A stretch of 64,000 nucleotides of DNA from the NCBI RefSeq assembly GCF_000003815.2, contig NC_049987.1, positions 18,215,164 through 18,279,163 of the forward strand, written 5' to 3'. Shown here one piece after another: positions 1-64,000 of the stretch. The DNA comes from Branchiostoma floridae. Its lineage: Eukaryota > Chordata > Leptocardii > Amphioxiformes > Branchiostomatidae. A model generated the notes under the pieces. The model did not search any database. It saw nothing but the letters and a program-made list of their open reading frames with translations, and was not told the DNA's origin. How positions within the stretch are numbered: the stretch's first letter is position 1; the number at the start of each line of letters is the position of its first letter. Both the position numbers and the translations under genes were made by a program.

Positions 1-86
1 CAGTGTATATTAAGCAAAAAGTCCTGTCCTTCTGCGACAATACTTTCAAAACAACAGAATGATGAATAAAACATTGTCTTCCATAC

Positions 87-3000
87 CTCTCCCTTCAACC
101 TTGGTGCGATGCACTCCTGTAGGGCATCTGACACCATGGAATGTTCCACTTTTGCAGCGGGGGTGAGCATGTTGGGGTTCCCTGCTTTTCTGGAGCGTTC
201 ACCAATCTTCACATTGATACTGGGTGAAGGGCCTGTAAATTCAAACAGTAAAAAAACATATTTCAAAAATGTTTCTGCTATTCGACTTTGACTTTGTATG
301 GATCCACATTTAGCTTAATAATGTTATGAACAATTTGAAGAAGTTTTGATACAGTTATGTTGAATTTCATAGAATCATAGATAGTACCATAGTCTTGAGG
401 AGAAATCCAGTGCTCTTTAGAATTAAGGCTTAGCCTAGTTCACCTTTATCTGTGGGTAACTCTATATTCAGGTCTTAAAGGTATATAGAGACATCAAATC
501 AATGGATGGTGGTTTCAAATGTTAACTACAATATCAATAGAATTAGGTAACCCTAACATTTAGAATTTATAACAATGGATATAGGTTACCCCACACATAC
601 AGATAAAGGTGAACTAGCATTTTTGGAATTGCTTTTAACCAGAAGTGTGACTAGTTGTAGCCATGCTCTCATGCACTGCAATAGTATAGTTTGTTTCTTG
701 TAAGCAATCAGACATGCTTTTATCAACACCACCATTTCTTCCCACCACCACCTTGATACAAAGAAAGTGAAGCGTTTGTAGTGAAAAGTCTGATTGATGC
801 CATGCAGTGAACATATCCAGTCTTACTCATGCACTGTTATTGCAGTTTATTGTAAGCAATCAGACATGCTTTTATTAACAACACTATCTCTTCCCACCAC
901 CACCTTGGTATAAAGAATTTGAAGACTTAATGTTTAGAATGAAAGATCCAATTGTTTCCATGCAGTGAACATTTCCAGTCTTACTCATAGGATTGGTATC
1001 ACTGAGACCTGCGGACGGCTGGCGCTGGGGTGGGGTGGTAGCTATAGGGCCTGGAGAAATGTGGGACACTGGCTTTTTAACAAATGGATGTTCTTGTACC
1101 AAATCTTCATTATTCACTAGTACACAGGACTACATGGATGTACACAAATTGTAACAGTAGCAAAATTCTGCTTTAAGGGTTATTGTAAAATTTAATACTA
1201 TTTTGTTAGCTTTACTATTGACAAGCACTGCAACTACAATGTAACATTCAATCACACAACTGTTAGAGAAAAATACATGATTTCTTAGAATTTTAAGATA
1301 ATGTTTACTTAATTTATATATACTTATAAATTAAAATTAACTGAAATAGAAACATAATATAATAGATTCAGTCTGCAGCAACAACTAACAAAATAATATG
1401 AATAAAACATGATCATTCTTCCTGTGAACATATCATGTGGACATAATCTCAACAAAAAACAGGTAATGTACCAATTTTGTTTTGAAATTCATAGTTCTAA
1501 TTTAAAATGGTTTAAAGAATATGTCATACAAAACATGGCAGACAAAGAAACGCTATCGTGATGTCCTGCCCTAGGTGACTGCAATAGAAACTAAACTACA
1601 GTCTGTAAGAAAAAAAAAAGAAGAAAAAACACAGTCAATTTATAACATGCATGCACTGTGTGGTATTGGGTGAAACACAAGTTAGTACAAAATTTCCCTT
1701 AGGGAAAAAGAAACTAATAATAGTCTAACTGTTCATATTTTGATCTTCATCTTGTTTGTTAATTTTCCAAAATCACCTACATGTACTAGTCAAACAAAAC
1801 ACTGTTATGCAAACTTGTGTGAACCCTGTTAGATTGAACCAAGTTAGTACATCTTCCTACAACTGAAACCTACTGATGTCGTGAGAGGAGCTTGCAGGTG
1901 TCAGCATTGATGCCATCTGTTGGACAGTTTTGGCCATTTTCTGGAACGTCATCGTTTCACTCTCTTTTCGTGGGACTTTTTCTGGGACCTTGGTCTTTGC
2001 ACCTTGTTGTAGAAATAATAATGATATAGCAAAAAAGCAATATATTGCATACAATTGGGCATGTACAAGACAGTAATGTACATGACCGTATGATTAATGA
2101 AAATAAGATTTTAGTGTGTATCGATCTAGTATAAACAATTGCAAACAACATATTATTAACAATTTTGCAATTGCAAACAACCAGATGTAGCCTTAAGTTA
2201 TAACACTACAAAATACCTGTTCAAGTTGTATGATTTCTAATAAAATTGAACTTAAGTCTTAACAGTTATGCATGATTAATTCCTCAGTGAAGCTTAACTT
2301 TAAAGCAAGTTGTCCAAAATGATTCTGATAACTAAAACAAAAGCTGCAACACCATGAAGAGAAATAAAAAAAGAACTTTGGTTATCAAACAATGGATAGT
2401 GAGTGAGTGGTGAAAGTAATACTCTAATCATCAAAACATTTAGTACACTGTAACTCAGCTTGTCAACTGTTGAAAGAAGTTTAATTATCAGGTAACCCCT
2501 AAAAAACAAAACAGATTTTAGTACTTTGTCATCATTGTCTGTGATAGGGGTGGGTACTGGTACAAAAAAATTCAGATTCTTCTGGACCTAATTTGTCTAT
2601 GAAAAGTTGTAAATGTTGGGTAATGCACAAAGCAATGGTCCATTTTGCTACATAGGAATCTTTTTGATTGCATATCTGACTTCAATTGGAATTTAACATC
2701 ATATCTTCATGTAAACAATGCTAAGTTTGACTGTAGAAACTTGTAGAAATGACTATATTCACTTTCTCTTTTTATTTTCTTTGACTGGTAAAACGTGTGA
2801 ACGCCTACAGTCCATTCAATTTGGCTAATCAGTCCAAGATGAGGTCCACTGTTTTTTCCCAGTGCAACAGGAAAAATGTTTTGTAGTGTACCGGTACCCA
2901 CCCTTACTCTGTGAGACCGTTAACCTACTGATATCACAGGAGTGCCGTTTTACAGCTGCTCTAGCATGTTGAACTGTTCCTGCAATTGTCTTAAAGGTGT

Positions 3001-3945
3001 ATCCTAAAGCATTGCTGCAACTCATAGATCTGGATGTGATTGTCTTTGATGCAGGTGCTGCAGATAAAGATGCAGTAACTGTTGAACAATGTCATGTAGA
3101 TGTAGCTGTAATGTTTTTATGATGATCTTGAATGTTACAAGCTCGCGATCAATCTTGTCCTTTTAATGTTTTGTCAAATGTTTTTGTTTCAACACTTAAT
3201 GATTAATATAATGCATGTAATACGCATTACACACACAGATCTGGTGTGGTAATGTCCACACATGTGTCTGACTCAACATTTGCCAATGAAAAGCATAAAG
3301 AAAAGATAAATTAGATACATTGTACATAATCACAAAAATCATTTAGATCCAACTGCAATGATATCTTGAGTTATGTTGTTCACACAAACAATGTCGTACA
3401 TACATGTAATTATGCACACATACACAGATTGAAGCACAATATTTTATGCAAACAAACCCCAAAACAAAATGACCCTTCATGACAAATTACACAAATTTCA
3501 TTCTTAGAGGCGGATGTTATCACATGATTTCATATCATATCAAATAAATGATAATCAAAATAATAAGTAAAAGGTGATTTTTCTTATATCATATAAGAAA
3601 AATCAATGTCATTTTACCTACAAGTGTCAGAGTGTACATAGTCTGTAAATGTAATACTATGATTATTCCTTTATTTCGATTCCATTAATCCATTATCATG
3701 GCTATATATCATAGTTACAGGACTGGCATAGGTTCAAATTGTTGACAGAATAGTTCTTACTTGTCTGGCTGAAGCCGGCCTGGGATCCGATAGCCAATGA
3801 GATGACACTGTTGGAGCGCGAGACCTGAGACATGGTCTCCATGGCCGCCTGTTTCTCCTCTTTAATAATCTTCTTTTTCTTGTAGGCGTGGCTGATGACA
3901 CCGGTCAGGGCAGCCAGACTGAAGTGGTGATGGTGTTCTTTTGGC
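87..3945 (-). CDS. Dynein exons 48-52: end of AAA1 interrupted by low-complexity exons
   Basis: Exon 48 (3945-3761) has HHHHFSLAALTGVISHA, replacing the usual HYDFGLRNILSVLRTLG, then Lys- and Ser-rich sequence. Exons 49 (3057-2929) and 50 (2002-1874) are both 129 nt, phase 1 to phase 1, and share TF..[IM]A.TVQ and a terminal DI. Exon 51 (1050-985; an alternative acceptor gives 1068) is Pro-rich. Exon 52 (232-87) returns to MVSDALQECIAPRLK, resembling the ALRDVNLPKF block that ends AAA1, and its donor is at the window edge. About 150 residues are thus inserted in the AAA1 small subdomain. Exons 49-51 are less secure than the rest. Confidence 0.68.
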
Positions 3946-6900
3946 CTGAAAATAAATTATTATATAGTGATATAATGGTCAAACTTGCTTTGAGCCTTTA
4001 GAAGAACTTCATTACACTACACTGAAGGCTAGAAGCCTGAATGAGTTGTGGTATACACATGACAAGTATTTGTAATTAGATACATTGTTTGAATCAGAAC
4101 ATTAAAGATTTGACCATCAAAATACACACAGAATTTAAAATCTTCTCATAATCTAAAATCAAGTTCAAACAATAAACTTGGAACATCTATAATACCTTAA
4201 AAACCTTATTGCCGTGCATCGAATTTTCTAAAAAATGACTCAGAAATAAGAACTTAAGACACAGATAGAAAAGGCTGACTCCATACTGCAAAGCTATAAA
4301 AAAATTGTTTTTTAATAGAAACATGAGAACTTATGTAATAGTTACAGTCTCATAATTCTAAAATTGGCATAAATATGATATTCATTTTCAAGCCCTTACT
4401 TGAATGTAAATAAATATAAAATGTATCTGTATTTTACTAACAAGTACTGATACCAATTCTATAGCTTTAAGTAGCAAATTTTAAACATAAAATTGCAATT
4501 CTCTTCTATTTAGTTAAAATAAATGATCTATTCATTAATTTTTAATGAAAAGGTATGAAAAACTTACAGCTGGTCTCTGCACAGATCAGCCATCAGTTTC
4601 AGCCTGTCAGCTAGGACCTTGGGAGACTTGAAGCCCAGCCCCGCAACTTTCCCGCGGAGGATCAGCCCCAGGTCGGGCAGCACCAGGGACACGTTACGGT
4701 ACAGGGCACGGATCTCCTGTGGCAGCTCAAACCCTCGCGACATGTCCTTGTTGATGGTGATGAAGGTCCCTACGTATGGGTCAACTGGTACCTATGGAGG
4801 GGGGGGCAAAGAGGAATGAAGTGTTGTCATATAAGTCATGCATTTTGTACTTCAGCGTAAATACAAGTCATATGTATATTCACATTATTCGTAATCGTGG
4901 AAATTCTATGATTAAGAATAATGTGAAACATTGTAGGACCTAGGAGGTTATATTGTCTATATAACCTCCTTGGTAGTACAAATACAAAATTTACATGTAC
5001 TATATACTTGTCAATGAATGTATAATTGCATAATCTCATTCACTTAGTACAACTATACATTTAAGAATGTTGGCAGTGGTTTTATTTTTGTGGTTTAATG
5101 GTTAACAGTTATACAGTTTATCATAATTATGGAGTACATAAATTGTCATACAATTGATGAAATTGTAAGAAAATAAAGCGAGTATATTAATTAAAAGTAA
5201 ATATGAAGGCTATGAAACTCTGAACTAATAGAATGGCTGCTTTGGCAAACACATATAGTCGACAAGCACAATGTAATCAGAAGCTAACATGACCAGAATC
5301 TGGGAACTAATAGCTTTCCTTTTTGAAGCAGTGTAAGTCAAGGGTTTACATGTAAAGTCTGAGTTACATAATCTTAAACTATGATATTTTGCAGATGTCT
5401 CAAAGGCCGTACCTCCTGTCCATCAGCCAGGTGACAGGTGTGTTTCCTGGCCCTCAGTGCAGTGTAGATGCTCTGGGCATGCTCCAACAGGACCCCCACA
5501 CAGGAGCGGTTCAAGTTGTGGAAGTTATCAAACAGGCCCCAACTGCCATCCTGAAAAATATGGAAAATAATATTCATCTTTTACAGTTCTAATCTTGGAT
5601 GTGTTATATAATTACCAAATGCTGTGGAACTTCAACTTATTGATCAACTCTGAGTCAACGATAAATGACAAGTAGAAATTTCTAACAGTACATGATTGTG
5701 TGATATTGTAGCTGTTTTTAATATCTTTCCATTTCTAAACTTTGTTTCTTCAAATATCAAAAATTCATAGTGCATTATTGACATAATACATCATGCCAAA
5801 GCGTGGGTAATAACAAAAAATAGACAATCATAATTTTCATTCAACTCAAGTGACACTGTATCCTTTCACATGGCCCACAAATATGGAACAAACTTTAAGA
5901 GAGATTTTTTCTATAAACCTGACTTACAGCTGCGAGTCCCTGGATGATCTTGCCCAGTGCTGCTGTGTCCATCTGTGGGAGACAGGCAAACACTGCCATG
6001 TACCTGCCAAGGAGGTACGCCAAACCCTGAAAAACCAAGTGTATACGGGTTTTAAGATATTACTAAGAATTATGATATCGCCATGGGCTTATAATACTAC
6101 TAAATGTTATCAATTTGCATGAAAGTAAATAATGATATGTTCACCATTTCACATAAAAAAATTATCATAAAATAAATACATATTCCAAAGTCTTACACAA
6201 ACACACACACACACACACAGTCACTTGGTTACAAAGTTACACAATGATTTACCTTGACTGTCTCAGTCTTGCCAACTCCAGTTCCACCAACCACAGCGCT
6301 GCCTTTCAACTGGGTCAGGGCCTAACACGAACATTAAAATTAAAAGTCAACACTATTGTACATTTGACCTGCACATCTTTATACATTGTAGCTATCGTTA
6401 ATGTTCCATGGCTTCTAAGTATAGATCTGAATGTTTAGCAGGGGGTAGGAGGTAATGACGTTGGTGCTGAAAATTGCCATCAAACAGGGACCCAACCACT
6501 TCGGAAACAATGGTAAGGGCATGGTGGCTCTACTGTTTGACTGATTTTATAATACGATTATTCAGACAAAAGCTTAACGCTAGTTCACCTTTATCCGTTG
6601 GGTAACCTATATCCGTTGCTTTTAAAAACAGGGTATTTGGGGATATCACGTTGATGGACGTTGGAATAAAATTGCAATATTTTCTGTACATTGCAGTTTA
6701 AAACTAACGCTAGTTCACCTTTATCCGAGGGTGACCTTTATCCGTTGTTTATAAAAAAGGGTATTTAGGGATATAAAGTCGACGGACAGTGGTTTGAAAT
6801 CTAAGTATTTTGAAAAAATTTCAAATTTAAAAGCCACATTCAGCAGACTTGATATTCCTAAATGTTCTGTTTTTAAAGACAACGGATAAAGGTCACCCCG

Positions 6901-9900
6901 CTAATAAAGGAGAACTAGCGTTACCACCCGTCGACTTTATGTGCCTAAATACCCTATTTTGTAAAACAACGGACATAGGTTACCCCGCATATAAAGGTGA
7001 ACTAGCGTTAGATGAAATAATGAAAATTTTCAAGTGTGAGTTTTTTTTCAAACTTACCTGTGACATTGTAAGAAAACACCTCTCAGTCAGAGCAGTCATG
7101 GCCAGGGGCAGGCGTCCGCCCAGAAACTCACACCCGTACTCGTAACGGCCATCCAGGATACACAACTGGTGATTTCCTGAACCTTCTGTATATGTGGAGA
7201 ACATAAATAACAGTTCACATTTACATGACATTGGTGTAGCATAACTGCAGGGTGTTTGGCTAAAGGCCCAGTGGTCCTGGTTGAGTTTCTCACTTCACAG
7301 TAAAAATTGAGTAGTACTAAATGTACTACCTACATGTTGTTGGCTTCAGTCAATGACATTCCTTGGAGGTCCCATGTTTGAGGAGGGCCACACATTGATC
7401 ATGTTAAAGAACCCAACACACTTATCAAAAAGGGTAGAGGTCCTTCCCGGTGTGAGTGGATCAATTAAATCTGTCTAGATATACAGCTTTTGCTGTTCAG
7501 TAAAAGAAAGCTAACCGGACATAATGATACAATGAAACACAGTCAGAAAGAAAAGCACACAGTCCAAGCACTAAGTATAAATTTCAATATAAGTAAGGCA
7601 AGACCATGTTACTATTTTATGTGGATGCATAGTTAAAGAATCTAACACAATAAAATTAATTCAAGTGTTGGCCATAACAACAACAAAAATTAATAAAATT
7701 GATAATTGTAAATGCTACCTCCTGATTCGTGCATGTAGAAGCGGATGTTCCTCCTCCACTCAAAGTCAGTCACATCCCTCAGTTTCCTGTTTCCCAGACC
7801 ATCCAGGGTGTCTCTCAGGTAGAGGGAGTACTGTCAGATAAAGACACCATCATAACTTATGTGTACATCTCATTCAACATTCTTTCCATGACTTACGATG
7901 TACAATCAAGAAAAGTGAATGGTACATTGTGTGTGCATGATTTGGGAGGGTAAGTTAACCAAACATGCACATTGGAGGAGGGAAATATGTAGCATTTGCC
8001 TTCAAACATTTAGCATTACCATACTGTAGTGCTAATGAACAGCTGTATTATTACAGTTATCATCCATGTATGTTGCAGTCTAAGTTTCTGTATGGGGAGA
8101 AAATGCTCAATCAAGCCCTACACAATTAATATAGCAGGGAGAATTATTATGTAGCATTTGTCTTCAAATAATGAGCATAATAATATAGTTACCATTGGAC
8201 AGAAGTATTTTTGAAAAGCTGTTATACTTACAGTAATCATATTTTGCAGCCTGAGTGTCTTCAACGTTTAACGTTTCTCTTCAAATATTGACCATCTACT
8301 ATACAGAACAATTTCAATGTATACTTACAGTGATCATATTTTGCAGCCTGAGTTTGTGGATAGGAAGGAATGGTTCATCCAGTCCTTTCCACGCTCCCCT
8401 GGTCAGACAGGTAGGCAGCCGATTGATGACCGTGCTGAACTTCTTGCTCGCGTTTGGGATGGCTTTACGCTCGTACTTCAGTTCTGAAACGGCCAGCTCG
8501 CACTCCTTTGTCCAGTAGTAGAGGAGACCCAGGCGAGCTACTTGGGAGGGGTACTGTAAAAAATAACATGTAATGTTAAACAAGTTAGAAGTGACTTTCA
8601 ATACAGGCTCTTTGTCAAAGGTAGTCCCATAGCCTTTTTGAAGCTGTAACACCCTTAGACTACTCCTACTACTTATGCCACAAATCCATATATCAATTCC
8701 TTTACAGAATGCAGATAGCTTATGCAACCTGGAATAAGTAGGATGCATTCGAGCCCCTAGCAGTTTGTCCTAGCACTACAACTGTTACAGCTCGACTCGA
8801 GTGTGTTTTTGTTAAAAACTTTGAAGCCATGATAACCCAAGAAATGTTTAACAGGAATTTTGTCTTGTGATTTTTTATTAAAAAGCTTAATATGGAACAT
8901 CAAAAATGTTCAAAACAGTGTCAAAAACTTTAAAATGCTAACTTGTTCAAGGACCACACAAAAAAGTTCAAAAAATCATGTTGACAACTAAAAAAAAGTT
9001 TCCAACCTTGAAAGCCCACTCCTCCATGGCCACTCCCATCCCGATGTCCCGTACGATCCGTGTGATGCTCTTGGCGATGGTTCTGTGGATGGACTGCTGG
9101 AGGCTCTGGAGCCACATCTCCACTCCATCTGTCAGACTCACCTGAAGATACCACAAAATTCTTATCAGTTACAATGTTCTTGGTAACTTAATAGGATGGC
9201 AAGTGATCTAAACAGCCACGCCACCTGCTGTGCATCACTAGAATTGCAGGCAAAACCTCTTTCTTTCCCAAATATGCCATGGCACACAACAGAGTATGTT
9301 GTTTAGTAACAGCACGATTTTCTTCAGTATTTCAGGGGAGTTTGAAAGTGTTATCAAGAATGGAGTTTTCTCAAATTTCCAATATAGGTGGAAGAAATGA
9401 GGAAAGAAAGCAAGTGATCTTGATACAGTTAAGGTCACTGAAGAGCTATTCTTCCACTGGTCATGACAGAGAAGGCAGATGATATTATATACAATATTAA
9501 CAGAATTCATTATACTGGGAAATTCCCCTTGCCCTTTTTGATTTAAGGCTCTGGCCTGAAATCAAGTAAGTAAGCTTAACATTGGCATTCTCTTATCCAT
9601 TCTCTTATCTACAAGAAATGATTTTCACATATTTTGTTCTATGTAGCATAGAAGATGTCTCTGTCCTTGGTGCTGATTTACGGCTTTAACAACACCAGGT
9701 AGAACATACAACATGGTATGCAGAGTCTCATTTTCCTACCTCTTCATCCAGTTCTAACAGTTCCCCCTCAGGAGACAAGGCTGTAGCAGCCTGCCACAGT
9801 TCACTGGACTCATCCACGTTACTCTCTGATAGGTGGATACTGCCTGAGCGTTCCTGCACACAAAAAACGTATAAAAAATGTGACCAAACTGAACTGCATT

Positions 9901-12900
9901 TTCTACCACACTATTCTATTGGCTAAAGGAGAGGTACAAAATGCAAGATCAGCTTCTCAACAACTTTTTATTTCCAAAGCAGCAACTTTTTGGCCACCTG
10001 TTTGAGGCATTTTTTTTTCATTTTTACTAAATTCCTAGAGACATCTGTTTGCCACAACAATGTACCTTTCAATGCCCAACAAACTGAAAATACAGTTCAA
10101 TGCAGTAATATGGTCAAAGTTTACAAATTAACAAGTTCTTATTTGAGAATCATAACAGTTATGATTCTCAAATAAGGACTTGTTAATTTGTATGTAGCTG
10201 AATGTACCGTACTAGATATCAATTTCCATATAACGCTAGACTAAGTTCACCTTTATCCGCGGGGTGACTTTTATCCGTTGTTTAAAAAACTGGGAATTTA
10301 GGGATGTCAATGCGTTGGACGGTGGTTTTAAATAGGTTGTAACTTTGAAACCACTGTCCATCCGCTTGATATCCCTAAACATCCCCTGGTTTTAAAACAA
10401 TGGATATAGGTTACCCCACGGATAAAGGTGAAGTAGCATTACATTGTAACAGTTACTAAATTATATTCTATACAAATGTTTATTATGGCAAATGTAATCA
10501 GAAGCTATCAAAGTCTTTGCAGTGTCTCTTTAAGCTTGAAAACAAAGACCTACCGATTTTTTAAAGGCTTCAGAAGACATAGGTCCAGGGAACCTCTCCA
10601 CGGGGGGTAGGTTGATGGATGCCCGTGGGGTGGTGGCCCCTCCCCGTGGGACTGGGGCAGCCCCAGGGCGTCTGTAGTCCACAAAGGAGGGAATGGGAGT
10701 CTTCTCTCCGACAGAACTCAGGGTGTCTTCTGTCTTCTCCAGTTTTACATCACTCACGTCACTGAAGATGGACCTGGAATGGGAGTAACAGAACCAGTTT
10801 ATTTTCAGCCAATGGCTGGTTGTCAAGCAAGGTCATGTGACCTTAATCACTGGTCATTTAAACCTGAAGGCAGCTATATACCTTTTTGGTGTTAGAATAA
10901 ATCTTAGCTACACAAAAATTTATTATTTCATTGAATTTCCTAATCATGTGAAGATTTTTTGTACACAAGATTGAATTTCATTGGGATCTGGATGATCTTA
11001 AAAGAAAGCAATTTGAAAGTACTGTGTTGAATGTGTATTATATTATTATATTAGATTGACCCAAAATTTATATAAATTTGATTTCCATACTTATGTCTAG
11101 TAGAGTTCCAACACAAAGTAACAGACAAAATTAAAATTGAATCTCATAATTTGATGAATAAACAAAAATACTGCTTATAAGTTATTGATAATTCAGTAAT
11201 CATACTCATCACAAATTATCATACGTGGGATATTTTCGTTTGCTTAGATAACTTAAGCTGGATATACACATGTAGGATGAGGGCTAAAAATATCCAATAC
11301 TTTTAACTCTATTTTGTCCTTGAAACTTTAACCTTGTCCTTGAAACTCTTTCTACTAAGAATGCATCCCCACCAATTTGTTCTGTTAGAAGGAAAACTTG
11401 GTAGTGAGAGAGACTCGTAATGTGATCACACTTACTTGAGATGAGGCCTGACAGACTCCAGGTCGTACGGACGGCTCAGCATGGACAGCAGTACGGGGTC
11501 GGACAGGAAGAAGAACCGTGGGAACGCCTTCCTCTTGTTGTCCAGGTAAGACGTGAGAGACTTGAAACACACTTCGAGATCCTCCCGGAAGTGGCGGAGA
11601 ACCACGCCTTTCGGGATCTCACCTCCGTAACAACACTGCAATTAGATGGGAGAAAATAAAAAGATTCAGTAAAATTTAGTCAGATTTTTTTCAAGATTAA
11701 CAGTTGCTTTTACATTTATCTAAGTAATACTCTCTTTCTACTGTTTTCAGTTCAGTCACTGAGCAATTTTTCCCATATCTTTCAAGTAGGATCTTTAAGT
11801 TATTTTCTATAAACATCCTATATATCCAGCATTACCCTAAAACTTAGTAGTATGCCTACATTTGTATGGCATTCTCTACCTATAGTATGGTTACATGAAT
11901 TAAAGGTAATTCACGGATCAAATTTCCAACAATTTACATCAGGGCACTCCAGCCATCACTGAATAAAAACAATGAGTATTATAAACTTCCTGGCACTTTT
12001 GACCAATTGCTGACATCACGTATCCTCAAGATCAAGTATTAATAATATCATTTACAACTCTCTTGAGCTTACGTTCTAAAGTGATTGGTCATCAGTAATG
12101 ATCATATGAAGATGGCGACAGTGGTCACTGGAAATTTGATCCTTGTATACCTTTGTGTTGGAAGAAAGTTTAGCATTGTACTATTATATAATTTTGATCA
12201 TAATGATTATTGCTACCAACAAAGATGAGCTGCCATGATAATTCCTGACCTGTAGCACATTCCTGGTGTCGTAGGTTTTCCTCATGAGTTTGATCCAGCT
12301 CTTGTCAATGCGGATGAACCTCTTGGCCTCCTGGGGAAGCTCCTTAGCTGTGGAACTGTTACTGAACACGGCTTCTAGATACTGCCACAGGTCCTGCACT
12401 TCTAACCATGTCTCTAAGACCTCACTTACACCCTGGGGAAGGAGGGAAGAAATTAGTGAGTGAACAGAAGAAAGAAAATAAGTTGTGGTACTGGCACTGT
12501 ACTGTGGTGCTTACGAATACTGTAAAAGGTAATCAGAAGAATGAAAAAGGATAAGTCACAGTAGATTACTGTACTTTGACTTTATTTCAATTGCACAGGC
12601 ACAATACAATGTGGACAAATTAAACACAGCTTAACCCTATCTAGACCGGGCTTTTTTGGTATACCTGGGACCGGGGGGGGCTCTTTTGACCCCCCCCCCC
12701 CCTTCGTAATTTCAAAACGGCTTGGGTTACGATCACCAAATTTGGAGGGGATGATGTAGTTACTGTAGTAAATTTTTATATTTTCTGTAATTTTGGTATC
12801 GTAATGACGTAATATGACGTAATTATGACGTCATAATGTCATATTTTGGGCTAAAATCGTCTAAAGATGAAATTTCAGGTATACTTACAAAATGTACAGG

Positions 12901-15900
12901 TATTAAACAAAACGATGACTATAAACGTTAGATTATTTGTGTCTAAGTCTACCAAGTCTTTTGTTGCCATTGACGACGACGCCTATATGACGTCAGAAAA
13001 TGACGTCATTTGTCCGCCATCTTGGATCGACAAGCTTGAATTTTCTAAAATACGATTCTTTCCACATAGATCCCCCAAACCCAATAAAACTGGACTAAAA
13101 AGGTGCAAGTAGTTGTGTTTTGTAAGAAAATAAAAGATTTTGACGGTATTTGAGTAAAAATAACATGTATTTATCATTGAAAATGTCATTGTCCGCCATC
13201 TTGGATTTTGACCCATGACATCATCAAATTAGCATAAATTATGAATTTTTAATTAGAAATGTAAGTTAAGATTACACAGGATGTTAATAGTATAGATAAA
13301 TAAGTTTGGTCTAGCAATAAAACCTTGAAATCCCATATTCCAACCGGAATTTGGAAAATTGGGTTAAATAGCCCGGCCAGAACCAACCTAAATTTTTTTT
13401 CGCGGAATTGTTCCCAAAAATCCTGTGGGAAAAGTCCCCGGGTTTGGTGGTCTTGGCATACGTCTTTGGGCGGTTTTCGGCCGTCATTTTGGGGGCGGGC
13501 CTTTTTGGCCCCCCCCCCCCCCCCCCCCCCCCCAGTCTAGATAGGGTTAAGGTGTAAAAGTACTCAGTCTGGCCGTGATACCCAGCACAAAAAAATGTGT
13601 TATCCACACACTAATCAAACAGAATGTGACCAGCTATCAAACTGAATGTGACCTTGATAACTGCAAGTTTGCAGAAGCAACAGATGATTCTGTTTTACCC
13701 TTGAGCTGTATATGGGCACTACCATCTTGTAAAATAGCTGCTACCATCTTTTACCATTAACAAATTTGTGCCAAGAGTTTGACCTACCTTGAGTTTCTCA
13801 GCCCATGAGGCTGCCTCCTCCCTGAGAGGCCCGATGTGTTTGGATGTCAGCATGGTGGCCAGCAGGGCCTGGGCATCCTCCAGCTGTTCCAACAGCCGCT
13901 CCGACTCATCCTTCGCAAGGTAGATGGCACCACGCTTCTTGTAGGATTCAAACGTCAGCACCTAATATAATATAACATGTACATAAACTGCATTAGCACG
14001 GAACTTATCCGTTTTGCGGTTAAACGTGAATATAACAACATTGTCTCTATTGTCTTTAGCTATATTGTTTTGTATAGCCTTCATTAATTTTAGGAATTCA
14101 ACTTAATGTGCATTCATATATTAACATATTATAACAGCATTTTAACTAGGTATTTGCCTGGTTCTTTCTTTTGATTTGAGGAATAAAGTTATTGACACAA
14201 TGTGCATAGATGTCAAGTCTTTTGTTCTTTTTGAGGTAAACTTGAGTTTGCTCGGGTTGGCATGATATAGATAAAATACAACACAAGGGATTCTGTATCA
14301 CCGGAGGTTCCAGCCCTCGGGCGATAGCCCCCATGTTTTATCATATTCAGACCTGTTCAGTCCACTCTTCCTCGATAGTCCTCATCTTGATCTCCAGTTC
14401 AAGCTCAATGCTGGCAGCCTTACAGATCTCATGGATCTCATCATGGTGTCTACAGAAAAACAAAGTTGAACAAAACAGAAAAATTAGTCAGAACATTATC
14501 CAGATGAAGATACCTGAAAAACAATAACCAAAAGCAAAAATGTCTACACCGCCTTTTGCATTTTTTGTGGCCTCCTTCAGTCAATATTGACCATATATGC
14601 CTGGTAAAAACATCCTAATTGATATCAGCCATATAGCTTTGACTACATGTATGACTACAAACACCACACCTGGTGACATAAAACTGGAAAACTTGTGATA
14701 GAAATACAATAGTCATTTCAAATCAAGCCTAATGCTAAAACATAGGATTTTTTATTTATTGGTTTGGCTGCAACGAACACACAGCCAGGGGCTGCCCAAC
14801 TAGCCTATGGCTATTACAAAGGGCTATCCCTGCTGACAAACACATAAACAATACATATTAAAAAAGAACATTTATATGTACATGGTGTAGGACAACTTAC
14901 ATATCATCTAAAAATGGAGTATAACGTTATATTAACATCATATCATCGACAACAATATTTGCAGTGAGAGGTCAGGGTCTGTATATACACGTGTATGACT
15001 AATTTACCATGCGTAAGGGTTGCCTAGACATTCCCACAGTTTTCTTTTGAAGGAAGCAGTGGAGGTGGCTGTGCGAGTAGCAGTTGGGAGAGTGTTCCAG
15101 AGTGCTGTTGCTCTGTAGATGAATGTTCTCTGGCCTCTGGTGGACTTAGTGAGTTCAGATGTCAGGTGGTCGCTGTTCCTGAGGGAGTAACGTGACTCAG
15201 TAGCAGATGCACGGGTTCTGGGTATCAGGGTTTGAAGGTGTGGAGGGCAGTGACCGTTGAGGAGCTTGTACAGGGTGACAGCGGTGTGGAATTGGATCAC
15301 ATAGGATCCACACTCTTGCTGCTTCTTCTTGCACCTTCTACATGTTACATGGTACATACTGAAAGAAAAATATATTGTACTTACTGTATGAGTCCAATAT
15401 CCAAAAGATGGTGCAGTTTGAAAGCCTGGGCCTCCAGTGGGAAGGAGCTGCCAGTTACAGACATAACCTGCAGCCAGTGGCGGTTACGGATTTCCTAATG
15501 GTGACAAGGCAGGAAAAATTTAGACATGCAACTCACTAATAGAAAAATTTCTTTTTTTCTTTAAATTTTTTTAGATTTTTTCAAACTTTATTCAATATTT
15601 CAGCATAATACACAATAGCACATACATCATTGGAGCACAATAAAAAAAAAACATTAACATGAGGTATAACAGGACTGGGTGAGAGAGAGAGGGATAGTAA
15701 GAGTTGATCATTGGTCTGTGATTGACTTAACAGGTGTATCTAAGGGATATCTATCATTGGCATATTGGCAATTTTAGCTTTAAAGTATTTCAACTAATAG
15801 AAAAATTCACTAATTCAAGTTTTTAGGCTTAGTACCTACATGTGTACGTCTTGAATCATTTTGATTCTTTTTATGTCAGTCAATCACTGTGAACTTTATA

Positions 15901-18900
15901 AAAAAGAAATGTGATAATGATGATCATACGATGTAGTACAAAATGTGAGTGAGCATTTGCACAAAAGTTTGTTGTTTTCTGTTTCAAGACTTCTGTTTCA
16001 AACTTTGAGAACGTAGGGTGATGTTCACCTGTCCTGAAGTGCCATTAATTAAGAAATTCAATTTATGCCCTCTCATTTAAGGCAATATACTTTAAAAACT
16101 TCTAACCTTTAAAAAAAAATGTGACAAAACAAGAAGTTGTGCAGTGCATCCTTCAAATTTTTGTGGAGGCAAGAAATTATTATTTTTTAGTATTTAGCTA
16201 TTATTTCTTTAAAATTATTAAGATGATACTGTTATTTGAAGTTACAACTTCAACAAGGTTTATCAGAAGACAGACAAGGAACAAAGTAACACTCTTTTGG
16301 GGGGGGTGAGGGGTGATAAAGAAGTCTTAGGTTCAAGATCATTGTTTCACACAATGAAAAAAGGGTTGAAGAGTCATGTTAATAACAAACATTACATAGT
16401 CACTCCACATCACCATTATTAGAGATTAGGGATTACAAGTGAAACCACCACCAAACCATTACTTACTGGCACCAGAGTATCTTTGTATTGCCCCTAGAAA
16501 AGGGTAACCATGCAGTACATGGAAAATCATTAGAAAAAGGATCACCATCATGCATGACACAAATTAGGACTTCTATACTTAACAACATGCAATGATTATC
16601 ATACAAGCGACTCTTGTAGAAACCTTGAGAGACAACAAAAATGAAAATACGTCAAACTTTAAAGTATGTAGTATGCTAAAATCTGCAAATGTAAGGAAAA
16701 AAAAAATCAAAATTCTAATAACTGAATCCTTCACAATAGAAATCAAACTTTGCAAGAAATCAGTATAGATTTTTATCACATGATAAACATAATTAAACCA
16801 CATTGCATTATATCTGCCATACCAAATAAAATGCATGTCCAAGAGATCTCCGACCCAACATCCCCTTAGATTGAACAACCCCTGAATACTGTGCACAACT
16901 GGGGATGTTGCACTAACAATCTCTCATGCACACTGTCTTTCATAGTCACTGTGGCAAATTTATGTGAACAGGCAGACTAATGTAAAAGGAGGTCCATTGT
17001 CTTAAGAGACTGACAAATGCCTACTATCTTACTTTATGTCAGGTATGACTCTAAAATGGTTCCAGAAACAAACTGACGAACAGAACTGACAAACTGACTA
17101 TAATAAAAGAGTACAAAATAATCTTATCATTGTTATACTGACCTTGGTAGCCAGCCTGTGTAAGAGTGGGAACACATCCAGGTAGATTTTGATGGAGTTC
17201 TTCATCTCCTGGTAAGCTTCCCAGTCCTTCAGCTTGTCTGGTAAGGCTAGGCACTCCTCCCAGTATTCTTCCACCTGTAGAAATCCACACATTCAATCAT
17301 ACAATACCTTAGTCATACTTTTCCCCTCCGCCCCTGGGGCGTCGCCAAAATAGTAGTCATGCACAAATTCACTACAATACCGTAGCCCTGCCCACCAACA
17401 AAACACAGATAGGTATGTAAAATAAAGACATAAAAAATGTCAATAATTATTTGACGACTCTCTCATAGGTCAATACACTCATAACAATGCCATCATTGGA
17501 TGAACTACAAAATTGTGATATACACTGTATGCAGTCAGGTAGGTCTATTGTATCACAGGAGTCTTGCTTATTGCATTTATCATAATCTACAGAATACACT
17601 CTTCTTTAAAAAGTGCTTTTTGTCACCTCCTTGTTGGCCTGTTCCAGGTCTACCTCTGCCCAAAGTCTCTCCCTGAAGATGTTGTCAAAAGCAATAAACT
17701 TCTGGAACAGTCCATACAACAGACCCAGCAGGTCCAGCTCCTGTAAACAGACATTCAAGAGAAATTTTTCAGTTAGAATTGTTTCAGTTGTCATTAAGTA
17801 TCTGGATATAATAAATGAAAAAAAATTTAGTTACTGCAGGGCTCTAGCCAGCTCAATTTTTTTTTCCGTCAGCCATTTCCCATTGTCGCAAAAACCGTGA
17901 AAATTTATTTATCAAAGTTCGTAGAATGCTTGATAAGGACTCAGGAGTTCCAGGAGTTAGAAAGACTGAACTGAGACCTTGAAAAACGTTTTTTTAATGA
18001 GATTATCGTATGCGTAAGGACACCTACACACATTGTCAACAATCATAATAATAGCAAAACAAACAGTGTGTGGCTTTTACGGCCGTGGACGGCGTCCCCA
18101 AGCTGCCTGTAGCTTCCACCAAGGATTTTTGTCCGTCAAGGTTGACAGATTGGTTTTAGAATTTGACGTCAATTGACGGAAAAACGGACACTGGCTAGAG
18201 CCCTGAGTTACTGTGAAGAATGAACTTGTTCCGTGTCAACAATGTCTATAAACCATAAGGTACAAATTTGTTTGTTTATTTCTTTATTTATCCAGGGGTA
18301 CATGTCGCCTGGCCAGTGTTTTTCAAAGATCCGTAGGGGAAAACCCCGAACATACATAGCAATAATTGATAACAATGTAAAATCAAATAAATGGTAACAC
18401 AGCAAGAATCAACAATAATATTATGCAATTTAACTAAGACAAAAATAAGGCAAATCAATTGTACAACATTAAAAATGATGACATTAAGCACATCAAACAT
18501 TAGCAGACATATGTCAGCTGTCAACATGCATTGCAGTTCAAAAGTTATATCTTTTTGGGAGATGTATAAAATTTGTATGCTGACTACAGTACTATGGACA
18601 TGTTGAACAAGTCATTACCTCCATCGGTACCATAACCTACATAATGTGCATTGTAATCGCAGTTACCAGGCAACATGGTACAGAGCAAGGAAATCTCAAT
18701 AGGAGAGTGCAACGAGGATATCAAAGTGTGCTGCCTAACCAGTGTATACACGCTTGCACAGAGTCGCTTGGAAGCGCGGTGTGAAGACTGCTGTTCACCC
18801 GTTTCAGGGACCCAAAAGCGTATATAATCGAACACTCGATACTGACTGAAACTCAGATTTGGATCTACATACTTAGGCAGAACTGGCAATTCTAGATAAA

Positions 18901-21900
18901 AACAGTGATATCTTACTGACCTCTCCTGTCTTGTCCAACTCTGGGAAAGGTTTGGGCACGATACCAAACAGGCGGGACACGGAGTCCAGTGTCCGGCGTT
19001 TGGCGTCGTACAGCGCAAACCTCTCCTGGAAGTCCCGCAGTCTCATCACGGCCTCCTCGGGGCGAACCCCGGGCACCGCCGGACCCTGCGCGTCAAAACT
19101 GTTCCTGAACTGGATAACCTCGACCACGAAGTTCTGGGGTAAAGAATAGAATTTCATAAGTTTTATTTTTTGGTACATGTATGTCATTCTGGGAAAGATC
19201 AATTCTATGCTGAGCTGATATATTGCAATCAACCAGTTTAGAGACTTGTTACAGAATTTTAAGTTAGAATCCAACACTCTTTCTTAGACAGAGAAAACAA
19301 CAGCATTTTTTTTACAGTTTGTTCATAGTGCACACATACATGATACTATTAGTATTAAATCAGACTTTTCATACTAAGTGGGCAAAAAGATCCTAATAAC
19401 TCAAAGCATCAGTAGTGTTAGAAATGCACATGTTATATTATAGTATTTTTCTATTTTAACAAATTGATGAAAATTCAAAAGGGGTAACATGACAATCTAA
19501 CCAGAGTAACTATAGAATGATTAATCTCTGCATTCTGAATTGTTAATATTTCTTATCAAAGTTTATAAGAAAAAAATACCTTGACTTGTTTGTCCAGTTC
19601 CTGCTCAAATGCTCCTCTCTGTTCTTTCAGCAGCTTCTGGCGAACCTGAAAAGGCAAGTTTACTTTCCTCAAGGAAACCAGACAATAATTGATGAACAGA
19701 CTTATGATAGATAAACTTTTAAAGAGAGAACTGTACAGAAGTCTTTTCAGTTACAAGTTGAAGAATAGACCAAATTCATAGCTCCTCCCACATTTGTCAA
19801 CTTAGAAGATGGAAATGCAGCACAAAAACATAAACAAGCAAATATTTGATGAACATACAACCACTTTCTCATTGGTTGAACCACTTATTGCCTTTTTTAA
19901 TTGGCTAAAATGCAAATTTTTATGAACAGGAAAGGTCCAGTCTAACACTCTTCTATTTTGAAGCTGGTTCTGTCCCTGGTGCTGAAACAGGAGCACAACA
20001 GCTGAAAATCCTTTTTTCTTTTGTTTTCATATACTATCACACATATTGGTGACTCTTCTTTAAAAAAAAACTACTAAAAATCTGATTTGTAGAGTTGATT
20101 TGAGTTTTTTGCAAAATAAACAAACACTGACCACATTATATTTGCTCATTGATGATATGACTGGTAAAAGTTTATTGTTAAGAGTTTGATGTAAGGGTTC
20201 AAAACTACATTTGAGTACATAAGCAAGGATGAGCATTTATAATTTAATTACCTGTTCAGACAGCTCAATGAGTTCCTGCCATTTCTCTCTCAGCTGTTCC
20301 ACCTCCTGTACCTCATTCCTGGGTAGCCTCAGCTTGTACTCTCTGGTAAGGGAATATCAGGGATCAAGGTAAGCCACTCATTGACAATGCCGTTTTGCGA
20401 GAATGGATATGTAAAAAGTAAATCTCCTTTTCAATATGTCGACCCGGAGACCAGATTCTAATGTTTGATCAACCCAAACCGGGAAGGACCCCTACTCTTT
20501 TCATTTTTTTCATTTTATTTCATTTATTTTACCAGGAAATGACTCAGGTCAGACTAGACCTGCTAAGTGATAAGTGATACGGGTTCTTTAACATTGTAGA
20601 GGTGTGGCTCTCCAAAAGACGGGACCTCCATTTAATGTCCTTATCAAGGAACAGCCCAAATCAAAGCTACAAATGTAGGTACTCATTTTCACCTGAGTGA
20701 GGAAAGTCATGTAAACTGCCTTTCCTAAGGGCACAACATTTGGGCATATCAGCATTTTATAACCCGGTACCTCTGAGCTTTGGGCCCCTTATCAAATGTC
20801 ACCTTACCACTGCGCAACACGATGCCACTTGTATCCAGAAACAAGACATTTCTCACCTGAGGTTTTCATACATGGTCTCTATGGGCAGGTAGATGTTTTG
20901 TACAAGACATTTCTCACCTGAGGTTTTCATACATGGTCTCTATGGGCAGGTATCGAGAAACAAGACATTTCTCACCTGAGGTTTTCATACATGGTCTCTA
21001 TGGGCAGGTATCCAGAAACAAGACATTTCTCACCTGAGGTTTTCATACATGGTCTCTATGGGCAGGTATCGAGAAACAAGACATTTCTCACCTGAGGTTT
21101 TCATACATGGTCTCTATGGGCAGGTATCGAGAAACAAGACATTTCTCACCTGAGGTTTTCATACATGGTCTCTATGGGCAGGTATCGAGAAACAAGACAT
21201 TTCTCACCTGAGGTTTTCATACATGGTCTCTATGGGCAGGTATCGAGAAACAGCACATTTCTCACCTGAGGTTTTCATACATGGTCTCTATGGGCAGGTA
21301 TCGAGAAACAACACATTTCTTACCTGAGGTTTTCATACATGGTCTCTATGGGCAGGTAGATGTCGTCTATCTTGTTCTCCATGTCCTGTAGTTCCTGCAG
21401 CAGGTTCAGGGCGGAGTTCAGCTGGTCCAGTGTCTTCACATCCAGGGACAGGCGGTTCAGCACGTTGGACCGGTACAGGATGGCTGTGTCCAGCATTTTC
21501 TAGGGGAAGGGGGAAAAACAGTTTTCTTAGTGATCTATATAGAATGTAAGAATGACTTTACATCAAAACAGATGAAAATAACAGCTGGCAAGTTTCATTT
21601 ATCTCCTGCTATGGGAAATGAGTCAGAGTTATTACTTATTGAACGCCCCTGGTACCAATTTATCAAACAAATAGAACCCCCAATTCTAATTTGAACACCT
21701 TCATCAAAAACAGCCCCTGAGGGACAGAAATGGCCAAAGAAACAGCAGTGCCTTCTTTGTTAAAGACTACATCCACCAATCTATAGTCATTTTGGGAGGG
21801 AGTCACGTAGATTGTAGATTATCAATTGAGAATGTCTATTATATACATTATATAGCCATGATTCAAAAGCCAGTATGAAAAGAAGGCTGAAGCTGGCAAG

Positions 21901-24900
21901 CACCAAGAAAACTACCAACAAACGTGTTGTCTAGGTCATATTGGAGTAGGATGGTACATTGTAACTTTATGAAAAACAAAAAAAATTCACGGGTCTTAGT
22001 GGCAAGTGTGCAGATGTTGACACACTGGCACACAAAATCCGTAGGTGTTTTTGGCACCTTCAGACAGATTAGACACAGACACAGACACAGACCATGTAAC
22101 TTTATGGAATGTACAGAATGTAATTGAATGTTTACCTTTGCATCCTCATGCAGCACCTGTGCATACTTGGTTTTCCAGGCAATACTGAAGCCGTGCAGAG
22201 CGTCTCTGATAGGACTGGTCAGCAGGCAGATGGGACCAACGGGCAGGACAAGGGGAATGTCCAGGACTTTCTGTTCTATGTTCAATAGCCTCTCAACCTG
22301 GAAAAGTATGGAAGAATACAATACTTTGTATTCACTTTTACAAGTCAGAACTACAGTAACTGTACATATATCTAACATGTCATTTTCCTTTCAGCAGAAT
22401 TTAAAATACCTATCTTCTCTAAAATATCCATTTGAATACAGGCATCATAAGTGATTTGTGTTCAAGTGTTGAGATATTGTGACTGGTATAGAGCTGTTTT
22501 GTCGGGATGTGGGTGGCCTTGAAAAAGGCTGGGGACAGACCAAAAATGTAACAGCCATGTATGAAATGTATCAAAGTTGGCTGTTCCAAAGACTATATCT
22601 CACATAAGGTTCTCTATATTTGCAACTTCCCATTAAAATCAAGATGCATTAAAGATTTCATAGTCAAAAAGTCACACATTACAAAACTTTTCATACTATA
22701 AAAAAAAAAGTCAGACTAGAGCAATACATTATTGTCACATTTTACTATAGAATTATCATTGACGAAAATAGATGTCAGAGATGTGAAAATCTCACCTCTC
22801 TCTTGATAGCCCTTGTTCCCGGGTCAGCAGAGATGAACTCGTAGAACTGTGTGTGCATGTCATCCTTCCACAGGAAGTCGTACAGCTTGAAGTGGAAGAT
22901 GTGGCGGTCTACTGCTTTCTGCAGATCTGAGGGGTAGACGTAAAAATTGAAACAACACGAAATACACTGACCATCAGAATTATGACCTTGAAATTTTGCA
23001 TACTGCTGACTGAGACTCCTGGCTTTGAAGAACACTTAACTAAATTAGCCAAGTAACAACCTGGCACAAGCAACCACCTCCTGTGAAAAAACACCATAAA
23101 ACAGTCCTAAAAAAACAGCTGTTCTCAGGAATATTTTTGAAAGTTAAGTGTTTGCTGAGTTAAGGTTTGACAGCATTTTTAGACATTCCAATTTTACATT
23201 TTTATTTTTTCTAGCTAGTCTCCACCTCTGAGGCATTGCCAAAAAGGACTATGTCAGTAAATATACATACAAGTCATACATGTACCTTAGTGCACAACAT
23301 AAAGTAGGTAGGACAATGAAGGTCTACTTACTGTCTATGACAGAGAAGAGTTGTTGTATGAGATCATTGAGGTACGGCTCCTCAGAAATGGTGGCATGGA
23401 ATGTCTCACTGCCTTCGCTCGTCCACCAGTTAACACCTGCAATTATGATTGAAATAAATTATTTGGTCTTATACATGTACTTAACATACATTAGAAATGA
23501 TAGAGATCATGTGCACCACCTTGCAGTTGTAATCACTTGGAAAATCTTTTTTTCAATTTTGTCTTGTTTGAGGAAAAATACTAGTAAGATCCAAGCTTAG
23601 CCTACTAAATAGTAAAGCCATTGAGAACATTTATATCAACAAGTGTTTCACGTAATTGTCAAAGAAGTTAGCAACGGCGTGTATAAAGTTTAATGTTAAT
23701 ACATTTTTTTTTTAAATACATCTTTTTTCTCTACTTCTAATAGTTGCTTCCCTTAGCATTTATGTGTCAGCCAAGCATACATGTGAAAATGCCTAGTACT
23801 CTTTTTGACATGAGTGCTGGGAAGTTTTAATCAAAAGTGCCACATGCATTTTGTGCATGTTGAAGTTGTCCTAAACAAGTTAAAAATTTGGCCTTACTGT
23901 TGGAGATGTCCATGATGGCGCTGGCCACTTGATTGACAGCGTCCTGTGCAGCTGCCAGCGGTGGTTCAATCACTGTGTTGGGGATGTTGAACTTCACCAC
24001 AACTTCAAACCTGTTAGAAACAGTTAAGTTAGGATTTATGTTAAATGGCCTGACAGGAATTTCTACACTATAACTTACAGCAAACTGAATAAATAACATT
24101 GTAATGATTTAAATCCAATATCACATTTCAGAGTACTTAATATGTTGGCTTTCTTTCATAGATATAAAACATGTCATACATGTAATATATTCTACCTCGA
24201 AGTGATATATAATGATGAAGCTTTTCGTTCTATTTCTTTTGTTTTGTTTGCCTAAGGAATAATAACTGTTATAAAGCGTTGTACATTTCTATCAAATAAA
24301 GAAGACATTCTTTTACCGATTAAAGTAAATATAATGATAATTCATGTTCTATCACATTAACATTGATAAAGAAAATTTTGATTGTACTTTGGGCTAATCA
24401 CATGTACAATTGTAGACAATGTTTACATTAGTGTAAGGCTAGCATGATAATAATGAATGTTAGCATGTGTCACCATGCAGCGTAATTAAGTGTTGGGCTC
24501 AGAATATAGTGGTCCCAGATTTGATACCCACCATACCACTGGCATTGTGACCTTAGGAAAGACACTTTATGCCCACTGAGCCTTTTCGACTTATCTGTCA
24601 ATGTGTGACAAAAACACACTCAGATTTGGTGTGTCAATGTCCAATTATATATATATTGTCCACATTTGCCACTGAGAACCATAAAAATCAGCATGATAAA
24701 AGGTTTTCTCACCGAAGGAAAGTGACCTCTTCTGCCTCCGGACTGTTCCATGACATGGACAGGCCAGACCGTGAGGAGACTCCCGTGCTGGTGCGGCTGG
24801 ACATGCTGCGAGGACTGCCCCTGGCCAGCGTCTGTTTCAGACACTCACCCTCGCAGCCTGAAGCCTCCGCCAGCGCAGCTAGCGACCGTGACGTGGCGGA

Positions 24901-27900
24901 CAGGACGGCGTCGTACACCTTCTGACAGTAGTGCTCTGTGGATAGATGGTAACAATTTGTTTATAATTATAGAACATAACCTTTAAGATTTGTAATACAC
25001 ACATGTATGCTGCAATTCTAAATGATAACAGTAATAAATGTTTGAACAGCTAAGTGTAAACAAATTTTCAATGCCAAACTTTAATGTTGTACATAATAGA
25101 TTACATTTTTCCTTCATTAGGTAGGACAATCAGTCTTTTTACTACAATAGAAAGCAGGCTGAATAAAAATTCTAACTTGAAGCTATGCGACTCCACTGTC
25201 CACCCAAAAAAAGTCTACTACTAGGTTTTTTTAGGTAAGGTAGGAAACAGGAAACACAACATTTTTTTCCAAGGCCTAATTATCAGTTTATTGCCATTGA
25301 CCATACCCTTATTTGTAATGGCCATGTAAAAAAGACTCTTTTTCTCTGAGGTCCCCTGGCCAGTACTATTCTGTGTTTGTACATACTGTTTGTAGAGAAT
25401 TATGACAAGAAAATAGACTGACCCAGTAGTTCGTTGACCACCAGATCTTCTGTGACTTCGCTCAGTGTCTGTAGAGTCATGGGTGTGTCCCGCTGACTGG
25501 GCGCCTTACTTCCCCGCCGGGGATGATGGGAAGGTGCCGTGGACACCCGTGATGCAACTGGAGACTGGGAAGGTGACCCAACCTGCGAAAAATGTGCATA
25601 TCCCAAAAAAATCAGTTTTCCTGGTGGTGAAAGCTCTTTGAAAGCAGTTTCTAAATATCTTAATAAAATTATATAATTATCGATTCAGGATTTTCAACAA
25701 AAATTTGCTAGTCGTGAGACAAGTCTAGTGTAGAGGTGGCTAATTGAGATGAGAACAAAAGTCATTAGAAACTTTTTAATTACAATTTACTCTTTGAGTC
25801 GATACGGAGAATAGATATGGAGAGTTTTGTTTTAATTATGCATGGCTTAAAATTGCCATTGTACATTTACCATCAGTAGCCCGAAGGCCGATGTCATCAT
25901 AGATAAAAATACCGATTCATAGTTGAACAGTAATTTCCGACAAACAATCGGATTAGCCATAATTTCGAACTGTGTCTAAGTCCAGTGTTCGAAATTAGGA
26001 ATATGCATTCATTTTTTTGTCATGCTATGTGTCCTGGGGAGAACCCTTCACTGAGTCTTACTCAATCATGGAAGCTCAACTGTGTTAGAAGTAATCATTA
26101 TATGATGCATTTTTTTTCCAACACTAAGGTGTACATGAATCAAAATTCAAGCAACCACTGTGGCCTTCTTCAGGATCTATGTTCACCAGTCAATTCGGAA
26201 CACAACCGGTGAAATGGCCTAGTGGGTAGAGTGTTTGCCTTGCATTCGGTAGGTCGTGCTTTCGATCCCCGGTGGAGTTATACGAAATACTTTAAAAATG
26301 GTACATGCTGCTTTCTCTGCTTAGCACTGAGCATTTGGGAAAGAGTATGGAAGTTGAACACACACCACTACCAGTGGACTAGCCCCCTGCTGCAGTGATT
26401 GCGTTGTGTGGCCCAGGGCTAAGGAAACAGAGATGGGCGCCACCCTATGCGTCATCAGGCACGGGAAGGGTTTAACTTTTAACTAACTTCGGAACACAAA
26501 CTCACGAGAGTACAGACATGTGATCTTATTAACACAGGATCTTACGGATACAAAAGTCTTACCTTATTGGACATGAGGAAGGACACTATTTCAAAGATGG
26601 CACTCTCCACTTCATTAACAAACTCTAGCAGCTCCTGTCCCTTCTCTTCTACACTCTGCAGCATGGCTTCTCCAAACTCACCAGGGGGCTAGAGCATCAA
26701 CAAAACAATATAATGATCTTATTATTGAATTTTTTTTTTCAAATCGTCAAAACATTAACACATTGAAGATTGTCATTTTGTTGTATTTTCTTTTTTCGAA
26801 CATACGGTATGAAAAGTACTGGGACAAACTCTTTGGCAAGATGATGACACATAATGAATTTTACATGACCCCCAATATCATTATGGTAGTGTCCATTTCT
26901 TATTATCTCTGGAGTTAGATTTGGGTTAGACATAAATGTATCAGCATTTTAAGATTGGCCTCACTGAAAAACAATAATAAAGATTAATATGTACATTGCC
27001 AGACGAGTTAACAAAATGTAAATTTTAGAGCTTGTGCTTTATACATGTCTCCTTCATGTTCTTCAGTGAATGGCCTCTATTCAAAAATGTTTTATATCCA
27101 TTCAACATTTCTAAAACAATAATTATTATTGTTCAGCTCTACTAGTGAAAGTGGATATCTAAGAAAAAATCAACTTGTTTTCTAATGGAAAATGTTGTCA
27201 TTCATGTACGCATCCTTGTTAATGGCTGGTTCTTTCATAGAATCACTGAAAATTCTAAAACAAAACAAACATCACAACTGTGCCTTATGTATAGCTAAGT
27301 GTACTCACCCAAGCCTTACTGAAGGCCAGTTCCATGTCAAACAGCACCATACCGCTGACTGTGTCCACGGTTCCCTGAACCTTCTCCTCTATGATGTTAA
27401 TAACATGCTGGACAATGCTGTCCAACCGAGCTATGGCCGAGTGAACCTAAAAGGGATAAAAAGAACAAGACACTTTATTCTGAAGAAAGAAAATGAGACA
27501 GACACATGTTGTAACAATGTAAAAGTAATGCTACAGTTCACCTTTAACCGCAAGGTAACCTATGATCGCTGTTTTCAAAAACAAGGCATGCAAGGATATG
27601 AAATCGACAAGGGATGGTTTTAAATATGCTGAAAATATTGCAATTATTTGAAACTACCATCCGTCAACTTGATATCCGTGAATAACCTGTTATTGATAAC
27701 AATATTTATAGTTTACCCCACAGAATAAGGTGAACTGGTTTTAATGGCTTATTTTGTTACAGAATTTTGTCCAACTTTCCTAGTCTTCCCTTCCGTATGG
27801 GAAAAGTATAAAGTTTAATATCAATGAAATACACAATCCCTAATAATAATTAACAACAGTTAGTGAGTTACGAAACCTCTTGAAATAGTGGTCATCATAT

Positions 27901-30900
27901 AAGATACTTTGAATCCTAATCTTTTAATCTCTGATTTCCAAAAAATGGCAGTTTAACATGATTGTCGCATTTTCAGCACCAAGGACATGTAAACTTCTTA
28001 CAGAAGGTCAATTTTAGATACTGCTTCAGAACATTTCATTCTTATACAGTCAGGTGTGTGTGTCACATTTAAGTTTTTATAATCATCATATAAACTAAGT
28101 CATCTTTAAAAAGATGCATGTCTGACTTCCTGTGCATCATGCACAATGCAAAAGCTGTACTCTGCCCTCAAGCCTCGACCCACATTTGACTAAACTTAAA
28201 GAGCTCTAGGCATCAGTTATCCTAAGAAAATGAAAACTTCAGATTAGGGGTGGGTACCGTTATAGAAACTTTAGGTCCAGGTCCAGAGGAACAGGTCTAG
28301 GTCCGGACCTGAACCTGGACCTAATTGTTTGTGAATGGGCAATACTCAAAACATCTCGCTACAAAGGAATCTGTCTGGCGGAGTATCCTATCTTCACGTA
28401 AACAATGCTAACTGCCTCTGTTAAGTTAGACCAAGTTTGATTGCAGAACTTGATAAAAATGACTATCAATTCTCACTTATTTGAACGCGTCCTTTGTTTA
28501 CAGATGAGCACAATGGTATTACTGCTTTTGAGCAAAATCCCCCTATGACGAAAGCAGTTCATTTCGTTCAAAGGGGTCAATTGGCCTAGCCTAAATCACT
28601 CAGCTTTTTCTTTCACCACAATTACTTACTGTATGCAGGAATGCGTCTATGTTCATACTGTTCCAGGTAAGAGTGGTGAGTCCAGGCTGGAAGTAGTGCA
28701 GAGTTGCCTCTGTGTGTACCAGGAACAGCTGTTTCATGGGTGCAGGGATCTTACCACACACATCCCTGTATTCCTGCAGACACTGCTCGAGGTGCATCTT
28801 GTAGCTCTTAAACCGATGTTCCTGGTGAAAAAAAGAAAATTAGACGAATGATATAGAGTAAATGCATTTAACAAGCAGCGACACCTGTCCTGCAGTACAA
28901 TGTGAACCAGTCAGAATTGCCCTGAAGAAGGTGACAGATGGTCACCGAAACGTGGGTTTGAATAAAACAGTGGTTGTGTAAAAAGAGTCTTTATTCAGTG
29001 ACGTACCAACCTGATGAAACTATTCACGGATAAATGCATTCAAGTTCGCAGTTATTTACTTTCTGGTTAGCAGGAAAATTGAGTCTTTGCGGTTGTTTTA
29101 AGTTCACGATAGTGCCAAAGACTGTAGTGACATACTATAAGGGGAAAATGCTCGCGATGGTTTAAGTTTGCGGTTAGTTGCCACCGCAAAAACTGTGAAC
29201 ATTTCTGCATTTACAGTAACTTGTTTTGTTTGTTTTAGGGGCATTTTTACATCTAAATGGAAAGAAAACAAAAAAGACCCTTTTTTATACCTGGATTAAA
29301 GTAAAAAATACAACTGGTGCTTTTAATTCTCTTTGCAAATACAGTATAAATTCATTTATTTTTGTGGGAACTTTCTCGCAAAATGGTCAAGAAGTATTTC
29401 ATGTGTTTGAAATTAACAGTCAGTTGAAACAATACTGTAGTGAAGTAGAAAAAATAAAACACATTTTTGGGTGGTATGATTTTGTAAGTATTACAATCTA
29501 TGAAAGATGAAGAAGCAAAACCAATGGGGACATTCCAAGACTTACAGTAACTGTTACTGTATACAGGTCAATAAGCCATTTCACATTCCCTAGTGCACAT
29601 GTGCAGTGGTGATTCTATCTCATCTAAGGTTAAAGTCTAAGGTCCATGGCCATTCTTTAGGTTCCGGTTCGGAATTTCAAGTGACCAGATATCTAAATAG
29701 TCCCTAAGAATAAGACGCAAATCAGAGGTTGTCTCAGTCTATTACTAAGTTTTGGCTCTAGATTTTCCGGCTATCGCTTTAGCAATGTATAATCTTTTAT
29801 AGTTCTCCAAATGCTTGTTGTTCGTAGCGTTTTATGGTGCTGGAGATTTGATCGTGCGGCAAGCATTTCCTGGTATTAGTGCGCGCAATAGCGGTAAAGC
29901 GTTTCGTCGCCTGGTTACCCAGATCGTGCGTTCTATGTGCGATTTGGGTGTTTTAGCGCCATCGGAGCTCGCGGAAAACGTATCGGATTACTTTTCTTCC
30001 TTTTTGCTCAGTATACAGAAGAACTCTTGACCTTCATTGCCATATTAGTTATTATCCCAGGAAAATTCATTTTTTTCCGTGTAGCGGCCTGTAAAAAAAG
30101 CCCCCAAATTAGCAATTTCTGGGTGAAAATTGTATTTTAATGATGGTTTTTACCAAAAATAACATTTCTACAGAAAATGTCAAATGAGTCTGTCGGTCAG
30201 CGACAAGGCACCATTTTCTATCGGAAACATCGAATTGTCCGAAAAACGATGTTTTGAGAAGCGCTAGTGCTTTTTTTAGGACTGTCACAGTCAAATCAGC
30301 CCCGAATCGTAAAAAAAACTCCGAACTAGAACCTTAAACCACAGACTGGGGCCTTAAACTTTCACCTTATGGTACCAGGATGCATCACAACTGAACATGG
30401 GCACAAGGAACTGTGAACTCCCTTATTGTCAGGGGACATTGAGAATATAGATTGGTTTATTGATTCAGTCGGTGAACATTAAAATACATCGCAGATACCT
30501 CTACACAGTAGAAGATGCTGAATTGCGCATTTTAGACACTGTACTTCATACATATGTAAAATCTAGCTTAAGTTTACAAAAATACAGTAACAAGAAATCT
30601 TATTATAGGAATCTAGACTTTACCTGTGCTACAATGTCCTGCACAGACTCAGGCATGGGGATGCCTAACCGCACCATCCACCTGGACTCTTGGATCAGCT
30701 GCAAGATTCTGGGGACAAAAATGTATAAAAATGTCTTAGACTCACAAAATCATTTTTTTTGGCATTTTTAAGCTTTTCTAAAAATATTTTTGGGCTTGGA
30801 TATGATACAAGTTTTATGCAACGTTGATTGGTGCAAGAATGAGTAAATATCTAGCTTTAATTAGGTTTCCCTGAAGAAACTAAAGAAACAATGCTAATTT

Positions 30901-33900
30901 AAAAACTGTTGGTAGACAAAAGAGAGTTGTAGAAAAATGTTATAAACATATTTACAATGTATGTCACGTACATGTACATCCCTTGTTGCATGAATAGTTT
31001 TTAAAGCGCAAAGTCAACACATTCTGAAAATAGTCAGCATATTATGAAAAAAATTATTATTGACATTTGAAGGCCACACTTTGCTTCTCTAACTATTGAT
31101 GGTTGATAAGTTATTGGGATAGTTAGGCTAACTAACCTTTCGTCAGCATTAACCACGATCTCCGCTGTCTGTGGGTGGTGTAAAAGTAGCATGGCCCTAA
31201 GGCCATTCTTGGCTCCGTCTATGTAAGCTTTCCACTGCTGCAGCCACAGTGTCTCAAACGTCACCTGAAACAAATAACTTAGTCAATGTTTAGTATGTGC
31301 ACTCTCTCACTATATTAAGATACAGACTGTAATATCAATTGCATTCTTGCTTTCTTTTCTTTGCTTGCAATGACCAATATTTTACATAATAAAAAGAAAA
31401 CAGGTTTGAAGAGAGAAAAATAAGTGTCTTAAAATTCACAATTCTTACAACTTGTCAAAACTTGAAAAGCTCAAAATCTAGCTGTTTTTTTTTCTTTATT
31501 TTACAAAACAGTCCCTTATCTAGGATATATATGTGATTTTGCAGGTTTAATGAAGTTTTTTGGCAAATGTACAATAGAAAAATACAATTATTAGTTTTTG
31601 GTTTCTTTGCACTTGCAGTTGTGACAGCAATAAAACAAAAATGCAAGTGCCTATTTGTGGGAGTGACACTGAATTACTATTATGAAGATTTAGTCTATAA
31701 TATGAAAAAAAAATCTAACATCTCAAGTTATCACAGACACATAGTAAATCAAAGACCATGACTGACCAGTGTGGTAGCGATCCTGTTGTACAGTTTGACC
31801 ACTCTCTGGAAGTCCTTGAGATGGGTGATGGCCTTGGTGTCACGGAACACCTTCATGGGATCCTCTATGGTGGTCAGTAACTTCCTACACCAGAACACAG
31901 ACCCTGCCACAGGGGGAGCATTTCTGGGGATGGGGGGCTCATCCTGGAAAAAAGAGAAGGGATAGAAAATATTTAGACCTAAAAGACTACACTACTGTGT
32001 GTATTTTTGCCACAATTTATAATGAATGGTACTACTATATATATATGTAATTTCAATGTCTTGAGACACACTTCAATGTTTCTATCTTGGAAACAAGGTG
32101 TAAACAACAATCAAAACCAACATAAAATTACACATGCCCTTCCAGTTACACTACAAGTAGTTTCATGATTTTGTTGTATAGTTTTTCTAGATATGATTTA
32201 TAATTTTCTTCATCCCATTTTTTTTCCAAAAGTACAATTTTTGCTTTGGGTACTCTATTTTCTTTAAATAGGGAGGAATAGATCTGAATTGAAGTTATGA
32301 AAAATCTAGGGACTGAGGTGACCTCTGACCTTTTCTCGTTCGTACTTCTGCTGAACTTGCTCCAGGTCAAGTTCATACTGCTGGAAGGTCTCCACGTATT
32401 TCTCAGCTATGGTGGCTCGGATTCCCTGACGAGCGCCTACTGGTGCAAACCTGAAATAGAGAATAAGATTATTTTTTATTTAATATCATAATGACCCTCC
32501 ATGTATCAATATTGACACTGTCTAAAAAGATCAAAGTTGTCAGTGTCAATAATGAAACGTAATGTCCCAGTCATTTGCAGGCATAGTCTGATCCATAAGC
32601 TTAACTTGTCTTAAGGCTACAGACAGTTTGCGCTACCGTGGGTAGTTTCTATACCAGACTGACTACACTGTCCATACACTGACACACCCGCTATACACTT
32701 TCAGGGGTAGGAGGAACCCCCTGCATCCTTGGTTCAGAAGTCCTCCTAGGAGACGGAAACTCCAAATAACAAACCTGCATTTGCTAGGGCCATGGCAAAC
32801 AATTCTGTCCCTGTGAGCCTTAGTTTGCCAGTAGACAAGAGGGTGGAGAAGGACGTGCACATCCCTGCTTCACCTTAAAAAGTCATGTGCAGGCCAGGCA
32901 GATGGCAAGTAATAACTGTCTGCCTACCAATGTCTTCCAAGACAGATGAATGCAAACAAAAACAACAACACTGGCCATTATTTATAGGCAGAATAATTTG
33001 CCAGGGGAGTTTTGCTACCAGACCAGTTGGCCGGCTGTGCAGCAAGTCTATGGTTCGATGAAAGGCAATAAAACTAAACCGCTCCTTTTCTACACAAAGA
33101 CAGTAGCTTCGGAGTTCAGATCATTTAAGCCATTACTCAATTAACATGCGGTGAAAAGTAAAAGATTATGTGGCGCACCTCTGTAAGATGTTGATGCATT
33201 CGTTAGTCTTCATCTTCCTCTGGAAGGTGGCCTGCAGGTATGCACACATCATGGAGTCTAACAGCTGGGCAGTCTCCTGGAACTGTTGGTACGCCTCCTC
33301 AAATCTAGACATAAGATAAACAAATGTTGACAAATAAATATTTACATCATGGAGTCTAGCATCTGGGCGGTCTCCTGGAACTGTTGGTATGCCTCCTCAA
33401 ACCTAAACACAGGAACATCTTCCAGTTAGAGTGTGTTTACTACTGACAAACACATCAAAAATATTGTTAATGACGTCATTATGTCAATCATTACGGTCAC
33501 ACTTTAGTTATCTTTTCAAACTCTCAAACAAAGTTGGCCCCAGTAGTTCCAAAACAAGCTGCTACAAATGTTAAGGGTTAAACCTACAGTACATATGGCA
33601 GTTCTATCTACTGCTTATCTACTTAAAAATTAAAACGAAATATCCGGACCATGACAAGTGCAAACCTGAAGTTCTGCCAGAAAAAAGGTTAGAGGGTAAA
33701 TAGTTAAATGTTTCCTTTGTTTAGCTGAAACATACCTAGCTATCAAATATCATATAGATCCATTCAGGCAGATTTTCAAAATGTGATACAATTGCTGTAT
33801 CTTTAAAGATCAACAACAGCTGTCCATATCACCTGTCCTTATCTTTGCCCTCCACGTCCAGTAGGGCCGGAGTGTTGACCACCTGAGCAAAGCTGTCAGT

Positions 33901-36900
33901 CATCTGTTCCAGGTACATCTGGATGATGTGGGAGATGCTGGGTCCATCCTCCTCACCCTCATGTCGGGCATACAGGCGAGCTACAAGAAAAGGTCACAGT
34001 TCAAGTCTCGTGACAGTGATGTCAGAATGGCTGAGTGGCTATAGCTAGCTAGAGGTCATACAGGGCTCAAAATACAACCCGCATATGCAGGTTAGTGCAG
34101 GTAAAATTGGAGCTGTGCAGGTATTTCTGGTGTCTACCTGCACCTAAACTGCACTGGTCCATCAACTGCGTTTTAGGCATAAATGTTCTATGGTGAAGGT
34201 GCATGTGTGTATTAGCTGCATTGACTGTTACCACCTATTAAGTATAAAATAATGGTTCCTAAATAATTTCATTCAGTATGATCCATTCTTCATAATTTCA
34301 GAGATAAGTGCAGGTAAATTTGTCTGGTGCATGTAATTTTCAATGCCACCTGCACCAGTGCAGGTATACAGAAAAAAGTATTTCGAGCCCTGTCATGGGT
34401 TTGATTTCTGTTATTCCTGACTTAGACATTATGTACTTAGGAAAGATATTTTCAAAACATGACTTTCCTCACTTCATCCAAGTTAGTGTAACAACTCCTT
34501 ACTGACTTCGATTGGGGATGTAGAAAGCGGTAGGCGAGGGATTGGCTAAATTTTTAAATACTTACTGCCCTAGACACAATTGACAACAACTCAGTGCCCC
34601 TACACTCACTCACTCACTCACTCACTCACACCTCGCTTTAACGTCTGTTGTTCCCCATCCTGTGGGGGTTGGACGTAGCAGCCCTCAAAAAATGATATGG
34701 GACTACCACGGGCCAGTTAAGCTGTACTGGCTGCATATCAAATATAGAAATAAATTTTCTGTAGATGTCTTGCATTTTATAATTGTGTGTAAGCACACTT
34801 GTCATTTACATGTAGCTCTGACTCTGAAAGTACATGGCTAGGGCTGGATACCGGTTCGGCTGGACCGGTTTATACCGGTACAACATCCGGGAACCGAGTC
34901 CAAAAAACCGAAAGTCATGAACCGGTTTTTTTGGACCGAATCTAAAAAAATCAAGAAATCTATTGTATATGGAGATCCCACTATTACTTTGGCAATGAAA
35001 GGCAAAAATACCCATGAATCAAACAAGATTAGCCTACAATAAATTTATATTCGTTGATCTGTGTAACTGTTGCTTCCATTTAAGTCAACAATAAAAATGC
35101 ACTACGAAAAAATAACAAAAAAACAAAACAAATTCAATCACGACACGAGGTACGCACCGAGTTTGAGTGGAAAGTTCCTCAAATATCCTCGTAAATTTTC
35201 ACTCTAAATGAAGAATCAGCGCTCAGAAAAAATAATCATGGGACAAACAACATTTCTTCTTTCTTGTGCATGTGTATTCAATCCATATTTCAGAGTTTGA
35301 AGCGTATCTATGTCGCCTTGAAGAAAGAAACTTCAGCGCCCGACGAAAACAACAAGCCGCCATGTTAGATGTATTGTCAGTATGGTCGCAAGGTGGCGTT
35401 GTTTGGAGTTTTGCTGCGACGTGATTGGCTGAAGTTGCTATATTCTCGCGTGGTTTGGTGAGAACCCACAAGACTTGTCGGGGGATTCAACATGATGGCG
35501 CTTGTTTTTCTCCGGCGGAAAGGTTTCATTCTTCGGGCTACTTATTTTGCGTCTCAAACTCAGAAAAATGGATTGAATACATGCTCATAAGAAGGAAAGA
35601 AATGTTGCTTGTGCCATGATTAATTTTTCTGTGAACTGATTCTTCATTTAGAGTGAAAATTTACGAGGATAGTTGGGGAATTTTCCACTCGAGCTCGATA
35701 TGTACCAACCTCGGCCTCCGCAGAATATTGACAGGGACAGGATCCGGTTCAGGTTCAGGTCCGAACCTGAACCGGATCCTCTGGACCTGAACCTGAACCG
35801 GACCTGATCAAGCAAAAAGGTATCCACCCCTATACATGGCATTTGCACATATGCTATTAGTAATAAGTGAATTTGGCTACTGCATAACAGTAAATTAAAA
35901 TATTATAGCTTTCAAAGACTGACATTTTTTGGCATTGCCTTAGGGGTGGAGCCAATTCTGTTAGTAGGATCTCTTACCCAGATGGTGTGCAGCTTGTTTA
36001 GACACAGCTCTAGACTGTGAGTTCAGTTCATGGATCTCATCAGCAGCGTTGAGAGACATGGCCTCGCTGGCCTCGTGTCCGTGGCCGGGAGAGTCCACGT
36101 TATTCAGCGCCATGCGGGAGCCGGGCATGCTCATTGGTTCTTCCTCCTCCAGCACAGGCATCATTCCATGGGCGCTAGGCACCATGAGGGTCTTCATGGG
36201 GGATGGAGGGTGCTCAGGGGGCCCTGGGATGAAAGGATATGGATTTTTAGAATTTTGTAACTGTTTCAGTATTTGAATTTGCAAAACAAAGCCAGTGAGT
36301 TACAGTGTTTTGTACATGACAGTTAACCTATACAGTAGATACCATTTAATTGCACACCTTCTTGGCCACCCAGACTCCACTGGCCTCTACTGTACTATCA
36401 ATTTCTTTCCTGCATTAGATGGTGCATAAGGCCTTGCCCATCTCTGTTTTGATAGCCTTGGGCCACACAACTTTGTGCAATCGCTACAGCTAATCCACTG
36501 GTAAAATCGTGTGTGCAACAACCATCGTGATTCTCTTTCCCAATGCTGAGTGCTAACTTGAAGCAAAGAAAGCAGCATGTGCTATCTTTAAAGTCTTATA
36601 TTAGTTATAAAGTGTGACTCAGCAGAATCGAACAGACAATTGAATGAAAGGCAAACTCGCTACCAACTCATGTTTGAAAAGCTACATTTTTTCCTTAGAT
36701 CTGAGAAGTGGACAATATTTTCATAAAATCTACTGTGAGCTGTTTTGAACTCTTGTGACGGATGAAGACTTACCGAAGGAGTCTGGAGGGGGTTTTGCTA
36801 CTGATGTAGCATCTGCATTGCTGTCTCTGTCTTCCTCATCTTCCCCTATCAGATCCTCTCTTCTTGGGCGTGGCAGACCACGACATTTCTCCTTCAAGCT

Positions 36901-39900
36901 AAAGGTGGACAAAAAGGAAATTAACGACAAAGCCTAATACTAAAAAAAGACGGTTAATTTCTTTTTCCAATCACCCAATTAATCTATCAATCCTCCATGA
37001 GCATCAAAGATGATACACTGCAGCTGTAGACAATAAATATGTTCTGACCAAATTATAGAGAGATACGGGAACTAAGTTTGATTATATACATGGAAGCATT
37101 ACATGTTAAATCTTTTCAACAACAAAAAATTCTCTCCTTAATCATTTTAAATGCCTTGGTTTTTGTACAAAATGTTTCTCGCATTCTTGTGAAAACAGAA
37201 ACAGCAGCCAGACCTGTGGAACTGCTTGAGAGTGTCAATGACCTCCAGGAACTGCCGGAGCCGCTGACAGAAGGTGTCCAGATGCTGCAGGATGGTGTCT
37301 TCATCAGTGAAGGAGATCCCGTGGGGACCCTCATCTGAAGAAAAGTGAAAGTGATATTGATCCAATTACCTCGCTGAAGACATATTCTTCCACAGGTCGT
37401 AACAGACAAGACAGATGCTACTTGTATGTACAGTATTTAGTGGTGGATAATGAATGTTACGTGGAAATTCCCCTATCTCTTTTCAACTAGCAAGTTGAAC
37501 AGTGGACCTCTCACTGCACTTGCGTCATTACGGGGTTCATTCACTGCGTCACTGTTTTCTTATCTTCTCTGATTTCTTATAATTTAGATATTGCACATGC
37601 AATACGTAAAAGTATGACTTAGAAGACGACAAAATACACAAAAATTACGGGGTTCGTTCACTGCGTCACTGCTTTGTTATCTTCTCTGATTTCTTATAAA
37701 TTAGATATTGCGCAATATGTAAAAGTATAACTTAGAAGACGACAAAATACACAAAAAGTAAGAAAATGGCTTCTTTATTTCTGAAATTCGTTGAGTATCG
37801 TTCGAACCCCGCAGTGACGCAAGCTTGACGCAAGTGCAGTGAGAGGGTACCTTAAGGAGACAGAGCCCCTTCCAATAGCATGCATGACTGAGCCAGTGTC
37901 ACAATAGGAAACAAAGGCATGGCTTCTAGTTCCAGAGGCCGCTCTAATCTTTTAACGAAGAATATTATTGTTTAAATGACATTTATTTTTTGGGGCAGGC
38001 CACAAAATTTATTATATTTTGCTTGTAACATATCGTTATTGTGTTCTATGCAATCTCACACCAATAATTGGTTGAGACCATGGTTGTTATTTTCATAACT
38101 CTTGCATCATCCATATCTATATCTTGCAAAATTCAAGACCATTAACAATATTTGACGGAAGGCATAAATGTTCACGTGACAAACACAGCCAACTCCAAAT
38201 TTCTTGCAGTATGATGAACAGCATATCAACTTAAGAAATTAACTAAAAAAAAACTAATCCAAATTTTCAGTTTACTTCAGTCTGCAATACTTTTTAATGC
38301 ATCTACATTATGTATTTGGATAATTTTTGGCAATGCCTCAGGGGCAAAAACATGTTTGAAACTTTTAAGAGGGATAAGTTACCATTACCGGAGCTGGAAG
38401 TGACTGATGGTGCCTTCTTGGAGGACACACTGGGCTGAAGGGTGGACATGCGGCTGCGGGAGGGACCCCCGATGGAGCGGCGCCCCACCTGGGAGTGGGA
38501 CCGGTGAGAGTGCAGCGAGCTCATGGACGGAAAATGGGACAGGGCGTGGGTTCCTCCGAGGCCATCTCTGTATAAGGAAAAAGAGTAATACTGTGTATCA
38601 AAACAGCAACAAAACCATGTTTCAGTTTCAATGTTCAACCACATTTTGTACATAAAACAATATACAGGGATTCACACCAAAGTTTGCAAGATAAAAAGGA
38701 CCTTAAAAATTTACCATGATGAAATGTTTCATAGTTAGTGAAAGCAAAGCCACTGTAACTCATTTGGTGCTATATCATAATCATAATATCTAATATAACA
38801 CTCACAAACTCACTCACGCTGACGAGCCTGTAACTTATAATAATTTAAGAAAAGGGTGCATGATTGCACTGCTTTTTCAAAGGTGGGATACTTTTTGTAC
38901 AAGATATGTTTTGTCAACAATCATATTTTGGATCTTTCTTGCCCCCCGTCCAAAAATTTTTAATTTATTAGATCCAATAAATGTCGTTGAATGGATATAC
39001 CTACAGCATATATACATGTAGATGGAATGTTAAATTGGTGGTCCAATGTTTGAGGACGACTCAGAGCCACTACTTAGGCTTAGCAAATTATTGAAACAAT
39101 CAAACTAAATTGCAAAAGTATGGGTCTGTGCCTTTGTGAGTTGACCAGTATTAGCTCAGTTCCAAATAAAGAGGAATTATGTTGTGCATTTAACAAACAT
39201 TACCTGATGCTTCTGAGCGAGTCCTTGTAGTGAGAGTACAGCGTCAGACACACGTTCAGTCTCTCACACAGTTTCTCGTCTTCTGGTATGACCAGTCCCA
39301 AGTCTTTGGCACCTTTCTTCTTCTTTGCACCTCCTGAAAACAACATCAGACAACATATAAATACACAATACAATACCGTTCATTCCGTATCACCTGAGCT
39401 ACAAGCCCGACCATGGGTGATCCGACCTATAAACTGAGGGTGATGCAGAATACACCATGTTGTGGCCTGGTATAAAAATTGTTACAACCGTACAGCAATT
39501 CCAACGTCTAATCAGGTATTCACATTTTTGACTCCGCCACACATGCACGGAGTACATTAAAATTATTTGATGGAAGCCTGTGAAATAAAACTTCTAAGCC
39601 TATGTGATACCCAGTCCAGAACACCTGTATCAAACATTATTGCGACCCAGGTATGACATTAAAAGCCATATCACACAGGCTTTAAAGGTGTATCACACAG
39701 GCTTCCAATTTGAATACAGTCCGTACACCGATGTTGAAAATTCAAATAACTGATGTTGGAGTTGCTGTCTTTGGCCATCAGGCGATCCTACCCGCGGCCG
39801 GGCTGGGACATTGGGTGATACAGAATTCTATATCATTGTGTTGTATTATTATACAAGCAGGTAGCCTGGCATGTACAGCGATGTCCTTACCATGTGGAGA

Positions 39901-42900
39901 GGTGATATGACCAGGCCCTGTCTCCACCTCTGTGTGTACTTTATCCCACAGCAAGTCCTCCTGTTCATGTGGCTGGGCCTGTTTTATTCTATAGTACAAG
40001 CCTGGCACAAGCAGATGTCCTTACCATGTGGAGAGGTGACACGACCAGGCCCAGTCTCCACCTCTGTGTGTACCTTATCCCACAGCAAGTCCTCATGTTC
40101 ATGTGGCTGGGCCTCTGCTCGGATGTAGTCCTTACACACCTGAACCAGCTGGTTTGTCACCTGAAGGAAAAGAAATCGACATGTAACTTGGCAAGCTGGT
40201 CTTGTACATAGTCTTGTATATTTCATTGCATACATTTTGTATAGGAGTAGGTATCCGGTACAGAAAATTCAGGTCCAGGTGCAGAGAATCAGGTCCAGGT
40301 ACGGACCTGGACCTAATTATCTGTATGTGGAAACTTATGTGAATGGGCAAGACTCAAAACAATGGTCCATTTTGCTAGGATTCCGTTTGGTGGTGAGTCC
40401 GACGTCCATCGATGTTTTAAAATCCTATCTGAGTCATAAACAACACTAACTGCCGACTGAGGTTTGGCTGTAGAAACTTGGTAAAAATCAACTCCATTCT
40501 AATTATACTTCCCTCGTTCTTTTCTTGAACCTGTAAGCCCCAAAACACTTAAACACCTGCCATAATCTGTTCATTTTCAATTTGGTCCAGCATCCAGTCC
40601 ACTGATTGGTTTTGTACCGGTACACCACACCGTAATGTTTTAAAGTTTTCCAGCTTTGTACTGACCTTACTGAAGAGCAGTCCCAGATACCCACTCCGTG
40701 CGTAGAACCTGGAGATAGAGTCCATCTGTCTGACGCTGGTGGTGAGGCCCGGCAGCGCGGTGTTCAGGACCGTGACAGGTGTGCAGTCGTGATACAGCTG
40801 TTCCAGGTGCTTACGGACAGACTCCAGGTATTTCACCTTGTCTTTGGTTTCGTTTGCTGCGTCCGTGATACTGGAAAAAAGAAGAGGAATTCAGTTTAAA
40901 GGAAAGCTGCACTTAAAATTGAAAAGCCTACGATTACTTACGACTGACAGATTGAATTTTGTGGCGACAAGTTGTGAGTCCAAACAAGTCCTGGGTTTTT
41001 TTCCGGTGGGATTTCCTAAATTCATAGACCATCCTTACATTGCGCATAACTTTGAAAGACCTGCTAACTCATAGATTCACTCTATCTCATCGGAAATAGA
41101 TGGGCTGGAATACCCAGAGACCGTCACAAAGTTGGTTTGAAGGTTGTACAATATTTCCTTGTATAGATAATAAGCCTATCATTTAGATTTGTGATAGGAT
41201 CTAAATTTGTTCCTTTCAATTCAACTGACCATGCGTCGATAGTCTTCCATTTCTTCAGCAACTTGGACTTGGCTGTGATGAGGATTCCGATGACGTTCTT
41301 ACAGTCTTTACTCTTCAGCTGTTCCGTGATGTTGTTCAGCGTCCGCTGTCGTCTACGCCATCTCTCCAACTCCGTCAGCGGACCCGCGTTCATGTCCATC
41401 AGTCTGTGGGCATAGACAGCAAAGAGAACTCCATGGGCAAACCTGAATATCATCTAGTACATGTGCACCACCTAGCAACTTGCAAAGAAAATGCAGCAAA
41501 ATAAAATCTTCCAACTGACGGCTTGAAGATGGAATAGAAAATATTAAGTGCATCTTTAACAACTATCATGCTACAAATGGTACGGTATTGAATGCTTTCA
41601 AAATCCCTCCAAGCATACTAGTAAATATTCAAATACACAAATCGCCAAGTCTTATATTATAATAATTATCATTAATCGTAAATTAGATGCTTTTTTGCTC
41701 AATAGTTCAAGCAATGGAAAATCTAAGCTTAGGGCATTCTACACATTTGGTTATACAAAGAGACCTTAATTGTTATGCTTGAAGAAAAGAAGCCCAGTCT
41801 TTAGTTTATCACGGTTGTCGTGATATGCTAAAATGCAGCTTAAAACCTGGAGCTTAAAACCTGGTTGTATACACAATACATTTCTTAACAAATAAAGAAT
41901 ACACAAAAGAATACACAAACAAACAAACAAACATACCTTTCTTCAGCACTTCCGTCGGCCAGTATACTGTCTATCGTCATGATCCAATCAGACACCAGGG
42001 TCTCGTACTCTCCCACAATCGTCTCGTCAAACGCCGCGGCTCGGTACTGCTTGAAGTCGCTGCTCACGAGGATCTCTGGTTTCTTCAACAGCTGAAAAGT
42101 ATTATGAAAGACTATGCTATTTCTATTTCATGTATTACGCTAATTCTTAGTTGCCTGCGATAATCAGGTTGACCATTATGGCACACACAGTCTTTATTTA
42201 ATGTCCTGTAGATCAGGGCTGTCTCCAGCTTTATTTTTTTTTTTTTTTGCCCAATGCATTATTTTAAACCCAAGTGTCTGATATCCTCATTTAACCGTTA
42301 ACATGTCATTTTAAACTCAGCATAAATACTGTAGTTCACTTTGTCTTCTCTGTATCAAAGTTTCATGGTCTGAGAAAATTTACTTGTTCTTGCTTGCAAC
42401 TAAGTGTTCACAGTGGCAACAGGTGCCCATAAAAAAGAATCAACGATTTCTTATCAGTAATGATGACTGTTGGGTTCTGGATCAAATACCATGCAACCTC
42501 ACCTTATCATCCAAAGAAATTATTATCAGCACACCAGAATTTGCTGATCAAACTTGGTGGGCAATTACTCAGTATGCAACAGGTGCTATTGTTGCTTTTG
42601 TTGGACAGGTGTTATTGTTTGGGTTTCGTTTTTATCAAATGTTTTGTTTGTTTTTCCCAGTAAGGTTTTGTAGTAAGTGTTAGCAAAATATATTAGAACA
42701 AAATCACAGTTTGTGGAACGATAACTCTTTCAGGCTGTCATAAATTCATTTTTAGTAAAACCAGACAACCAAAGTGGGAGGGGAGTTGTTCTAACGCAAA
42801 TTACGTTATAACTGCTAGAGTAATTGAATACCTGTTGCGTTGCTGAAGTTGAGGCGCCATATTCAGACAAAACTCCCAGATATTTCTCCAAGTTGTGGAC

Positions 42901-43350
42901 ACACTGAGAAGCCTGCTCGTCGCTACACTGTCCCCAGTCCTTCTGAGCTCGCAAAACCGGCAGGAAGACGTGAGACAACAACAGAGTCAAATTTTCCGCC
43001 GCGCTCTGCTTCAACTCTCCGCAAAAAATGTCTCTCTCCATTCGCACGGGGTCGACTTCTTTATTGGTGTTGAGTCGAAGGAAGTACAAAATCAGCGTGT
43101 TTTCAACACTGACTTTAAGATTAGCCAGAGAAGTCGTGATGAAGAGATCGCGAGTTGACAAGGTCCCTTGTTGTGGCTTGTCGCAACAGCAGAAAATTTT
43201 GGCCGGGCCGTTGGGGTTCAGAAATTGGTTGATGAGATCCAGAGTTCGAGTCTCGCAGAGGAAATCTTCGAGTAAGGTGGGATTGTCGAAGCCCCCGATG
43301 TGGAAACTTTCTTGGATCTTGGTGGCGATCCACCAGTGTCGCTCGTCCAT
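87..43350 (-). CDS. Divergent axonemal-type dynein heavy chain, 52 exons, 3' end beyond window
   Basis: Microtubule motor heavy chain: N-terminal tail, linker and the first AAA+ module. Exons read on the minus strand, 5' to 3' (edges about +/-1): 43350-42832, 42091-41937, 41403-41230, 40870-40666, 40160-40025, 39333-39204, 38567-38383, 37334-37214, 36898-36774, 36223-35978, 33980-33833, 33304-33179, 32450-32330, 31943-31767, 31264-31137, 30708-30624, 28821-28630, 27446-27309, 26688-26563, 25582-25423, 24935-24713, 24010-23898, 23436-23332, 22926-22796, 22297-22136, 21499-21324, 20342-20252, 19645-19580, 19133-18921, 17740-17627, 17274-17143, 16493-16467, 15494-15385, 14449-14353, 13961-13788, 12432-12250, 11635-11436, 10773-10554, 9853-9740, 9141-9007, 8553-8329, 7830-7719, 7185-7058, 6321-6253, 6026-5928, 5550-5413, 4791-4568, 3945-3761, 3057-2929, 2002-1874, 1050-985, 232-87. 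Every junction is GT-AG and in phase; the total is 7,833 nt (2,611 codons) with no internal stop. Tail and linker segments match DNAH5/DNAH8 best (AKSKLLKKW, QPGLTTLTWNSMNIDAFL, EAKRFIRIDKSWIK, FPRFFFLSDP). AAA1 is degenerate, so DNHD1 or a lineage-specific paralogue is possible. Family certain, orthology uncertain. Confidence 0.93.
430..620. mobile_element. Palindromic MITE, TAACGCTAGTTCACC family, copy 1
   Basis: Left arm AGTTCACCTTTATCTGTGGG and right arm CAGATAAAGGTGAACTAGC are inverse, and the centre contains the family core (ATGGATGGTGGTTTCAAA). It is in the intron between dynein exons 51 and 52. Confidence 0.68.
702..990 (-). repeat. About 155-bp tandem duplication including the dynein exon 51 donor
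   Basis: Copy A (702-828) and copy B (859-990) share AATCAGACATGCTTTTAT, TTCCCACCACCACCTTG and CATGCAGTGAACAT followed by CCAGTCTTACTCAT. The last block includes the donor of exon 51. Confidence 0.75.
2546..2904. mobile_element. hAT-type MITE (TAGGGGTGGGTACYGGTAC ends)
   Basis: The ends are TAGGGGTGGGTACTGGTAC and GTACCGGTACCCACCCTTA, and the flanks share TCTGTGA. Related copies are at 28244, 34839, 40242 and 45542. It lies in the dynein intron directly beside exon 49. Confidence 0.7.
3190..3330 (+). repeat. SINE tail fragment
   Basis: CACACAGATCTGGTGTGGTA, ATGTCCACACATG and CATTTGCCAATGAAAAGCAT match in order the tail of the repeat at 24605-24705. Confidence 0.4.
4568..4791 (-). CDS. Dynein exon 47: AAA1 sensor I and arginine-finger region
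   Basis: The exon reads TFITINKDMSRGFELPQEIR and continues ALYRNVSLVLPDLGLILRG. Canonical heavy chains have FLTMNPGYAGRQELPENLK and FRSVAMMVPDRQIIIRV. The sensor I Asn (about residue 2332) and the finger Arg (about residue 2350) remain, but the invariant Pro-Gly-Tyr after the Asn is Lys-Asp-Met. The exon ends in phase 2 at a GTAAGT donor. Confidence 0.9.
5413..8553 (-). CDS. Dynein exons 41-46: entry to motor and AAA1 ATPase core (residues 2062-2318)
   Basis: Exon 41 matches the YPSQV.LLG..YWT.ECE region before AAA1. Exons 43-46 give TALTERCFLTMSQ (canonical PLTDRCYITLAQ), Walker A GGTGVGKTET at residues 2228-2237 (canonical GPAGTGKTET), FACLPQMDTAALGKIIQGLA (canonical FNCSDQMD...GK.FKGLA) and GSWGLFDNF (canonical GSWGCFDEF). 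Lys and Thr of Walker A are intact, but the catalytic Walker B Glu is Asn2281 and the NCSD motif is altered. AAA1 is the main ATPase of dyneins, so nucleotide binding without normal hydrolysis is the inferred consequence. Confidence 0.93.
6575..7010. mobile_element. Two nested palindromic MITEs, copies 2a and 2b
   Basis: The outer element (6575-6704 plus 6924-7010, 217 bp) is split by a second complete copy (6705-6923, 219 bp). Both begin TAACGCTAGTTCACCTTTAT and end GAACTAGCGTTA. The interruption falls in the centre of the outer copy. It lies between dynein exons 43 and 44. Confidence 0.8.
7340..7475. repeat. Interspersed repeat fragment related to 20405-20815
   Basis: It shares GGTCCCATGTTTGAGGAGGG, ATGTTAAAGAACCCAACACA and AGGTCCTTCCCGGTGTGAGT-type blocks with the longer copy at 20405 in inverse orientation. 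It lies between dynein exons 42 and 43. Confidence 0.4.
7950..8345 (-). repeat. Degenerate tandem copies of the dynein exon 41 end and donor
   Basis: CTTACAGTGATCATATTTTG with CAGCCTGAG at the true exon edge (8325) is repeated as CTTACAGTAATCATATTTTG at 8229 and, more diverged, as TTACAGTTATCATCCATGTA at 8051. The spacer GTAGCATTTGTCTTCAAAT also repeats. Confidence 0.65.
9007..15494 (-). CDS. Dynein exons 33-40: linker domain with Pro/Gly insertion (about residues 1651-2061)
   Basis: Exons 15494-15385, 14449-14353, 13961-13788, 12432-12250, 11635-11436, 10773-10554, 9853-9740 and 9141-9007. Canonical linker signatures are present: VQDLWQYLEAVFS, KELPQEAKRFIRIDKSWIK, LTSYLDNKRKAFPRFFFLSD and VEMWLQSLQQSIHRTI. 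Exons 38-39 replace the usual short loop with a long low-complexity segment (PGAAPVPRGGATTPRASI, then an acidic stretch). The adjoining introns carry a piggyBac-type element, a LINE 3' fragment and a palindromic MITE. Confidence 0.92.
10231..10441. mobile_element. Palindromic MITE, TAACGCTAG family, copy 3
   Basis: It starts TAACGCTAGACTAAGTTCAC and ends GATAAAGGTGAAGTAGCATT, with the core TGGACGGTGGTTTTAAA and its inverse TTTGAAACCACTGTCCATCC. It is directly preceded at 10126-10190 by another short palindrome (AACAAGTTCTTATTTGAGAA and its inverse). Confidence 0.75.
12635..13546. mobile_element. piggyBac-type non-autonomous element with TTAA target duplication
   Basis: Ends are CCCTATCTAGAC and GTCTAGATAGGG, each flanked by TTAA (12631-12634 and 13547-13550). 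CCCTA ends plus a TTAA duplication are the hallmark of piggyBac transposons. The 912-bp body has G- and C-runs near both ends and two CGCCATCTTGGAT motifs, but no transposase-like frame. It lies in the intron between dynein exons 35 and 36. Confidence 0.78.
14750..15300 (-). mobile_element. LINE (CR1/Jockey-type) 3' fragment
   Basis: The minus-strand frame ending at 15004 reads LYKLLNGHCPPHLQTLIPR, RYSLRNSDHLTSELTKSTRG and RTFIYRATALWNTLPTATR. This is the typical C-terminal tail after the reverse-transcriptase domain of non-LTR retrotransposons. The 3' UTR-like tail continues to about 14750 with GGTTTGGCTG and ATTTATTTATTGG. It begins within about 90 bp of the exon 33 donor of the dynein gene. 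Confidence 0.7.
16467..16493 (-). CDS. Dynein exon 32: candidate 27-nt microexon (9 residues)
   Basis: A TTTCTAG acceptor and a GTAAGT donor flank 27 nt encoding GQYKDTLVP. It is phase 0 on both sides, so it can be included or skipped without changing frame. Joining exon 31 directly to exon 33 gives LATK-EIRNRHWLQV, which aligns without a gap to MASKAMMERHWERI in DNAH5. The nine residues are therefore an insertion relative to the family, suggesting an optional cassette exon. There is no transcript evidence. Confidence 0.5.
17143..22926 (-). CDS. Dynein exons 24-31: start of linker (DHC_N2, about residues 1280-1641)
   Basis: Exons 22926-22796, 22297-22136, 21499-21324, 20342-20252, 19645-19580, 19133-18921, 17740-17627 and 17274-17143. 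Blocks such as LPRNEVQEVEQLREKW, FRERLWAEVDLEQANKE (compare YYDILWSEVNIEKINNE) and LPDKLKDWEAYQEMK (compare LPRALKDWQAFLDLK) are typical of the neck and linker that swings in the power stroke. The donor of exon 26 is the first unit of a 58-bp tandem array. Exons 29 and 31 use GTCAGT donors. Confidence 0.9.
17837..18205. mobile_element. hAT-type MITE with perfect 8-bp target duplication
   Basis: Terminal inverted repeats CAGGGCTCTAGCCAG and CTGGCTAGAGCCCTG enclose 369 bp, flanked on both sides by AGTTACTG. CAGGG ends and an 8-bp duplication are typical of hAT elements. No coding frame is seen. It lies in the intron after dynein exon 29. Confidence 0.82.
18255..18395 (-). repeat. Possible LINE 3' tail fragment
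   Basis: TTTATTTCTTTATTTATCCA and GGGGTACATGTCGCCTGGCC resemble LINE tails as at 14750, starting 50 bp after the hAT MITE at 17837-18205. No coding remains. Confidence 0.35.
20405..20815. repeat. Interspersed repeat related to 7340-7475
   Basis: AACCCAAACCGGGAAGGACC, TACGGGTTCTTTAACATTGT and TGTGGCTCTCC correspond to the inverse of CCTTCCCGGTGTG, TTAAAGAACCCAACACAC and GAGGGCCACACATTG at 7340-7475, probably fragments of a LINE tail. It directly precedes the 58-bp tandem array. Confidence 0.45.
20830..21362 (-). repeat. 58-bp minisatellite, nine copies, each carrying a dynein exon 26 splice-donor copy
   Basis: Nine near-identical units each contain, on the minus strand, the 3' end of exon 26 (ATGTATGAAAACCTCAG) and the following donor. 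The unit nearest the exon (21324) has GTAAGA; the eight intronic copies have GTGAGA. Units differ by only a few bases, so the array is young. 58 is not a multiple of three. Confidence 0.9.
23332..27446 (-). CDS. Dynein exons 18-23: late tail with Ser-rich insertion (about residues 992-1279)
   Basis: Exons 27446-27309, 26688-26563, 25582-25423, 24935-24713, 24010-23898 and 23436-23332. Exon 18 carries a helical segment (IARLDSIVQHVINIIEEKVQ) like the [20 protein letters not shown] block of DNAH5. Exons 20-21 encode a Ser/Thr/Arg-rich insertion (SPSQSPVASRVSTAPSHH, then SMSSRTSTGVSSRSGLSMS). Exon 22 resumes a conserved block (FNIPNTVIEPPLAAAQDAVN; compare LAIPNIVMAPALEDVQ). Every exon junction keeps the frame. 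Confidence 0.87.
24455..24705 (+). repeat. SINE-like repeat with tail shared at 3190-3330
   Basis: CCCAGATTTGATACCCACCA resembles a polymerase III B box, followed by GACCTTAGGAAAGACACTTT, a motif typical of deuterostome tRNA-derived SINEs. The tail (CAGATTTGGTGTG, GTCCACATTTGCCACTGAGA) recurs at 3234-3310. Confidence 0.45.
26208..26490 (+). mobile_element. tRNA-derived SINE
   Basis: The head has an RNA polymerase III A box (TGGCCTAGTGGGTAGAGTG) and a B-box-like GCTTTCGATCCCCGG, with TTGCATT in the anticodon-loop position (Ala-like). A non-tRNA body follows (CTTAGCACTGAGCATTTGGG, TGTGGCCCAGGGCTAAGG). A reverse copy is at 36409-36680. Confidence 0.65.
27525..27743. mobile_element. Palindromic MITE, TAACGCTAG family, copy 4
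   Basis: The arms GTTCACCTTTAACCG and GAATAAGGTGAACTGG frame the family core (GGATGGTTTTAAAT / TTTGAAACTACCATCC). It is more diverged than copies 2 and 3 and lies 80 bp from dynein exon 18. Confidence 0.65.
28244..28530. mobile_element. Truncated copy of the TAGGGGTGGGTACC hAT-type family
   Basis: It starts TAGGGGTGGGTACCG, followed by a GGTCCAGGTCC / GGACCTGAACC palindrome and an interior shared with 40242 (GTGAATGGGCAA, ACTCAAAACA). The right terminal repeat is not found. Confidence 0.55.
28630..33980 (-). CDS. Dynein exons 11-17: distal tail helical bundles (about residues 665-991)
   Basis: Exons 33980-33833, 33304-33179, 32450-32330, 31943-31767, 31264-31137, 30708-30624 and 28821-28630. 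Diagnostic blocks are PPVAGSVFWCRKLLTTIEDPM (compare [21 protein letters not shown] in DNAH5), TFETLWLQQWKAYIDGAKNG, and the strong match KQLFLVHTEATLHYFQPGLT followed by TLTWNSMNIDAFL. A partial copy of exon 12 sits upstream at about 33346-33410. Confidence 0.9.
28915..29000 (+). repeat. Penelope-like / LINE 3'-end motif
   Basis: CCTGAAGAAGGTGACAGATG followed by GTCACCGAAACGTGGG has the form CTGANGA, six-pair stem, GAAA. It resembles the 46967-46995 motif on the other strand. Confidence 0.45.
29031..29219. mobile_element. Foldback MITE, GTAAATGCATTTAAGTTCGCGG family, copy 1
   Basis: The left end ATAAATGCATTCAAGTTCGC and right end GAACATTTCTGCATTTACAG are inverse; interior blocks GTTTTAAGTTCACGATAG and GCCACCGCAAAAAC match copies at 59752 and 63711. 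Confidence 0.65.
29630..30370. mobile_element. Possible degenerate inverted-repeat element
   Basis: TTTAGGTTCCGGTTCGGA near the left and TCCGAACTAGAACCTTAAA near the right are roughly inverse. The interior is more GC-rich than its surroundings and has short frames without recognisable homology. It lies between dynein exons 16 and 17. Confidence 0.35.
33346..33410 (-). pseudogene. Partial duplicate of dynein exon 12
   Basis: On the minus strand it reads FEEAYQQFQETAQ and DSMM after a TGTGTTTAG acceptor, nearly identical to the 5' half of exon 12. It has no donor and runs into TAA. It lies directly upstream of the real exon and offers a competing acceptor. Confidence 0.75.
34061..34392. mobile_element. 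hAT-type MITE with CAGGGCTC ends
   Basis: Terminal repeats CAGGGCTCAAAATAC and GTATTTCGAGCCCTG share the CAGGGCTC tip with the element at 17837. The interior is rich in GTGCAGGT-type motifs. A clean 8-bp target duplication is not evident. Confidence 0.65.
34604..34629. repeat. (CACT)n microsatellite
   Basis: Six consecutive CACT units in the intron between dynein exons 10 and 11. Confidence 0.9.
34839..35832. mobile_element. hAT-type foldback element, about 1 kb, with perfect target duplication
   Basis: The ends TAGGGCTGGATACCGG and TATCCACCCCTA are flanked by the identical 8-mer TACATGGC (34831-34838 and 35833-35840). The interior holds an imperfect palindrome: 35140-35330 is the inverse of 35530-35700 (for example AAATTTTCACTCTAAATGAA versus TTCATTTAGAGTGAAAATTT). 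Arms of about 180 bp would form a large hairpin. No transposase is visible. Confidence 0.78.
35978..37334 (-). CDS. Dynein exons 8-10: tail with acidic and Pro-rich insertion (about residues 502-665)
   Basis: Exon 8 (37334-37214) is a normal helical tail segment (ILQHLDTFCQRLRQFLEVID), aligning with the FETFHRRLAKIIDIF block of DNAH5. Exon 9 (36898-36774) is basic then acidic (LPRPRRED, GEDEEDRD). Exon 10 (36223-35978) is Pro/Met-rich (GPPEHPPSP, EEEEPMSMPG), then returns to helical sequence. Exons 9-10 look like an inserted flexible loop. A foldback MITE (37494-37850) and a reversed SINE (36409-36680) lie in the adjoining introns. Confidence 0.82.
36409..36680 (-). mobile_element. Degenerate reverse copy of the tRNA-derived SINE
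   Basis: On the minus strand it has GAGTTGGTAGCGAGTTTGCC (A box) and TGTTCGATTCTG (B box). The body shares AGCACTCAGCATTGGGAAAG, TGTGTGGCCCAAGGC and AGATGGGC with the copy at 26208. Confidence 0.55.
37494..37850. mobile_element. Foldback MITE with internal tandem duplication
   Basis: Left end ACCTCTCACTGCACTTGCGT and right end ACGCAAGTGCAGTGAGAGGG are inverse. Inside, a block of about 115 bp (GGGGTTC.TTCACTGCGTCACTG ... GAAGACGACAAAATACACAAA) occurs twice. A diverged relative lies at 47223-47395 (GAACCCCGCAATGCCGC, CCCCAAGTGCAATGAGATACC). Confidence 0.68.
38383..38567 (-). CDS. Dynein exon 7: Ser/Arg-rich low-complexity insertion (about residues 440-501)
   Basis: This exon encodes a serine-, histidine- and arginine-rich stretch (HALSHFPSMSSLHSHRSHS, then RRSIGGPSRSRMS and SSKKAPSVTSSSG) with no equivalent in canonical heavy chains. 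It is in phase with both neighbours (start phase 2, end phase 1). Two donors lie 6 nt apart (GTAATGGTAACT), both in frame, so two residues can be included or skipped. It is likely disordered and could carry phosphorylation sites; that function is inferred. Confidence 0.8.
39204..42091 (-). CDS. Dynein exons 2-6: DHC_N1 tail (about residues 174-440)
   Basis: Five exons (42091-41937, 41403-41230, 40870-40666, 40160-40025, 39333-39204). Recognisable tail blocks are PLTELERWRRRQRTLNNI with LITAKSKLLKKWKTID, then ITDAANETKDKVKYLE, closely matching the ELEHWKKRL, AKSKLLKTW and DATNEAKDNVKYL blocks of DNAH5. Exons 3 and 4 end in GTCAGT donors. A damaged copy of exon 5 lies at 39891-39978. The interval is otherwise intron, including a hAT-family repeat at 40242-40631. 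Confidence 0.88.
39891..39978 (-). pseudogene. Duplicate of the 3' part of dynein exon 5
   Basis: 88 nt repeat the end of exon 5 (QPHEQEDLLWDKVHTEVETG then SPHG) with the same GTAAGG donor and an AATAAAACAG acceptor. Entry from exon 5 (phase 1) through that acceptor gives a TGA within a few codons, so inclusion would be disruptive. It is about 135 bp downstream of exon 5. Confidence 0.75.
40242..40631. mobile_element. Copy of the TAGGGGTGGGTACC hAT-type family
   Basis: The left end is TAGGAGTAGGTATCCGGTAC and the right end GTACCGGTACACCACAC. The GGTCCAGGT / ACCTGGACC palindrome and the GTGAATGGGCAAGACTCAAA interior match the copy at 28244. It lies between dynein exons 4 and 5. Confidence 0.6.
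42832..43350 (-). CDS. Dynein exon 1: start codon and N-terminal tail (residues 1-173)
   Basis: The ATG at 43350 lies in a strong start context (TCCACCATGG) and opens a 173-codon exon ending at a GTATTC donor. The peptide begins MDERHWWIATK and contains SHVFLPVLRAQKDWG, which matches the LLSDIFIPALRA..GWGE region of outer-arm heavy chains DNAH5/DNAH8. This is the start of the DHC_N1 tail, which in axonemal dyneins docks the motor with intermediate chains. No upstream in-frame Met was found before the promoter-like sequence at 43.44 kb. Confidence 0.9.
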
Positions 43351-43403
43351 GGTGGATCTGTGGTGGACGGACTGGGACTAAGGAGAAAAAGTTGTCTAAA
43401 ACT

Positions 43404-43455
43404 TCACATTTTCGAGTCGTCGAGAACTTTGAAGGAGGCCGCCATTTTGTTTGGG
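43404..43455 (-). promoter_or_regulatory. Dynein promoter-proximal YY1-like site and 13-codon uORF
   Basis: Reading the minus strand, ACAAAATGGCGGCC at 43439-43452 matches the YY1 consensus AANATGGCGGC that often sits just downstream of metazoan transcription starts. Its ATG (43445) opens a 13-codon uORF ending in TGA at 43404, 54 nt before the main ATG. A translational effect is possible but unproven. Confidence 0.5.
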
Positions 43456-43735
43456 TTGTCATGAACGACGGGGGCTCTGTGAGGGTCTACTGTAGGTTTC
43501 CCAAACACCTAATACCACGGTCTACCGCGTAGATAAGTTCAATTTAAAGCAATGATATGTTACTTCAGTAAAATAGGGGAAATAAAAGAATAACATATTG
43601 TATTGAGTATGTATATCATTGGTCAGTTGATGCCGTAGAGATATTAGATCAGTGACACGGGAAACCCCATTTTGACCTTCATTTCCCTGTCAGATTTGAG
43701 TGGGGCTATCTGATTCAGCTCCGTAGAGGTGCAAG

Positions 43736-43960
43736 GTGGCACAGTTTGAATCCCAGGGGACCGTCCCAGAAAAGTACAACACAACTTGACTCCTGGGGGA
43801 CCGTCCCAGAAAAGAACGACACAACCCAAGCAACCCAAGTCCCGGGGGACCCTCTCGGTTAAGAACGACACAGTTCGAATCCCGGGGGACCCTCCCAGAA
43901 AAGAACGGCAAAGTCTGAGTCCCGGGGGACCCTTCTAGGAAGGTACGACGTCTGAGTCCT
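43736..43960. repeat. Degenerate minisatellite in the dynein 5' flank
   Basis: About five units of 35-50 bp with the core GGGGGACC.TCCCAGAAAAG and AACGACACA. It lies about 300-600 bp upstream of the dynein start codon. Confidence 0.75.
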
Positions 43961-43989
43961 GGAGACGCTGCTAGCCCCGGACCGAATGA

Positions 43990-44690
43990 AACGACAGAGA
44001 CTGATCATTGCTTTATTATTATTTTTTTTTTCAAAATAAACTTAATATGATGCAGCAGCTAGACATTATAATTGGCTATTTTGATACAACTAACGTTACA
44101 CCACATCCAAGTTCTTTTTTACCATAATGATTATAAATCCTGTAATGTAACCATAGGTCTTAGGTATGAATACACATAATAAATTTTCACTTAATATTAA
44201 CGCACACTATGTACAGTACAATGGTATTTCTGTGTGTGGAAATATTTCAGACACAACATTTGTGCCTTACTGCACCTAGCTCCATACCGTATGATAATTG
44301 TATACAGAAGCAAGTGGACCTATCATTTAATAAGCACCCACAAGCACATATATTGCATCTCATCTTACCTTTTTTTCAACGATGACCCCTCTATACAGAA
44401 TGCACAAAAAATGAGTCACAGGTCAAAGTAGCATTCGCTCAAAGTGGTTACTCAAAAGACTTTGTCTCAACCCATAGTATATATATGTTGAAAACATGGA
44501 TCTTTTCATGTAATATACAACATTTGAATAACAATGAAATACAGGTACAATTATGAAAAATGTCAGAAAGAATCACGCGACTTTTTTTACCAATCAGCTT
44601 TGATTTTGGTGAACATTACTCATCTAAAACGCGGTATCTATTGGGTGATAGGGTATAATACCCTAATCGGTGACTAATGGTGTCGTTTCT
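43990..44690. other. AT-rich intergenic stretch
   Basis: It lies between the dynein 5' flank minisatellite and the tandem CCAAT repeats. No coding signal or repeat family recognised. Confidence 0.5.
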
Positions 44691-44694
44691 GTAT

Positions 44695-45300
44695 TGAATG
44701 CAACACCACTTTGGTACGACTATGTGCTACGAGACGATATGACCTAACCTGGCATTTGGCCCACCTTTGTGTTTGTCAAAACATGAAAATGCAAATGTAA
44801 CGACACACGCAGCCACTTTCCGATTGGTTGCACCACTAATTGCTATGCTCTCATTGGTTGAGCTTCTAATTGTGATGGACAGTACTAGTCAGAATCGCTC
44901 TATATCGGACCTTCGTGACACCACTTTTGTGCGACTATGTGCTATGACTCAACATAACATAACCTGGCATCCATCCCGGCCACCTGCCCACCTTTGCAAA
45001 TTCATTACGGACACACAGCCGCTTTCCCATTGGTCGCACCACTAATTGCTCTGCTATCATTGGTTAAGCTGCTAATTGTGATGGGCAGTACTAGTTATAA
45101 TCGCTCTATATCGGACCTTCGTTACACCACTTTTGTACGACTACTGCTATGACTATGCTATAACCATCCCACCTGCCCACCCTTGCAAATTTATTACAGA
45201 CACGTAGCCACTTTCCTATTGGTCGTACCACTAATTGCTCTCCTGTCATTGGTTGGGCGCTAATTGTGATGGACAGGATCGGTCTATATCGGACCCTTCC
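44695..45300. repeat. Three tandem about 200-bp units with paired CCAAT motifs
   Basis: Units end at about 44920, 45120 and 45300. Each contains ATTGGT...CACCACTAATTGCT...CATTGGTT...CTAATTGTGATGG and then TCTATATCGGACC. The last unit overlaps the stop codon and 3' end of the type II membrane-protein gene, so its TAG lies inside repeat sequence. Confidence 0.8.
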
Positions 45301-45465
45301 TGAAGTCGATACAGCCGGTGCACTCACAGTGCTTTGGTGTCCTATCACACCAGCCGTGGAGGGAGCAGCAAGGGTGGTAGCTGTCTGGGTCGCATTCAGC
45401 CGGGCTGCCATCCTCCATAGGATACTGTTTTCCACACTGAAGATCCTTGCGCCACCTCCTAGTAT
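45284..45465 (-). CDS. Terminal exon encoding a Cys-rich hevein-like module
   Basis: The acceptor TCTCTGAACAG precedes 59 codons and a TAG stop. The order C-G-x-x-Y-P...AECDP...PCCS..GWC...HCEC..C.DFR resembles the CCS..G.CG..-C core of hevein-type chitin-binding domains. The longest open frame over this stretch is a different one, but only this frame has the regular Cys spacing and the correct entry phase. Chitin or glycan binding is an inference. Confidence 0.68.
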
Positions 45466-48400
45466 CTGTTCAGAGAATAAACGGAAAAATCCCAACATTC
45501 AGAAATTCTCATGAGCTCAAAGAACTACACTAGTACAACAGTAGGGGTGGGTGTAACGCTAGTGCACCTTTATCCGTGGGGTGCCTATATCCGCTGTTTT
45601 TAACAGGGTATATATCAAGTCAACGGATGGCAGTTTCAAATATATTTTCAAAATATTGCACTTTGAAACTACCGTCTGTCGACTTAATACCTCAAAATAC
45701 CGTTTATCGAAATAACGGATATAGGTTGCCCTACGGATAAAGGTGAACTGGCGGTACCAGTACGATATATCGGGAGAAAAACTTTTTTTTCGACCGATCT
45801 GAAAACAACGGACCTGAAAGAAAATCAGTGTACCAGATTTTGGACCGAGTAGAAAATGACCATATTGGTAGGTGTTTGCAACTTTTTGTGCCTGCCGGTT
45901 GAAGAAAATAGCAAGAGCGAAGTAAAGCAGAGTTTATAGTCATTTCTACCAAGTTTCTACAGTTAAACGTACATGAAGACAGGATTGTAAAACGCCAGTG
46001 GAGTCGGATACTTCGCAAAATATATTCCCTTGTAGAAAATTTCACCATTTTTTTGTAATTAGGTCAAGATTCAGCTATGTCCGGACCGGGACCTAATCTT
46101 TTGGACCTGGACACCTGTACCTGAATTTTCTTTACCGGTATTTCGTGCACCGGGGACTTCTGTTGGGGAATTCTTGGTAATTTTTTCCCAAAAGCTTCAA
46201 TTACTCAAGCAACTTAATATGATTTTGATTGTTGATATATCATTGATATGGTGCGCCTCATCCTCCTACGCAGGGATATCCAACAGCGAACCGTCTCTCT
46301 GGGATGTACCGTCAACCGTCACTCTTAGTTCCTGTGGACGCCCCCCCCCCAAAAAAAAACAGTTGTCAGCTAATCAGAGAATAGGCCTTTCAGTTTTCAA
46401 AAGGGGTCGACTCGCATGCATAAGGGTAAGCTCATTAATATTTATAAGCAGTGTGGTCCGGAACTAATGGTGACGGTNNNNNNNNNNNNNNNNNNNNNNN
46501 NNNNNNNNNNNNNNNNNNNNNNNNNNNNNNNNNNNNNNNNNNNNNNNNNNNNNNNNNNNNNNNNNNNNNNNNNNNNNAAAACAGCAGGGTACATCCAGAC
46601 AGGTGGTTTCGCTGTTGGATGTCCCTGCTTGGGAGGATGGGTACGCCTTTGGTACGCTTGGACTCACAAGGGCGAATGATCCCGAAGTCAAGGTCTTCAT
46701 CGACATCCGATGGACGAACATCACCTTTGGTATTGGTAGTATTAGCCCGCACGTTAGATTTGTGGCGCAGATTCGTAGTGTTGACGCCAAGCATTCCGTC
46801 TGTCTTCTCATCTAGCTGGTTGACTGACAGCTGTAGGTGCGACACTTTCACCGCTGTACAAAAAATACATCATTAGCATAAAAATCCGTAAATAACTTCA
46901 TTAGGTTGGGAATTATTCAGATAGTAAGGTTCTTTAGGCACAACCAAGGAGTACTTACTTCCAACGTTTCGATGTCTATCAGACACCATCATCAGATTAG
47001 AATGACTGGAAACTACTTTTTGCTGTTGCTTATAGCCGATGTAGTTGGCGCTGCAGCAGCAAGAATGCCGGAAATCAGCTCCAGTCATGAACAGAGACGA
47101 GGGGGGATACAAGCTGAGCCACGTTTGGGACGGCATCCTTGCTACTGCAGCGCCACCTACATCGACTATAAGTAGCAGCAAGAAGTAGTTTCCTGTCATT
47201 CTACCCCGATGATGGTTCGAAAATTGCTTAAAGAACGAATTTTCTTACGTTTTGTGTATTTTGATGTCATACTGTTGCGTATTACGCAATATCTGAATTA
47301 TAAAAAAAAGATTGGCAAAAATAACATAATAGTGCCGTAGTAAACGAACCCCGCAATGCCGCACAGGTGCCCCAAGTGCAATGAGATACCACCCGTAGTT
47401 GCTACTCTAGTACAGAGGCAAAACTTTGTTTCAACACCAAAAACTATCGTATCACGTTTTAGACCTTCCTAAAGCCCTTTTCAAACTTCAAAAGACATGA
47501 ATTCATGTTACATTACTAGAGGGACAATCTTTATATAAGAGCATACTTTAAAGACGGTGGGCGATATAAACTTCATTTCACTAATGGCCAGTAGCTGACG
47601 GCACGTGATGGTACGGTTAACGTGGTCTATGTGATTGGTCACTTGTAAGACGGTCAAACATTCGTGCTTTTTTTTTTGTTGGAATGCGCGGGGATGTCAT
47701 TCATATAATCAAATCAACATGGCCTTAGACTTCAACTTTGAACAGAATCCAACACCATACAAACAAGAGTTCGGAGACCTCATATCTCCACGAAATAGTC
47801 TGATTATGTTAATGACTTCCACATTTGCATAATCTATGCTTAGTTATGTACACCTGTAAATAACCTACGCTGGTCACTATGTTGATTGTCAAATCATTAC
47901 CTCATCGATAAATTATGACTTTTGTATTAATTATGCAAATTAAGGACTTATTTGCATAATTGGTATCTGATAATGTTCCACCTGCCACAAACTTCATATA
48001 TTGCAGGAGGAGCTGGGGGGGTATCACGTGAACCCTCGTGAACCCTCCAGGGACGGGCTTATCCAATCACGTAGCTGGTACTTTGTAAATGCTCCGTAAG
48101 GCGCGTTATTTGTTACTCCTCGGTTTTGTGTATTTTCTCACAATTGGTCTTGTTTTGAAAGACCAGAGTTCTACCAAACTGTTACAGAGATATGTCTTCA
48201 TCGTTGGAGAGAGATTCTTGTGACCAGGTACGTGTTAACTTGCCGATTTTTTCGTCGAAATGTTTGCGACCCTCTGCATGCTTATAGCAGGCCCTTGGAG
48301 TTTGCCCATTTTACGTAGTTTTCAGGGGTCTAGTTTTCAATTTTACAGCGTGGTTCATTGCAAATTTTTTATCTCAGCGTAAAGTCCGTGTCTTTAACTT

Positions 48401-51400
48401 CTCAAAACTCAAGTTGAACCACATTGAACCACCAATAGTTAAGCCACTAGAAGCGGTCAAACTCGGCGAGGCAAGCGGGGCCCGCCGTGAAATCCAAGAT
48501 GGCGGCCGGGTTACGAAGCAACGTGTTATTGTTTTCATGTACGAAAGTTTCGGGGATTCCTTCCTTATTGACCGATTCTATGGTAACACAAAAATATCAA
48601 AATCCGACTGGAACCAAATTGGGTATCATGGGGATTTTAGGCTTCATCATAATTGTGAATAAAACCGGCAGAAAATACAAGATTTTACATCGCGGCAAAA
48701 TGGGGAGGGGGGTAAAAAAATTGTACCTATCGTAGTCGCCAGTTTCCTTCCGAGAAAACTTGTGTGAAAAATTCAGATAGCGTTGTAAAAAAACAAGGAC
48801 TATTGCTTCTTGGAATACATTGGCTCTGTTCCAGATGGAATGCAACATTCCATTACATGACAGTACATGTACTACGACTAGTAAATGGGAGTGGACAACC
48901 ACATGCATAAATTTTGTGTAGTTACATGTTAAGTTACATCAATCCACTTGCATTAATTTGACAATTTTTTGTGTGCTTTACCTAACAGAACATGATTCTT
49001 CTTCCTGACTTAGTTTGATGTCAACAACCGAGCAGTGCAGTAACTGTAGGAGTCAGAGTGGAGGTTTCAATGCAGACCCTGGGATTGGATTCAGATACTT
49101 TCATGACACTAGGAAATGTCTGAGACAAATTCTACAATGCTGGGTTATAATAGATTTAGCTCCATTTGTACTTATGAATGTAAGTTTCATATGTGTCCTA
49201 GTGTAAACATGACAGTTCACTGCTGTGTCCCAGATATCTACTAGTAATGTTCCCACTCCTATAGTTTAGCATTTTACCATTTCCAGTGGTCATAAGTTAT
49301 AATATGTTCACTCCCAGTATTTCAAATGCAAGGTATACAAATTTATATTCTACAGTCTTAGGGTTAGGCAAAGTCATTCTCTTGTTGAAAAGAATTTCTC
49401 CAACTCCAGGTTCTTCTTATATTCAAGTTTTTATTATCATTGAATATCACACAAGACAAAAAGTGTTGTAGCTTATAACATAAGATATGTTGACTATTAG
49501 TATTTCAAATACATATTTCTTGCAACTTCATGTGTCCAACACTGGCTGTCAACAAATATAACTAAACGTTAAAGATACATGAATTTTTTCCATCATCTTC
49601 TTTCATAGATGTGTTATAATTGGCTCTTTGCACAAAGTTAAAAGGTAAAGCAGGATTCTGCGCAGAAGCGCAAACTACAATCCACTCTACATGTCATCTT
49701 TAGCCGATACTGCACTTCAAGCTATATACTCCCATCACAAAACTGCTGTCTATTTCACAATGTGATCAAGGTATACAGGAATACATAATGGTGAACTGTT
49801 GTAAGAAATGGACTTTTGGCAAACCTGTATCACTCGATGAATGTGAACAATATACAAAATATACATATGATCTGTATGCAATCTACAGCTACAGTCTTCC
49901 TGAAGCTACATTCTGTACAGCCAAAGTCCATTAGAACCTCTACACAACAATCCTTGAAGAAGCATATAATAACCTGACTTGACAATAGCAAAGTTCATAG
50001 AACACACACATGATCACAACTTACTTCATGGCAAATCACACAGGTAAGTACAATACTGGACAATTGTTCATTCGTGTATTTAATATCTATGCTTGGAATG
50101 AGTATTAGAACCTAAGGGCAACATGTGGACATTAAAGACTACTAGTATTATACATATTCATTTCCAAGCAATGACACCATCTACTCAGTTCTGCATAGAT
50201 ACAAGACAACAACATTTAAAATACAGGTAATCTTCAATGCAGAGACTGAGTGCTGTGCAACATTACATCAAATGGTACATAATACAGTGGATTAATCCTC
50301 CTTCACTGTCAATTCAGTCAACCCGAAAAATCCTAAATTGTTTCAGCAGTTTTTGGTAACATGCACACAACATATTTGTCTACAAAAAGTACAATGTAAT
50401 AAAGGATATACATGTACCACCAAGTATGAAGTAAGCACATGCCCAGCAGGGCTGGCAAGTAACATACATGTAGCTGTTTTATCAGTCATTTCAGAAAGAT
50501 TTATTCAGTGAATGTATGTGATGAAATAAACTCTTGATGTTCACCTCTATGTTGGCTGCTTAAAAAAATAATTCTTTGACAAATACAATGCATGCCATTT
50601 ACCCTTGTGTAGCAAACATGAGACTTCAACAGCATCTTTGGTGACACTGATAACTCTGTAGATGAAGCAAGGACTGGTAGAAGTAATGTACATTCTGTGG
50701 ATCATAAAACAAAAAAGGTTTTAAAATGGGCATTCCATGTGCAGCCGGTTTCAAGGTAAGTTTATATTATATTCAATTCAAATGACAACGTGAACTACTC
50801 GAACTATGAGTGATATCCACAATAGTGACACAATCGCACAAAATTACACAACTGTAGTTACGAATTCTTATCGTAATTTCGAACTGTACTGTGAGCACTT
50901 TCTATGTTCGTGTGCCGATACAAAATTGAACAACAACCCACAAGTCTGACCCGGGGATATATATCGCCCCCCTCCCCCTTAGCTGCCGAGTGCCGAGCGA
51001 AAAATTTATGCACATTCACCGACACATACTAGTTGCAACGAAATGAACTACAGTATATCGTTACGCCCCCCACACATGTGCACCTAACAGTAGTTGCTTG
51101 TAGTAGGATTCCCCATATCATCTGCAGTATGTCATGTAGCTTCCGACCACTGTTGGTTTGGGAGCGCGCGGTGGCTCTTTTATTTCCGTCGGGGTACTGA
51201 CGTTGTAAATGAATTACACTGTTAACAAAGTCTACACATACCTTGTGTTTTGTGGGAACACGAAGATGACCGGAAAATAGCTGTTGGTGGCCTGAAACAG
51301 CACTAGAAGAACACGATATCCTCCGGAGGCAGCCATTTTGGGCTTGTTTACGAAGCTCCGGGGACGTCCGTTCTCTGCAGTGGTCACAGTTCGAATGAAC

Positions 51401-54400
51401 CGCTGGGCCTAATTACCCGTTACCCTTTGCGCGGACCCCTCCTCCCCCCCCCCTGATATATTGCAAGTATTTGAGTTCTATAAAGGAAACACTGCAAATA
51501 CAGATTTTCCTCATTAAATATGCAAATTGAGTGCCAGTTTGCATAATTTGCACTTGATGATGTGCACCTCTGTCTAAGCTACCTACATACCAAATATCAT
51601 GTAAATTTGTTGTTCCCTTCTTCAGTTATCAACCTAAGAAGATTTTGACAAAAATGTCCCTGCAGTTCCAGAGCAACCTGCTAGGGGCACCAAATATACA
51701 CCACATATCCATTATGTCACAAGCTATCTGCCATCCAAAAATCAATACCATAGCACATCCAGTTCAAAAGATCCAAAAAATGAATTTCTGCTGCAGTACC
51801 ATGGTCACATATACCAGGTGGCCCAAAATTGACCTTGACCTTTGTCTTCCTAACACCTATCCACAAACCAAATATCATCGGTATCTATCCAGAGGTTCTT
51901 GATAGATAAATCAAAAATCCGGACACACAGACAGACACACACACAGACACACCCAAAACTATATCTCCATTTTTCATGGAGATAATGATTCTTCAAATCT
52001 ATGAAATTTAACCTAGTTTGTATATACCTTGAAGTTGAACATTCAGAGAATATAAAATGTACATAATTTTCTTCTCAGCTATATCTTGTTTGAATACTTT
52101 GTCTAGGGACGCATGGAGGGTTCCCGAGTAGATGTATTGAAGGAAATCTCAGAACGATCACACAGTACTCACCCAGAAAGATGACCGCCCCAAGCAGACA
52201 ACAGGTCAGCACTAGGGACAGCACGGACATGGTCGGAACACGGGTCCGGACTTGGGACTGACCGAGCCTACTCTGACCCTCCTCTGAGGTGTACCCAATG
52301 GTGACATCATCATCTTCGATAGAGGTTTCTGTATAAAATAAGAGTTCTACTGTTTTTAAGGTATAATTTATTTGTTCAATTTGGCCTGCAGGCCGCTTTT
52401 CATTGAGGCCACGAGGGAGGTAAGGTTCAGATGAATTATAACAGATATACAAATTACATCAAGTCCTAATAACGTATAATATATAATAAGCATATCAACA
52501 TATACCGTAACATGTACATGGTACAAAACATATAGTAAAATCTAGAGCTCATGGTTCATAGTCCTTGTCCGTTCGTTTTGGTCATTACTTTTACTTCAAG
52601 AGTCTCTTATAAAGGAAGTCAAAATTTGAGCCGTACGTTTGTCTGGCGGTAGGTTGTTACAGACATTGGGTCCACGGTAGGCTGAATGTCTCTCGTTTTG
52701 GTTGATGATAAAAGTTGATGTCATTTTCACCAACTTTTAGTACAGCTAAAGAAACACTGACGCAGTAGCGTGTGTAGGTACCCAAAACTGTGTATATTTT
52801 ACTATAAATGTTGATGTCATTTTCACCATTTTCTAGTACAGCTAAAACGACACCTACGCAAGAGCGTGTGTATGCGTCAAAATGACATGGCTGTATACGT
52901 AAGTCAAAAAAATTAATTCACCCACACTACCCACCCCCACCCCAAAATTATTTTCTGCACCACCGTAAAATTACATGATTTTATACATTTGTAGTAAAAC
53001 ACATGCAGCGAATGAATAAACAATATTTTTCTTACGGCTCTTGGTGGAAAATGTGTAGACGTTTAGCCCCCTTCACACGAGAGCAAGAATGAGCCGGAAT
53101 ACCGACTAGAATGAAAATTATTTTCTATTCCTGGCGATTCCTGGCAATTCGTAGTGTATTCCAGAAATCATCACTGCATTCCAGCTATTCGTGCCCGTTC
53201 TTTTGCTTGGCCTAAAAGTTTTTGACATGTCAAAAACTGTCGAGGTGCATTTGAAGTGAAGAATTATCGAACGGCCGCATTCAAAGTGAATTCTTAGTGG
53301 ATTTTAACTATTCTAATTGCAGTCTGACCGCATTCTACGGCATTCCAACATTATTCGAAACATTCTTATTACCTCATTCGATGGAGAACCGAAACAGCAA
53401 GCCATTTGGAATCCCCAGAAATTGAAAATAATTTTCATTCTGACGGCATATTGGCTCATTCCTTCTCGTGTGAAGGGAATATAAGGTCCATTTGGAATTC
53501 CCACCCGAATCATGTCAAATGTATTCTCATTTGAATTTTTCAAAGGTCCACCGTCCATTTGACTTATCTACATACATCAAACATTGATAGAAAGTGTTTT
53601 CCATGTTCTTTTTTTCTTTTTCTCAGACAAAAAAAGTCTTTGTGTACAATGAGCTCGGCTGATATAAGCTTGGAATGTTTATGTTCACAAGTAATGTCTT
53701 GTTGGCTGCCAACATTTCGGTATATAATAATTACTCAGTAAAACAAATAGGTTAAAGCATGTTTTAAAAGTCTGATGCATAGATATTTTTCATTGATCCC
53801 GAAAGGACCATTCGGTAACTATTTAGTAGTTGAATGTAGTTCAAGCTAAGGGCACAACCCGCCGTACGTGCAAATACGTGCTGTCTACGTGCGAAAACGT
53901 GGTCAGTCTTTTGGGATCCGTAAGTGGTAAGTACCGCCTCCGTACGAACTCGTATTGAATCCGACGGGTTTTGAAGCACGCAGACACGCCGTAGAACTTT
54001 ACGTACAGGCAAAACTTTGTGCGCACCTTGCGCAACCGTGCGAGTGACGTGCGTTGAAGCACTCCCTCCTTGCTCTATATCTTACCAGTTGTTCCCCATG
54101 TTTTCAGAAATACGTGGTGGACGTGGCCTCCCCCCAAAAAAAACACGTACGGACAAATCGCGGGTCAGCGGGTTGTGCCCTTATTTTTATTTCAGTTTAG
54201 CTCATCTGGATGTCCATTAATGAATGAAGGAAGGGCCTTTGTACATTTATGTTCAAACAAGTTCAGTTCATAGCGATAAGGGACAATTTGATATAAGAAA
54301 AGTGTTATCTTTCTACATCTACTTTATGTTAGTATGTACAGGTTCCACGTCTTCTCGCTTCTTCAGACAGTTGGATACATATGGGCAGTAGAATTGTAAG

Positions 54401-55469
54401 ATGTATTCTGTATTCTTTCTTTTTTGTTGACCATAAATAGACCATAAGACCAAAAATAATCATACTTTTTGTCGTGTCAGTTAAGCTTGTCTTTAATCAA
54501 TAATACAGGAATTCTCTAGTTGCATATGGAATATGAATTTTTTACTCTCTATATAACGGAAATTGGAGAACACATATTTCATGCAATCGAAGAGGACACT
54601 TCTTTCGTTGGTGTATAAAGTACAGTTCACAATAAAATGACCTCATCCTCTATGATGACATTTTATTTAGGTTGCTAATACATTGCAGTCTTCCTGGAGT
54701 CTATGAAATGAAATGAAAATAACACAAACATATGGCGTAAAGTCACTAAATATCTTTTTTCGTCAGTAACTTGATGCTACAGTCTCGGACTTGTTTTTAG
54801 AGTATAAAATACCTTTCATAGAACAAGTGAAGACTTGCGCACATTGTCAGGGCACGGGACCATAGTATCCCCCCCCCCTTTAAACAACAATGGCAATAAA
54901 AACGATTGAAATGCCGACAATTGTCTCTTACAGCCTTGCTGAAGATGGACATAAGACAAACCGAGGCTAGGAAAGAATGTACTTGTCCCGTGGGTTTGCA
55001 GCAATTTTTACTTGTTTTTTTTTATTTTTGTCCTCGCGCATTATATGTATAGTTTTGGGGTCTTAAGAGGATGTTATCCATACAATAAAGTAAGTGTGGC
55101 CTAAGTGAATTTAACTTTTTTAGTGATGGTGACAATGTGGGCAAAGATATGTTTTACAACCAAATGTTTAGGTGAATTCATTAGGAATATGAATGTGTAT
55201 GTATTCGATTCTATCAGTCTATAAAAGTTCATTCTTTTTCAGTCTGTGATGTATGAACTACATTCTACAACAAAATGATGTTCATCACTTAATTATATTA
55301 CAGTAACGACCCTAAAACAAAATAACGTACCTGACTGTTGTATACTCTCTGCAGTCACGTATAAAACATTTGACCTCCCCGTGATGTCGTCCAGGACCCG
55401 GGCGGGCCGTGGTGGCGGAATCCCCGACAGATTGACCTCACATGCATCGTCGTAGATATGTCTGACCAT
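45284..55469 (-). CDS. Type II single-pass membrane protein with Cys-rich C-terminal module, interrupted by gap
   Basis: Exons in order: 55469-55331, 52328-52173, 46853-46578 (cut by the N gap) and 45465-45284. All junctions are phase 1 with good GT-AG sites. Exon 1 starts MVRHIYDDACEV after an in-frame TAG. Exon 2 adds an acidic stretch and one hydrophobic segment (MSVLSLVLTCCLLGAVIFLG), with no signal peptide before it, so N-in/C-out is inferred. Exon 3 is a stalk with a short heptad-like stretch (VSHLQLSVNQLDEK) and two possible N-glycosylation sites (NTTN). The last exon has about ten Cys (AECDPDSYHPCCSLHGWC, then HCECTGC) and ends in TAG; AATAAA follows about 90 nt downstream. The domain order suggests a Golgi or cell-surface glycan-related protein, but the gap hides any catalytic domain. 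Confidence 0.66.
45542..46161. mobile_element. hAT-type family copy carrying a nested palindromic MITE
   Basis: TAGGGGTGGGT at 45542 is interrupted at about 45554 by a 202-bp copy of the TAACGCTAG palindromic family. The outer element resumes at 45756 (ACCAGTACGATAT) and ends near 46161 with GGACCTGG, TACCGGTA and CACCGG motifs. Confidence 0.55.
45554..45755. mobile_element. Palindromic MITE, TAACGCTAG family, copy 5 (nested)
   Basis: It starts TAACGCTAGTGCACCTTTAT and ends GGATAAAGGTGAACTGGCGG, with the core GGATGGCAGTTTCAAAT and its inverse. It is inserted in a hAT-type copy that begins at 45542. Confidence 0.72.
46260..46312 (+). repeat. Inverted copy of the gap-flanking exon sequence
   Basis: GCAGGGATATCCAACAGCGA and CTCTGGGATGTACCG on the plus strand match the minus-strand exon end beyond the gap (GCAGGGACATCCAACAGCGA, GTCTGGATGTACCC). 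This may be a misoriented contig end or a duplicated exon. Confidence 0.6.
46478..46577. other. Assembly gap, 100 N
   Basis: Exactly 100 Ns, a conventional placeholder for unknown length. It cuts a coding exon on its right side. Confidence 0.99.
46578..46853 (-). CDS. Stalk exon of the type II membrane protein, truncated by assembly gap
   Basis: It begins after TTTTTTGTACAG and reads in phase 1 (AVKVSHLQLSVNQLDEKTDG, then NTTN repeats and an acidic stretch). It stays open for 92 codons until the N run. The sequence next to the gap (RDIQQRNHLSGC) recurs in inverted orientation on the other side of the gap, at 46260-46312. Confidence 0.6.
46935..47222. repeat. Palindromic repeat containing a Penelope-like 3'-end motif
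   Basis: CAGGAAACTACTT...GTAGGTGGCGCTGCAG arms at 47010-47060 and 47140-47200 are inverse. The left part on the minus strand contains CTGATGATGGTGTCTGATAG followed by ACATCGAAACG, a motif at the ends of Penelope-like and similar retroelements. Confidence 0.5.
47223..47395. mobile_element. Relative of the 37494 foldback MITE
   Basis: TTACGTTTTGTGTATTTTGA, GCGTATTACGCAATATCTGA and AACGAACCCCGCAATGCCGC correspond in order to the right half of the 37494 element. Confidence 0.5.
48192..48736 (+). promoter_or_regulatory. Possible plus-strand promoter and first exon with YY1-like site
   Basis: An ATG at 48192 opens MSSSLERDSCDQ and meets a CAG/GTACGT donor at 48227. A plausible acceptor with a long pyrimidine tract at about 49014 would add FDVNNRAVQ and a stop, giving a 21-residue product or a largely non-coding transcript. 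A second candidate start at 48498 lies in CCAAGATGGCGGCC, a perfect YY1-type element, and stays open for 79 codons. These are signs of a transcription start; the coding content is weak. Confidence 0.3.
50547..51336 (-). CDS. Small two-exon gene, 80-residue hydrophobic protein of unknown function
   Basis: Exon 1 (51336-51242) starts in CCAAAATGGCTGCC, a YY1-like strong start context in GC-rich sequence, and encodes MAASGGYRVLLVLFQATNS followed by YFPVIFVFPQNT. Exon 2 (50694-50547) joins in phase 2 and adds TSTSPCFIYRVISVTKDA and a basic tail, ending in TAG. AATAAA lies about 40 nt downstream, near 50507. The N-terminal half is hydrophobic enough for a signal peptide or membrane helix. The gene lies in an intron of the type II membrane protein on the same strand. 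Its exon phase does not fit that gene, so it is not an alternative first exon. No homologue recognised. Confidence 0.48.
52700..52905. repeat. About 105-bp tandem duplication
   Basis: GTTGATGTCATTTTCACCA, TAGTACAGCTAAA and GCGTGTGTA blocks occur in the same order in two adjacent copies. Non-coding. Confidence 0.7.
53068..53477. mobile_element. Long-inverted-repeat MITE
   Basis: The ends CCCCTTCACACGAGAGCAAG and GGCTCATTCCTTCTCGTGTG (continuing AAGGG) are inverse, as are the inner blocks GAATGAAAATTATTTTCTAT and TTGAAAATAATTTTCATTCT. The arms are about 90 bp. No coding frame seen. Confidence 0.65.
53849..54181. mobile_element. MITE with AGGGCACAACC ends and TA target duplication
   Basis: AGGGCACAACCCG and CGGGTTGTGCCCT enclose 333 bp rich in ACGTG motifs, flanked by TA on both sides, as for Tc1/mariner-type insertions. 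No transposase frame. Confidence 0.68.
54200..55325. other. Intron of the type II membrane-protein gene
   Basis: AT-rich sequence between exon 1 and the MITEs at 53-54.2 kb. Only short frames and a C-run at 54870. Confidence 0.5.
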
Positions 55470-55499
55470 TTCGAATATCTCTCGTTTCCCCTCTTGCTT

Positions 55500-57300
55500 C
55501 TACCACCAGGTTTGCAGCAAATGAAGTATACTCCACCCCGTTAGCTTTTTATTTACTTTCTTTCTGACGTGCACTTTAATTGTCTGACTGGTAACTAAAT
55601 TATATGACTCAATTCATTATATCAATCCATCAGATGACGTCAGTGTATCCTTGGGACACTGTATCTTCGTAGCCTCCTTCGCATATTCTTTGGGGGAGGA
55701 GCTAAAATTTGGTATAGACATGCATTGGATATTCACTCAATGGGTCCAAGTAAAAGCGCGCGTTTCAAACCACCTATGAGTAATGTGAATTTCCGTGCAT
55801 AGATATTCGTACGGAGTCCTAAGAAAGGCCACGGAGAATTCTACGGTGACACGGTGTTGGCAGGACGAAGGTCAAAGTCAACTTTGGGCTCTTTGGTGTC
55901 TGACCTTGGTACTGCAGAAGGACTCACTTTTTTGTATCTTTAAACCTTGATATGCTATGGTGCTCATTTTTGGGTGGATGGTACAAGTAGCTTGTGATGT
56001 AAGGAAGAAGTGTTATAGGTTCCCCTCCCCAGCACCTTCCTCTAGGAACTGCAAGGAATGCTCTAGAACATTTATGGGAATTCTCCAGTTTATCAAAAAA
56101 TTAATAATTGTCAGATTACGTGATAATGATATAACAATTTGGTTCTCAATTCTGGTGAGTGTATAGTAAGCCATTTTTAAATTACTAAAGGGGGCCTAAT
56201 AAGCCCCCCCCCCCCGGCCAGGGAATGCCCAAAAAAGCCCAGTCTGAATAGTGTTCATTCTTGGGACACAGGGCTATGCGCGACGCCATGTAAATGAAGA
56301 ACAAATGCATGATGGGATAGAAAAAATGATTACCTTCGCAAAGAAGTATATGTTTTCGGTATCGTTTGTGTGTGTGTCCGTGTGTGGGTGTGTCGCGTTG
56401 AAAACTAGAAGACCAGCAGAACTCGAGAACGCCTGCATGGATTGTATTGATATTCAATGTGTGGGTAGGTCTTTATGAGACCTAGAGACGATTATGTTTG
56501 GGCCCCCTAGCAGCTTGACGGAACTTTCGGGTTTGATATCTCCAGTTCTGCACATGCTATGGCTATCAATTTTGAGTGCTCTTGAGGCCGATAGTTAGCT
56601 ATGATAGATGAGTACATTAGTACATATATTATAACTTTTTTTATGCTAAAAACGGCTAAGGCCGAAAATGTACCAAACTTAAATAAAGGTTGAAAAAAAA
56701 GTACACACGAATCACATTTTTAACGACCACTGTCGCCTCTTCAATCAATACTGATGACTGATCACTTCAGAACGTAAACTCATGCGATCTTATTACACTT
56801 ACCCTTGCAGATACGTGACGTTAGCAATTGGTCAAACGTGCCAGGAAGTTTATAACGCCCACCGTCTCTCTTCTCTCGTGATGGCTGGAGTGCCCTGGTG
56901 TATAAGGCCTCCTCTATACTTTCAAAAATGTATCCCTCTTCAGTGCTAAGTATTCTGACTTGGCCCAGTGAGACGGTGTGGTCCGGTAATTCGATTTGGA
57001 TGTGTCGAGAGAGTAAGTGATGTAGGTTAAAGCTCCTAGTGGCTTTTTTTTAGATGTAGGAGTCGGTTTTGTGTCTGGTTTTGAACGGGTATAACTCTTA
57101 TGTTATGTACTAACTTAAGTGTTGTTTCATATAGTTAAATATTAATCACTTATATTAATGATTAATAAATAAGGAATTTGATAAACCCACTCTGTTCCGT
57201 TATAGGACTATTCCAACAGTAAGTGAGAAAGGGAATAACGTTTTTTACAACGCCACTTGGAAGAAATACTGTGTGTCGGAGCTACTTTCTACAAGGCTTT
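55500..57300. other. Upstream flank of the type II membrane-protein gene, no clear gene
   Basis: It contains the presumed 5' UTR and promoter of the gene starting at 55469, a C-run at 56205, and 56760-56925 with phrases (GATGGCTGGAGTGCCCTGGTG, CCAGGAAGTTTATAACGCCC) that recur in inverse at 11940-12120 as a diverged interspersed repeat. No convincing frames. Confidence 0.45.
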
Positions 57301-57369
57301 CGTGTCTGCCTATGAACAGCGCTGACTAAGAGCAGCCATAGGGGGGCAAAGCAGAAGGTCTGGGACCAA

Positions 57370-58602
57370 TATGTAGCTTTGCAGCGGGGTGAAGTGGAAT
57401 GGATGGGGGGGGGGGGTGAAGTAACTGAAATAACAGTGTTAGACCGACCTCGCCCCGACGTGCCACCACGCCGTCCGTTTAGCCAGCCTGCCTGCTACCG
57501 CCGTAGACACAGACAACAGACCCAGCTCGCCCAATGTGTCTCCATGCCGTTCTCTTACCCAGCCTGCCGCCAGACCTCATCTTCAATCGTGCCCAGCCGC
57601 CTCCGCTCGTCGTCGCTGAAGGACATAGACAAGACGCCATCCCGAAGCCGTCCGCAGCCGGCCACGTGTCAGCGCTGCCCTGCAGACCATGCCGCCGTCT
57701 GCCCGACCCGACCCGCCGTGCCTGCCTGACCCGGCCCCGTAGCTTCACACCAAGGACTCGTCGCTGCCCATTTCGACCACAGCTGCCCCGCGACACAGCC
57801 TTGAACTTCCAAGTATGACCGCCGGCGTGAACTGAACTCAGCTGTGACTCGAACGATCGAACTGTATAAAGTACTTCTACTTGCCCCTGGAATACCACTG
57901 AACTGCGTATAAAACCATCGAACTCTTGTGGTTTAATTCTAGCCAGGTACCGTCGCACAAATGTATTGTATATGTTCTAAGTTAGCTTGTAGCGTTCTCA
58001 ATGCCTTGACCGTGAGCCTGCGGGTAACGTCTTGCGCCTTTTGAACTAATGTTGTGCTGTATTTTGTGTGTTACCTGTGTGATGCTTGCCTATGGAGAGC
58101 TGACGCCTGCGGGACGTCTCTCCTAGGAAGATCCATGTGTTGTATGATGCTTGCCTTAGTAAATAGTTAAGACTACGGGACGACTATTCTCATGTCTGTA
58201 TGGGTCCTGTATGCCCGGCCACGTGCGCACTGTAGCTGTGTGACTGCCCGGAAGACTGAGTACTGCTAGGGAGTATTTTTGTTTCTTGGCCGCTGTGCCA
58301 GTATGAAGCCAATTGTTTTTGCTTGTTTGTTGTTTCTATGTTTGTGCGATTGAAGTACTGGCGCCTGTAACAGCCAAGGCCCATTATGAGTCCATTATCA
58401 CAGCAGCAGTCCGTCTGTGAAACATCATTGCCAGGAAGAAGCTAATTACTTGTCACACCCGTACCCATTCATGATCTATATGCTACCTCATCTGTTTACA
58501 TTTGACCTCTGTTTACATTTGACCTCTATATTTTAAACTTGTAATAATTGTATTGTAACGTAACGTTTTACGCATGACTTTAAAGGTGTCGAGGGCGACA
58601 CC
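57370..58602. other. GC-rich stretch, possible interior of an LTR element
   Basis: 57380-57830 is C-rich, with overlapping open frames on both strands (up to 159 codons) that show no protein family. 57960-58580 has repeated phrases (ATGCTTGCCTATGG / ATGCTTGCCTTAG, GACGCCTGCGGGACGTC / GACTACGGGACGAC). No gag, protease or polymerase motif seen. Confidence 0.35.
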
Positions 58603-58826
58603 TGTTGTAAGGGGGGAAGAGTCTTGGAAACACATATGGATGTCGCAATGTGGGATAACAGGAAGATCTATAATACTGTCCATAGGTGGTCCTAGCTATG
58701 ACAGGGCCACCTCACATATGGTTCTAATAAGAGTCCAATAAAGGGACAGACCCCAAGTCTGTCCACAAGCAGTTCTGACCAGGCAAGCACAGAGTGAAGG
58801 TCTCATCTTATTCTACTCTAACAACA
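58603..58826 (+). mobile_element. Gypsy-like LTR (solo or 3' LTR)
   Basis: It begins TGTTGTAAGGGGGGAAGAG and ends CTACTCTAACAACA, giving TGTTGT...ACAACA termini. A poly(A) signal-like CCAATAAAG sits at 58735. A perfect hairpin AGGTGTCG-AGGG-CGACACCT directly precedes and overlaps the left edge (58584-58603). The flanks ACACC and GCAAC do not match as a target duplication, so this may be the 3' LTR of an element whose interior extends left. Confidence 0.5.
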
Positions 58827-59170
58827 GCAACGTTTCCGATCCCCCCGAAAAAAACGACCGACCGTCGTCATCACGTGTTTTCTCCTGATTTTTTTATTCA
58901 TGTCCGTATTTCTACTTTTAGCCACGAACACTGTTCCACGATTCTGTGCGCAATGTTATTAATTTGAGCTGTATGATTTTTTTTAATTGCCCAGACTAAT
59001 AAGTGTCTGTCTAGAACGACAGGACATATTTGATTGACGTGGGATGATTGTCTACCGACCTATTTTGTACAATCACGTGTTTAATCCGCATGACTACAAG
59101 TAAGCAGCATATTACAGAAGACCAAGAAAACGCTCAATGTTGCACGCCTCCAGGTAGCGGTTTTCACAGG

Positions 59171-59341
59171 GGAAGGAAGATGGGATGGATACATTGGGCA
59201 ACATGGCGAACGACTCTGGTATTTTCATTGATGGTGACTATTTTATTGTTGTTGTTATTGTTATTGCTATTGGGAGGGTCGACTACTCTCTCTTCGAAGC
59301 CGAGGGCTGAATTTCGAGGAGCTTACAATAGGCAGGGTTAA
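59171..59341 (+). CDS. Candidate first exon with signal anchor
   Basis: An ATG near 59180 opens MGWIHWATWRTTLVFSLMV followed by a ten-leucine run, then GGSTTLSSKPRAEFRG and a possible CAGG/GTTAAA donor at about 59338. A short cytosolic tail plus a hydrophobic anchor is the layout of a Golgi type II enzyme. However, the leucines come from a TTG/TTA microsatellite, and no following exon was found in the window. Confidence 0.25.
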   Translation, partial: GRKMGWIHWATWRTTLVFSLMVTILLLLLLLLLLGGSTTLSSKPRAEFRGAYNRQG

Positions 59342-59751
59342 ATCGCAAGGGTCTGGGGCAAGCTTCCATTCGGTGCCACTCAGGTGACCTCAATACGACT
59401 GCTGCAAGTGTTTGGAGTGAGCTGCCCTTCGGTGCCACTCAGTTAACCTCAACACGGCAGCAATTGCCCGAGGAACGGGCACGGGACTGTAGGTTTTGAG
59501 CCACTCACACTGAAAAGGACCTTACCGGTTGCGCCACACGATGCCGCACTGTGTTACTACTATCGTTACTAACCCACACAAGCCGGCCTGCCTCGTATCC
59601 TTGCCTCAGTTGATGTTAAAATATAAACTGGGGATCATTAAAACCGCTTAGTATTGTATACATTGTCATAATAATGTATATACTAGATAATAAGATCCTC
59701 GCTGTGTCTCCTTTGAATCATATTGTTGTATAAAATGGAGCCTGACTGTAG

Positions 59752-59963
59752 TACTGTAAATGTATTTAAGTTCGCGGGGATTAAATTTCGCGGTAGTGGG
59801 AAAAAAAGACTTTTCGCGGTGGTTTTAAATTCGCGGTAGCACCATGCACTGTAGTCTTTTACTGCCATGGAAAAATGTTCGCGGTGGTTTTAAGTTCGCG
59901 GTGAAGCGGCCACCGCGGAAACCGCGAACATCAAACCAGCGCGAACGTTTCTGCATTTACAGA
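59752..59963. mobile_element. Foldback MITE, GTAAATGCATTTAAGTTCGCGG family, copy 2
   Basis: From CTGTAAATGTATTTAAGTTC to GAACGTTTCTGCATTTACAG, with repeated TTCGCGGT blocks and a palindromic GTTCGCGG...CCGCGAAC stem. GC-rich against AT-rich flanks. Confidence 0.72.
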
Positions 59964-60334
59964 TTGATGTTATTAGCAAGTAGTCTGTCGCAACATTCTG
60001 GATTTGATTTACATTGTACACTGTGTTTCTTCGAATAGTGCATAGCCTTCATCTATTGTTAAGTTACTAGCTTGATTCTACAACTAGTATATTGCTAGTC
60101 ATTTTATACAATATAATGTAGTGTAACGTAACCTAAGTTTGCCTTACATTGTACCCGTTCTACAAATGTTGTGCAATTAACTTTGACTTGACTTGACTTA
60201 AAACCCATCATCGATACATTACTGCAATGAATCTAGAAATTTTAATACAAGGCAGTGTAAAAGACCATTTGAAATACCTCTATGTGATGCTTAAATAGTA
60301 GAATACAATGAATTGCAGCCCTGAAACACAGACA

Positions 60335-60338
<4 letters not shown>

Positions 60339-60417
<79 letters not shown>
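60339..60417. repeat. (CA)n microsatellite
   Basis: About 39 perfect CA dinucleotides after GACAGACA. The Cys-Val open frame on the minus strand is an artefact of it. Confidence 0.97.
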
Positions 60418-60419
<2 letters not shown>

Positions 60420-61379
60420 ACCAAAAAGTATACCTGCATCTTTCATCGAGGTAATGAAACATTTCTCATTTTCTGATCTGCCACGATAGTAAAATAAGCC
60501 TTCCGGTAGTCATAGAGATGTTCTTTAAACTAAGGTCATGTTGATATGATTATATGGATGACATCCTCTGGGAGCCCCCAAACTGATGCAAAGTGCGAAA
60601 GAAAAATTTGACCCCAAAAAAGTTACCTTCATTATGAAATCTAAGTGGTCAGGAAGGTTGAACAAATGACTGAACACACAAACTATGGTATACAGAACAA
60701 TAGATTCTTCATTTTTGTTCTTTCACATATTTTATGAAGCTAGAATTGACGTTAATTGGCATTTCTATGACATTAGTCTACTTTTTTTTGGTATTTTTTT
60801 AATACAATCTACGACATACATTTGCTAATCTTTCAGCTGCTTTATTTTTACTATTTACAATTATGGTTAAAAACATTTTCTCAGCCGAAAATTGAGCGGA
60901 TATCATCCGTATAATCAAATCAAACTGGCCTGAATACTTTTAAAGTATTGACGACACTCTGTTTATATAGTTCTTATAAGCAAAATTGATCGATGATGAA
61001 ATAAAGATACATTGAGATTGTACTACAAGTGCAACAAGGTAGGTTATTTGGAAATGTAAAGTGTGATTGGAAGAGACTTGGGTACATTTTAGCGATATCG
61101 TTACGAAAACCGCTTCAAGACTGCTTCAATCTTTCCAAAACGGAAGTTATTTCGGCCAATTGCAACCTACAAACTTGCCAAAAAAATTTCGCGCCACCAT
61201 GATTACGTCATATGCAGCAGAGAGCCCGCTGTCACGAAAGTAAACATCGTAATGTTTTATCCCGTTGCCGTCCGTGAACCATAATCCGTATACAAAGAAC
61301 AGATGCACGCAGGATTGATATTTATACCAATTTTAGTTTCTATAGTTATCTTAAACTTCGTGCGAACATGGAATCACAC

Positions 61380-61935
61380 GACAGAGGCGGCTGCAGAAAA
61401 TTTCTCAGTATGGGGAGGGCGAAATATATCAACGTAATCCTTGGGGGTCCGGGGGCATGCTCCCCCGGGAAAATTTGGAAATCTTGACTATCTGAAACGA
61501 TCTTTCCTAAATTTTGATGGGCAAAATTTGCTGGCAGACTAAGCTAAGTTTAATAGCCTTTCTATTAGAACTTCACATGGTTTTGAGGGCGACGACGCCC
61601 CCAACGTATTTCCACGACTTCGAGCGCCGGGCATGGCACGAGCCGTCGCAAGGTAGGTCTGGAGAAATGTCATTCAAATGATGAAGTTTGGACCCTCTGA
61701 GACACGATTTTCTGCATTTTGAGGAATAAACTTCGCTGGTAGACTATGCTAAATGTACTGACAATTTTCTGTCAGAGGAAGAGATTTTTGATGGCGACGA
61801 GTGCAGAACTTGTTGTGTGCGCCGGAGGCGCAAGCCGTCGCAAGGGACGTCCAGAGAAAAATTGAAATCTTGACCATCTGAAACTTCATTTCCTGCATTT
61901 CAGGGGCACATTTTGCTTGTATTTATCAAGGCCCC
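61380..61935. repeat. Three degenerate tandem units of about 190 bp
   Basis: Each unit has GAAATCTTGAC.ATCTGAAAC-like, TTTCCTGCATTT-like and GGCAAAATTTGCTGG-like blocks and ends in GGCGCAAGCCGTCGCAAGG-like sequence. GCGCCGGAGGCGCAAGCC at 61820 is a compact palindromic core. Non-coding. Confidence 0.6.
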
Positions 61936-61946
61936 TAAGGCAATTT

Positions 61947-62042
61947 TTTTTCAAGCCCCCCCCCCCCCCGGCTCAAAATTTTTTTTTTCAATGGCCCTCC
62001 CCCCAGGCCAAAAAATTGTTCAATGCCCCCCCCCCCCCCCGG
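61947..62042. repeat. Three poly-C runs with alternating A/T-rich spacers
   Basis: CAAGCCCCCCCCCCCCCGGC, GGCCCTCCCCCCAGGCC and ATGCCCCCCCCCCCCCCGG occur within 100 bp. Similar C-runs are at 12694, 13509 and 56205. Confidence 0.9.
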
Positions 62043-62375
62043 TAAATATCGTCAGGTCCCTTAGGGAGTGGGATCCATTCACTTTAATTGATATGGGCAT
62101 GTAGTCACATCTACACTATGCTGTAAGCTGTGGTCTAGCGACAAAAATCGATAACTAATCAGGCAAATGCCCAATCGACCTACTGACCTTCAAAGGGGTC
62201 ATAGGCAAAACCAAAATAGACTGTGACCTAAATGCCAATCGCGTTTCCGCTCCGTTTGCCACTCTGTTCTCTTTGACATTCTAGCGGCTCTCTCAATGCG
62301 TTACATTATATTTGGAGCGGGAGAAAGCTAGGGATGTGATCGTTGACTATATGTGATATGTGATACTTGTACTCA

Positions 62376-62812
62376 GGTTACGCAAACTTTGCATTGGAAT
62401 TCGATCGCCAACTCACTGGCTGACAACCTTCCGAAGGGGCCTCTTCAACAAGCGGGACCAGCCTGGAGTTGCCCAGTACACAAACATGGCTGGGCGTAAC
62501 TGTTACGTTCTCCTGTGTGTCCTTTTCGTTGTGATGATCCCAATTTGCACCATCATAGCTCTCGTGATGTGCGGAATTTTCGTCGCAGCTCCGGCACTGC
62601 AAGGAATCAAAATGTTGCCGACGGAGTGTACCGTCGTGTCGTCGGGTATTGTCGGGGAGGAGGTTTCGTGCCGGTGTGGGGGGACCAGGTCCCGCCCGTG
62701 TTTCTCCGACTTCCCGTGTCTACAGATCAACGTCACGTATCTAACAGGCAGCGGGGAGAATATTACCAGTCTTCTGGTGGACACTCAGGACATTATGGGA
62801 TATGCTCGACAG
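62376..62812 (+). CDS. KCNMB-like calcium-activated potassium-channel beta subunit, first membrane exon
   Basis: After a TGTACTCAG acceptor the frame runs to a GCTCGACAG/GTAAGG donor. MAGRNCYVLLCVLFVVMIP at 62486 starts a membrane helix and is followed by an extracellular segment with Cys spacing C-TVVSSGIVGEEVS-C-x-C then PCFSDFPCLQINV. This fits the CTVL...C..C...YPCLQV signature of BK-channel beta subunits (KCNMB1-4). NVT and NIT are N-glycosylation sites in the loop. Beta subunits have two membrane segments; TM2 and the C-terminus must lie beyond 64 kb. Coding may continue upstream of the Met in the same exon (RRGLFNKRDQPGVAQYTN), implying a cytosolic N-terminus. Confidence 0.65.
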
Positions 62813-63396
62813 GTAAGGGATACAATTATAATTTATAAGCATGTTCACACCTCAGATTACTCATGCAATGCAACAGAAACTACATGTACTAGGTAATATG
62901 TCAAACTTGAAGGCCCCACATACACAAATCAAGTTTGGAGATTGCTATGCAAATCCAGACAACGGTCGCGAAACGAGAACTGTCAGGGGCTGTCACCTTT
63001 GACAATTATTACCCACAATCCCTGTCGCCGCGCATGCGTATTTGGAAGTGTGACTAGTTTAAATATGACTAGGCTAGATTCCATCGGTCTATTTGCATGA
63101 CAGTGTCCAGATGTTTTTTGTTTCTCATATTACCCACGATGGAATTCGCTGCACATGCGTATTAAGAACCATGAACCTCCGTTCACGTATCCAATAGCGC
63201 ATGCGCAGGTCAAAGGTGAAGGCCCCTGAATTGTAAACTGAGTATTTGTCTCGACTATGCTTTATACACAGCTAACGCTATATGTTTTATATGGCGTACA
63301 TCGGTTAATTTGTATATAGATGTCCAAGTGTGTTTTGTTTGTCTTAGGGGCCTCCACATCTGATCTACGCATGCGCGGAAACGCAAATTAAGGGGC

Positions 63397-63656
63397 TTAG
63401 TATCGTCCTCCATCAAACGTTAGTGTTGTAATGTTGATAGCCAGGTGGTTGTCATCAACAGACTTGTACTGTTCCTGAGGGTCTAACTCAGGCTTATATA
63501 TAGGCCCTGGAAACAGTCCGACATTCAAGCTACAATAGTAGTTGCCTTCAGCATCGTACATTCCATGGAGGTTAGTGTATGCGTGTTTGTCTGGGTTATA
63601 ATGATGTGCGGTGAAGGTCTGCATGGGGGTTTTGAAAGCTCGACCAATTTTTCTAG
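63397..63656 (-). CDS. Candidate terminal exon of an unidentified protein
   Basis: After a GTGTGTTACTGCTAG acceptor, about 85 codons run to TAA at 63397. The peptide (YNPDKHAYTNLHGMYDAEGN, then YYCSLNVGLFPGP and an NIT sequon) has balanced composition and no repeat character, unlike the surrounding MITEs. Upstream exons would lie right of the window. I do not recognise the family. Confidence 0.4.
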
Positions 63657-63710
63657 CAGTAACACACAACCATTAAACATCTGCTTTGAAAGTTAGGTCC
63701 TTTTTAATAC

Positions 63711-63850
63711 TGTAAATGCATTTAATTTCGCGGGGATTTAATTTCGCGGTAGCGGCAAAATGGACATTTCGCGGTGGATTTAATTTCGCGGTAGCGCCAT
63801 CCCGCGAAATTCAATGCAATTTCAGCACTGCACTGTAGTCACGAACTGCC
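63711..63850. mobile_element. Foldback MITE, GTAAATGCATTTAAGTTCGCGG family, partial copy 3
   Basis: It starts CTGTAAATGCATTTAATTTC and has GGATTTAATTTCGCGGTAGC blocks as in copy 2. The right end is diverged or replaced before the window edge. Confidence 0.6.
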
Positions 63851-64000
63851 GTGTAAAACCCGGCGCCTCTACAAACCGCCAGTCGGAAAACACTTGCTGG
63901 TTACCCGGTAAGGGTCCTATACAGACGGATAGAACAGTTTCCATGCTTTTGACTTGTTCTTGCGTGAGCCACTGTTACTGATCTAATCGTATCTACCCTC

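Follow-up and report, generated by a model that had tools for sequence, protein, structure and literature searches.

The AAA1 module with an altered Walker B motif on the minus strand of the window (the whole stretch of 64,000 nucleotides that was analyzed, C9:18215164-18279163) probably belongs to a complete and selectively kept dynein heavy chain, which would descend from the outer-arm gamma class (DNAH5/DNAH8) and no longer act as a force-generating motor. A preliminary description of this DNA had proposed that the gene is not dead but codes for a selected dynein that is non-hydrolyzing or structural, and this is the reading best supported by our sequence comparisons, as the predicted protein extends to a normal C-terminus and its tail is conserved like that of working gamma chains. 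To the earlier picture we add its gamma class, a degraded AAA4 and stalk, and two more dyneins, of other classes, that lack the same glutamate. Dyneins are usually treated as motors. A complete dynein in which the tail, but not the engine, has been kept at the usual rate would offer a direct test of whether selection keeps dead dyneins as structural parts.

Because the window truncates the gene after AAA1, sequence was added on both sides (100 kb downstream, 20 kb upstream) before a spliced model was built with our own dynamic programme; genome-wide searches covered 513 Mb in 431 contigs. The model runs on the minus strand from a methionine at window position 43350 to a stop at C9:18168511, comprises 116 exons and encodes a protein of about 5190 aa, so that assembly of the full gene, done here as a genomic spliced model, gave a full-length dynein heavy chain. 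Within the window it has 54 whole exons and 2,487 codons (dubious micro-exons counted) and then continues outside; the earlier figure of 2,600 open codons is approximately correct. Twelve of the 116 exons are of zero length or shorter than 40 nt and are not to be trusted, and five micro-exon strings were taken out of the model protein before it was used as a query. The final model was curated, with ten intervals masked and a bonus given to one AAA3 P-loop exon; earlier, unmasked runs yielded mostly the same main exons, but without the AAA3 P-loop exon and with some of the exons that were later masked. Because the model excludes in-frame stops by construction, its open frame is no independent proof, and we put weight on the homologous blocks that continue across exons. 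In AAA2-AAA4 these follow exon after exon, with 874 residues vs 871 of DNAH5. The start is backed by homology, as the alignment to the Chlamydomonas gamma chain pairs residue 1 of the window gene with residue 3 of that chain. No second haplotype was found: in a search of its own genome, 4,151 bases of the gene matched only the gene itself and a dispersed repeat.

Several further sequence features were observed along the gene. The dispersed repeat, of approximately 250 bp, lies in an intron (window 11929-12187) and occurs in tens of places at 74-85% identity (candidates scored genome-wide). The end of an AAA3-region exon (LLSERLI and the donor) is present three times at a spacing of approximately 124 bp, at window coordinates -8247 to -8644. 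On the same minus strand, 3' of the dynein gene, there is an open stretch of approximately 1,779 aa (piece L015, ~2532-7868) that is, by eye, very acidic and Ser-rich.

For the Pfam scan the model was divided into five pieces, leaving out some 127 residues at the junction of proteins 1 and 2 and 14 at that of proteins 3 and 4; at one of its joints, protein 4 departs from the model by a single residue. The scan identified DHC_N1 (373 bits), DHC_N2 (285 bits), AAA_6 (257 bits), AAA_7 (153 bits) and AAA_8 (80 and 53 bits), as well as AAA_9 (112 bits), Dynein_heavy (82 bits), AAA_lid_11 (59 bits) and Dynein_C (123 bits). Together with AAA2, which has no profile of its own in the scan and was assigned by alignment to DNAH5, the tail, linker, six AAA modules and C-terminal domain of the dynein superfamily are present in order (Table 1). 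Genome-wide family searches, which are independent of the model, match exons of the gene in AAA1 (one exon, 46.7 bits), in the linker (three exons) and in AAA6 (C9:18175622, 57 bits).

Table 1. Features of the dynein gene in the window (positions are those of the window).
Feature	Position	Strand	Basis
First modelled exon (MDERHWW...), N-terminal tail	42832..43350	-	Model and PDB alignment
Tail (DHC_N1, 373 bits), model exons between the ends	26563..43350	-	Pfam, alignment
Linker (DHC_N2) exons, three matches (C9:18226571-18229121)	11408..13958	-	Genome-wide family search
AAA1 first exon, ending CILDGRYEYGCEFLGGRLPLAMTALTERCFLTMSQ	7058..7185	-	Spliced model
AAA1 exon with intact Walker A (ALTQLKGSAVVGGTGVGKTETVK); GGTGVGKT at 6265-6288	6253..6321	-	Spliced model
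AAA1 exon GLAYLLGRYMAVFACLPQMDTAALGKIIQGLAA, holds FACLPQMD	5928..6026	-	Spliced model
AAA1 exon DGSWGLFDNF, Walker B FDNF; Asn codon at 5524-5526	5413..5550	-	Spliced model
AAA1 exon: sensor-I region TFITINKDM, in which Asn is kept, and ELPQEIRALYRNV	4568..4791	-	Spliced model
Exon after AAA1 (PKEHHHHFSLAALTGVISHAYKKKK...), matching the HYDFGLRNILSVL region of DNAH5	3761..3945	-	Model and DNAH5 alignment
Last exon wholly within the window; AAA2-AAA6, stalk, C-terminus and stop continue to C9:18168511	87..232	-	Model

Within AAA1, the Walker A motif GGTGVGKT is intact and the Walker B region reads GSWGLFDNF, with an asparagine (codon AAC) in place of the catalytic glutamate. Both features had been noted before and are confirmed here on spliced exons; the motifs FACLPQMD and TINKDM are likewise present on the minus strand, and the interval 4568..6321 given in the preliminary description coincides with exon ends of the model. 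Besides Walker A, the module retains the Walker B Asp and the sensor-I Asn (TIN). Conversion of AAC to GAA or GAG takes two base changes, and residues around FDNF have diverged too (L for C, H for N, N for R), as has the sensor region. The AAA1 piece matched Pfam AAA_6 with 256.7 bits and 84 distinct PDB sequences at E <= 0.001 (best E 8.8e-44). A different exon with FDEF at this place had been put forward as evidence that would speak against a functional non-hydrolyzing motor; a six-frame scan of window coordinates -3000 to 12000 found no such exon. Five matches to the pattern [FLIVYW]D[ED][FYALCV] were present in this interval, by eye none of them in a dynein Walker B context, and the AAA1 profile matched the six modelled exons and gave two weak matches (4.1 and 2.8 bits; E 1.4 and 3.4).

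The available text of two publications describes AAA1 as the principal hydrolysis site, with AAA2-4 being regulatory (PMC7215579), and reports that hydrolysis by a dynein construct was virtually abolished when the AAA1 glutamate was replaced with glutamine (PMC4359366). The window gene resembles such laboratory Walker B mutants, as far as they are described there, in that Walker A is kept and the catalytic glutamate is gone; it differs from them in being natural, in having Asn for Glu, and in carrying further changes in AAA3, AAA4 and the stalk. AAA2 retains GPPASGKS and LDGP, and AAA3 retains GPPGSGKT(S) and FIDDINMP. AAA4 has GAIGSHLVT, in which the P-loop lysine is gone. The Pfam MT profile (stalk/microtubule-binding) was not matched at E <= 0.1 in the model pieces scanned; stalk-like coiled coils and an IRAFQNPP turn were seen by eye. 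The stalk region carries acidic and Ser-rich insertions, and phmmer scores of this region against the DNAH5 and DNAH8 chains were approximately zero. The parts that do not align are a tail insertion (query 369-704, between two aligned blocks), the link between AAA1 and AAA2, and the stalk.

The dynein class was assigned with phmmer against all PDB chains, using the tail, AAA1-4 and the part from the stalk to the C-terminus as queries, and by similarity the window gene appears closest to the outer-arm gamma class (Chlamydomonas gamma, DNAH5, DNAH8) in all three. The best relatives of the tail are Chlamydomonas gamma (7kzm_C, 389 bits) and DNAH5 (298 bits). For AAA1-4 they are DNAH5 (584 bits), 9fqr_I3 (562 bits) and Chlamydomonas gamma (522 bits), followed by two matches of 507 and 502 bits, labelled only 'putative', which we take to be gamma-like, and by one of 443 bits, presumably the best chain outside the gamma class. 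The part from the stalk to the C-terminus matched 9fqr_I3 (442 bits), DNAH5 (438 bits) and Chlamydomonas gamma (413 bits). We read chain 9fqr_I3 as DNAH8, while the label on its row names another protein. In a tree of the tail, DNAH5 and DNAH8 pair at 98 and the window gene falls outside this pair, beside Chlamydomonas gamma at 60, its exact place being weak (60, 54); its branch is long (1.02), similar to the path of DNAH5 and not shorter. In a tree of AAA1, for which rows were patched from exon pieces with some wrong letters at the joints and the locus at C3:9.14M was omitted, the window gene groups at 88 with C10x, a divergent dynein on C10, and the two adjoin the gamma clade with a support of 34; their pairing may reflect long-branch attraction. 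By eye, no AAA1 intron position is common to the window gene and the four gamma paralogues of this genome. The gene thus shares with the gamma class its best matches, an N-terminus aligned from residue 1 and its level of tail identity, and departs from it in the loss of the AAA1 catalytic Glu and of the AAA4 P-loop, in a stalk that the profile does not recognize, and in low-complexity and acidic insertions in the tail, the AAA1-AAA2 link and the stalk.

Tail and motor differ in how far they have diverged. Over the columns alignable to the window gene, a choice that biases the tail and the AAA1 comparisons in its favour and places the tail insertion between query 369 and 704 outside the counts, tail identity to Chlamydomonas gamma is 36.3% (214/589) for the window gene, 37.1% for DNAH5 and 35.4% for DNAH8, and AAA1 identity is 37.7% for the window gene vs 70.6% (DNAH5) and 72.0% (DNAH8). 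The corresponding values are 36.4% vs 44.7% and 46.9% in AAA2, and 27.4% vs 54.3% and 50.6% in AAA3. Where all three working chains share a residue, the window gene has it too in 98/149 columns in the tail, 74/156 in AAA1, 73/130 in AAA2 and 49/116 in AAA3. As the tail matches Chlamydomonas gamma about as well as those of DNAH5 and DNAH8 do, whereas AAA1 and AAA3 do not, the tail looks selected and the motor relaxed.

In a structural dynein of this kind, the tail would still assemble into a dynein complex and anchor the protein. AAA1 would bind ATP without turnover and the head would, as a consequence, stay in one conformation; AAA2 and AAA3, with intact P-loops, perhaps still bind nucleotide. 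The protein could then serve as a structural or regulatory arm that does not stroke, such as a spacer, a brake or an assembly platform. An intact Walker A is also expected of a recently disabled motor.

A different identity, as the amphioxus orthologue of human DNHD1, has a considerable chance of being correct, if somewhat less than an even one, and the mechanism could be the same. Human RRP8 and ARFIP2 presumably flank DNHD1, and in genome-wide family searches neither family has a match on C9, C1 or C10. All three RRP8 matches (PF05148) are on C7, vs the window gene on C9, and the eight arfaptin matches comprise five above the cut-off, on C7 and C176, and three below it, on C13 and C176, so that synteny lends the orthology no support. 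It is favored by the finding that, among the AAA1 and linker matches listed, the divergent dyneins are the window gene, C1x (on C1) and C10x, and a DNHD1 orthologue, if present, is therefore likely to be one of these three. The likeness of the window gene to DNHD1 lies in size and description: the available part of one paper gives 4753 aa for the human protein, a divergent dynein-related gene of a size class similar to the about 5190 aa modelled here, and reports variants in men with sperm flagellum defects (PMC9916431); in the accessible text of another, DNHD1 is termed an orphan and a 'ghost gene', possibly becoming a pseudogene (PMC8754002). The name DNHD1 is absent among the PDB matches shown (the best 60 of 84, or 31, per search). 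Among the papers listed in literature searches on DNHD1 or amphioxus dyneins, none was seen to treat the Walker motifs of DNHD1, and those listed for published inactive outer-arm heavy chains included nothing relevant.

The idea expressed for DNHD1 in the available text of PMC8754002 can be applied to the window gene itself: it would then be a gamma-chain duplicate that is slowly decaying, its frame still open only because shortened products do harm or because the decay began recently. The strong divergence of AAA1, AAA3, AAA4 and the stalk would agree with this, but the tail is no further from Chlamydomonas gamma than that of DNAH5 or DNAH8, and since the window gene falls outside the DNAH5 and DNAH8 pair (98% for the pair), decay would have to predate the divergence of these two. 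When the model CDS, which itself excludes stops, was mutated neutrally and without indels, 0.1 substitutions/site produced a mean of 50 stops (20 runs). We consider a slowly decaying gene unlikely. Slow turnover at AAA1, supported by the asparagine together with the Asp before it or by some other acidic residue, or a shift of the main site to AAA3, is quite unlikely. AAA1 has kept Walker A, the Walker B Asp and the sensor-I Asn, and AAA3 combines GPPGSGKT with FIDDINMP, its P-loop GPPGSGKTS being more canonical than GEQGTAKTV of DNAH5; against this, AAA3 is otherwise poorly conserved (27-29% identity), the stalk has insertions and a profile not found by Pfam, and Glu-to-Gln at the same site virtually abolished hydrolysis according to the available text of PMC4359366. 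Finally, wrong base calls in the genomic assembly or the use of another exon in the true transcript could mimic the lesion. This is extremely improbable, given the two base changes required, the lack of an FDEF exon between -3000 and 12000, and the divergence of the residues near FDNF and of the sensor region.

In this genome, 110 AAA1 matches were grouped into 22 loci, the match lists for AAA1 and the linker being lower bounds. Walker B was seen in 21 loci (C3:9.14M was not covered) and reads FDEF in 18; it is absent as such in the window gene, C1x and C10x. C1x (about C1:9.80-9.83 Mb; C1:9796500-9837000) has DHC_N1 (402 bits) and DHC_N2 (320 bits) matches, a Walker A of GHGKQ(E) and, at Walker B, GCWVAFLHLDIL, with neither Asp nor Glu. 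Its AAA region is nearest to DNAH17 (244 bits), DNAH9 (232 bits) and Chlamydomonas beta (227 bits) and its tail scores 396.5 bits to Chlamydomonas beta vs 231 to DNAH9; by these similarities C1x is of the beta class. Its tail identity to Chlamydomonas beta, 31.7% (180/567), is below the 45.4% between two working beta chains, which indicates drift in the C1x tail that the tail of the window gene does not show. The genome-wide AAA6 search gave no match near C1x. C10x (C10:17.20-17.26M; C10:17244200-17258000, with AAA6 at C10:17204397) has GPEGVGKSET as Walker A and CLDDANH (LDDAN) at Walker B. It is nearest to DNAH6 (256 bits vs 221 for the next chain), and we take it to be possibly DNAH14. As the three genes appear by similarity to come from three dynein classes, the comparison suggests repeated loss of the AAA1 engine among the dyneins of this genome. 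The window gene and C1x both lack the AAA1 glutamate and both have recognizable outer-arm tails, and they might even form a gamma-beta heterodimer that would dock in the manner of an outer dynein arm and never stroke. Such a pair, which we regard as rather unlikely, would be a permanent non-motor arm of the axoneme or cytoplasm, acting as a spacer, brake or assembly platform.

Some additional observations were made at other dynein loci. In C10x two pieces are tandemly duplicated, an AAA2 piece (LLDQNRGIHLANGDT...) and a P-loop piece (VMLVGPSGSGKTT) (piece L042, ~2992-3339 and ~5089-5317). At C19:13544947-13545429, dynein AAA6 matches lie in an open frame of 242 aa, with no AAA1 or linker neighbour among the matches listed. 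In a dynein on C19, the exon piece DLGKAMAVQCVVFNCSDN is repeated ahead of the full AAA1 exon at a spacing of approximately 75-78 bp, with 16 matches in piece L021 (~590-1790; also L002, ~1-590). In a dynein on C11, the complete Walker B exon is accompanied by a partial duplicate (GVGQRGAWGCFDEFNRID) next to it (piece L029, minus strand, frame starts 792 and 932).
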